Part shown: piece after piece, positions 1 through 37,154 of the stretch | Numbering within the stretch: the first letter of the stretch is position 1 | Layout of the letters: each line of letters starts with the position of its first letter | Assembly: GCA_913041495.1 (NCBI GenBank) | Contig: CAJWHT010000036.1 | Span: forward strand, 1-37,154 | Length of the DNA: 37,154 nucleotides | Source of the DNA: an uncultured Desulfobacteraceae bacterium | GTDB taxonomy: Bacteria > Desulfobacterota > Desulfobacteria > Desulfobacterales > Desulfobacteraceae | Direction: 5' to 3' | Notes under the pieces: generated by a model | What the model was told of the DNA's origin: nothing | The model's database searches: none | The model's input: only the letters and a program-made list of their open reading frames with translations | Translations under genes and position numbers: made by a program

Positions 1-2796
1 GCCAAAATCTCCACGGCATCAAGTGCGATTCAGGCGATCCGGATCATAGAAGCAGCCGAAGAGCCTTTCAGGGTCGTTATCACAGACCAGCGAATGCCGA
101 ATATGACGGGTACGGAGCTTTTGGTGAAGGTGCTTGAACTTTCACCGGAATCACGGCGGGTGTTGTTCACCGGGTATTCCGAACTCGAAAGTGCCATGGT
201 TGCGGTAAATCAAGGGGCGATCCACTACTATCTGACCAAGCCCTGGGACAACGAAACCGTGCTCAGGGTTATCCGTCAGGAGCTGAGCAACTTTGAAAAA
301 GAGCGGGGAAAAAAAGAGCTGTTCTCCATTATACAGAACCAGAATGCACGCTACTATAAGGCCGTGAACGCCCTGAAACAGAAAGATAAACGGTTTCAGA
401 CCGAAATCCGCGCCAAACAAAAGGAGATCATCCGCCGGAAGCAGTCGCTGTCCGAGATGCAAACCGGGCGAAAAGAAGTCATCGGCCTTGAAAAATTGTT
501 GTCCAGAAATGTGCTCATGCAGCCGGATTGCCTGGTCGGTGCTTACGACCAACTTCGAAAAGGGATTGTTGATATTTTTGTAACGCTGTCAAAGCACAGG
601 TCATCGGAATTTGTTCCGAACCCGGGATTTGACGAGAAGGCGTTCCGTGATGAATTGTATGACATAACCGGTGATCAGTTCGATCTGATCGACCTGATTA
701 TCGGATATGCCGGCCAGGTAATGGAACCGGAGCTGTTCAAATCCTGCGGCGGATACTTTGAAAAGATTGAAAGGGAAGATAGTGATACGGCGCCTGATTT
801 CGGGCAATTACTTCTCAAAGAAGATCTGATTACTAAAGCGCAACTTGATCAGGTATTGGAAGAATTGGACAGGAGAGGGTGGAACGGTTCGGAGAATGTG
901 CTGGTCAGTGAATTGCTGGCACTCAAATATATCACCCCTTCGGATTTGAGCCGGATCATGCTCAGAAAAGAGCTGGCCAGCATACGCCGAAAGGATAAGT
1001 ATCTCATTGATTTTCTGTTGAAAGGGGACCGGGTGTCCAAAGAGAAAATCAATCAGGCCCGGATTGCCCAGATCAACAGGTTTGAACAAAGTGGCGAATG
1101 CACCTCGATTTCGGATATTCTGCTGGAATTCAGGGCCCTGTCTTCAAATGAAATGCAGGATATCCTTTCCTTGCTATCGGAAGCGGCTCAAACGCCCCGG
1201 GAAGATAACACAGGAGACGCGGGCGCGCCTTCTGCCCAGGATCAGCTGGAGATCAGCCCGGACAGGACCGTTGCCTGGCTGAAAACTCCCCCCGGCCAAA
1301 AGGCCTTGTTTTCCGCGGAGCAGGTCAATGACATACTTGACAGGTGGGGGATCTCTTACGGAAGGCTTGATGAGGATAGGCTCAAAGAGGCGTTAGAGTC
1401 ATCAGAACATGCAGACGGTAAAATTGTCGTAGCCCAGGGAGACGCCCCCGAGCCCGGGACGGATGCCAAGGTTCGCTATCATTTCAACGCCGAATACCAA
1501 CGGGCGGGTATTGTACATGCTGACGGTACCATTGATTTCAAAGACAGGGGAACGGTGCCCTTTGTAAAGGCAGGGGCGCTGCTGGCGGAGAAAATACCGA
1601 AACAGAAAGGAAAACCCGGCAAGGATGTGTACGGCAATACAATTCACATCAATGAGGGGGACGACAGTGTTTTCAAGGCCGGGCGGGGGACATTTATCTC
1701 TTCGGACGGCCGTCAGATTTTTGCCAGGGAAGACGGGCAGCCATACCTGGATTCCATGCGGACCGTGGTTGTTGTGACTGAAATGAGGGTGAGCGGAAAT
1801 GTGGATTATAAAACCGGTCATATCAATTACGAAGGGAATGTCTTTGTCACCGGCAGTGTTCAAGAGGGGTTTGAGGTCAATTGTTTTCATCTGACAGCCA
1901 ACGGTATCAACGGAGGAATCGTTAATGCCGCGGCGGGTGTGGATATCTCCAACGGTATTGTCAACGCAAAGATAAAGGCCATGGGTAACGTCCGGGCAAA
2001 ATATATCAACCGGTCAACACTGGATGTCATGGGGGATTTGAATGTCGTTCAGGAAATCATGGGGTCAAAAATATACAGCAGCGGGAAATGTATCAATACC
2101 AAAGGGCGGATAACCGGATCAGACTTATCGGCCAAAAAGGGCTTTGAACTCTGTGAGGTGGGCACGGACCGCTCCCGGGTGACAATTTTAAGACCGGGAA
2201 GCCAGACCCATATCGAGCGGATAGGCGCCTCATTGGATGAGGCGATTGCCGAACAGAACCGCAGGGTAGGCAAAGAGGTCAAGCGGTATGAGGAAATGGA
2301 AAGAAAGCTTTTGGCGTTGCACAAGGCTGTGGCGGACCACTCCGCCATGCAGGAAAAATACGAAGAAGAGCTTGAGGCGCTGAAAAAAAAGCGGCTTGAA
2401 TCCTTTAAACATAAAGATGCCTTTGAACTGATCAAAAATGATATCAAGATCAAGGAAACCGCTGTCAATGACATCACCAATAAGATCAAACAGATTTTCC
2501 AGGGCCAGGAAAGCCTGATGTCAGGGATGTCGGATTTGGATAACCGGATATCGGCAATGAAAGAGGAAATGGCACAGGTGGAATCCCAAAAGGCAGATCT
2601 CAAGGATGTGGCGGCCCTGAAACGGCCGGTAACAATTGTGGAGATCAACAAGCAGGCATCGTTGGGCACCCGTATCCTTGGGCCCAATGCGTCTATGGTC
2701 CTGGATAAAAACCAGGGCGCCTGTAAAATCATGGAAATCAAGAGCCAGGACCCGGCTGAGCCCGGCAAATGGAAGATGGTAATTGAGCCCTTATAG
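1..2796 (+). CDS. Response regulator receiver - FapA (DUF342) fusion protein, 5' truncated by the window edge
   Basis: The reading frame is open from base 1, so the true start lies outside the window. The first ~110 codons are the C-terminal two-thirds of a receiver domain: the phospho-acceptor Asp is codon 29 (bases 85-87, in ITDQRMP), followed by the FTGYSE and YLTKPW motifs that carry the conserved Thr and Lys positions. A charged helical linker follows, then two helical segments that resemble the second FapA of this window and MshEN-like modules. A DUF342/FapA core begins near base 1390. Its repeated short Gly/Asn-rich turns (about 1790-2180) suggest a beta-helix, and a long coiled coil (about 2230-2600) closes the protein. 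FapA-type proteins are cytoplasmic and poorly understood, with reported links to flagellar and cell-surface regulation. The REC fusion suggests phosphorylation-controlled activity. Domain identity is confident; the role is inferred. Confidence 0.88.
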   Translation, partial: AKISTASSAIQAIRIIEAAEEPFRVVITDQRMPNMTGTELLVKVLELSPESRRVLFTGYSELESAMVAVNQGAIHYYLTKPWDNETVLRVIRQELSNFEKERGKKELFSIIQNQNARYYKAVNALKQKDKRFQTEIRAKQKEIIRRKQSLSEMQTGRKEVIGLEKLLSRNVLMQPDCLVGAYDQLRKGIVDIFVTLSKHRSSEFVPNPGFDEKAFRDELYDITGDQFDLIDLIIGYAGQVMEPELFKSCGGYFEKIEREDSDTAPDFGQLLLKEDLITKAQLDQVLEELDRRGWNGSENVLVSELLALKYITPSDLSRIMLRKELASIRRKDKYLIDFLLKGDRVSKEKINQARIAQINRFEQSGECTSISDILLEFRALSSNEMQDILSLLSEAAQTPREDNTGDAGAPSAQDQLEISPDRTVAWLKTPPGQKALFSAEQVNDILDRWGISYGRLDEDRLKEALESSEHADGKIVVAQGDAPEPGTDAKVRYHFNAEYQRAGIVHADGTIDFKDRGTVPFVKAGALLAEKIPKQKGKPGKDVYGNTIHINEGDDSVFKAGRGTFISSDGRQIFAREDGQPYLDSMRTVVVVTEMRVSGNVDYKTGHINYEGNVFVTGSVQEGFEVNCFHLTANGINGGIVNAAAGVDISNGIVNAKIKAMGNVRAKYINRSTLDVMGDLNVVQEIMGSKIYSSGKCINTKGRITGSDLSAKKGFELCEVGTDRSRVTILRPGSQTHIERIGASLDEAIAEQNRRVGKEVKRYEEMERKLLALHKAVADHSAMQEKYEEELEALKKKRLESFKHKDAFELIKNDIKIKETAVNDITNKIKQIFQGQESLMSGMSDLDNRISAMKEEMAQVESQKADLKDVAALKRPVTIVEINKQASLGTRILGPNASMVLDKNQGACKIMEIKSQDPAEPGKWKMVIEPL

Positions 2797-2851
2797 ACGG
2801 CAAGAATACATGGCATGTTACCGGAAGGTAACCGCATTGGTAAAAGGGCTC
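2785..2851. repeat. Nested inverted repeats downstream of the REC-FapA gene
   Basis: GAGCCCTT (2785-2792) pairs with AAGGGCTC (2844-2851). Inside lies a small hairpin, GTTACC-GGAA-GGTAAC (2817-2832). There is no T-run after either stem, so this may be an mRNA 3' structure rather than an intrinsic terminator. Confidence 0.35.
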
Positions 2852-3034
2852 ATACCTGTGGTGCTGTTTGCGGATAAGATTTATTTTGAAACCATTTGCC
2901 TGATATGATACTGTATATCACTGATCACACCTGATCGATTTTATTTAATGACCATCCTTAAATTAGTGTACCCTCTGGGAACGTCTCTTCCTATTCGGAT
3001 GCGTCTTTAACCCTTCACAATGAGGGTGGGAAAC

Positions 3035-3352
3035 ATGCAACGGACACCATCGGACGCTGTCCTGAAAAAAAATCCTGTGGTCTGGGAATTCGTCTTGTAC
3101 AAATGGGGGGATTCCGCCCTTTCCCTGCATGCGGAGAAAACCGTCCGGCAGCTTTGCGATAAATACCTTTCCGGCCGGTACAGCCTTAATATCATAGACA
3201 TTGAAGATGATATTGCATCGGTACCGCCGGATATTCTGGCGGTCCCCACAGTGGTTCGCAAATCCCCGCTTCCGGAGCGGCGTGTGATCGGCGGCTTAAC
3301 CGTCCTGCCCAAGGTCATAACGGCCCTGGGGCTGGACGAACCAGCCTTTTAG
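3035..3352 (+). CDS. kaiB: KaiB-like circadian clock protein
   Basis: This 105-aa protein has the usual KaiB length and a thioredoxin-like fold signature. It opens with a WEFVLYKWGD strand, followed by a helix, the NIIDIEDD strand and the KaiB hallmark ILAVPTVVRKSPLPERRVIGG, which matches the family's ILATPT...P..R.IIGDL block. KaiB binds KaiC rings and, in cyanobacteria, switches fold to sequester KaiA and recruit output kinases. I chose the ATG at 3035 rather than an in-frame ATG at 3020 because GAGGGTGGG lies just upstream of 3035 and nothing suitable precedes 3020. kaiC begins 64 nt downstream. No kaiA is visible, so this belongs with the KaiA-less KaiBC systems outside cyanobacteria. Whether it keeps time or works in stress response cannot be told from sequence. 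Confidence 0.9.
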   Translation: MQRTPSDAVLKKNPVVWEFVLYKWGDSALSLHAEKTVRQLCDKYLSGRYSLNIIDIEDDIASVPPDILAVPTVVRKSPLPERRVIGGLTVLPKVITALGLDEPAF

Positions 3353-3416
3353 CGGGAAGGGACGGTTGCGGCTGGCAACCGGGGATTCAAACCCAAAAAA
3401 GGAGCCTTTTAAGCCC

Positions 3417-4946
3417 ATGGACAAGGATAGATCGACGAACGCTGTGAAGAGTGCTTTCGACAGTGATGAGGCAATTGCGGCAAAGGGAGTCCAACGGCTT
3501 GAAACAGGCATCCCAGGCCTGGACGAACTGCTTGGCGGTGGGATAGCAAAGGGGCGCACAATGTTGGTTTCCGGGTCATCGGGCACCGGGAAAACAGTGC
3601 TGCTCAACGAGTTTCTCTACCGGGGCGTCCGGAAGTTCGGTCAGGGAGGAATCTTTATCACCTTTGAGGAGCGGCCCGGTGATATTGTTCGAAACGTAGC
3701 CGGGTTCGGTTGGGATTACGATGCGCTTATCGCTTCGGAAAAACTGGCGATCGTTGATTGTTCCCAGAGTAATATAGCCACTGCCCGAAGCGGGGAGTTC
3801 GACTGGGAAGTCCTGTTTAAACGGGTGGAACATATGGTGAAAAAGACCGGGGCCAAAAGGGCGGCCATCGACAGCATCAGCACAGCCTTTGGCAGGCTTT
3901 CCGGGACGGCCGGCAACTACAAGGTGCGAGAACTTCTTTTTACCCTCATGGATAGGCTCAAGGCCATGGGGGTTACCACCATGATCAGCGCTGAAAAGCT
4001 GGAAGCCAAAGATGCCACGTCCCGGCACGGGTTTGAGGAGTTTGTCTCTGACGGAGCGTTGAATCTGGCATTCCATCACGGCCAGACCCAGGTGGTCCGG
4101 ACTGTCTGCGTTGTCAAAATGCGGGGGTTGTATTTCCGCAGCGGGATTGTGGAGTACACCATCGACGGGCAGGGGATAATGATCTATCCCAAAATACCCA
4201 TTGACAGATCTTTTGCCCGGACGGATTTCGATATAAGGGAAAAAACAGGGGTGGAGGGGCTGGACCGGGCCATGAACGGGGGCATCCCCCAGGGCCATAT
4301 GATGCTCATTGCAGGCAACACAGGGGCCGGGAAAACCATGCTGGGCCTGCAGTTTTTGCTCCAGGGCATCAAAGAGGGAAACAACGGGGTTTTTATCGCC
4401 CTGGAAGAGCCCGTGGAGCAGGTGAGAAAAACAGCCCAGGCCCACGGATGGGGCATTGAGGCGGCCGAGAAGCAGGGGCTTCTTCGCTTTGTCCGCTGCG
4501 AACTTTTGGACATCAGTGCGGACAGGCTGCTCTATCATATCCTTAAAGCCGTGCGGGAAACCGGTGCCAAACGGGTGGTCATCGACTCGGTGTCAAGCCT
4601 TGAGTCCGCCACCATGAACCGGGATAAGGTCCGGGAGTTTTTGATTCAGATCAGCACCTATTTTAAAACCCGGGGCACCACCTGTTATATGAATTACCTG
4701 AGTGCCAAAACCTTCGGTGCGTCAAAGGGGCAGCTTCTGGGGAACCTGACCACAAATGAAATGCGGCTGAGTTCAATTGTGGATGGTATTATCCTGCTCC
4801 GTTACGTCGAACGGAACCAGCAGATCATGAGATTGATGAATATTTTCAAGCTGCGGGGAAGCGACCATGAACGGGCGATCTTCCGGTACGACATCGCCAC
4901 CGGCGGCATTCAGTTCGGCAGCCGGTATGGTAAATACCAGGGTTAA
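3417..4946 (+). CDS. kaiC: KaiC-like double-domain RecA/DnaB-type ATPase
   Basis: The protein is 509 aa with two tandem KaiC domains, as in canonical KaiC. CI has Walker A GSSGTGKT (residues 53-60) and catalytic Glu pair FEERPGD. CII has Walker A GNTGAGKT (300-307) and Glu pair LEEPVEQ. The CII autophosphorylation pair is present as Ser452-Ser453 (RLSSIVDG), where Synechococcus KaiC has Ser431-Thr432. The C-terminus ends soon after FGSRYG and lacks the long A-loop and tail that bind KaiA, which fits the absence of kaiA. I chose ATG 3417, preceded by AAAAAAGGAG (12 nt spacing), over an in-frame TTG at 3366. It is preceded by kaiB, and the hybrid kinase starts 13 nt after its stop, suggesting one operon. 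It likely forms ATP-dependent hexamers in the cytoplasm. Confidence 0.92.
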   Translation: MDKDRSTNAVKSAFDSDEAIAAKGVQRLETGIPGLDELLGGGIAKGRTMLVSGSSGTGKTVLLNEFLYRGVRKFGQGGIFITFEERPGDIVRNVAGFGWDYDALIASEKLAIVDCSQSNIATARSGEFDWEVLFKRVEHMVKKTGAKRAAIDSISTAFGRLSGTAGNYKVRELLFTLMDRLKAMGVTTMISAEKLEAKDATSRHGFEEFVSDGALNLAFHHGQTQVVRTVCVVKMRGLYFRSGIVEYTIDGQGIMIYPKIPIDRSFARTDFDIREKTGVEGLDRAMNGGIPQGHMMLIAGNTGAGKTMLGLQFLLQGIKEGNNGVFIALEEPVEQVRKTAQAHGWGIEAAEKQGLLRFVRCELLDISADRLLYHILKAVRETGAKRVVIDSVSSLESATMNRDKVREFLIQISTYFKTRGTTCYMNYLSAKTFGASKGQLLGNLTTNEMRLSSIVDGIILLRYVERNQQIMRLMNIFKLRGSDHERAIFRYDIATGGIQFGSRYGKYQG

Positions 4947-4959
4947 ATCAGGCTTGCTC

Positions 4960-6882
4960 ATGGCTGAAAAAGTTCAGAATAAAACCAAAGCGGAACTGAT
5001 GCAGGTGATATCGGACCTGCGTAAAGAGGTATCCGAGCTGAAAAGAGCCGGGTCTGAAAATCTTGCCGCCGTGATCCGTGACAGCGGGGACGGTATCCTG
5101 GTGGTGGACAGTGAGGGGACGATACTTCTGGCCAATCCCTCCGCGGAAAAAATACTCAAACGGCCCACCGATACCATTGTTGGCACAAAGCTTGGGATTC
5201 CCACGGATGGCCGCGGCCGGGTGGAAATCGAAATGATGGGCCCAGGCGGTGAACGTATCCCTGTTGAATTATGGACAAGCGACACCGTTTGGGAAGGCGC
5301 GCCTGCCATCCGGATTTCACTTAGGGATCTGACCGAAACCAGGGCGGTGAAACAGAAACTTGCGCGCCAGAAGATCCTCTTTGAAACCATGTTTAATACC
5401 ATTCCGGACGGCGTGGTGATCACAGACACGCGACGCAGGATCCTTCTGGCCAATAAGGCCATGGAAAAGGAATTCGGCTACCCTCCGGAGGAACTGGTGG
5501 GCAATTCCACGGAAATGTTCTATGCCGGCCGGGAGCAATTTGATCAGACGGGATCAGCCGTTTTTGAGGCGGATGCCCCCAAACAGAGCGGTTTTTATAA
5601 AACCGACTACAGACATAAAAATGGGAACGTTTTTCCCGGGGAGACATTCGGGGCCAGGCTTTTCGATGCCAAAGGCAACTGGATCGGCAACCTGGGTATC
5701 ATGCGGGACATTTCCGCAAAGCAGAGGCAGGAAAGGGAACGGGAGCTGCTCCAGAAACAACTGGCCCAGTCCCAGAAGATGGAATCCATCGGCACCCTTG
5801 CCGGCGGCATCGCCCATGACTTCAACAATATCCTGTCCGCCATCCTGGGATTCAGCGAACTTGCCATGCGGAGCACGGAACCGGACTCAACCATCCGGGG
5901 GGATCTGGAAGAGGTGTATAATGCCGGTCAAAGGGCCAAGGAGCTTGTCAAGCAAATCCTGACCTTTGCCAGGCAGACGGAAGAGGAACGCCAGCCGCTG
6001 CAGTTCAGCTCGATTATCAAAGAGGTGGCCAAGTTCCTTCGCTCCTCCATACCGACCAGTGTGGATATGGTGGTTGATATAAACAGCCGGGGAATCATCC
6101 TGGGGAATCCGACACGGGTCCACCAGGTGGTGATGAACCTGTGCACCAATGCCGTTCAGGCCATGGAGGATGACAAGGGCAAACTGCGGATTTCCGTCCA
6201 AGATATTGTGCTGGACAGCGATGGGGAAAACCGGCTGCTAAAACTGCCGGAGGGTGAGTATATCCAGGTCCGGGTGGCCGATAACGGCAAAGGCATCTTG
6301 CCGCAGCACCTGGATATGATTTTTGAACCCTATTTTACCACCAAGGAAATGGACAAAGGTACCGGCCTGGGCCTGTCACTGGTCTACGGTATCATCGAAA
6401 GCTACGGCGGAAAAATTACGGTGGACAGCAAGCCGGGACAAGGCAGTGTGTTCACCTTTTACCTGCCGGTTGTAAGTTCCGGCACAAATGAGTATACCTA
6501 TGAACCGGAAGAATTGCCCCGGGGCAGCGGACGGATCCTTGTGGTGGACGATGAGGCGTCTATTGCCAAGCTGATGAAAAAGATGCTTGAAAGTCTTGGG
6601 TACCAGGTGTTTACACGGACAAGCAGCGTGGAGGCGCTGGCGCTTTTCCGTTCAAAACCCAATGACATTGACCTGGTGCTAACGGATATGACCATGCCCG
6701 ATATGACCGGGGATGAACTGGGGGCGGAGATTTCAGCCATCAGGCCGGATATACCGATTATACTTTGTACGGGCTACAGCCGGAAAATTGCAGGGAAACC
6801 GGTGGGCAAGCACATCCGTAAGGTCATAAATAAGCCCGTCGATCGGAGTGAACTGGCAGTGCTTGTAAAGGAATTGATGTAA
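4960..6882 (+). CDS. PAS-PAS hybrid sensor histidine kinase with C-terminal receiver domain
   Basis: This 640-aa cytoplasmic protein has no clear membrane segments. A short coiled coil leads into two PAS domains (about residues 28-130 and 140-265). Next come a HisKA domain with phospho-accepting His286 (GGIAHDFNNIL), an HATPase domain with N-box NLCTNAVQAM, G1 DNGKGI and G2 GTGLGLSL, and a receiver domain with DDEASI, phospho-acceptor Asp576 (LTDMTMPD) and NKPVD. The H-box type is that of hybrid kinases that feed a phosphorelay. The start chosen is ATG 4960, after the kaiC stop; an upstream ATG at 4867 would overlap kaiC by 80 nt. Its position after kaiBC makes it the candidate output kinase of the Kai module, analogous in role to SasA or CikA. 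That link rests on gene order alone. Confidence 0.93.
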   Translation: MAEKVQNKTKAELMQVISDLRKEVSELKRAGSENLAAVIRDSGDGILVVDSEGTILLANPSAEKILKRPTDTIVGTKLGIPTDGRGRVEIEMMGPGGERIPVELWTSDTVWEGAPAIRISLRDLTETRAVKQKLARQKILFETMFNTIPDGVVITDTRRRILLANKAMEKEFGYPPEELVGNSTEMFYAGREQFDQTGSAVFEADAPKQSGFYKTDYRHKNGNVFPGETFGARLFDAKGNWIGNLGIMRDISAKQRQERERELLQKQLAQSQKMESIGTLAGGIAHDFNNILSAILGFSELAMRSTEPDSTIRGDLEEVYNAGQRAKELVKQILTFARQTEEERQPLQFSSIIKEVAKFLRSSIPTSVDMVVDINSRGIILGNPTRVHQVVMNLCTNAVQAMEDDKGKLRISVQDIVLDSDGENRLLKLPEGEYIQVRVADNGKGILPQHLDMIFEPYFTTKEMDKGTGLGLSLVYGIIESYGGKITVDSKPGQGSVFTFYLPVVSSGTNEYTYEPEELPRGSGRILVVDDEASIAKLMKKMLESLGYQVFTRTSSVEALALFRSKPNDIDLVLTDMTMPDMTGDELGAEISAIRPDIPIILCTGYSRKIAGKPVGKHIRKVINKPVDRSELAVLVKELM

Positions 6883-6953
6883 GAGGTTATTGACGGCCGG
6901 GCTGAAACGCACATGGGATTGAAACATTTTTAGATATTACAAGGAGAGGGGAA

Positions 6954-7424
6954 ATGGCTATTTTTCTGGTACAGCACGGACGCTGCTTGTCTGGGAAAGA
7001 GGATCCGGAAAAAGGGCTTTCGCCGCTGGGGGAAGAAGAGATCGCGCGGCTTGCACCGGTGGCAAAGGGATACGGGATTCCGGTAACGCAGATATTTCAT
7101 TCCGGAAAAAAAAGGGCACAGCAGACGGCGGCGCGGTACCAATCGGCGCTGGGACTTGACGCTGCTCCTGCGGTTATGGCGGGCATCGCCCCCCTGGACG
7201 ATGTCCGGGCCTTTGCCGATACCCTGGATCCCGCCTGCGGCTGGATGGTGGTGGGGCACCTGCCCTTTATGGAGCGGCTGGTCGCCTATCTGACCACGGG
7301 CAATGAGGAACTGCGGGTGTACCGCTTCCAGAATGCCGGGATTGTCTGTCTGGATGGGGAGACAGATGCCCAAGGAAATCTCGACTGGTTTATCAAGTGG
7401 ACCCTGAATCCGAATATTACCTGA
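6954..7424 (+). CDS. sixA: SixA-type phosphohistidine phosphatase (histidine phosphatase superfamily)
   Basis: The protein is 156 aa, the usual SixA size. The N-terminal catalytic motif is FLVQHGR, a QHG variant of RHG in which the nucleophilic His is kept. IFHSGKKRAQQTA supplies the second active-site Arg region and VVGHLPFMERL supplies the second catalytic His. SixA enzymes remove phosphate from phosphohistidine, for example on HPt domains, and so dampen phosphorelays. A strong ribosome site (AAGGAGAGGGGAA) precedes ATG 6954. It lies 71 nt after the hybrid kinase gene on the same strand, so it may reset that relay. The family call is firm; the partner is inferred from position. Confidence 0.88.
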   Translation: MAIFLVQHGRCLSGKEDPEKGLSPLGEEEIARLAPVAKGYGIPVTQIFHSGKKRAQQTAARYQSALGLDAAPAVMAGIAPLDDVRAFADTLDPACGWMVVGHLPFMERLVAYLTTGNEELRVYRFQNAGIVCLDGETDAQGNLDWFIKWTLNPNIT

Positions 7425-7570
7425 CCGGGGGGCAGATCCATGCTTGCACATCCTTAAGACAGGCCTTATCTTCTTTATCAGCCGTTCCATGTGGTATCCC
7501 TTGATGAAAAGAGGGAATGGAACAAGCGCAACCCACCTTAAAAATTGTCCTGGACCGGAAAGGAAGATCA

Positions 7571-8773
7571 ATGAAGACGTATACCTTTCAAGACCGGGCC
7601 AGTTTTAACATGGCCGTTGCCTGGACTTTAGGCGACACCACCCACACAGACCATTTCTATGTCCACCGCCTTAACCCCTGGCGGGATCTTTTCCCCGGTA
7701 GTTTTTTGGAACAGGGACTCAAGGCCCTGGCCGAAGGGCCGGTATCCCGTGAGTTTTGCCCCGGAGAACTGGTGCCGGCCTTTAACCCGGCCTTGGTGAA
7801 GACCGTTTCCAGGGACCGGATCAATACGGATTTTCAAAGAATAGTTGCCGGCAGGTTTTATCCCCAGGGAATGGTGTCCGGCATCCCGGGGGTGTTCCGG
7901 GGAAATATGACGCCGTACCGCTGCCTTGAAAAGGACAGCCATCGTATCCTGGGGGATTTTAACCATCCATTGTCGAGATTCCCTTTAAGGGTTACCCTGT
8001 CCGGTTTAAAGACCGGTCAGGCAAAGATGGAACGGGGTGGTTCCTGCACCGACTGGATGGAGATGGCGCTGACAGGGCCGGGCATGCAGGCCCGGGACAG
8101 CGCCTATCCTGAACTGACCGCTGCCATGGGACCTGCGGATGTCCGGCGGGCGGACGAAGGCCCGGATGAATTGTTTTACGGGCAGGCGCGGTTTGTCCAT
8201 CATATTGACACCCATGTGGTTCAATGCCTTACGGACTGGTACGCCACCCAGGTATCACCGGATGACAGGGTACTGGACCTTATGGCGGGCTGGACATCGC
8301 ATTTGCCCGACGGGCTGCATCCGGCCGAGGTTTTCGGCCTCGGCCTGAATGAACCGGAACTTTCGGCGAACAGGCACTTGACCGGGTTTACGGTGCAGGA
8401 CCTTAACCGCAGACCCGTCCTCGATTTTCCTGAGAACCGCTTTGACCGGGTGATCTGTTCCCTTTCCGTGGAATACCTCACCGATCCTTTGGCCGTATTC
8501 AGGCAGGTGCAAAGGGTTCTTGCGCCGGGCGGAACATTTTCAGTGGCCTTTTCCAACCGCTGGTTTCCGGAAAAGGCAATTGCCCTCTGGCCGGATCTCC
8601 ACGAGTTTGAGCGCCTGGGACTGGTGACGGATTTTTTCAGGGAGGCCGGGGGATTCTCCGACCTGTCCACGGTTTCTTTCCGGGGACATCCCAGGCCTGC
8701 GGATGACAGATACTACCCCGGCCTGAGATTGTCCGATCCTTTATTTGCTGTGACGGGCCGCAAAGCGGCCTGA
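7571..8773 (+). CDS. SAM-dependent methyltransferase with SlyD/FKBP-like N-terminal region
   Basis: The protein is 400 aa. Residues ~220-370 form a class I methyltransferase fold: the glycine-rich motif is atypical (VLDLMAGWTSHLP), followed by the acidic strand and the FDRVICSLSVEYLTDP and RVLAPGGTFSV motifs typical of methyltransferase type 11. The N-terminal half contains GDFNHPLS...LRVTL (residues ~130-145), which resembles the NHPLAGK...F.V signature of SlyD-type FKBP isomerases and suggests a fused or derived domain. I chose ATG 7571, preceded by AAAGGAAGATCA, rather than an in-frame ATG at 7517. The substrate cannot be deduced. It stands alone between sixA and the convergent flavin reductase gene. 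Confidence 0.78.
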   Translation: MKTYTFQDRASFNMAVAWTLGDTTHTDHFYVHRLNPWRDLFPGSFLEQGLKALAEGPVSREFCPGELVPAFNPALVKTVSRDRINTDFQRIVAGRFYPQGMVSGIPGVFRGNMTPYRCLEKDSHRILGDFNHPLSRFPLRVTLSGLKTGQAKMERGGSCTDWMEMALTGPGMQARDSAYPELTAAMGPADVRRADEGPDELFYGQARFVHHIDTHVVQCLTDWYATQVSPDDRVLDLMAGWTSHLPDGLHPAEVFGLGLNEPELSANRHLTGFTVQDLNRRPVLDFPENRFDRVICSLSVEYLTDPLAVFRQVQRVLAPGGTFSVAFSNRWFPEKAIALWPDLHEFERLGLVTDFFREAGGFSDLSTVSFRGHPRPADDRYYPGLRLSDPLFAVTGRKAA

Positions 8774-8809
8774 CATGTGCCCAAGACAGATTGGCTTCCG
8801 GGTGCCCGG

Positions 8810-9394
8810 TCAGCCGGACTTCAGTTTCTTTTTGAGAGCTTTGCCTGCATTCCAGGCACCGGCAACCGGGGCGCCCAGGGACCAGTATTTGAGGCTGGCA
8901 ATGTCAAAGAGCAGGGGATCCACCCGGGAGATGTCAATTTTGCCGTCGGTTACCACATCCGGGTCGGCATAGGTTTCAAGGATCTCACCGATGAAAATAT
9001 CGTGGGTATCAAAGTCCAGGGTGCGGTCCAGGCGGCATTCCATGGTCACCGGGCAGGCCTTGAGCATGGGGGCGTTTTTCGACTCCCCGTAGAATATGTC
9101 CAGGATGCCGCTTTTATCGCTGGTTTTGCCGGTGACAATGCCAAAGTAGTCGGTTTCCGCCACCAGGTCCTTTCCCGGGATATTTACGCTGAAAGATTTG
9201 GTGTCCAGGATACCCTTGTTAGAGTAATGACTCTTGTGTACCCCGAAGGAGAGGTATTGGGGCGTGCCGTGGTTCATGATACCCACGTGGGCAATGGTGA
9301 TGAAGTTGTTTTTTCCGTCCACCTTGGTCCCAAGGATCGTGGTCAGGCTGGGGTAGAGTGCATTTGCTCTGTCCAGGGGGAGTTTGTCTGTCAT
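8810..9394 (-). CDS. Flavin reductase family protein (flavoredoxin-like, FMN-binding)
   Basis: The protein is 194 aa, typical of the flavin reductase-like FMN-binding split-barrel family, which includes flavoredoxin of sulfate reducers. The N-terminal pattern (LYPSLTTILGTKVDGKNNF, then ITIAHVGIMNHGTPQYLSFG) matches the family's FMN-binding strand. The CPVTMECRLDRTLDFDTHDIFIGEI segment matches its C-terminal barrel. It would be a cytoplasmic electron-transfer protein or flavin reductase. The ribosome site reads AGGAGG on the minus strand just before ATG 9394. A dyad at 9425-9437, also found upstream of the adjacent marR gene, lies 31 nt upstream of the start codon, so regulation by that MarR protein is likely. 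Confidence 0.87.
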   Translation of the reverse strand: MTDKLPLDRANALYPSLTTILGTKVDGKNNFITIAHVGIMNHGTPQYLSFGVHKSHYSNKGILDTKSFSVNIPGKDLVAETDYFGIVTGKTSDKSGILDIFYGESKNAPMLKACPVTMECRLDRTLDFDTHDIFIGEILETYADPDVVTDGKIDISRVDPLLFDIASLKYWSLGAPVAGAWNAGKALKKKLKSG

Positions 9395-9424
9395 AAAGAC
9401 CTCCTATTTTTAATAGATTGATGC

Positions 9425-9437
9425 TTGTACATACAAA
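9425..9437. promoter_or_regulatory. Putative MarR operator upstream of the flavin reductase gene
   Basis: TTGTACATACAAA: arms TTGTA/TACAA flank a two-base centre. The same motif (one transition in the core) occurs at 9901-9914 in front of the marR gene itself. Sharing by regulator and target is the classic autoregulation pattern, though binding is inferred. Confidence 0.6.
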
Positions 9438-9475
9438 CATCGGTGTGCATAAGCGCCCCGACGATGATCGGTGCG

Positions 9476-9898
9476 CTAAAGCTTTTTGCTGACGGCGTCC
9501 AGATGCCGGGTCAGGTCAATACCGTTCTGTTCGCCTAGAATATCGCTGTAGCGTTCGTATAATCTTTTCCAGGCAGCTTCAATGACCGGCAGCAGTTCCT
9601 CACCGGCCTGGGTCAGGGTAATGGATGCTGTTTTACCCCGGGTGGTTTTTTGGGCAAACCCCCTGTGGACGAGGGTGTCCACAAATCGGGTCACGGTGGA
9701 GGGGGCCAGGTTCAATGCTTCGCACAATTTTTTAGGTCCGATGCCGGGATCATCATGGACCAGCATGACAATAAAGGCGTGGGAGGGGGATAGCCCTGCG
9801 GGTCTGAATGCCTCCTCCGCCATCCGGGTGATCTTCCGGGCAAGGGAGTTGGCCGTGAAAAACAGGCAGTTGTGTAATATGTGTTCAGTCTTTTTCAT
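9476..9898 (-). CDS. MarR family transcriptional regulator
   Basis: This 140-aa protein has the winged helix-turn-helix of the MarR family. KKLCEALNLAPSTVTRFVDTLVHRGF is the recognition-helix region and KTTRGKTASITLTQAGEEL is the wing and following helix; N- and C-terminal helices serve dimerisation. I chose ATG 9898 (MKKTEHIL). It has no clear Shine-Dalgarno, because the predicted operator at 9901-9914 sits directly against it. An in-frame TTG at 9934 is the alternative. The gene lies upstream of the flavin reductase on the same strand with an 81-nt gap, and each gene carries a copy of the same dyad. The inducing ligand is unknown; flavin reductase control suggests a redox or aromatic signal. 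Confidence 0.9.
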   Translation of the reverse strand: MKKTEHILHNCLFFTANSLARKITRMAEEAFRPAGLSPSHAFIVMLVHDDPGIGPKKLCEALNLAPSTVTRFVDTLVHRGFAQKTTRGKTASITLTQAGEELLPVIEAAWKRLYERYSDILGEQNGIDLTRHLDAVSKKL

Positions 9899-9900
9899 TG

Positions 9901-9914
9901 TTTGTGCATACAAA
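9901..9914. promoter_or_regulatory. Putative MarR autoregulatory operator
   Basis: TTTGTGCATACAAA lies immediately upstream of the marR start codon, with arms TTTGT/ACAAA. It matches the dyad at 9425-9437 in front of the flavin reductase gene. A repressor bound here would cover the translation start region and probably the promoter. Confidence 0.6.
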
Positions 9915-9976
9915 TATATCAGACGCAGTCCCAAGTCAAGTGGATTTTCAGGCGGCTGACACCTATCCGGAGAAAC

Positions 9977-11683
9977 TTATTTGGCGCCGCTTTTGCGCAG
10001 CTCAATCAAAAGATCCCTGGCGTGGGCTGTCTGATCGGGTCCCAGCACGTCTTTCATTCCCTTTTCATCCGAGAGAACCATGAGCATGGCAGCGGCAAAG
10101 AGTTTGTTGGTTTGAACGATTTTGGACAGGTGGGCGGTCATGGGCTGGGCCTTGGATCCCACATAGGTGGTAAAAAAGATCCGGTAGAATTCCCGCTGGG
10201 GCTTATAATGCCGGGCATAGGCATGGAGACGTTTCTTGATGCCAAGGGCGGCCTTGTCGGCGGTCAATGACTCCCGGGTATATTCAGTGAGGGATGAAAA
10301 TGCGGATGTCACAAGGGTCTCCCTTATGCCTGCCATGATTTCCAGGGTGGTATCCTGGGTGACCCGGCAGATCTGGGCATTGTTTGCCAGGATGGTGTCA
10401 AGCTGGGTATAGTCCACCCGGCTGATCAAGTCCACATAGGCATTGCGGACCGCCTTTTTCTCTTCGGGCAGGTCCAAAGGTGCCAGACGGAGGTTGTCCA
10501 CAGCCCGCTGCATTTCCACGATCTGCTGGCCGAGCAGCTTCAACTCGGATTCCGTGCTTTCCCGGGTCAGGCCGGAAAGTTTTTCTGCAAGATCCTTGTA
10601 CAGGAGGCGAAATAGATCAAAATAAAGCCGCCTGTAAGTCTTTTCAGATTTAAAGCGGCAACAGTACCGGGTGATGTCCGGGTATTTGAAAAGCATACTC
10701 AACCTATACCGGGCGGCGGCAGTGCCAAGGTTGGCCACCAGGTCCACGTTTTCCAGCTTGTCTATCCTGTCCGACTTGGCCCCGAAAAAAAGCCGGGTCA
10801 GGTTCTGCATGAGAACGGGATCTGTTTTTCCCAAAACCACAGCCGGGGAAAGATCGAGAATCCGCATGAGGCGGTGGGCCGCTTCCAGGTAGGCGTTGAT
10901 TCTTTTGAGTACGGTCAGGGTGGCCTCGTTCATCTTTTCCATAGCTTTGAGGAATTTTTTCTTGTTCTTTTCCTGGAGGGCCATCTGTTCACGGGTCATC
11001 AGGATTTTGGAAAATACGTCGTTGAGTGATTTGATTTCATGACGGGATTTGGCAATGATGCCGGCCAGGGCGGACTTTTCCATGGAGGGGAGTTTGGCGC
11101 CGGCCAGGCGGCAGACCAGATCCGCATTGTTGATATCATCCAGGTAGTCCCGCCAGGGTTTATCATCAGCCAGGCTGCCGATGAGGGCTGTCAGGGTCTT
11201 GCTGACCAGGGTTTTGTAGTCTCTGCCTGCGCTGCTTCTGGCGATGACCTCTTTGAGATCAGGCTTTAAAAGCGAGGTGTCCACCGTCCCCTTATGGGTT
11301 TTCAGGTTGTTGAAATAGGTGATGATCAGGTTGGTGGTGAGCAGCTCGATGGTTTTTTTATTGCCGGCATCCTGGATGTCCTCTTCCGCGATGCTGAATC
11401 CGCAGTCAAAGGAAATGGGGTCCGCTTCCTGGCTCAGGATACGGAACAGGGTATACAGGCTTTCAATGTATTGGTCCGGATAAGGGGTGCCGTTTTTTCC
11501 CATTTCCGTAAAAAAAAAGCGGGAGATGGATTTGGTGGAGACAACCAGGAGGCCTTTTTCATCTCTTTTGTATTTTTTCAGGGGATTCAGCCCCTTGGTA
11601 CCGTGCTGGAGGAGATTGGAAACCTTTCGCTGGTAGAGTCTTTCCCTGAATTTTTTGGCCGTTTCATCGTTTAATGTTTTCAT
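9977..11683 (-). CDS. Hypothetical protein, 568 aa, helical, third gene of the PAS-FapA operon
   Basis: I do not recognise a family. The 568-aa product is rich in Lys, Leu and Arg, with no signal peptide and no membrane segments. It appears almost wholly alpha-helical. The N-terminus contains paired basic segments (ERLYQRK, KKYKRDEKG). The middle (~residues 210-270) is a helical, coiled-coil-like stretch with a run of Lys (EKNKKKFLKAMEKM). The gene overlaps the 3' end of the upstream fapA-like gene by 20 nt, so translation is probably coupled and function linked. It may be an adaptor or effector acting with FapA. No catalytic motif was found. Confidence 0.7.
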   Translation of the reverse strand: MKTLNDETAKKFRERLYQRKVSNLLQHGTKGLNPLKKYKRDEKGLLVVSTKSISRFFFTEMGKNGTPYPDQYIESLYTLFRILSQEADPISFDCGFSIAEEDIQDAGNKKTIELLTTNLIITYFNNLKTHKGTVDTSLLKPDLKEVIARSSAGRDYKTLVSKTLTALIGSLADDKPWRDYLDDINNADLVCRLAGAKLPSMEKSALAGIIAKSRHEIKSLNDVFSKILMTREQMALQEKNKKKFLKAMEKMNEATLTVLKRINAYLEAAHRLMRILDLSPAVVLGKTDPVLMQNLTRLFFGAKSDRIDKLENVDLVANLGTAAARYRLSMLFKYPDITRYCCRFKSEKTYRRLYFDLFRLLYKDLAEKLSGLTRESTESELKLLGQQIVEMQRAVDNLRLAPLDLPEEKKAVRNAYVDLISRVDYTQLDTILANNAQICRVTQDTTLEIMAGIRETLVTSAFSSLTEYTRESLTADKAALGIKKRLHAYARHYKPQREFYRIFFTTYVGSKAQPMTAHLSKIVQTNKLFAAAMLMVLSDEKGMKDVLGPDQTAHARDLLIELRKSGAK

Positions 11684-13754
11684 GGATCTGGATCTGGTAT
11701 CCTTCCTCTCCTTTTTTCGTGGATATCAATTCTTTGATTTTAACGTTGGAAAGCTGTTCCTGAATTTCCCTTGTGGCATGGGGACCGTTGATCAGGGTGG
11801 CGGTGGTCACTCTGCCGGTAACCGTGATTTCGGCAATCCCGGGGTTAACTTCCTGCCACTCCGTGAAATTGGCCAATTCGTACTGGTAATCATCCAGGCT
11901 GTCCTTGAGCTGTTCCTTCTTTACCTCCAGTTCCATAATCCGGGTTTCGTTTTTTTCGATCCGGTCAAAGTACCGGTTCAGATCAGTGTCTAGACGCGAG
12001 AACAATGCCTTGTTTTTCTGAACCTGGGATTTGAAGACGTCCGCCTTCTGGGACTCCTCTTTTTCTTGGGCCATCTTCTCTTCTAAGTGGCGCCCCTCAT
12101 CCCTTGCCAGATCCATTTCGTATGCAAGCCTGCCGGTGGACTGATGCAGGGCCTGGACATCTTTTTCAAGTGCCGTGATTTTTTCCCGGATTTCCTCAAT
12201 CAGGCTTTCACTGCGGCGGATGTGGTTTGTGATGGTTTTCACCTCTTTTGCGATGAACGCGTCAACCCCCATGGTGATGGTGTTGGGTACGGATTTCTCG
12301 GTTCCCAGGTGCCGGGCTGTCAACCCCATATTGGCTGTGATATCCGAAGAGATGATCTCGCCGTTGGGAATAAGGACCGCACCACTGGTTTCAATGGTGG
12401 TGTCCACGATTTCCTTTAAGGCCGTCAGGTTGCCCAGACAAAATATTTTTGAGTTCTGGATGAATTTTGCAGTGACATTTCCCCTGGCGTAAATCGTGGC
12501 ATCGTTGATCCCGTTGGCCACCGTAACATCGCCTTCGGCATGAATCTTGCCGCCGTCCACGGTATCGAGCCGTACGGCGTCCCCCTTGATCCGGAATCCG
12601 GCTTTCAGGGTGCCTTTGACGTCGATATTGCCGGCGTAATCCAGGTGGCCGGTTTCATAGTTGACATCGTTTTGCACCAGGAAAACATCGGAGACCTGAA
12701 CGTTTCCGGACCAGGTCAGGCGGGGATGTCCGCTGATTTCCGCATAGAGTCGCTGCTCGTCTTCGGAAGGGACCACCCCTTGCTTATACCGCAGGGGAAT
12801 ATCCGTGACTATCGGTACTTCAACGATCTGGTCAAAAATATTGGTGCCGTTGCGGGCCTCAACCATGGGGAATTTTTCAACCAGCAGAGTGCCTTTTTCC
12901 ACCCAGGGAATTTGCCCCCTGTCCTTGAAGTCGATTTTTCCCTCTTCGTCAAAACCGCCGGCTTTAAGATGATCCGTATCAAAGTAATATTCGATCCTGG
13001 CGTCTTTACCTTCCACCGGCGGTTTGCCCGTGGCCACCTGGAACGGTTTTGTTTTAAACCCGCTGGACCGGATAAATCCGTCGAGCTGTTCCTCTCTTAC
13101 CAGTCCGAAAAAGATGCCCTCATCTCCTAAGCTATCGGACAGCTCGGCGGCGGACAGGGTATCGTTGAATTTATCCGTTTTGGTGATAAAGGCATTCATC
13201 CCCATTTGATCGATTTCCAGAATCACACCGCAGGCCAGTTCTTTTTTTACGGAGTGATCCGGTTTGTTTTCAGGGGCCTTTGCCACAAGCTGTGTCTCGG
13301 CGGATTCTGCTTGTTCTGCCACAGCCGGGGCAGATGGAGACGGTTCAGGTGCAGGTCTTGGCGGGGTGCCGGGCTGTTTTTCCTGAATCCTGAGAATTTT
13401 CAGGAATTGTTCTTTGGTAAGGGTGTTATTTTTGAGCCAGATTTCGCCTATGAATTTCGGGACACCCTTGCCGGCGGCTTTTTTTTGCCGGGCGATTTCT
13501 TCTTGAAACACGGCCTTATCCACAAAACCCAGTTTTACTGCAATGGTGCCGAAGATGGTATTTTTACGCATCACCTTCAACGTCTGGAAGGTGGCGATGA
13601 CCTGTTTCATCTGGGGAACGGGTATGAGTTCCTGGGCGAGAAAATAGTTCTTCAATGCCATTTCAAGGTTTTTGGATCCCTGGCAGGCTTTGAGGGCCTG
13701 GGCACACTGCTCCCGGGTAATGAGGTTTTTCTGTAAGGCTATTTTCTCCAGCAT
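11664..13754 (-). CDS. FapA family protein (DUF342), without a receiver domain
   Basis: The 696-aa protein is a paralogue of the REC-FapA fusion at the window start. The N-terminal ~130 residues hold helical repeats (KNLITREQCAQAL, VKLGFVDKAVFQEEI, KNNTLTKEQFLKIL) resembling the pre-core repeats of the paralogue and MshEN-like modules. A Pro/Ala-rich linker (~residues 125-150) follows. The DUF342 core contains ARIEYYFDTDHLKAGGFDEEGKIDFKDRG, closely matching the other copy, then a Gly/Asn-turn beta-helix region (GNVDYETGH in variant form, GDVTVANG, GNVTAKF) and a long C-terminal coiled coil (~residues 500-620). It is likely cytoplasmic. It follows the PAS gene by 62 nt and overlaps the unknown 568-aa gene by 20 nt, indicating an operon. 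The biochemical role of FapA proteins is not settled. Confidence 0.87.
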   Translation of the reverse strand: MLEKIALQKNLITREQCAQALKACQGSKNLEMALKNYFLAQELIPVPQMKQVIATFQTLKVMRKNTIFGTIAVKLGFVDKAVFQEEIARQKKAAGKGVPKFIGEIWLKNNTLTKEQFLKILRIQEKQPGTPPRPAPEPSPSAPAVAEQAESAETQLVAKAPENKPDHSVKKELACGVILEIDQMGMNAFITKTDKFNDTLSAAELSDSLGDEGIFFGLVREEQLDGFIRSSGFKTKPFQVATGKPPVEGKDARIEYYFDTDHLKAGGFDEEGKIDFKDRGQIPWVEKGTLLVEKFPMVEARNGTNIFDQIVEVPIVTDIPLRYKQGVVPSEDEQRLYAEISGHPRLTWSGNVQVSDVFLVQNDVNYETGHLDYAGNIDVKGTLKAGFRIKGDAVRLDTVDGGKIHAEGDVTVANGINDATIYARGNVTAKFIQNSKIFCLGNLTALKEIVDTTIETSGAVLIPNGEIISSDITANMGLTARHLGTEKSVPNTITMGVDAFIAKEVKTITNHIRRSESLIEEIREKITALEKDVQALHQSTGRLAYEMDLARDEGRHLEEKMAQEKEESQKADVFKSQVQKNKALFSRLDTDLNRYFDRIEKNETRIMELEVKKEQLKDSLDDYQYELANFTEWQEVNPGIAEITVTGRVTTATLINGPHATREIQEQLSNVKIKELISTKKGEEGYQIQIHENIKR

Positions 13755-13816
13755 AGGCAGCCCTGTTCCGCTGAGTGGTTCACGTGACCCTTTTTATCAA
13801 GCATTGTCGTCCGGCA

Positions 13817-14248
13817 TCAGCTTTCGGGGGCCTCGGCTGTGACATCCCGCTGGATAGCCATAAAATGGGATGTGTCACCGGAAGGCCCGGTAATGGGGAC
13901 AATCTTCCACTCCATCATGAAGGTGGTGCCATCTTTCTTATAATTCACCGCCCGGCCGTGGAACAACCGGCCTTCGGCCAGATCCTTAGCCAGACGTTTT
14001 AAAACCTCATCATCTGTTTTCGGGCCCTGAAGGATACCCGGAGATTTGCCCAGGACCTCTTCAGGCGTATACCCGCTCAGTGCGCAAAAGGCTGGATTGA
14101 CGTATACAACGGGGTATCCGCTCCCGGCTTCGGTGATCATGATGGCATCGAAAGATTCATCTATGGAGGCAACCAGCATCCGCTTCATTATGGACTTAAA
14201 ATTTTCGTCGTGGTCAAACAGGTCACTTACATGGTTGGGAATTTCCAT
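13817..14248 (-). CDS. Single PAS-domain protein, LOV-like but lacking the photoactive cysteine
   Basis: The 143-aa protein is essentially one PAS fold (residues ~28-138). VVYVNPAFCALSGYTPEEVLG and ILQGPKTD follow the LOV/PAS_9 layout, but the LOV adduct motif (NCRFLQ) reads SPGILQ, so the cysteine that binds FMN under blue light is missing. It ends with HFMAIQRDVT, the usual last PAS strand, and no output domain is attached. It probably works by protein-protein contact with downstream operon products. The ribosome site GAAAGGAGACATCC precedes ATG 14248. It is the first gene of the PAS-fapA-568 aa operon and diverges from a PAS-LuxR regulator. Confidence 0.85.
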   Translation of the reverse strand: MEIPNHVSDLFDHDENFKSIMKRMLVASIDESFDAIMITEAGSGYPVVYVNPAFCALSGYTPEEVLGKSPGILQGPKTDDEVLKRLAKDLAEGRLFHGRAVNYKKDGTTFMMEWKIVPITGPSGDTSHFMAIQRDVTAEAPES

Positions 14249-14407
14249 AGTGGATGTCTCCTTTCATCGCCGGGGCCGGCCAGTAAAACGGAAAGTTAAT
14301 ATCCCTGAACAGCCCACATTGTGACCCATTGTGCGCAAAACATCAAGAAAAAACACGGGTTGGGCGATTCGCATCAAAATGCATAGTAATATTTCCCATA
14401 TGCCTTG

Positions 14408-14421
14408 CCGGACAGGTCCGG
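14408..14421. repeat. Short palindrome in the divergent PAS / PAS-LuxR intergenic region
   Basis: CCGGACAGGTCCGG has perfect 6-bp arms around a 2-base centre. It lies 62 nt upstream of the PAS-LuxR start, in the 234-nt gap between divergent genes. It could be an operator, perhaps for the LuxR-type protein. Only one copy was found here. Confidence 0.3.
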
Positions 14422-14482
14422 AGTTTACACAGATAAAAAACTAGGGTTTAATGGGCCAGACAAAACTTTAGGAAAAAACGGC

Positions 14483-15373
14483 ATGACAGATCTCCATCTG
14501 ACATATTCGGATCAATTGATCCGCAGTATTTTCGATTCCTTATCCGCCCATATCGCCATTATTGACCACCGCGGCCGTATCCTTGAAACCAACGCGGCAT
14601 GGCGAAATTTCTCCCGGGATAATCGGCAGGACTCCGGTGAACCTTCCCAAATCATTGACTTTACCGGTATGAACTATCTGCACATCTGTGAAGCGGCTAC
14701 CGACGAGGGGGCCCGGGATGCGTGGAACGTTGCCGGGGGAATCCGGGAAGTGATTCAAAAAAAGAGGGATGAATTTTTGTACGACTACCCCTGTCATTCC
14801 CCGGAGGGTAAACGCTGGTTTTATATGCGGGCCATCCGGATGGCGGGTGCGGACCCGGTGCAGGTCATTGTCAGCCACGAGGACATCACCGAACTCAAAC
14901 TGGCCCAGGAGTCCTTGAAACAGCATCAGGACATTTTAGAGGAGCAAAACCAGAGGCTGGAAGAGGCCAATATCGCCCTCAAGGTATTGATTGAGCAGCG
15001 GGAAAAGGACAAGGCGGAAACCGAGAAGCACTTTTTAACCCATATCCGGGCTTTTGTGCTGCCCTATATCAGCAAGCTTAAATCCGGCAACCTGGGTGAG
15101 CGGGACAGGACATTACTGGGAATTGTGGAGGACCAGCTCAACCAGGTGGTTTCCCCTCTTATGCAGCGGATGGACAACGCCGGCGTCATGCTCACCCCCC
15201 AGGAGATGCAGGTGGCCGCACTGGTGAAAGAGGGGAAAACCACGGCGGAAATTGCGGATGTCCTCTACATTTCAGAGACCACCGTCAGTTTTCACCGCAA
15301 AAACTTGCGTACCAAGCTGGGTTTGAAAAACAAGGGAACGAATCTAAGGTCCTTTCTTTTGTCCATGTCATAA
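14483..15373 (+). CDS. PAS domain - LuxR-type helix-turn-helix transcriptional regulator
   Basis: The 296-aa protein has an N-terminal PAS domain (residues ~8-135; AIIDHRGRILETNAAW is the first strand pair and HEDITELK the final strand). A coiled-coil helix (~135-185) acts as linker. A LuxR/FixJ-type DNA-binding domain is at the C-terminus (LTPQEMQVAALVKEGKTTAEIADVLYISETTVSFHRKNLRTKLGL). The architecture is common in deltaproteobacteria and suggests an intracellular small-molecule or redox sensor controlling transcription. I chose ATG 14483 (MTDLHLTYS) rather than an in-frame TTG at 14405, because the latter adds 26 non-conserved residues. The divergent PAS-FapA operon is the most obvious target, by position only. 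Confidence 0.88.
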   Translation: MTDLHLTYSDQLIRSIFDSLSAHIAIIDHRGRILETNAAWRNFSRDNRQDSGEPSQIIDFTGMNYLHICEAATDEGARDAWNVAGGIREVIQKKRDEFLYDYPCHSPEGKRWFYMRAIRMAGADPVQVIVSHEDITELKLAQESLKQHQDILEEQNQRLEEANIALKVLIEQREKDKAETEKHFLTHIRAFVLPYISKLKSGNLGERDRTLLGIVEDQLNQVVSPLMQRMDNAGVMLTPQEMQVAALVKEGKTTAEIADVLYISETTVSFHRKNLRTKLGLKNKGTNLRSFLLSMS

Positions 15374-15399
15374 CCGTCCGAAGGTTTTTTATTTGCGCA

Positions 15400-16545
15400 T
15401 CAGGGAACATCTTTCAGCACCACCTGCATCTCCGGGCGGTTTTCCATTTCCTGAATGGCCTTTGACAGTTCAATCTTGTCCGGGTTTTTCGGGGACATAT
15501 TTTTGAGTGCATCCGTCAACTCGGTCTGTTCCATGATAAATGACCTGTTTTTTCCTGTCTGGACATAGGCTGCCCAGGGAATGAATTTTGTCAGGGGAAA
15601 CAACTGGCCTTCCCGGGGGGAAATATCAATGTTGATGCCTGAGATGAATACCAGGTTTCTGCCGCGGTATCCGGGCGCCTGGAGAAGGGTTCTGAAGCTG
15701 CGTTCAAATTCTATGCGTGTGTTGGCAATGGCAGCACTCAAGAACGGATGGGGGGATGTGACGATCCGGGGCATCTGTCTGGCCAGGTTTTTTTCAAGCT
15801 GGTCCCTGCCTTCGAGTGTATCTGAAATATCACGCTTAAAATAGAAAAGATCCGGGGTCAGATCGCGGTCTATGGAAAGGGACCGGTCCCTGTGGGCGGG
15901 CGGCAGTTTTTCTTCTAGTTCCGTGTGCATGGGGAACAAGGTGGCAGTGCTGAGCTGGCCTATGGGGCGTGAAAGGCGGTTATCAGCGCCGCCGGAGGGG
16001 CCGGGGGCAATCAGCTTGTTCAGCCTGAGAAATAATCCCTGGCCCCGATCCGGTTCCAGGTACAGGTTGTCAATAAGGATTGCGGCCCGGCCGTCGGCGA
16101 GGGTATACCTGATATTTTGCCTGGCATAGGCGTATTCTTTGGTATACCAATCCATTACCGCGCCGATTTTACCGCAGCACGCCGTGTGCTCAAGGGTCTG
16201 TGTTTGAAGGCGCTTGTATGATCCGAACGTCTGGCTGTCCGGGTCATACCCGACGTGGCTGGCCTGGATGATAACCAGATCCTGGCCGTGGTGTGCGTGG
16301 GGGCCATGGCGGTCCGTGGCAACGATGCCTCCCACCATCCCGTGGTTAAAGGGAAATGTCCCGAAGTGCTTGGCGATGAGGATGATGGGAAATCCTTGGT
16401 TTTCATCGGAGCAAAACGCCCGGGACGGCATGATCTGGCCGGATTTGAACCCGTATGATTTGCAAAGGTTGTAAAATCTGGGAACAAAGGCGCTGTATCG
16501 GAACAGGCTGTCCCCGATCTGAAATTCGTCAAATCGGTTTTCCAT
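15400..16545 (-). CDS. LCIB-like protein (possible theta-type carbonic anhydrase)
   Basis: The 381-aa protein looks like the limiting-CO2-inducible LCIB/LCIC family, whose members adopt a beta-carbonic-anhydrase-like zinc fold. The matching block runs from FNHGMVGGIVATDRHGPHAH through VIIQASHVGYD to HTACCGKIG, mirroring the family's G..G...G......HH...G..L...GPHVG...CGA pattern. Candidate zinc ligands are Cys45, His97 and Cys123 or Cys124; their spacing (52 and 26-27 residues) is near that of characterised LCIB proteins. The catalytic Asp is present (Asp47, CSDEN), but the position two residues later, usually Arg, is Asn, so activity is uncertain. About 200 C-terminal residues are not assigned. 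The start at 16545 has AAGGAGG 8 nt upstream; an in-frame ATG at 16587 has none. A CO2/bicarbonate role is inferred. Confidence 0.55.
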   Translation of the reverse strand: MENRFDEFQIGDSLFRYSAFVPRFYNLCKSYGFKSGQIMPSRAFCSDENQGFPIILIAKHFGTFPFNHGMVGGIVATDRHGPHAHHGQDLVIIQASHVGYDPDSQTFGSYKRLQTQTLEHTACCGKIGAVMDWYTKEYAYARQNIRYTLADGRAAILIDNLYLEPDRGQGLFLRLNKLIAPGPSGGADNRLSRPIGQLSTATLFPMHTELEEKLPPAHRDRSLSIDRDLTPDLFYFKRDISDTLEGRDQLEKNLARQMPRIVTSPHPFLSAAIANTRIEFERSFRTLLQAPGYRGRNLVFISGINIDISPREGQLFPLTKFIPWAAYVQTGKNRSFIMEQTELTDALKNMSPKNPDKIELSKAIQEMENRPEMQVVLKDVP

Positions 16546-16685
16546 GTGGTCCTCCTTCATAAGCCTCATTGGGATGAATGTCGCCATTTCCTCCGCATGG
16601 GACCGGCAGTGACGGTGTTGTTTTTGTGGGGGCTTTGGGCATCACAGGCGGAGGCCTTAAATTTCATGTATCATCGGCAGCCGTG

Positions 16686-16735
16686 CTTGTCAAAGACTGC
16701 TGGTTATTGACAAGGTCTGGCCGATGACCTAAAAG
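16686..16735 (+). promoter_or_regulatory. Putative sigma-70 promoter with overlapping dyad upstream of the rubrerythrin gene
   Basis: A consensus -35 TTGACA (16707-16712) is followed 17 nt later by TAAAAG (16730-16735). The -35 sits inside the right arm of an inverted repeat, CTTGTCAA (16686-16693) and TTGACAAG (16707-16714). A repressor bound there would block the -35. Binding protein unknown. Confidence 0.5.
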
Positions 16736-16781
16736 ATAGGCAAGTAAAAGTTAATTTAACCCGTTCCATAAGGAGATACCC

Positions 16782-17285
16782 ATGAGTGCATATGATTTTA
16801 ACGCCGCAGAAGTATTTGATATGGCCATAAAGATAGAGGAAAACGGCGCAAAGTTTTACCGCCGGGCGGCAGAACTGCAAAAAGACGCGGCAGATAAGGA
16901 ATTCTTAGAAACCCTGGCCAAAATGGAAGACCGCCATAAAGCCACCTTTGAGGAAATGAAGGCCACCCTGTCCGATGCCGAAAGCAAGGGCACGGTATTT
17001 GATCCCAAAGAGGAGCTGAGCCTCTACCTGAATGCCATGGCCGATGCCCATGGCGGGGAAGGGGACCCGGATGTGGTGGAAAGCTTCAGCGGTAAAGAGT
17101 CCATGGCGGAAATCGTTGCCATTGCCGTGGGCCTGGAAAAAGAAAGCATCCTGTTTTATGTGGGCATTAAAGATATGGTGCCGCCCAAGTTCGGCCAGGA
17201 TAAGATCGATACCATTATCAAAGAAGAAACCCAGCATGTGGCGCAACTCAAAGGGTTTTTGAAAAAGGCGGAAAAGCTGGCTTAA
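16782..17285 (+). CDS. Rubrerythrin/ferritin-like di-iron protein without a rubredoxin domain
   Basis: The 167-aa protein is a four-helix bundle of the ferritin-like family. The iron-binding pattern appears as EENGAKFYRRAAE and KMEDRHKATFEEM in the first half and GLEKESILFYVGIKD and EETQHVAQLKG in the second, giving the two E...ExxH repeats. The C-terminal rubredoxin module of classical rubrerythrin is missing. Such erythrin-type proteins are common in anaerobes and act in peroxide detoxification or iron handling in the cytoplasm. The start has a strong site (ATAAGGAGATACCC). The gene has its own promoter and terminator, so it is monocistronic. The dyad over the -35 suggests a redox- or metal-responsive repressor, which is an inference. 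Confidence 0.88.
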   Translation: MSAYDFNAAEVFDMAIKIEENGAKFYRRAAELQKDAADKEFLETLAKMEDRHKATFEEMKATLSDAESKGTVFDPKEELSLYLNAMADAHGGEGDPDVVESFSGKESMAEIVAIAVGLEKESILFYVGIKDMVPPKFGQDKIDTIIKEETQHVAQLKGFLKKAEKLA

Positions 17286-17318
17286 ACGGCAACCAAGAAA
17301 AAACATGGCCCTGGTTTC

Positions 17319-17359
17319 AACGGCCTGTCCGGAACGTGCTCCGGGCAGGCCGTTTTTTT
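17319..17359 (+). terminator. Intrinsic terminator of the rubrerythrin gene
   Basis: A 15-bp GC-rich stem with one G-U pair (17319-17333 with 17340-17354) and a 6-nt loop is followed by a run of T to 17359. It lies 33 nt after the stop codon. Confidence 0.9.
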
Positions 17360-17381
17360 GGGCCTGGCGTTGCCTTCATTT

Positions 17382-18305
17382 TTAGGGCATTGGCAACCGG
17401 AGGGCGATTCCCCTGGTCTGGAGGGCGGTGCTCAACCCTGCCACGGCCAATTCCTTATCCTTTGCCTCAACTTCAACCGTAATATCCAGGTTTTTCCAGG
17501 TATCGGGGAAATCATCCGGATCAATGAGATCGTGATGCTTTTTAGGGTTCTTTCCCTTCCAGCCTTCCTTCGGGGATGATAGGTGGAACAGGGGTTCCCG
17601 GTTCCAGGTGGTAAGCGCTGCCCGGGTGGCGGCAGCAATGTCCAGCCCGTCGGGCAGGCAGCGGTGATGATGGACGTCGTAGACCAGGGGAACACCGGTG
17701 TCCCGGCAGACCGGCAGCAGGTCTTCCGGGGTATAGCTGCGGTCGTCGTTTTCCAGGGTAAGGCGTGTGCGAACGTTTTCCGGCAGGGAGCCAATGGCGG
17801 CGGAAAGCCTTTTGAGTGCTGCGGGTTTGTCCCCGTATACCCCGCCCCCGTGTATATTGATGACATCTGCCCCCACCCATTGCGCCACCTGGGCCTGGTA
17901 GGCCAGATCGGCCACGGAACGGGCCACCACGCCCGGGTCCGGTGAGGAAAGCACGATAAACTGGTCCGGGTGGAATCCGGTGCGGATGTCATGGCGCCGG
18001 CCGAACCTGCCGCAGTCCTCAAACAGGGATATAATTGTCTTGCCTTCCGGCAGATCCTCAAGATCGTATCCTGCATCAGGATGGGTTTTCAGGGGCAGAA
18101 TCTGGCTGTTGATCCTGAAATCCCCGATGCCGTTATCCCGGCAGAAGACCAGGGACTGCATCAGGCTTTGTGTATTGGCAAGGCAGATCTCACTGAGGCG
18201 CTGCAGTTGTTCATCCCTGGGGAATTTGGCCAGATGGCCGGCGGTGGTCCGTCTGAAACGGATATCCTGCGATTTGAAGATGCAGCAGAGTCCAAGGCGT
18301 ATCAT
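17382..18305 (-). CDS. uvsE: UV damage endonuclease UvsE (UVDE family)
   Basis: The 307-aa protein has the UVDE TIM-barrel pattern. It starts with MIRLGLCCIF, and metal-binding motifs follow in order: NSQILPL, GFHPDQFIVLSSP, VINIHGGGVYGDK, LTLENDD, PLVYDVHHHRC and FHLSSPKEGW. These supply the His, Glu and Asp residues that hold the Mn/Zn cluster. The enzyme nicks DNA 5' of UV photoproducts and other lesions, independent of UvrABC. AAAGGAACCCCC precedes ATG 18305. The gene is convergent with the rubrerythrin gene and divergent from the Gate-domain protein. The family assignment is firm. Confidence 0.93.
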   Translation of the reverse strand: MIRLGLCCIFKSQDIRFRRTTAGHLAKFPRDEQLQRLSEICLANTQSLMQSLVFCRDNGIGDFRINSQILPLKTHPDAGYDLEDLPEGKTIISLFEDCGRFGRRHDIRTGFHPDQFIVLSSPDPGVVARSVADLAYQAQVAQWVGADVINIHGGGVYGDKPAALKRLSAAIGSLPENVRTRLTLENDDRSYTPEDLLPVCRDTGVPLVYDVHHHRCLPDGLDIAAATRAALTTWNREPLFHLSSPKEGWKGKNPKKHHDLIDPDDFPDTWKNLDITVEVEAKDKELAVAGLSTALQTRGIALRLPMP

Positions 18306-18441
18306 GGGGGTTCCTTTGCAGGCTTTGGGATTTTACGGCTCTTTAGCCTTTACGTTAAAGGATACTCACAATTTTGGCCCGGTCCAGAATTTCCATGCTT
18401 TTTTTACTTTACCCGGGCCGGAAAGCCTTTATGATAGGGCC

Positions 18442-19431
18442 ATGGAAATTTTCATCTCTTCAGTTGTGTCTACGGCGAACCTGGTATTCCGGTTGGGCTC
18501 GGTGATGTTTGTCAGCCTTTTTGGTATTGAACTGTTCATGCAGATGGGGCTGATGCGGTACCTGAGACCCGTGGGCCGGCCTGTGGCAAAGGCCGCCCGC
18601 CTGCCGGCCGAAGCCGCGGTGAGCTTCCTTGCTGCCGTGGGATCCATGATTGCCGCCCATACCATGGCGGCCCGTTTTCATGCGGACGGCCGGCTGACGG
18701 ACCGGGAACTTCGGCTCACCGGCATCCTGAACACGGTCCCCTTCCATGTGAAAGAGACCCTGACTTTTCAGCTGCCCATTGTCCTGCCCCTGCTGGGTTT
18801 CCGTCTGGCCATGATTTATATCACGGCGTTCTGGCTTACCGGTGTGCTAAAGCTGGGTTACGTATTGGCTTGCGGGCATGCCGGGGATGCGGCCGGTGGG
18901 GCCATCCGGGGAAATCGCGATGATCCGTTTTTCGCCTATGAATGTGCGCCGGATGATGCGGACTGCCGCAACCGCAGCTTCCTTATGCTGCTCAAGGACA
19001 CCTGGGATGCCAGAAAGCGAATGTTTTTAAAGATGACCGGACTGCTGGCCGGTGTGACCCTGATCATTCAGATGCTCACCCTTACCGGCATGCTCTCCTT
19101 TGTGGAGGCGATGATTTCCCCCGTGACCGACGCCCTGGGACTTTCCCCGGCCGTTATCGGTCCGGTTACCGCCTATATATTCAGCCCCACGGTGGGAATT
19201 ACCTATATGTCAAACCTCATGGCACAGGGCAGTGTCACGGGCTACGAGGCGATTGCCGCCCTGATGGCAGGGGGCCTGATCATGATTCCGGTCACCCGCC
19301 TGCGCCGCACCCTGCCCCGGTATATGGCCATTTTCGGCAGCCGTAACGGGGCTGTGATCTGCGCCATGACCATGGGGTTTGCCCTCCTGTCCCGGATACT
19401 GGTGCTGGTCTGGATCATCCTGTTCTACTAG
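18442..19431 (+). CDS. Nucleoside recognition (Gate) domain membrane protein
   Basis: The 329-aa polytopic membrane protein has about seven to eight hydrophobic segments. Two copies of a Gate-like pattern are visible: GSMIAAHTMAARFHADGRL... LTGILNTVPFHVKET in the first half, and VIGPVTAYIFSPTVGITYMSNLMAQGSVTG in the second, each with the Gly/Ser/Asn-rich broken helix seen in nucleoside-recognition proteins. Its transport substrate is unknown; related proteins include YjiH- and spore-maturation-like families. I chose ATG 18442 because the frame upstream (from 17980) overlaps uvsE on the other strand and has no such hydrophobic pattern. The ribosome site is weak. It lies upstream of the small-peptide region but is separated from it by 159 nt with a dyad, so it is probably a separate transcript. 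Confidence 0.82.
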   Translation: MEIFISSVVSTANLVFRLGSVMFVSLFGIELFMQMGLMRYLRPVGRPVAKAARLPAEAAVSFLAAVGSMIAAHTMAARFHADGRLTDRELRLTGILNTVPFHVKETLTFQLPIVLPLLGFRLAMIYITAFWLTGVLKLGYVLACGHAGDAAGGAIRGNRDDPFFAYECAPDDADCRNRSFLMLLKDTWDARKRMFLKMTGLLAGVTLIIQMLTLTGMLSFVEAMISPVTDALGLSPAVIGPVTAYIFSPTVGITYMSNLMAQGSVTGYEAIAALMAGGLIMIPVTRLRRTLPRYMAIFGSRNGAVICAMTMGFALLSRILVLVWIILFY

Positions 19432-19450
19432 GTTCCGTCATTGCCATATA

Positions 19451-19486
19451 AATGATAGGTATTAACTATCATTAAACCCTTTTTTT
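19451..19486. promoter_or_regulatory. AT-rich inverted repeat followed by a T-run: operator or terminator
   Basis: AATGATAG (19451-19458) and CTATCATT (19466-19473) are perfect 8-bp arms around a 7-nt centre. Seven Ts follow at 19480-19486. It may terminate the upstream membrane-protein gene. Alternatively, the TGATAG...CTATCA dyad could be a regulator site for the small-peptide operon. Confidence 0.45.
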
Positions 19487-19590
19487 AACCGTATTGCACT
19501 ATTTTTTGTGATGACTAACTTAGTATCAAATGCCAGACACGGCAGGCCTTAAAAAAGCCACAACAGCAAACCACACCAAGGAGAAATACA

Positions 19591-19734
19591 ATGACTGAGA
19601 ATAGAGTAGAAAACTACGTTGAAACTGAAAAAGAAAGAGAAGAAGGACACGTTGACACCCGCCACAGCAACTTTGAATGCGAAAGCCCCGACGCACACCT
19701 GGGATGCGATATGGGCATCGACGTGGCAGGCTAA
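19591..19734 (+). CDS. Small acidic 47-aa peptide A, first of a tandem pair
   Basis: This short gene is supported by a strong ribosome site (AAGGAGAAATACA) before ATG 19591 and by a second copy 90 nt downstream that matches at 40 of 47 residues. It encodes a charged helical N-terminus (MTENRVENYVETEKER), then EGHVDTRHSNFEC, and an acidic Gly-containing tail (HLGCDMGIDVAG). There are two Cys and three His, and no signal peptide or membrane segment. The differences between copies are mainly conservative (T/S, V/I), which points to selection on protein. The layout (charged leader, short Cys/Gly/Asp tail, next to an ABC exporter) recalls a RiPP precursor, but no modifying enzyme is seen here. A small metal-binding protein is the main alternative. 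Family unknown. Confidence 0.72.
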   Translation: MTENRVENYVETEKEREEGHVDTRHSNFECESPDAHLGCDMGIDVAG

Positions 19735-19823
19735 CCCACAGCACCACGAAAAACGGCAGAGCTTTAAAGAGAAAAAAGAAAAAAAATAAAAGAGAATACT
19801 AAAAGATAACAAGAGGTGATAAC

Positions 19824-19967
19824 ATGTCAGAAAACAGAGTCGAAAACTACATCGAGAGCGAAAAAGAAAGAAACGAAGGTCATGTGGATACCCGTCACAG
19901 CAACTTTGAATGCGAAAACCCCGACAGGCATCTGGGATGCGATCCGGGAATCGACGTTGCCGGGTAA
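19824..19967 (+). CDS. Small acidic 47-aa peptide B, second of a tandem pair
   Basis: The ATG at 19824 is preceded by AAGAGGTGATAAC. The peptide is the same length as copy A and differs at seven positions (2, 10, 12, 17, 32, 35 and 41). The segment GHVDTRHSNFEC and the tail GIDVAG are identical in both, as are both Cys and all three His. The two variable tail positions (A/R at 35, M/P at 41) fall in the last third, where a processed core would vary. The DNA around both copies is visibly richer in A/T than the flanking genes. A perfect hairpin follows 28 nt after the stop, and the ABC module starts 115 nt downstream. The function is unknown. Confidence 0.72.
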   Translation: MSENRVENYIESEKERNEGHVDTRHSNFECENPDRHLGCDPGIDVAG

Positions 19968-19995
19968 AACAAAGATAACAATCAAGTGACCGAAA

Positions 19996-20018
19996 GCAGA
20001 GCCTCTTTGAGGCTCTGC
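19996..20018 (+). terminator. Perfect hairpin between the peptide pair and the ABC transporter genes
   Basis: GCAGAGCCTC (19996-20005), loop TTT, GAGGCTCTGC (20009-20018): a perfect 10-bp stem. The following CCCTCTTT is only weakly T-rich. It may act as a leaky terminator or RNA-end stabiliser, making the peptides more abundant than the transporter. Confidence 0.7.
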
Positions 20019-20082
20019 CCTCTTTAGCAGCAGTCAAATAAAAAACGATCATAAAATTTCTCGGATACATAGGGGAGCCAAA

Positions 20083-20757
20083 ATGGACATCTGCATCGCA
20101 GGCCTTGACAAGACCTTTGACAACCGTGACCGGGTGATTTTTAAAGATCTTACGGCCACATTTCGCACAGGAAAAACGTCTGTGCTTCTGGGCAAAAGCG
20201 GTGTGGGCAAGTCCAGCCTGCTGAATCTTGTTGCCGGTATTGATACCCCGGACCGGGGGCGGATCCAAATAGGAGACACCGTGGTGTCCGACATGGACGA
20301 TGCGGGGCGGACCCTGTTTCGCCGCCGGCACATCGGTTTCGTCTTCCAGTCCTTTAACCTGATCCCGGTGCTCACGGTCCTGGAAAATGTGGGCCTGGTG
20401 GGGCAGCTTGACGGCCGGCCGGACAGGGATATTAAGGAAAAAGCCGCCTTTCTGCTGGAGACTGTGGGGCTGGCTGACCGCCTGCTGGATTTCCCGGACC
20501 GCCTTTCCGGGGGTGAACAGCAGCGGGTGGCCCTGGCCCGGGCATTGATCAATGATCCTGAGATCATCCTGGCGGACGAGCCCACGGGCAACCTGGACGG
20601 CAAAACCGGCACCGCCGTGCTTGAACTGATCACGGATCAGGCAAAGCGGTTGCATAAGACCCTGGTCATGGTGACCCACAGCCCGGATGCCCTGGCATGG
20701 GCGGATGAGGTCTTCACCGTTGAAAACTATGCCCTGGTTCCGGGGAACGGCATATGA
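20083..20757 (+). CDS. ABC transporter ATP-binding protein, MacB/LolD type (AttE-like)
   Basis: The 224-aa ATPase has all expected motifs in order: Walker A GKSGVGKSSLLN (residues ~37-48), Q-loop FVFQSFNL, signature LSGGEQQRVALARAL, Walker B IILADEPTGNLD and the switch His in VTHSPD. The sequence belongs to the LolD/MacB/FtsE group, which drives FtsX-type permeases in extraction or export of lipoproteins, peptides and other envelope substrates. Its stop overlaps the permease start (ATGA at 20754-20757), so the two are translationally coupled. It follows the two 47-aa peptide genes and their hairpin. With the permease and the AttH-like lipoprotein it matches the AttEFGH layout. Confidence 0.93.
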   Translation: MDICIAGLDKTFDNRDRVIFKDLTATFRTGKTSVLLGKSGVGKSSLLNLVAGIDTPDRGRIQIGDTVVSDMDDAGRTLFRRRHIGFVFQSFNLIPVLTVLENVGLVGQLDGRPDRDIKEKAAFLLETVGLADRLLDFPDRLSGGEQQRVALARALINDPEIILADEPTGNLDGKTGTAVLELITDQAKRLHKTLVMVTHSPDALAWADEVFTVENYALVPGNGI

Positions 20758-23372
20758 GACTTTCCCCCTTGATCCGTACCTGTTTCAGGTCTTCTAAGGC
20801 GCAACTGCTGAGAACTTTCCTGTTGATATTCGGTATCGCCCTGGGGGTGGCCGGCGTTGTCGCCATCGACATTGCCAAGATCTCCGTGAGCAAATCCTTT
20901 GAGCTTTCCACCGCCGCACTGACAAAAAGGGCCACCCATCAGATCACGGGAGCCGATTTTACCGTGCCACAGTCCCTTTTCGTCCGGTTGAGGACGCATC
21001 TTGGCCTTCATAAAACCGCACCGGTCATTGCACGGGAGGTTTTGGTACCCGAACTGGACGGCAGGACCCTCACCCTCATGGGCATTGATCCCTTTTCAGA
21101 ATCCCACTTCAGGGATATCCGGTTTCGAACCGGGACAAACGGGATATCACAGGACAGTGGTGATCCCAGGACCGTGATGACACGCGGTGACGGTGTCATC
21201 CTTTCGGGTTCCCTGGCAGCATCCGGTGAACTTGGGGTGGACTCCGCATTGACGCTGACCTTCGGCGGCCGGGAGGTGACCACCCGCATCGGTGCCCTTT
21301 TGGCCGGCGGTGACAAAAATCCTGCCTTTGACGGCGTGATCCTTGCCGATATTGCCCTGGCCCAGGAGATCCTCGGGATGGGAAACCGGATCAGCCGCAT
21401 CGACCTGGTGCTGGATTCCGATGCCGAAACCGCCCGCGTCCGGGAACTGTTGCCGCCCGGGCTGACCCTTACGAAAACCGAGGACAGAAACCAGACAATC
21501 CGCAGCCTTTCCCGTTCCTTTGAAACCAGTCTCACCGCCTTTTCCATGCTGGTGCTATTCATGGGGATTTTTTTAATTTACAACACTGTCTCCTTTTCCG
21601 TGGCACGCAGGCGGGGGCTGAACGGCACGTTGCGGGCACTGGGGGCCACCCGGCAAGAGATCTTTTTGTCGGTGCAGGCGGAAGTGCTGGTGTATGCGCT
21701 GGCCGGTTCCGCACTTGGGGTGGGACTGGGCATTCTCCTGGGCACGGGTGCGGTAAGGGCGGTTATCGCCACGGTATCGGACATGTACTATACCCTTACC
21801 GTCAGCCGCACGCACATCACTTTCGCCATTCTGCTCAAAGGGGTGCTTGTGGGGATTCTGGCCGCCGTGGGGTCCTCCCTTATGCCCGCGGTCAATGCCG
21901 CCAATACCCGGCCTGTGACCCTGATGCAGCGGTCGGCCTCGGAAAGCCGGCTCTCAGTCTATTTACCCGGCCTGACCACAGGTGGGGTTTTAGCGATTGC
22001 CGCAGCGCTGATCATATTCAACTGGCCAGGAGCTTCCGTGAACCTGGTGTTTGCCGGCGTCTTTCTGATTTTCACCGGCGGTTCCTTTTTGACCCCGGCC
22101 CTGGTGGCGCTCATCACCCGGGGAGCGGATGCCGCAACCGTAAAATTTTCCGGGCGGCACCGGTTGATGCCGGCAATGGCGATGCGGAACGTCCGCCGTT
22201 CCCTGAGCCGGACCAGTGTGCTCATCGCCTCTCTCATGGTGGTGGTTTCGGTTTACATCGGCATCGATACCATGACCCGGAGTTTCAGGCTGTCCATCGT
22301 TCACTGGGTGGACGGCCATATCGGCGGCGATGTCCACGTGGCGTCCCTGGATGACCTGAACCGCTCCCTGGACAAGACCCTGCTGGATAAGATTTTGGCG
22401 ATGCCGGACGTCAGGGCGGTTTCAGCCTACAATATCCACCGTGCCTTTTCCGAAGCCTCAGGGGAAGTGCATATCTTTTCCTATCTGAGGGACCTGTCAA
22501 AAAAAGAGTGGACCTGGCGTTCGCCCGGGGTAAAACGGGACGGGGATGTTGACCGCCTGCTGGAAGACGGCTGGATCATCGTTTCAGAAATCTTTGCCCG
22601 GCAAAACGGGCTTATGCCGGAATCACAGGATGCTTCAGGGGGCCTGTTTGTGGCCATGGATACCCTTAGGGGACCTGAAACCTTCCGGGTGGCAGGCATT
22701 TTCAGGGATTTTTTCATGGGCGGCGGCCGGGTGGTGGTCAGCCGGGAGACCATGAAAACCTTCTGGGGTCATGACGATATCACCGCCATGCAGATTTTTG
22801 TCCACGGTGAGGCCGATGCCAAAAAAAGCGCTGTCCAACGTGTGATGGGCAAGATTCGCGGGATTGACCGGAACGACAATGCCCCGGACGAAACCCCGGG
22901 CAGCGCCCTGTTGAAAATCCGTTCCGGCCTGGACATCAAACAAAGCATCCTGGCCGCTTTTGACAAGACCTTCCTCATCACCTCGGCCCTGCAGGTGCTC
23001 ACTGCCATCGTTGCACTCACCGGTATCATCAACTCGGTGATGGCCCTGATACTGGAACGTGCCCGGGAGCTGGGCATCCTGCGGGCCTGCGGTGCTCTGC
23101 CTTCGCAGGTTCGCACCCTGGTGCTCTGGGAATGTGCCGTTTCCGGTTTTCTGGCAGGTCTTTTGGCCCTGCCTCTGGGGGCCTTTCTCTCCTGGGTGCT
23201 GGTCCATGTGGTGAATTTCAGATCCTTCGGCTGGACCTATGATATGCATCTTTCTGGGGCCACCATGATTCAGGCGGTGGCTTTTTCCGGAACCGCAGCC
23301 CTTTTGGCCGGTATCGCCCCCGCCTTCAGGGCCGGGCGGGTGGACATCGTCAAGGCATTGAGAACGGAGTGA
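20754..23372 (+). CDS. FtsX/MacB-type ABC transporter permease, 872 aa (AttF/AttG-like)
   Basis: This long permease has an N-terminal membrane anchor (TFLLIFGIALGVAGVVAIDI) and a periplasmic domain (~residues 45-265). A first FtsX unit follows (about 265-400, with ARRRGLNGTLRALGATRQEI as the coupling motif), then a central pair of membrane segments (~405-450). A second periplasmic domain and a second FtsX unit (ARELGILRACGALPSQVRTLVLWE) end the protein. Two FtsX units in one chain do the job that AttF and AttG share elsewhere. Such permeases do not move substrates through a channel but transmit ATP-driven force to periplasmic partners. The next gene, a lipoprotein, starts 4 nt after the stop and is the likely partner. 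Confidence 0.9.
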   Translation: MRLSPLIRTCFRSSKAQLLRTFLLIFGIALGVAGVVAIDIAKISVSKSFELSTAALTKRATHQITGADFTVPQSLFVRLRTHLGLHKTAPVIAREVLVPELDGRTLTLMGIDPFSESHFRDIRFRTGTNGISQDSGDPRTVMTRGDGVILSGSLAASGELGVDSALTLTFGGREVTTRIGALLAGGDKNPAFDGVILADIALAQEILGMGNRISRIDLVLDSDAETARVRELLPPGLTLTKTEDRNQTIRSLSRSFETSLTAFSMLVLFMGIFLIYNTVSFSVARRRGLNGTLRALGATRQEIFLSVQAEVLVYALAGSALGVGLGILLGTGAVRAVIATVSDMYYTLTVSRTHITFAILLKGVLVGILAAVGSSLMPAVNAANTRPVTLMQRSASESRLSVYLPGLTTGGVLAIAAALIIFNWPGASVNLVFAGVFLIFTGGSFLTPALVALITRGADAATVKFSGRHRLMPAMAMRNVRRSLSRTSVLIASLMVVVSVYIGIDTMTRSFRLSIVHWVDGHIGGDVHVASLDDLNRSLDKTLLDKILAMPDVRAVSAYNIHRAFSEASGEVHIFSYLRDLSKKEWTWRSPGVKRDGDVDRLLEDGWIIVSEIFARQNGLMPESQDASGGLFVAMDTLRGPETFRVAGIFRDFFMGGGRVVVSRETMKTFWGHDDITAMQIFVHGEADAKKSAVQRVMGKIRGIDRNDNAPDETPGSALLKIRSGLDIKQSILAAFDKTFLITSALQVLTAIVALTGIINSVMALILERARELGILRACGALPSQVRTLVLWECAVSGFLAGLLALPLGAFLSWVLVHVVNFRSFGWTYDMHLSGATMIQAVAFSGTAALLAGIAPAFRAGRVDIVKALRTE

Positions 23373-23375
23373 AAA

Positions 23376-24539
23376 ATGATGCGGATTAAAACGAAACTAT
23401 TGTTGCTGCTGACGGCATGCCTGATGCTGGCAGGTATCGGTTGTGGGGCACCGCCGGCCACTGAAGAGACGGTGAATATCGCCGCGGCCCTGTCTTCGGA
23501 AACCGGTGATGACTGTTATGCCCAGGCCCGGTTGCCGGGTGCTATCCGTTTTCCGGAAGATTACGGTCCCCACAAAAGATTCAAAACCGAATGGTGGTAT
23601 TATACCGGCAATCTGAAAACCCGGGAGGGCAGGCATTTTGGTTTTCAGCTCACCTTTTTCCGGCAGGCCCTGGACTGCCGAGTGGCCCAAGGGGAATCTG
23701 CCTTCCGGACCAACCAGCTTTACTTTGCCCATTTTGCCGTCACGGATACGCAGAATAAACAATTTTTATCCGCCCAGCGCATGAACCGGGGCAGCCTTGG
23801 CATCGCCGGGGCCCAGGCCTTACCCTTTAAGACCTGGATTGACGACTGGCAGGCGGCCCAGGTTGAAAGGGAAGAAGGAGCGCTACGCCTGACCGCAAGG
23901 GCCAGATCGCAAAAGCAGACCGGCAGCCCTGAGTTTTCCGTTTCCCTTACCCTCACCCGTGAAAAGCCTATGATTCTTCAGGGTGACCGGGGCTTGAGCC
24001 GGAAGGGTCCCGGCCCTGCGGACGCCTCTCACTACTATTCTTTTCCGGGCATGTCAGTCCGGGGAACTGTAACCGTCAAAGGGGAATCCGCAGATGTGAC
24101 CGGCCATGCCTGGTTTGACCATGAGTGGAGCACTTCGGCTCTGGGCGCGGATGTGGCCGGCTGGGACTGGTTTGCCCTGCGCATCAATGAGGGGCCAAAA
24201 ACAGGCACCGACCTGATGGTGTGCCTGGTACGCAGATCCGACGGCACCCCCAACGGCTATGGATTCGGCTCGCTCTCTCGCCTGGACGGCAGCATCGCCA
24301 TCCTGTCGGAATCCGATTTTGCCATCACCGTGAACCGTACCTGGACAAGTCCGGACTCGGGCCGGACCTATCCTGCGGGCTGGACCATCCGCCTGACGAC
24401 TTATGGCCTTGAAATGAAAGTGAGCCCGGTCATGGAGGGCCAGGAGCATACCGGTATGTTTCCGTATTATGAGGGGGCGATTCAGGTGGAGATGTCCGAT
24501 GGCAGGGGGCGTGGGTATGTGGAGATGACCGGGTATTGA
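23376..24539 (+). CDS. AttH/CrtC-like lipocalin-domain lipoprotein
   Basis: The 387-aa protein has an N-terminal signal (two Arg/Lys, LLLLLTACLMLAG) ending at IGC, a near-match to a lipobox, so it is probably lipid-anchored. After the signal, FKTEWWYYTGNL, FGFQLTFFRQ and HAWFDHEWSTSALG...WDWFALRI are the hallmark motifs of the AttH/hydroxyneurosporene synthase (CrtC) family, a double lipocalin-like barrel. In AttEFGH loci this protein accompanies the ABC transporter. Its biochemical role is unresolved; lipid or hydrophobic-ligand handling is plausible. The gene begins 4 nt after the permease stop and shares its transcript. The CrtC name does not imply carotenoid chemistry here, as no carotenoid genes are nearby. 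Confidence 0.87.
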   Translation: MMRIKTKLLLLLTACLMLAGIGCGAPPATEETVNIAAALSSETGDDCYAQARLPGAIRFPEDYGPHKRFKTEWWYYTGNLKTREGRHFGFQLTFFRQALDCRVAQGESAFRTNQLYFAHFAVTDTQNKQFLSAQRMNRGSLGIAGAQALPFKTWIDDWQAAQVEREEGALRLTARARSQKQTGSPEFSVSLTLTREKPMILQGDRGLSRKGPGPADASHYYSFPGMSVRGTVTVKGESADVTGHAWFDHEWSTSALGADVAGWDWFALRINEGPKTGTDLMVCLVRRSDGTPNGYGFGSLSRLDGSIAILSESDFAITVNRTWTSPDSGRTYPAGWTIRLTTYGLEMKVSPVMEGQEHTGMFPYYEGAIQVEMSDGRGRGYVEMTGY

Positions 24540-24575
24540 TACGGGGCTGGCAAATGGCAAAAAATAACCAATCCG

Positions 24576-24770
24576 TCAGTTCACCCGAATCTGGCATTTG
24601 TCGTTCAGGTCAAGCCTGAAAATGTAGACGGCTGCGGCAAATGTGGGCAGGGAAAGAAGAATTCCCAGCACGGGTAATAGGGTAATGCCCAGGATAAACA
24701 GGGCGACGGCATTTGCCAGCACCAAAAAACCGAAAATAAGTTTGTATACTCTCTGCGGAACGCATGTCAT
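24576..24770 (-). CDS. Small two-helix membrane protein, 64 aa
   Basis: The protein has two hydrophobic segments (residues ~11-30 and ~31-50), a basic N-terminal tail (PQRVYK) and a short polar C-terminus (RLDLNDKCQIRVN). AAAGGGGGAAAAGCC precedes ATG 24770, giving a good ribosome site. The size recalls small DUF2892-like inner-membrane proteins, but I cannot match a signature. It is transcribed opposite to its neighbours, and the region upstream of its start holds a perfect 7-1-7 dyad. Confidence 0.6.
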   Translation of the reverse strand: MTCVPQRVYKLIFGFLVLANAVALFILGITLLPVLGILLSLPTFAAAVYIFRLDLNDKCQIRVN

Positions 24771-24819
24771 GGCTTTTCCCCCTTTTGGTAAGGTCCGGGT
24801 TGTTTATTTGCAGTGATGC

Positions 24820-24842
24820 TTGCTAAATTAGCAAACTATAAT
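24820..24842. promoter_or_regulatory. Perfect 7-1-7 dyad next to a consensus -10 box in a divergent gap
   Basis: TTGCTAA (24820-24826), A, TTAGCAA (24828-24834) is followed 2 nt later by TATAAT (24837-24842) on the + strand. A dyad between -35 and -10 positions fits a repressor site. It lies between the small membrane protein gene and the OFA transporter gene, 193 nt upstream of the latter. The regulator is unknown. Confidence 0.45.
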
Positions 24843-25034
24843 AAATATGATAAGTCTCGACTTAGAAAGTTCAAGCCCGATTTTTTATGGCTATAACTTT
24901 TCGCCGGACCAGGGAGGTTGTGACTATGTGCTCTCTCTTTGTCTGATTCATAGAGCTGGGATCGGTATTGACAATTGCCACCTGCAATAGTAGATTCCCT
25001 GCCTGTTATACCGGGTAAATGAAAAGGAAAACTC

Positions 25035-26216
25035 ATGCGGTACCTCATCCTTGTCTGCGCCGTGCTCATGCAGGTCTGTCTTGGTGCGACCTATTCCTGG
25101 AGTGTCTATGTTCAGCCCTTGAAAGCCCTGACCGGCCTGGCCCAGGGACCTGTTCAGATTCCGTTTACCATGTTTTATTTCGCCTTTCCCCTGACCATGA
25201 TGATCGCAGGGCAGTTTCTTCCCCGGGTGGGGCCGCGGCGCTCGGCCATGGCAGGGGGCCTGCTTTTCGGCGGGGGCTGGCTTCTGGCCGGCCTTGGCAG
25301 CCACTCCTTTATCCTGACGGTGTTGGGAATCGGTCTTCTGGCCGGGGTCGGGGCGGGGATGGCCTATATCGTTCCCATTGCCGTTTGTATCCGGTGGTTC
25401 CCCAAATCCAAGGGGCTTGTTACGGGGATTGCCGTGGCCGGTTTCGGCGGCGGGGCCGCCATGGTCAGCCAGGCCGGGGGATATATGATCAACACCATGG
25501 GGTTTTCCCCCTTTAATACCTTTTTTGTTTTCGGCACGCTTTTTTTATGCACGGTGGTTGCGGCCGGGGCCATGATGCGCTTTCCAAAAACAGATGCCGC
25601 CGCAGGCACCGGAACGCGCCTGGCACCCAGGCAGGTGCTGGGCCATCTTAACTTCCGCATTCTCTACTTTGCCATGTTTATCGGGCTGGCCGCCGGTTTT
25701 GCCGTGAATGCCAACCTCAAGGAACTCTACCAGGGGGGACCGGATGCCGTGGGCCTCGGGATCACGGCGGTTTCCCTCTTTGCCCTTGCCAATGCCGCCG
25801 GCCGGGTCATTTGGGGAGCGGTTTTCGACCGGATTGAGGCGGCCACCGCCATCCAGGCCAACCTGATGTTCCAGGCCGCCGTCTTGGGCCTGGCCCCCCT
25901 GCTGCTCAAGACCAGTTTTGGGTTTTTGATCGTTGCCCTGGTCACCGGTTTCAACTACGGCGGGGTGCTGGTCATCTATGTTTCATCTGCTTCCCGGAGT
26001 TGGGGGGCTGGCAATATCGGGCAGGTCTACGGCTGGCTTTTCACCAGCAATATCCCGGCATCCCTGTCGCCCATCCTGGCAGGGTTTGTCTTTGACCGCT
26101 TTCATCATTTCACGCCGGCGCTGATCTCATTGGCAGGGCTTCTGGCTGGCTGCGCCCTGATGATCCGGCGCAGATCCGGGGTGGTTAATGACAGGGAGTG
26201 TTTAGGACCGGTGTAG
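25035..26216 (+). CDS. MFS transporter, OFA (oxalate:formate antiporter) family
   Basis: The 393-aa protein has 12 hydrophobic segments. The start, LMQVCLGATYSWSVYVQPLKAL, is the hallmark first helix of the OFA family. The cytoplasmic loop between helices 2 and 3 (LPRVGPRRSAMAGG) follows the MFS G-x-x-x-D/R-R pattern, and FPKSKGLVTGIAVAGFGGGA is the helix 4-5 motif seen in OFA proteins. The ribosome site is AAAAGGAAAACTC. OFA members move small carboxylates such as oxalate, formate or pyruvate; the exact substrate cannot be read from sequence. No oxalate- or formate-metabolising gene is adjacent. The phosphatase gene follows after 53 nt and may be co-transcribed. Confidence 0.88.
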   Translation: MRYLILVCAVLMQVCLGATYSWSVYVQPLKALTGLAQGPVQIPFTMFYFAFPLTMMIAGQFLPRVGPRRSAMAGGLLFGGGWLLAGLGSHSFILTVLGIGLLAGVGAGMAYIVPIAVCIRWFPKSKGLVTGIAVAGFGGGAAMVSQAGGYMINTMGFSPFNTFFVFGTLFLCTVVAAGAMMRFPKTDAAAGTGTRLAPRQVLGHLNFRILYFAMFIGLAAGFAVNANLKELYQGGPDAVGLGITAVSLFALANAAGRVIWGAVFDRIEAATAIQANLMFQAAVLGLAPLLLKTSFGFLIVALVTGFNYGGVLVIYVSSASRSWGAGNIGQVYGWLFTSNIPASLSPILAGFVFDRFHHFTPALISLAGLLAGCALMIRRRSGVVNDRECLGPV

Positions 26217-26269
26217 CGGGATTTGCCTGAGTCCTTGAAGTCGATCCTTATCGGTTCTATAATGCCGGC

Positions 26270-27115
26270 ATGCAGACATTGGATCATACGTCCCCCATCA
26301 TTGTCTTCACGGATCTGGACGGCACCCTTCTGGACCATGATACTTACGGGTTCGCACCGGCCTGCGATGCCGTGTCGTTCCTGAAAAAGGCGGGCATCCC
26401 CCTGATTCTCAATTCCAGTAAGACCTGTGCTGAGATTTTAGGTATCCGCAAAGAACTTGGCAACCGCCATCCGTTCATTGCGGAAAACGGGTCGGTGGTG
26501 GGGATTCCTGACGGATATTTTGTCGGGAGGTCACCGGAAGACATGGGTTTTACAATGGAAAACGGCCTCTGGATCAAGTGTATCGGCGGAGAAAGGGACG
26601 ATATCCTGGATGTGCTGCACAGGCTTCGAAACACGGGTGGTTTTCCCTTTGAAGGCTTTGCCGATATGACGGTCGCAAGGCTTGCAAAGATCACAGGGTT
26701 GTCCGAAAAAAAGACAGGGCTTGCGAATCAGCGGCTGAGCACAGAACCCATCCGCTGGCTGGGAACGGACGACCTGTGGCACCGTTTTTCCCGGGAAATT
26801 GCCGATGCTGGACTGGGATGGGTTCAGGGCGGCCGGTTTATTTCCATCTCAAGGCCATTCGATAAAAGGGACGGGGTGGAACTGCTCCTGGATTTTTACA
26901 GGGGTAAGTTTCCCAAGTCCCCCGTCACCATAGGCCTTGGGGACAGTCCCAACGACCGGGCCATGCTGGATATCATGGATATTGCCGTTGTGATCCGGTC
27001 CGGGCGTTCGGACCGGGTGGCCCCGGAAAACGCAGGGACGGTGATCCGGACAACCCTCAGGGGGCCGCATGGATGGCAGCAGGCCATGGATATGATATTT
27101 AAACGAAACACGTAA
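26270..27115 (+). CDS. Glucosyl-/mannosyl-3-phosphoglycerate phosphatase (HAD IIB)
   Basis: The 281-aa protein has the HAD motifs in order: motif I FTDLDGTLLD (two Asp nucleophile/acid), motif II LILNSSKTCAEI and motif IV GLGDSPNDRAMLD. The NSSKT and PFIAENGSVVGIP stretches and the overall length match the MpgP/GpgP phosphatases that dephosphorylate glycosyl-3-phosphoglycerate to the compatible solute glycosylglycerate. The next gene, 23 nt downstream, is a matching glycosyltransferase of the GpgS type, which favours the glucosyl substrate. The start ATG 26270 lacks a strong ribosome site. Confidence in the HAD subfamily is high; glucosyl rather than mannosyl is inferred from the neighbours. 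Confidence 0.85.
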   Translation: MQTLDHTSPIIVFTDLDGTLLDHDTYGFAPACDAVSFLKKAGIPLILNSSKTCAEILGIRKELGNRHPFIAENGSVVGIPDGYFVGRSPEDMGFTMENGLWIKCIGGERDDILDVLHRLRNTGGFPFEGFADMTVARLAKITGLSEKKTGLANQRLSTEPIRWLGTDDLWHRFSREIADAGLGWVQGGRFISISRPFDKRDGVELLLDFYRGKFPKSPVTIGLGDSPNDRAMLDIMDIAVVIRSGRSDRVAPENAGTVIRTTLRGPHGWQQAMDMIFKRNT

Positions 27116-27138
27116 GGCCTATTAAGGAGGCATCAGCA

Positions 27139-28362
27139 GTGGGTGATTTTCATCAGAACGGCATTGTGACCATTTTGCACAACCTTTCCCGGCAGCCCGT
27201 GGAAGAGCTTTCCGCACAACTGGACGCGTTTTCAAAGCGCCGGCGGCTGGGCCTTGTGCTGCCCTCCCTGTATTCGGAGCTGGAAGGCCCGGCTTTAGGG
27301 CAGATTATTGATAAACTCAAAGATGTATCTTACCTGAACCAGATTGTTATCGGCCTGGACCGGGCGGATGAGGCCCAGTACCGGCACGCCCTCTCCTTTT
27401 TTTCCGGCCTGCCCCAGCACCACCGCATCCTGTGGAATGACGGGCCGCGGCTGAAAGCCATAGATGAAAAACTGGCAAAGCTGACGGTGGCCCCCACCGA
27501 GCCTGGCAAGGGCAGAAATGTCTGGTATTGTTTCGGGTACGTCATGGCATCGGATATGGCCGATGCCGTTGCCCTGCACGACTGTGATATCCTCACCTAT
27601 GACAGCTCTCTTCTGGCCCGCCTGATTTATCCGGTGGCCCATCCGGATTTCACCTATAAGTTCTGCAAGGGATATTATGCCCGGTTCACCGAGTCCAAGG
27701 TGAACGGCCGGGTCAGCCGCCTTTTGGTCTCTCCGTTGCTGGCAGCTTTGAAACAGATCTGCGGTGCCACAGATTCCCTGGATTACCTGGAAAGTTTCAG
27801 GTATCCCCTGGCCGGGGAGTTTTCCATGCGGACCGAGGTGCTCAATGACCTGAGAATGCCCACGGATTGGGGGCTGGAGGTGGGTATCCTGTACGAGATG
27901 AAACGGAACCACAGCCTCAGCCGGATCTGCCAGGTGGATATTGCAGATACTTACGACCACAAACATCAGCCCCTGAGCCGCTCGGATGCTGCCGCAGGCC
28001 TGTCAAAGATGAGCATTGACATTGCAAAGGCCATTTTCAGGAAACTGGCCACGGAAGGGGAGGTGTTTTCTGCGGAAAAATTCAGGAGCATCAAGGCGAC
28101 CTATTACCGGAAGGCTCTGGACTTCCTTGAAATTTACCACAACGATGCGGTCATGAACGGCCTGAATCTGGACCGCCACCAGGAGGAGCAGGCCGTGGAA
28201 TTGTTTGCCAAAAATATTTTGCAGGCCGGCCGGGATTTCCTGGAAGAACCCCACAAGACCCCGTTTATCCCGGCCTGGAACCGGGTGAAAAGCGCACTGC
28301 CCGAAATCATGGAAGAGCTCAAAGATGCCGTTGAAAAAGACCACGCCGAATTTTCCGCTTGA
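27139..28362 (+). CDS. Glucosyl-3-phosphoglycerate synthase-like glycosyltransferase (GT81/GpgS type)
   Basis: The 407-aa protein starts at GTG 27139, with AAGGAGG 8 nt upstream. A GT-A fold is indicated by IVIGLDRADEAQY, by GKGRNVWYCFGYVMA and by the metal-binding DxD motif in ALHDCDIL. The block YKFCKGYYARF...GRVSRLLVSPLL, followed by PLAGEFSMR and DWGLEVGIL, matches GpgS and related mannosyl enzymes. It would join NDP-glucose to 3-phosphoglycerate in the cytoplasm. The phosphatase gene lies directly upstream and the phosphorylase gene overlaps its last 38 nt, forming a dedicated operon. The C-terminal ~100 residues (helical) are less familiar. The donor nucleotide is not determined. Confidence 0.87.
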   Translation: MGDFHQNGIVTILHNLSRQPVEELSAQLDAFSKRRRLGLVLPSLYSELEGPALGQIIDKLKDVSYLNQIVIGLDRADEAQYRHALSFFSGLPQHHRILWNDGPRLKAIDEKLAKLTVAPTEPGKGRNVWYCFGYVMASDMADAVALHDCDILTYDSSLLARLIYPVAHPDFTYKFCKGYYARFTESKVNGRVSRLLVSPLLAALKQICGATDSLDYLESFRYPLAGEFSMRTEVLNDLRMPTDWGLEVGILYEMKRNHSLSRICQVDIADTYDHKHQPLSRSDAAAGLSKMSIDIAKAIFRKLATEGEVFSAEKFRSIKATYYRKALDFLEIYHNDAVMNGLNLDRHQEEQAVELFAKNILQAGRDFLEEPHKTPFIPAWNRVKSALPEIMEELKDAVEKDHAEFSA

Positions 28363-30085
28363 CGATTTTAGCTCCCTGAGGGAGCGGGTCAACGCCCATC
28401 TGAAACGGATCTACCCGGACCGGGATGCAAACACGCTTGCGGATAAAACCATGGCGGTGTTCAGCCTGGATCCGGACACGCCCGGGAAGGCCCCGGCAGA
28501 TATCCCCCGCTGGTCCCAGGCGGACATGGTGATGATCACCTACGGCAACACGATGGTTGAACCGGACCAGAAGCCGTTGAAAACCCTGCACCGGTTTTTG
28601 ACCACCTATCTGGAGGACCTGTTTTCCATCGTTCATATCCTTCCTTTTTTCCCGTATTCCTCGGATGACGGATTCGCCGTCATGGACTACTTTGCGGTAA
28701 ATCCGGCCCTGGGGGGGTGGAAGGATATCGAAAGGATCGCAGGACGTTATAATCTCATGGCGGATCTCGTGGTCAATCACACCTCCTCCCGGGCCAGGTG
28801 GTTTGAAAATTTTAAAAACGGCCGGCATCCCGGAAAGGATTTCTACGTGGCTGTGGATCCCGCATCCGACCTGTCGCAGGTAATCCGGCCCCGGACAAGC
28901 CCCCTGCTGCGGGAGGTGGCCACACCGGACGGCACGCGTCATGTCTGGTGCACCTTCAGCCATGACCAGGTGGATCTGGACTTTAAAAACCCGGAGGTGC
29001 TGCTGGCCTTTTTATCCATCATCCGTCTTTACCTGGACAAGGGGGTGGGGATATTCCGGCTGGATGCCGTGGCCTTTCTCTGGAAGGAGATCTGCACCAC
29101 CTGCCTCCACCTGGAGCAGACCCATGAGATCATCAAACTCTTTCGAACCCTGATCGAAGCCTATGCCCCCCGTGCCCTTATCATCACGGAAACAAACGTT
29201 CCCAGCCACGAGAATATCTCCTACCTGGGAAAGGGGGACGAGGCCCATGTGATTTATAATTTTCCCTTGCCGCCGCTGCTGCTGAACACCATGGTCACGG
29301 GGAGCAGCCATAAACTTATGGCCTGGCTCAAAGAGCTGCCGGAACCGATCTGCGGTACCACCTGCCTGAACTTTATCGCCTCCCATGACGGTATCGGCCT
29401 GCGGCCGGTGGAAGGCTGGCTGTCAGACCGGGAGATGGCTGATTTGCTCGGCTGTATGACGGCCTTCGGGGGGAAAATCTCCACCCGGGCCCTCAACGAC
29501 CAGGAAGTCAATCCCTACGAGATCAACATCAGCCTGTGGGATGCCGTGAAAGGCACCATCACTTGTGGCCCTGACGGCTTCCAGGCCGATCGGTTCATCT
29601 GCGCCCATGCCGTGATGCTTGCCCTGCGGGGGATACCGGCATTTTACATCCACAGCCTCCTGGCCACGGAAAACGACTATGAGCGGCGGGACAATCTTGT
29701 GGCCAACCGGGCTGTCAACCGCCATATCTGGGATTACGGCCTCCTGTGCCAAAAGCTGGGGGATACGGCTTCCCACCACCACCACATTTTTTCACGTCTA
29801 TGCGCCCTTGCAGCCGTAAGAAAGGCACAAGCCACGTTTCATCCGGATGCGGAACAGGTCATTCTGGATCTGGGAGACGGCCTGGTGGCCTTTTTACGGC
29901 GGTCACAAAAGAACAGGACCATCCTTTGTCTCCACAATATAACGGACCAACCCATTGAGGTTCCGGCGGACCTTTTGCCCGGAGGGGGCAAAAAGGAGCA
30001 AACGGATCTGGTGACAGGCACGACCGTGGCCACGGACGGCGGCGTTGAACTTGCCCCCTATCGGTTTATGTGGCTTGCGGGATAA
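28325..30085 (+). CDS. Sucrose phosphorylase-family GH13_18 enzyme, probable glucosylglycerate phosphorylase
   Basis: The 586-aa protein is a GH13 subfamily 18 phosphorylase. The (beta/alpha)8 motifs appear in order: HILPFFPYSSDDGFAV near the start, LMADLVVNHTS, the nucleophile Asp in IFRLDAVAFLWKE, the acid/base Glu in LIITETNVPSHENI, and the transition-state Asp in FIASHDGIGLRP. Sucrose, glucosylglycerate and YcjM-type phosphorylases share these motifs, but the neighbouring synthase and phosphatase make glucosylglycerate the likely substrate, releasing glucose 1-phosphate and glycerate. ATG 28325 overlaps the synthase gene by 38 nt, indicating coupled translation. Specificity is therefore context-based, and the family assignment is firm. 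Confidence 0.85.
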   Translation: MPLKKTTPNFPLDDFSSLRERVNAHLKRIYPDRDANTLADKTMAVFSLDPDTPGKAPADIPRWSQADMVMITYGNTMVEPDQKPLKTLHRFLTTYLEDLFSIVHILPFFPYSSDDGFAVMDYFAVNPALGGWKDIERIAGRYNLMADLVVNHTSSRARWFENFKNGRHPGKDFYVAVDPASDLSQVIRPRTSPLLREVATPDGTRHVWCTFSHDQVDLDFKNPEVLLAFLSIIRLYLDKGVGIFRLDAVAFLWKEICTTCLHLEQTHEIIKLFRTLIEAYAPRALIITETNVPSHENISYLGKGDEAHVIYNFPLPPLLLNTMVTGSSHKLMAWLKELPEPICGTTCLNFIASHDGIGLRPVEGWLSDREMADLLGCMTAFGGKISTRALNDQEVNPYEINISLWDAVKGTITCGPDGFQADRFICAHAVMLALRGIPAFYIHSLLATENDYERRDNLVANRAVNRHIWDYGLLCQKLGDTASHHHHIFSRLCALAAVRKAQATFHPDAEQVILDLGDGLVAFLRRSQKNRTILCLHNITDQPIEVPADLLPGGGKKEQTDLVTGTTVATDGGVELAPYRFMWLAG

Positions 30086-30146
30086 AAGAGTGCATAAAGG
30101 CGCCATAGGTGACAGCTTACTTAAGTCACGAAAGGATGAGTCTCAA

Positions 30147-30821
30147 GTGGGTGAAGATATGCCGTGTTTTGAATTTAATGAGGTCAGCTTTACCTGGCCT
30201 GGGGGGCGAACCATCCTTCACCGCCAGAGTTTTACCCTTCCCGAAGGCGGGTTTACCCTGGTCCGGGGACCGTCCGGGGCAGGGAAGTCCACCCTGCTGA
30301 GGCTGATGAACCGCCTGGAAGAATCCGGGGACGGTGAGATCCTTTACCGGGGCAAAAAGCTTAGAAACCTGGAACCCACGGCACTCCGGCAGCAGGTGGC
30401 CTACCTCCAGCAGACCCCGGTGATCCCGGACAGGTCCGTCCGGGAGATTCTCCTTCTGCCCTTTGCCTTTCGTATCAACAGTGGAAAAACCTCACCATCG
30501 GATGATGCACTTTACAAGATGCTCGGGGCGGTGCAGATGGACGATATCGGCCTGGATGAATCCGGTATCGCCCTTTCCGGGGGACAGCGCCAGCGGCTGA
30601 GTCTGCTGCGGACTCTGGTGGCAGGCCCCCGCGTGCTGCTGCTGGATGAGCCCACGGCCTCCCTGGACAGCGAAAGCAGACGGTGTGTCGAGGATATGAC
30701 GGAAGCGGCCTGCCGGCAGGGAACCACCGTTGTCATGATCACCCATGACGGCTTCACACCAAAAACCCTGCCGGCGGTGGAAATCACCCTGGCTGACGGG
30801 AGGGTATCGGTATGCAGATGA
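30147..30821 (+). CDS. fetA: ABC transporter ATP-binding protein, FetA/YbbL-like
   Basis: The 224-aa ATPase has Walker A GPSGAGKSTLLRL, Q-loop residues in AYLQQTPVIPDRS, signature LSGGQRQRLSLLRTL, Walker B LLLDEPTASLD and switch His MITHDG. The short length and the VAYLQQTP region resemble YbbL/FetA, and the next gene is its usual UPF0014 partner. FetAB is reported to export iron and support oxidative-stress tolerance. I chose GTG 30147 because AAAGGATGAG lies upstream at good spacing; ATG 30159 and an upstream ATG at 30045, which would overlap the phosphorylase gene, are alternatives. The permease start overlaps its 3' end by 10 nt. Confidence 0.85.
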   Translation: MGEDMPCFEFNEVSFTWPGGRTILHRQSFTLPEGGFTLVRGPSGAGKSTLLRLMNRLEESGDGEILYRGKKLRNLEPTALRQQVAYLQQTPVIPDRSVREILLLPFAFRINSGKTSPSDDALYKMLGAVQMDDIGLDESGIALSGGQRQRLSLLRTLVAGPRVLLLDEPTASLDSESRRCVEDMTEAACRQGTTVVMITHDGFTPKTLPAVEITLADGRVSVCR

Positions 30822-31627
30822 CCACAGGTGCTCTGGATATCAGCTGGGTTGAACTTGGGGTTACCTCTCTGTTCATCATTGCCGCAGGCATCATTTCCCT
30901 CTGGGGCCGCCTGGGGCTGGGACGCCCCCTTTTGACCGGGGCGGCGCGGTGCGTACTCCAGCTTGCGGCCATGGGATATGTCCTCCGGTTTATCTTTGAC
31001 CTCTCCAGCGCCTGGATTGTATTTAGTCTCTTTGCCGTCATGGTGGTATTTGCGGTGCGTATCATCCGGGGAAACGTATCCGAACACGCAATCCCCTTTG
31101 TCATGCCGGCCTTTTTCACCATGTTTTCGGTGTATGCACTGATCTCGTGCATGGTCACCGGGGTGATCATCGGGGCTGAGCCTTTCTGGCATCCCCAGTA
31201 TTTTATCCCCCTGGCCGGAATGGTGGTGGGCAATTCCATGACCGCGCTGGGTCTTTCCCTGGATCGCTTGTTTTCAGACCTGAAGACCAAAAAGGACACG
31301 GTGGAAATGATGCTTTGTCTCGGGGCAACGGCGAAGGAAGCCTCCCGGGATATTTTCAATGATGCCCTCAAGGCGGGAATGATGCCTTCCATCAACTCCC
31401 TGGCCGGCGTCGGCCTGGTATTCATCCCCGGGATGATGACCGGCCAGATCCTCTCAGGTGAAGATCCCATGCTGGCCATCCGCTACCAGATCGTGGTGAT
31501 GTTCATGCTGGTGGCGTCCACTGCCCTGACGGTGGTCATCGTGCTGGGGATTGTCCGGCGGCGATGTTTCGGTCCTGCCCAGCAATTGATACTTACACCC
31601 GGGAAAAGCCCCGGTAAATCGAACTGA
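30812..31627 (+). CDS. fetB: UPF0014 family permease, FetB/YbbM-like
   Basis: The 271-aa integral membrane protein has about seven hydrophobic segments. Family features include SLWGRLGLGRPLLTGAARCVLQLAAMGYVL near the N-terminus, FAVRIIRG, PLAGMVVGNSMTALGLSLDRL and the C-terminal block SINSLAGVGLVFIPGMMTGQILSGEDP. These match YbbM/FetB closely. With the preceding ATPase it should form an inner-membrane metal (iron) exporter. The 10-nt overlap with fetA indicates coupled translation. The selenoprotein gene follows after 29 nt on the same strand and may share the transcript. Confidence 0.88.
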   Translation: MQMTTGALDISWVELGVTSLFIIAAGIISLWGRLGLGRPLLTGAARCVLQLAAMGYVLRFIFDLSSAWIVFSLFAVMVVFAVRIIRGNVSEHAIPFVMPAFFTMFSVYALISCMVTGVIIGAEPFWHPQYFIPLAGMVVGNSMTALGLSLDRLFSDLKTKKDTVEMMLCLGATAKEASRDIFNDALKAGMMPSINSLAGVGLVFIPGMMTGQILSGEDPMLAIRYQIVVMFMLVASTALTVVIVLGIVRRRCFGPAQQLILTPGKSPGKSN

Positions 31628-31656
31628 ACAATAAACAACCGTATAAGGAGACCATT

Positions 31657-32607
31657 ATGCGCCAGACGGAAAAAGAGAGTTTTGAAGATTTCATCAAATC
31701 GTTTTTTTACGGTAGCCGGTCTGATCTCTCGTTTAAATTTATCTCGGATTTTTCCGAGGACCAGGCCTCGGATTTCCTTGTGGGGCTGTTTAAAACCCTG
31801 GTGGATGCGGTGGATGACGATGACCTGGCCCAGGTCAAGCAGCGCATCATGGAAGGCCAGGCCCTGTCATACGGGGGCGGCCATCTCAAAGGCTTTACAT
31901 ACGAGGACGGCCCCTTTACCCCCATGGAAAAGCCGTTGGCTGAAGCCAGGCTTTCCCTTTTGACCTCCAGCGGTCATTTTGTGGACGGCGATGACCCTGA
32001 GCCCTTAGGGGCCAAGAACATGACCCAGGCCCAAGCCGAGTCCAGAATCATGGAATTTATCAAAGAAGCGCCTAAACTTTCCGTCATCCCCGTTGACACC
32101 CCGGCGGACCGCCTGCGGGTCCGCCACGGGGGCTATGATACACGGGGGGCGTTAAAAGATCCGAACGCTGCCTTTCCTTTAAAGCGCTTGAAAGAAATTC
32201 AGGCAAAGGGCGGCTTCAAGGCGCTGACCCCGAATGCCTATTCATTTGTGGGGGCCTGCGCCCAGACGCGGCTTTTAAAAGAAACCCTGCCGGAGTGGAC
32301 GGCGGACATGAAGGCGGCAGCGCCGGATGCCGTGGTGCTGGTGCCGGTCTGACCGGTTTGTCACATGTCCGTGGGACATGTCGCAAGATCCTTTGAACAG
32401 GAAGGTATCCCGACGGTGGTCATTGCCGTGAAGGCCTTTGAAAACCGGATGCGGTCCATGGCGCTGCCCCGGGTGCTGCTCACCCATGAATTGCTGGGAC
32501 GGCCCTTTGGGCGTCCCTTTGATTCGGAACGGCAGACCGAGGTGCTGGAGGCTGCCCTGGATCTGCTGGAAGATGCCACGGCCAACGGAGACATCTGGGA
32601 GATTTAA
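31657..32607 (+). CDS. GrdB-family selenoprotein (glycine/sarcosine/betaine reductase selenoprotein B family) read through in-frame UGA
   Basis: The frame runs 231 codons to a TGA at 32350, then stays open in the same frame for 84 more codons to TAA, giving 316 aa with Sec at 232. Both sides belong to one family: upstream ARLSLLTSSGHFVDGDDP, VRHGGYDTR, PNAAFPLKRLKEI and VVLVPV; downstream PVCHMSVGHVARSFEQEGIPTVVI and LPRVLLTHELLGRPFG. The joined site reads V-P-V-U-P-V-C-H, the UxxC redox motif of this family, where Sec or Cys is found at this position. A perfect hairpin with a GU-containing loop follows 10 nt after the UGA, as bacterial SECIS elements do. Ordinary software would call two broken genes. 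The ribosome site (TAAGGAG) is strong. The substrate is unknown; this is not the full glycine reductase complex. Confidence 0.9.
32350..32352 (+). other. Recoded UGA codon (selenocysteine 232)
   Basis: This in-frame TGA is followed by CCG GTT TGT, giving U-P-V-C. The matching frame and family motifs on both sides argue against a true stop. Confidence 0.88.
32363..32381 (+). promoter_or_regulatory. Putative bacterial SECIS hairpin
   Basis: ACATGTCC (32363-32370), GTG, GGACATGT (32374-32381): a perfect 8-bp stem starting 10 nt after the recoded UGA. The loop carries the GU that SelB recognises in characterised bacterial elements. It lies inside the coding frame, as expected in bacteria. Confidence 0.75.
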
Positions 32608-32620
32608 CCGGTGTGATCTG

Positions 32621-32681
32621 TGGTAAAAAGAAAACCGCCGGTAAACCGCTGCCCGAGGTGGTGGCAGTGGGTTACCGGCGG
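32621..32681 (-). terminator. Intrinsic terminator of the corrinoid / methyltransferase operon (minus strand)
   Basis: A 19-bp stem (32635-32653 with 32663-32681; one mismatch and one wobble) has a 9-nt loop. Read on the minus strand it is followed by TTTTCTTTTT (32634-32625). It lies about 160 nt after the methyltransferase stop and 28 nt past the convergent selenoprotein stop. Confidence 0.85.
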
Positions 32682-32715
32682 AAAATGCCTTCTAACCCCC
32701 CCCCGGAGGTAATCA

Positions 32716-32818
32716 GGCCTTGAACCCGGCTTAAGGCCATCCCCAATACCCGATTGTCCGACGTATTGGAGATCCCCTTAAGCTTTCAACGGCTGGTGTC
32801 ACACCAGCCGTTGAAAGC
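32716..32818. repeat. Three consecutive inverted repeats, one a near-perfect 37-bp palindrome
   Basis: GGCCTT/AAGGCC arms occur near 32717-32738, CCAATAC/GTATTGG at 32743-32749 and 32763-32769, and an 18-bp perfect inverted repeat with a one-base centre at 32782-32818. None is followed by a clear T-run on either strand. They sit between the methyltransferase stop and the terminator, so they may be transcribed as 3' structures or form a separate RNA. Confidence 0.55.
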
Positions 32819-32841
32819 GGTCATCAAAATCGATGATGGTA

Positions 32842-33642
32842 CTAGCTGACGATGGAACCGTCTCTGGTGCCTTTCAGGTAGTTCATGCAGAACTGGTCGT
32901 GGCCCAGGAGCATATCAGCGGTTCTGATGGATGCCATGATCTTTGAATCCAGGGGATCAATGATCGCGGAATCCATGCCGGCGTCCATCATCAGGGTAAC
33001 AAAGGTGCGGTTGATGATGTGGCGCTGGGGCAGTCCGTAGGAAATGTTGGACAGGCCGCCGGTGATGTGTACTTCGGGAAATTCAGCTTTAATGGCCCGT
33101 ACCGCATCCAGAACCATGACGCCTTTGCTGGAGTCGGTGGAGATGGGCTGTACCAGGGGGTCCACATAGATGTTGGCGGTGCCGATGCCGATCTTGTTCA
33201 GTTCGGCCACCAGGGTCTTGGCGCGGCCCAGGATGTCATCACTGGATGAGGGCATGCCGGCGTCGTCCATGCACAGGGCGATAACCTTGCAGTCCTTGCC
33301 GTCCAGGAAGGGCATCATGGCGTCAAAGCGTTCTTTTTCCAGGGAGATGGAGTTGATCATGGGGGTTTTTTCCACCATGGCAAAAGCCATTTCCAGGATC
33401 GCGGGGTCGGGGCTGTCCAGGGTCAGGGGAACCGTGGCGATGGGCTGGATGGTATCCAGCAGCCATTTCATATCTTCTTCTTCATGGCCGATACGGGCGC
33501 CGGCATTAACGTCGATATAAGTGGCGCCGGCATCCTGCTGTTTTTTTACGTCATCGATGATGTAGTCTGCATCACGGTCTGCCACGGCAGCCTGCACCAG
33601 TTTTCTGGAGGTGTTGATCCGTTCTCCGATTACCTCAAACAT
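32842..33642 (-). CDS. Methyltetrahydrofolate:corrinoid protein methyltransferase (MtgA-like, pterin-binding TIM barrel)
   Basis: The 266-aa protein has the pterin-binding domain shared by MtgA, MtrH-like and AcsE proteins. It begins MFEVIGERINTSRK, the classic first motif. GATYIDVNAGA, VPLTLDSPDPAILEMAF, KTPMINSISLE, ITGGLSNISYGLP and DSAIIDPLDS follow, each a known folate-binding strand or loop. It would move a methyl group between methylcobalamin on its corrinoid partner and tetrahydrofolate, feeding the Wood-Ljungdahl or C1 pathway. The corrinoid gene is 18 nt upstream on the same strand. Reaction direction and the methyl donor (for example a methylated amine such as glycine betaine) are not shown, as no MttB-type methyltransferase lies in the window. 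Confidence 0.9.
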   Translation of the reverse strand: MFEVIGERINTSRKLVQAAVADRDADYIIDDVKKQQDAGATYIDVNAGARIGHEEEDMKWLLDTIQPIATVPLTLDSPDPAILEMAFAMVEKTPMINSISLEKERFDAMMPFLDGKDCKVIALCMDDAGMPSSSDDILGRAKTLVAELNKIGIGTANIYVDPLVQPISTDSSKGVMVLDAVRAIKAEFPEVHITGGLSNISYGLPQRHIINRTFVTLMMDAGMDSAIIDPLDSKIMASIRTADMLLGHDQFCMNYLKGTRDGSIVS

Positions 33643-33660
33643 AAGTCTTGTCCTTTCGTG

Positions 33661-34293
33661 TTAAGCAGCCAGTTTTTTGGCAAGTTTGGAAGCGGAACCT
33701 GCGTCGGCTGCAAAACCATCGGCACCGATTTCATCGGCAAAGGCCTGGGTCACCGGCGCACCGCCAACCAGGATTTTAACTTCATCACGGAGACCGGCTT
33801 CAACGATGGCGTCCACGGTCTGTTTCATGGCCGGCATGGTGGTGGTGAGCAGGGCGGACAGGCAAACCACTTTGGCACTCTTGGCTTTGATTTCTTCAAC
33901 AAAATTTTCCGGAGCGATGTCAACGCCGAGGTTATGAACGGTAAGACCTGCGCTTTCCATCATCATGGCCACCAGGTTTTTCCCGATGTCATGCAGGTCG
34001 CCTTTAACGGTACCGATGATAACAGATGCACCCGCAGCGGCGCCGTCTTCTCCCAGGTGGGGTTTGAGGATCTCAACGCAGGCACCCATGGCCTGGGCTG
34101 CCATGAGAACTTCAGGAATAAACATGTCGCCGGATTCCATTTTTTCACCAACAATGTCCATACCGGCAATCAGGCCGTTATTAAGGATATCGCCGGCAGG
34201 TACGTCAGCTGCCAGTGCGGAATTAACCAAATCAGTAAGTTTAACTGCGTCGCAAGCCACCAGGGCCTCAGTCATCGCGTTAAAATCAGTCAT
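33661..34293 (-). CDS. Corrinoid (cobalamin-binding) methyltransferase protein
   Basis: The 210-aa protein is a two-domain corrinoid carrier: an N-terminal helical cap (residues ~1-85, with GMDIVGEKMESGDMFIPEVLMAAQAM) and a Rossmann-like B12-binding domain with the D-x-H-x-x-G motif D99-L-H101-D-I-G104. His101 would be the lower axial ligand of cobalt. The cap motif and length match MtbC/MtmC-type proteins. The start has an AAAGGAGAGAGG ribosome site. It is the first gene of the operon, 233 nt downstream of the sigma-54 activator, with the methyltransferase 18 nt behind. It shuttles methyl groups in the cytoplasm; the donor enzyme is not in this window. Confidence 0.93.
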   Translation of the reverse strand: MTDFNAMTEALVACDAVKLTDLVNSALAADVPAGDILNNGLIAGMDIVGEKMESGDMFIPEVLMAAQAMGACVEILKPHLGEDGAAAGASVIIGTVKGDLHDIGKNLVAMMMESAGLTVHNLGVDIAPENFVEEIKAKSAKVVCLSALLTTTMPAMKQTVDAIVEAGLRDEVKILVGGAPVTQAFADEIGADGFAADAGSASKLAKKLAA

Positions 34294-34321
34294 AACCTCT
34301 CTCCTTTGTTAATGTATTATT

Positions 34322-34345
34322 CGCCGGAACTCGAAGGCACCGGCG
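34322..34345. repeat. CGCCGG/CCGGCG dyad upstream of the corrinoid gene
   Basis: CGCCGG (34322-34327) and CCGGCG (34340-34345) are perfect 6-bp arms with a 12-nt centre, 29 nt from the corrinoid start codon. It may be a leader hairpin or an operator. I found no correctly spaced -24/-12 sigma-54 promoter near it. Confidence 0.3.
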
Positions 34346-34525
34346 TGCCGTAAAATGCTCCCATGGTTTGTATCAAGATTCGGGCCAGGAGGGGGGATTT
34401 GATCTGTTTTTAATTTAACATGCTTATTTTATGGGGTATTACGCCTTTGGACCGCCTGGCGGATCTGTGCGATGGGTCTTTTTCTTTTCTTGAAGTTTTT
34501 TCTTTTTTGTGAAGACGTCGGGGGA

Positions 34526-36142
34526 TCAGTGTTTAACCGGTGTTATCCCGTATTTTTTTAACCGGTAATTGAGCAGTTGAAGGGAGATACCCAGGTCTTT
34601 TGCCGTGCGGGTCAGGTTGTTCCCGCAGGCTGCCAGGGCATCCAGGATCTGTTGGGATTCATGGTGATCGGCAATGGCCTTGCGGTTGATCTTATGCTTT
34701 TTCATCCGGTAGTGGAGAAGCTGGCGGGAAATCCCCAGTTCTTCGGCCGCCGGTTTGAGTTTGCCCTGGGTTTTGGCAAGGGCCCTGCGGATCTGTTCTT
34801 CCTCATCGTCTTCCGTACCGGGGTCTTCATGGATGGGATAGATGGGGGGGGCTGGTTTGCGCGGGGATTCAGGCGGAACATCATAGAGGGTGAACCGGCG
34901 GTGCTGGGAGTCTAAAAACAGGGGGGCCACGGTCTTGAAGTAGTGGGCCACATGGGACATATCCAGCACCCGTTCCCGGTCCGTATGGTTCATGGCCCCC
35001 TCAATGACATGGGCAAGTTCCCGGACATTGCCGGGCCAGTCGTAATTGTAGAACAATGCCAGTACTTCCCTGGACAAGGAGATGATATGCTTGTCCATTC
35101 TCCGGTTGAACCGTTCGATAAAATACTTGGACAGCAGGCTGACATCATCCTCCCGTTCCCTTAAGGGGGGAATCCTGATCAGGACAACGGCCAGCCGGTA
35201 AAACAAATCCTTTCTGAACCGTTTGGTATCGTCCAGGATGCCCTGGGGGGGCGTGCTGGTGGAGGAGATGATCCGGATGTCGATGGGGATCTCTTCCAGT
35301 TCTCCCACCCGCCGGATCCGTTTTTCCTGGATGGCCCTGAGCATCTTGGTCTGCAGGGACAGGGGCATGGAGTCTATTTCGTCGAGAAAGAGCGTGCCGC
35401 CGTTGGCCTGTTCAAACAGGCCCTTTTGATCCACAGCCCCGGTAAATGCGCCTTTCCGGGTGCCGAACAGCAGCCCTTCGAACAGGGTTTCCGGGATGGC
35501 TGCGCAGTTGATGGCCACATAGGGGTGGCCCGCCCTGGAACCGGCATTGTGGATGGCCTGGGCAAACATTTCCTTTCCCGTACCGGTCTCGCCGCATAGC
35601 ATCACCGAGGAGTGGGATGCGGCGGCTTTTCTGGCGGTGTTCAACACCAGTTCCAACACCCGGGATTCCCCCATGATTTCTGTAAAGGTGTACCGGGTCT
35701 TCTTGGTAAAGGGTTTTTTCAGGTTCGGGGCCGTTATGGTTTTCTTTTCCCGAAGTACCTTGTGATCCTTGAGAAAGGAGATGCATCCTGTCACCCTGCC
35801 ATTGTCCATGATGGGATAGGCATTGACCATGGTGCTGACCTTCAGCCCGGTCCGGGACTGGTAGGTCATGGGGATTTCGGTGCAGGCCTGACCGGTGGCA
35901 AGGCATTGCAGGACAAGACTTTCACTGGTTTGAAGACGGTAAACCTCCGTTACTTTTCTGCCAAGGACCTGGGCCGGCTCCAGCCCGTCGATGATGCCGT
36001 GGAAGCGGTTGTAAAAGACAATGCGTCCGCCCTCATTGATGATCATCACCCCTTCGTCCATCAGGTTAAAGGTCTCCAGCAGGCGGCTTCCCTGGATGTC
36101 CAGGATTTCGGGCAGGGCGTATTGCTCAAGGGGGATGGTCAT
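34526..36142 (-). CDS. PAS - sigma-54 activator with two tandem Fis-type helix-turn-helix motifs
   Basis: The 538-aa enhancer-binding protein has a PAS-type sensor (residues ~18-125) and a central AAA+ domain with Walker A CGETGTGKE, the sigma-54 contact loop GAFTGA and Walker B GGTLFLDEID. The end carries a duplicated Fis-like HTH: KPAAEELGISRQLLHYRMKKHKI and then TRTAKDLGISLQLLNYRLKKYGI about 45 residues later. It lacks a receiver domain, so ligand sensing through PAS is likely. On the same strand, the corrinoid and methyltransferase genes lie downstream, and sigma-54 control of methyltrophic genes is a common arrangement. That link is by context. The start ATG 36142 has an AAGGG-poor leader; the ribosome site is weak. 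Confidence 0.92.
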   Translation of the reverse strand: MTIPLEQYALPEILDIQGSRLLETFNLMDEGVMIINEGGRIVFYNRFHGIIDGLEPAQVLGRKVTEVYRLQTSESLVLQCLATGQACTEIPMTYQSRTGLKVSTMVNAYPIMDNGRVTGCISFLKDHKVLREKKTITAPNLKKPFTKKTRYTFTEIMGESRVLELVLNTARKAAASHSSVMLCGETGTGKEMFAQAIHNAGSRAGHPYVAINCAAIPETLFEGLLFGTRKGAFTGAVDQKGLFEQANGGTLFLDEIDSMPLSLQTKMLRAIQEKRIRRVGELEEIPIDIRIISSTSTPPQGILDDTKRFRKDLFYRLAVVLIRIPPLREREDDVSLLSKYFIERFNRRMDKHIISLSREVLALFYNYDWPGNVRELAHVIEGAMNHTDRERVLDMSHVAHYFKTVAPLFLDSQHRRFTLYDVPPESPRKPAPPIYPIHEDPGTEDDEEEQIRRALAKTQGKLKPAAEELGISRQLLHYRMKKHKINRKAIADHHESQQILDALAACGNNLTRTAKDLGISLQLLNYRLKKYGITPVKH

Positions 36143-36211
36143 TGTATCTATGCTTTCTTCCGGGGTTGTTTTTGGGTGGCTTAAGCCAGGGAAAAATTTT
36201 TCGTTTCTTTT

Positions 36212-36259
36212 ACTTTAAAAAAAGAAAAAAGACAATGGGTAATTTTCTTTTTTTAAAGT
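36212..36259. repeat. Perfect 17-bp AT-rich inverted repeat
   Basis: The left arm (36212-36228) and the right arm (36243-36259) are exact reverse complements, nearly all A/T, with a 14-nt loop. It lies between the minus-strand hypothetical gene stop at 36284 and the sigma-54 activator start. An A/T-rich terminator acting on both strands is the simplest reading. Confidence 0.55.
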
Positions 36260-36283
36260 TTAGCCGGTAAGCTGTGACAGGGG

Positions 36284-36934
36284 TCATCCGAAAATTCGCC
36301 GGAGCAGGGCGCCGAGCCTTCCGCCGGACCGCTCATGTAAGATGGCGTCCCTGTAAGACTGGATAATAAAAAGAAAGTCGGGCTGCTTTCTTGTTTTCCT
36401 GGAAAGCCGTTTCACCAGCCGGCGGAACGTACCCTCATCTTTCATCTCCGGAAGGCGCAGCCAGCGTTTGAGCAGGGGCTGGATATTGGCGCTGGTGACG
36501 CTGGTTTCGCCAATCGTTGCGTTGGGTTTGAAAAGAGAACTCATCAGGATGGCATGCTGGGGCTTTAATTTCCTGACGGTGCGAAGCACGGCAACGGCAT
36601 CCGAGGTGGTCAGTCCTTTGAGTTGGCTGCAGATGGTGTAAAAGGCATTGGTCTGGTCCGGGCGCATCATCTTTTCCCGTACTTCTTCTTCATAGACCTC
36701 TTTTCCCACTTCCGCAGGCTTGCTCTGGGGCAAGGTGGTGTTGAAAAACTGGTTCAGGGGGCCGGGGCCGATGCCCTCCAGGTCAATGAAGGCCCGAAGG
36801 GCCAGAAGGTAGGGGCCGTCAAACCGTTTAATGGACTGAATGGCCTTCAGGATGCTGGTGGCTGTAAAGCTTTTTTTAATGCACAGGACCCGGACCACTT
36901 TAAGCTGTTCATCACTTAGGTTCTTGATCCGCAT
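36284..36934 (-). CDS. Hypothetical protein, 216 aa
   Basis: I do not recognise a family. The product is helical and basic at its C-terminus (RRLVKRLSRKTRKQ; ending in RSGGRLGALLRRIFG), without a signal peptide or membrane segments. I chose ATG 36934 because AAAGGTG lies 6 nt upstream; GTG 36943 is an alternative. The frame stays open upstream to the window edge (37154), so a longer protein starting outside the window cannot be excluded, though no ATG or GTG occurs in that extension. The activator gene follows downstream after the AT-rich inverted repeat, so the two are probably separate transcripts. Confidence 0.6.
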   Translation of the reverse strand: MRIKNLSDEQLKVVRVLCIKKSFTATSILKAIQSIKRFDGPYLLALRAFIDLEGIGPGPLNQFFNTTLPQSKPAEVGKEVYEEEVREKMMRPDQTNAFYTICSQLKGLTTSDAVAVLRTVRKLKPQHAILMSSLFKPNATIGETSVTSANIQPLLKRWLRLPEMKDEGTFRRLVKRLSRKTRKQPDFLFIIQSYRDAILHERSGGRLGALLRRIFG

Positions 36935-37154
36935 CGCCAGCACCTTTGCATTGGTGGCCGAGGCCTTTTTTTCATCGCAAAATATTGAGACTTTTGCCGT
37001 GACTGCGCTCCAGATGGGAGTCCACGGAGCGACTGCAATCCACTCAGAATTTTCTGCATGTTGCCCTTGGTCACATTGCCGAAGCGGTTGAGGTTGATGA
37101 TGTTTGGCCGAAGAGTTGCAATAGTCGACGTGAATGTTGATGTTGATGTTGATG
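36935..37154. other. Terminal 220 bases with no confident gene; short hexanucleotide repeat at the edge
   Basis: No start codon with a ribosome site is seen. The minus strand is open across the whole stretch in frame with the 216-aa gene. The last 20 bases (37135-37154) are TGTTGA repeated 3.3 times. The repeat runs off the window. Confidence 0.4.

Follow-up and report, generated by a model that had tools for sequence, protein, structure and literature searches.

PAS-LuxR activators such as PimM of Streptomyces, VqmA of Vibrio and EL222 couple a PAS sensor to a GerE-type helix-turn-helix and act at a palindromic site, which for PimM is stated to lie in the -35 region (PMC9774167). A second type of described system comprises the singlet-oxygen and light regulons governed by sigmaE-ChrR in Rhodobacter and LitR in Pseudomonas, which include the genes for UfaM, UfaD and UfaO according to two reports (PMC7380195, PMC9758184). 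The AttEFGH-like modules are a third; the genome context of NE1406, a protein with the AttH fold, ties it to LolD ABC genes, and its possible part in lipid metabolism and oxidative stress has been discussed (PMC2954199). The locus described here lies in a 37,154-nucleotide stretch of DNA from an uncultured Desulfobacteraceae bacterium (contig CAJWHT010000036.1; the whole stretch is hereafter the window) and, together with related loci, shares features with each of these systems. The peptide family encoded there also resembles bacterial stress proteins of small size and very short membrane peptides in general: its members are short, apparently regulated and multi-copy, and in other genera often have a 26-31-aa membrane partner.

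The window carries two tandem forward-strand genes for small Cys/His proteins of 47 aa (copy 1, 19591..19734; copy 2, 19824..19967), assigned from their ORFs, family matches and dN/dS and translated as MTENRVENYVETEKEREEGHVDTRHSNFECESPDAHLGCDMGIDVAG and MSENRVENYIESEKERNEGHVDTRHSNFECENPDRHLGCDPGIDVAG. In line with an earlier note on this DNA, both ORFs are present, their peptides are 40/47 identical, and each has a separate ribosome site (AAGGAG and GAGGTGAT, respectively). The genes agree at 113 of 141 nucleotides, 18 of the 28 differences are silent, and a pS of 0.639 and pN of 0.089 give a dN/dS of ~0.07, far below one. The claim that the differences lie mainly in the C-terminal third did not hold, since 4 of the 7 fall within the first 17 residues and, family-wide, variation is concentrated in the N-terminal half, the C-terminal half being nearly fixed. 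Matches to the family were found in 94 of the 335 genomes of the class, all within the window's order and at 1-7 per positive genome, with the reading frame kept across homologues. Comparison of these sequences shows purifying selection, pN being lower than pS in all 528 pairs of 47-aa copies and all 120 pairs of 44-aa copies, and the 47-aa genes belong, judged by sequence, to a strongly constrained small-protein family of sulfate-reducing bacteria, some copies of which have decayed.

Within a 27-row peptide alignment H20, C30 and C39 are invariant, making metal binding by the peptide a possible reading, and D22, G38, G42, D44, V45 and G47 are near-invariant. A Cys followed by GC occurs in 140 of 143 distinct tails and the very C-terminal end fits GC..G[IV]DV.G in 138 of 143; the tail in L273 has LGR instead of LGC, and what remains of the peptide in L329 lacks Cys. 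The soluble peptide found no match in Pfam, NCBIfam or PHROGs, and a PDB search returned only a PET-hydrolase loop (E 0.33) that we take as chance, in keeping with the previous statement that no such family is described and unlike known small stress proteins. Searches of plasmid, phage and viral sequences likewise gave no relative, and the AlphaFold2 prediction was poor and disorder-like (pLDDT 62). At least 7 contiguous matches to the anti-SD complement precede 31 of 55 peptide copies versus 57 of 540 control genes, and these strong ribosome sites, together with the multiple copies, suggest a role that is stoichiometric rather than catalytic. Copy number and ribosome sites, along with the Cys/His/Tyr content, the disorder-like prediction and the stress-type regulon described below, would also suit a protein that is sacrificed non-specifically to scavenge oxidants or electrophiles, with composition, not structure, under selection; however, the exact near-invariant positions (D22, G38, G42, D44, V45 and G47 with H20, C30 and C39) point to specific contacts, and we regard such a scavenger as unlikely.

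The conserved feature of the peptide loci is a promoter with the palindrome TGATAGnTTTTAnCTATCATTAAAC. In the window this predicted activator box, TGATAGGTATTAACTATCATTAAAC (19453..19477, forward strand), precedes a sigma-70-type promoter (19494..19521, forward strand; -35 TTGCAC at 19494-19499, -10 TAACTT at 19516-19521) that was recognized from conserved alignment columns; a simple consensus scan made no call there, and an Rfam search of 19300-20200 gave no match. Comparison of the loci also shows a fixed geometry, with 39 nt between the palindrome and the TTG of the -35 element in 32 of 44 first copies (29 of 41 loci), and an unselected rescan again found the box at 32 of the 44. It is absent from the other 12, of which eight form a second promoter class (L040, L043, L046-L051). 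Scored against ATAGnTnnnAnCTAT, 20 of 44 first copies reach 9 or 10 versus ~0.4 expected (the match in L057 lies away from its box). Of the 32 promoters with 39-nt spacing, 30 served to build the promoter model and score matrix, and the window box matches the R1 model with an E of 8.4e-16, but this site belongs to the training set. The window's genome contains only one strong R1 site, and a strict pattern scan likewise gave only the window box. Unlike the PimM site, the box would be centred at about -66.

A PAS-LuxR regulator, the proposed activator of the box, is encoded ~4 kb away (14405..15373, forward strand; Pfam GerE 7e-16, with PAS_4 at 3.8e-4 below cut-off). Its LuxR helix-turn-helix is evident from sequence and both PAS and LuxR folds from an AlphaFold2 model (pLDDT 83), which also shows a long helical linker; VqmA was the top Foldseek match (whole-query TM 0.31), with EL222 also listed. 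By these predictions the window has both a PAS-LuxR protein and a conserved palindrome at a fixed promoter distance. Counting only the rows that have a residue at the position (46 rows in all, some duplicate), the sensor has Cys95 in 45 of 45 and Cys130 in 44 of 45, and these near-invariant cysteines, the long helical linker and the regulator-box-target units distinguish the family from known PAS-LuxR activators. The linkage of regulator and box likewise emerged from comparison: a box scoring above the 99th percentile of 309 control windows follows 30 of 40 regulator genes at a distance of at most 400 nt, is missing at 10 and stands upstream of the regulator gene at none of the 40, a set that includes L237, which overlaps training promoter L053, and two near-copies from one genome, L217 and L218. 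The regulator gene immediately precedes the peptide genes in L039, L041, L042, L045 (where a fragment was called), L053 and L061. With kinship ignored, peptide and regulator tend to occur together: 59 genomes have both, 35 the peptide only, 23 the regulator only and 218 neither. Among held-out loci, the peptide was accompanied by the box in 17 of 20 from genomes with the regulator versus 6 of 20 from genomes without a detected one (Fisher p 0.001, kinship ignored; L293, too short for a promoter, scored as a miss), and a site search at 1e-4 gave none in 3 of 28 regulator-positive genomes. From these patterns we strongly infer that the PAS-LuxR regulator acts at the box.

The sequence that the palindrome fits, ATAGnTnnnAnCTAT, is taken here to be the OxyR half-motif, and the window's box agrees with it at all 10 of its positions. 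The box might then be an OxyR site and the proteins peroxide-induced independently of the PAS-LuxR gene. Nevertheless, a second half-motif near the -35 was not evident by eye, and this reading lost weight once the box was found to adjoin the PAS-LuxR gene at 30 of 40 loci; the box also tracks the regulator across genomes, and we consider an OxyR site improbable. In addition, a symmetric site of similar form, CTVGGGAWWTCCCBAG, is reported for PAS-LuxR regulators (PMC9774167).

Between the peptide genes and the ABC operon lies the hairpin that the earlier note had placed there (GCAGAGCCTC-TTT-GAGGCTCTGC; 19996..20018, forward strand). It has a weak T run in the window and is terminator-like in some relatives; terminator prediction made no call at the window hairpin, and a similar GC-rich hairpin was seen 3' of the peptide in 10 of 15 loci inspected by eye. 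The proposal of an AttEFGH-like module, a name we retain, was sound: positions 20083-24539 hold, in one operon on the forward strand, a LolD-like ABC ATPase (AttE-like; 20083..20757; ABC_tran 2.6e-32, closest NCBIfam models YbbA/FtsE/LolD, below cut-offs), an 872-aa FtsX-type permease (20754..23372; FtsX 5.7e-27, ADOP-like below cut-off) and a CrtC/Lipocalin_9 protein (AttH-like; 23376..24539; CrtC 5.7e-63, Lipocalin_9 3.3e-35). The CrtC/Lipocalin_9 gene falls beyond the stretch covered by the earlier note. The operon has the same LolD/FtsX/CrtC-lipocalin make-up as AttEFGH-like modules, but differs in having one 872-aa permease and in its association with tandem small proteins downstream of a defined box. 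A conserved linkage of the peptide to attE-like genes was not observed, as attH adjoins the peptide in 8 of 120 loci from 6 distinct genomes, some of the 120 being too short to reach attH; the peptide-ABC linkage is local, occurring in 6 genomes besides the window's. The box heads an ATPase-FtsX-CrtC/lipocalin operon without the peptide in L194 (57, 56 and 50% identical to the window's proteins), and the gene order in L240 is regulator-box-ATPase-permease. The association thus looks like shared control by one box, not precursor-exporter pairing.

The same evidence bears on whether the peptide is a RiPP precursor, with the tail GCDPGIDVAG modified by a maturase and the product exported via the downstream ABC transporter, as the short tandem genes, the conserved C-terminal tail and the ABC operon that follows the peptide genes in the window and in 6 further genomes might indicate. 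This is very improbable: the exporter is linked at only 8 of 120 peptide loci and is of the FtsX/lipocalin type, its genes stand behind the box without the peptide in L194 and L240, and the whole C-terminal half is conserved and the N-terminal part variable, with no conserved leader and variable core. No maturase or protease for such a precursor occurred among the 25 commonest of 201 families in 116 neighbour proteins (of 163 candidates, with proteins >700 aa and some regulator and near-duplicate rows dropped; families matched by two or fewer proteins may be unlisted), and the peptide neighbourhoods have no gene common to most loci. Since inspection by eye also found neither a signal peptide nor a GG leader, the suggestion of a secreted or modified peptide was not upheld.

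Of the 19 non-peptide box sites with an E of 0.011 or less, 18 were examined, all but one in G010 that was partial. The box in L193 is followed by Chalcone_3-SnoaL-SDR-FAD oxidase-DUF1365-CMAS-DUF2878, so that genes for DUF1365 (UfaO), FAD oxidase (UfaD) and CMAS (UfaM) stand behind the box in G068/L193, as they do in G066/L297, and L299 has DUF1365 and CMAS. A further 20 of 24 sites unassigned to peptide or regulator (G021 (two), G210 and G097, apparently near contig ends, were left out) were classed by BLAST against reference proteins, partly by eye: CMAS-containing operons follow at 4 of the 20, RND-type genes at 2, and 7 head no assignable genes. Further small proteins are also headed by the box. 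The gene sets in L193 and L297 resemble the UfaM-UfaD-UfaO regulons of Rhodobacter and Pseudomonas; unlike those, they occur in sulfate reducers behind a PAS-LuxR-linked box whose putative targets also include Chalcone_3, RND, LolD-FtsX-lipocalin and small-protein genes. A DUF1365 gene was not found in the window's own genome and, with its one strong box, a furan reading cannot fully hold there; DUF1365 occurs also in genomes without a detected regulator. The window additionally encodes a methyltransferase-like protein (7517..8773, forward strand) that is 43% identical to a ~400-aa protein following regulator and box in L225, and no strong box was found alongside the window gene.

The soluble peptide is often followed, in other genera, by a membrane peptide of 26-31 aa in which two Cys are invariant. 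A home-made filter rule gave 36 matches, of which L138 was false and one in L075 double-counted, leaving 34 distinct. As read from coordinates, 30 of 32 matches adjoin a soluble-peptide gene or relic; the membrane peptide is alone in G000 (L327) and G008 (L328), and G008 gave no soluble peptide. A PDB search with it yielded two weak myomesin matches (E 0.012), taken as chance. A toxin-antitoxin-like pair, with the soluble protein as antidote to the hydrophobic two-Cys peptide, would fit this adjacency and the decayed copies, but it is very improbable, given the solitary membrane peptides in L327 and L328, the ~95 of 130 stretches downstream of the soluble peptide that lack one, and the lipid operons under shared control.

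The explanation we favour, and consider reasonably probable, is that the genes specify an abundant, probably disordered Cys/His protein belonging to a PAS-LuxR membrane-stress regulon. The activator (14405-15373) would bind the palindrome, whose centre lies 32 bp before the -35 element, and drive abundant synthesis of the protein, which is small, soluble, acidic and probably disordered; because the window's terminator is weak, some transcription may continue into the ABC operon. Since the same box heads furan/cyclopropane fatty-acid, LolD-FtsX-CrtC/lipocalin and RND efflux genes, we infer that the regulon responds to membrane or lipid damage of an oxidant, electrophile or photo-oxidative type. 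It is possible, though doubtful, that the tail His and two Cys bind a metal or thiol partner at the inner membrane face, often with the membrane peptide. More speculative still is a two-peptide membrane-stress device, in which the disordered 44-49-aa His/Cys protein and the 26-31-aa two-Cys peptide would form a metal- or disulfide-linked inner-membrane complex; the PAS-LuxR sensor, with its two near-invariant Cys, would deploy it, at up to 7 copies per genome, as part of an anaerobe's counterpart of the singlet-oxygen/furan-fatty-acid response.

In the literature searched, we found no description of such a regulon in sulfate reducers. The locus offers an entry point to it, with a predicted activator, a predicted binding site of fixed geometry and defined target families that include two small-protein families, the soluble one unmatched above cut-off in Pfam and NCBIfam. 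The species studied so far make furan fatty acids with O2 (PMC7380195), and finding genes of that operon downstream of a stress-type box in sulfate reducers raises a question open to testing, namely how these organisms meet oxygen or light.

The two 47-codon peptide genes of the window (19591-19734 and 19824-19967) encode proteins identical at 40 of 47 residues; at the nucleotide level they show 28 substitutions over 141 positions, of which 18 are silent (pS 0.639, pN 0.089). The resulting dN/dS of ~0.07, well below one, and the lack of a match in Pfam, NCBIfam or PHROGs uphold the earlier note's view of a real, unnamed family, and the homologue search that it proposed recovered 1-7 matches per genome, with the reading frame intact in nearly all matches listed from 98 relatives and 335 genomes of the class. 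At a cut-off of 0.001, 94 of these 335 genomes matched, all being the window's own or from the same genus, family or order, and drawing 297 genomes from across the phylum yielded three matches, namely the window genome plus two others of its order. A scan of named genomes kept 79 loci, whose titles indicate Desulfobacterales taxa, Olavius-associated kin or unplaced 'Deltaproteobacteria'. The exception is L127, which carries both this soluble peptide and the membrane peptide described below on a contig probably mis-binned into a MAG with a Bacteroidales label (UBA10428).

The peptide consensus is DY-E----GHxDTRxxNFxCxxxDxxLGC[DN]xG[IV]DVxG-end, with H20, D22, T23, R24, C30, D34, G38, C39, G42, D44, V45 and G47 invariant in a 27-row alignment. 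Over all loci analysed there were 143 distinct tails, one plainly unrelated; GC..G[IV]DV.G lies at the extreme C-terminus in 138, a Cys precedes GC in 140, and HxDxR falls within the last 30 residues in 135. Modelled alone, the peptide gave a low-confidence, largely unstructured prediction, and no solved structure matched at a credible score. Because a Shine-Dalgarno match of at least 7 was found for 31/55 peptide copies vs 57/540 control genes, the peptide would be an abundant product. Decayed copies (L189, L308, L312, L329) follow boxes or adjoin the membrane peptide, and from these the family seems to have been gained and lost over time.

The membrane peptides are hydrophobic, 26-31 aa long and of the form MIGTxLTIxxLGYFINxC...CK[IL], and they end in a fixed C[KE][LIV]-type motif; 34 distinct examples lie downstream of the soluble peptide in 130 distinct stretches. 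The start is usually 17-21 nt past the soluble peptide stop, with a gap of 48-92 nt at Desulfobacteraceae loci L054, L055, L089 and L096 and at L123, and 27 aligned rows all share M1, I2 and two Cys. A profile gave 32 matches in 15 of 32 chosen genomes, 30 of which adjoin, by coordinates, a soluble peptide gene or relic. The other two have no such neighbour: L327 (G000:C55:27951-28034) belongs to the window's own genome and L328 to genome G008, where the soluble peptide had no match. The window peptide locus has no membrane peptide.

Comparison of sequences upstream of the peptide genes revealed a palindromic box (19453-19477 in the window), whose core ATAGnTnnnAnCTAT scores 9 or 10 of 10 in 20 of 44 first copies, with ~0.4 expected from shuffles. 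It lies 39 nt from the TTG of the -35 element in 32/44 first copies, a count for which 29 of 41 loci were preselected as input and TTG was sought 37-43 nt away; an unselected rescan likewise found the box in 32/44. A sequence-only model built from 30 promoters with this spacing, applied to 13 genomes, recovered peptide sites plus further sites. A second, boxless promoter class (L040, L043, L046-L051) has a short stem right after the -10 element (AAAGAC/GTCTTT, AACGAC/GTCGTT, AAAGGC/GCCTTT) that, by eye, seems to co-vary.

No neighbouring gene is common to most peptide loci (40 fetched loci and the window); notable neighbours include PAS-LuxR regulators, Chalcone_3, GPH-type MFS_2, SOUL and, at L044, a fused DUF1365/CMAS-type protein. 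The linkage to an exporter envisaged in the earlier note is not conserved, a relative of the window's AttH-like gene adjoining the peptide in just 8 of 120 loci (six distinct genomes), and the maturase it suggested looking for was absent from the 25 commonest of 201 families in 116 neighbour proteins. The conserved context is the promoter and regulator, not an exporter. Elsewhere in the window, consecutive mannosyl-3-phosphoglycerate-phosphatase-like, glucosyl-3-phosphoglycerate-synthase-like and sucrose-phosphorylase-like genes (26270-30085) are perhaps glucosylglycerate-type osmolyte genes.

A profile of the PAS-LuxR regulator, a protein adjoining the peptides at six loci, matched 82/335 class genomes at 1e-60; 59 genomes have both peptide and regulator, 35 the peptide alone, 23 the regulator alone and 218 neither. 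Several newly found boxes lie directly downstream of the regulator gene, and the best score within 400 nt exceeded the 99th percentile of 309 control windows downstream at 30/40 loci and upstream at 0/40. Held-out peptide loci had a box in 17/20 regulator-positive vs 6/20 regulator-negative genomes (Fisher p 0.001, uncorrected for descent). Comparison across genomes establishes, at the level of sequence, the family and its selection, the box geometry and the regulator-box linkage. The predicted regulator fold comprises PAS, a long helical linker and HTH, with near-invariant Cys95 and Cys130 in the PAS part; its likeness to VqmA (top Foldseek match) and to EL222, listed along with LOV-type PAS structures, is one of predicted structure. 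In the window, other genes separate the regulator (14405-15373) from its box, among them one for a rubrerythrin-like protein (16782-17285), and at 3366-6882 a KaiC-like protein overlaps a PAS hybrid histidine kinase.

We read 18 of 19 further non-peptide sites from the first scan (E up to 0.011). L194 carries ATPase-FtsX-CrtC/lipocalin genes 57, 56 and 50% identical to those of the window ABC operon (20083-24539), without a peptide, and L193 carries Chalcone_3, SnoaL, an SDR-like gene, FAD oxidase, DUF1365, CMAS and DUF2878. Outer-membrane efflux and HlyD genes follow at L192 (then an RND-like gene) and L197, a 64-72-aa protein at L196, L199 and L200, DUF2177 at L201, a methyltransferase-like protein at L203, a decayed peptide gene at L189 and one interrupted by a run of N at L190; the remaining sites have mixed or unclassified downstream genes. 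Among the genes behind regulator and box together are those for peptides (L234, L237), for 64-aa proteins, for a methyltransferase-like protein of ~400 aa and for an sll1863-like protein. At L240 the box is directly followed by ABC ATPase and permease genes, cut off by the contig end, whose products share 55 and 47% identity with their window counterparts. The methyltransferase-like window protein encoded at 7517-8773 shares 43% identity with the ~400-aa protein that follows the L225 box, with no strong box seen near it in the window.

A second scan found boxes in 25/28 regulator-positive genomes, and 20 of 24 sites without peptide or regulator assignment were read. Four precede operons that include CMAS, joined at L297 by FAD oxidase and DUF1365, at L299 by DUF1365 and at L310 by Chalcone_3; the fourth is L316, and for L310 and L316 the CMAS match is distant. 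HlyD/RND-set efflux genes occur at L304 and L311, a first gene that we read as membrane-peptidase-like at L302 and L304, a ~110-122-aa family at L303 and L309, an sll1863-like gene at L307, the 64-aa family at L314, and decayed peptide genes at L308 (BLAST) and L312 (by eye); downstream genes at seven of the 20 fell into no class. The 63-72-aa family (M[LI]CS...LAF.CH...SLVAV; L196, L199, L200, L217, L218, L233, L235, L242-L247, L250, L314), found behind regulator and box, has two conserved Cys, and its matches in Pfam (HTH_1, for a single member) and NCBIfam are all sub-threshold. The unnamed ~110-122-aa family, with a RIDGRTFVNYAEY motif, lies at or near boxes in several genomes (L201, L204, L303, L309), its L204 member lacking a Pfam match.

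By sequence comparison the box is common to peptide and to lipid, ABC and efflux operons. DUF1365 occurs in 19/59 relatives, is absent from the window's genome, and lies within ~6 kb of a peptide, regulator or box on the same stretch in G004, G026, G035 and G066. We link box operons to furan fatty acids because two reports describe UfaM, UfaD and UfaO, with DUF1365 within UfaO and O2 as the oxygen source (PMC7380195), and a LitR light regulon that includes ufaM, SDR and FAD oxidoreductase genes (PMC9758184). The lipid operon is of a known kind, under an apparently different type of control. A further report links the AttH-like fold, through its context, to lipid metabolism and oxidative stress (PMC2954199). 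The PAS-LuxR protein would activate at the box, the trigger may be a membrane or lipid stress signal, and our guess is that the peptide's Cys and His residues act by metal or thiol chemistry, possibly jointly with the membrane peptide. The novelty of the small proteins is high and that of the regulon moderate.
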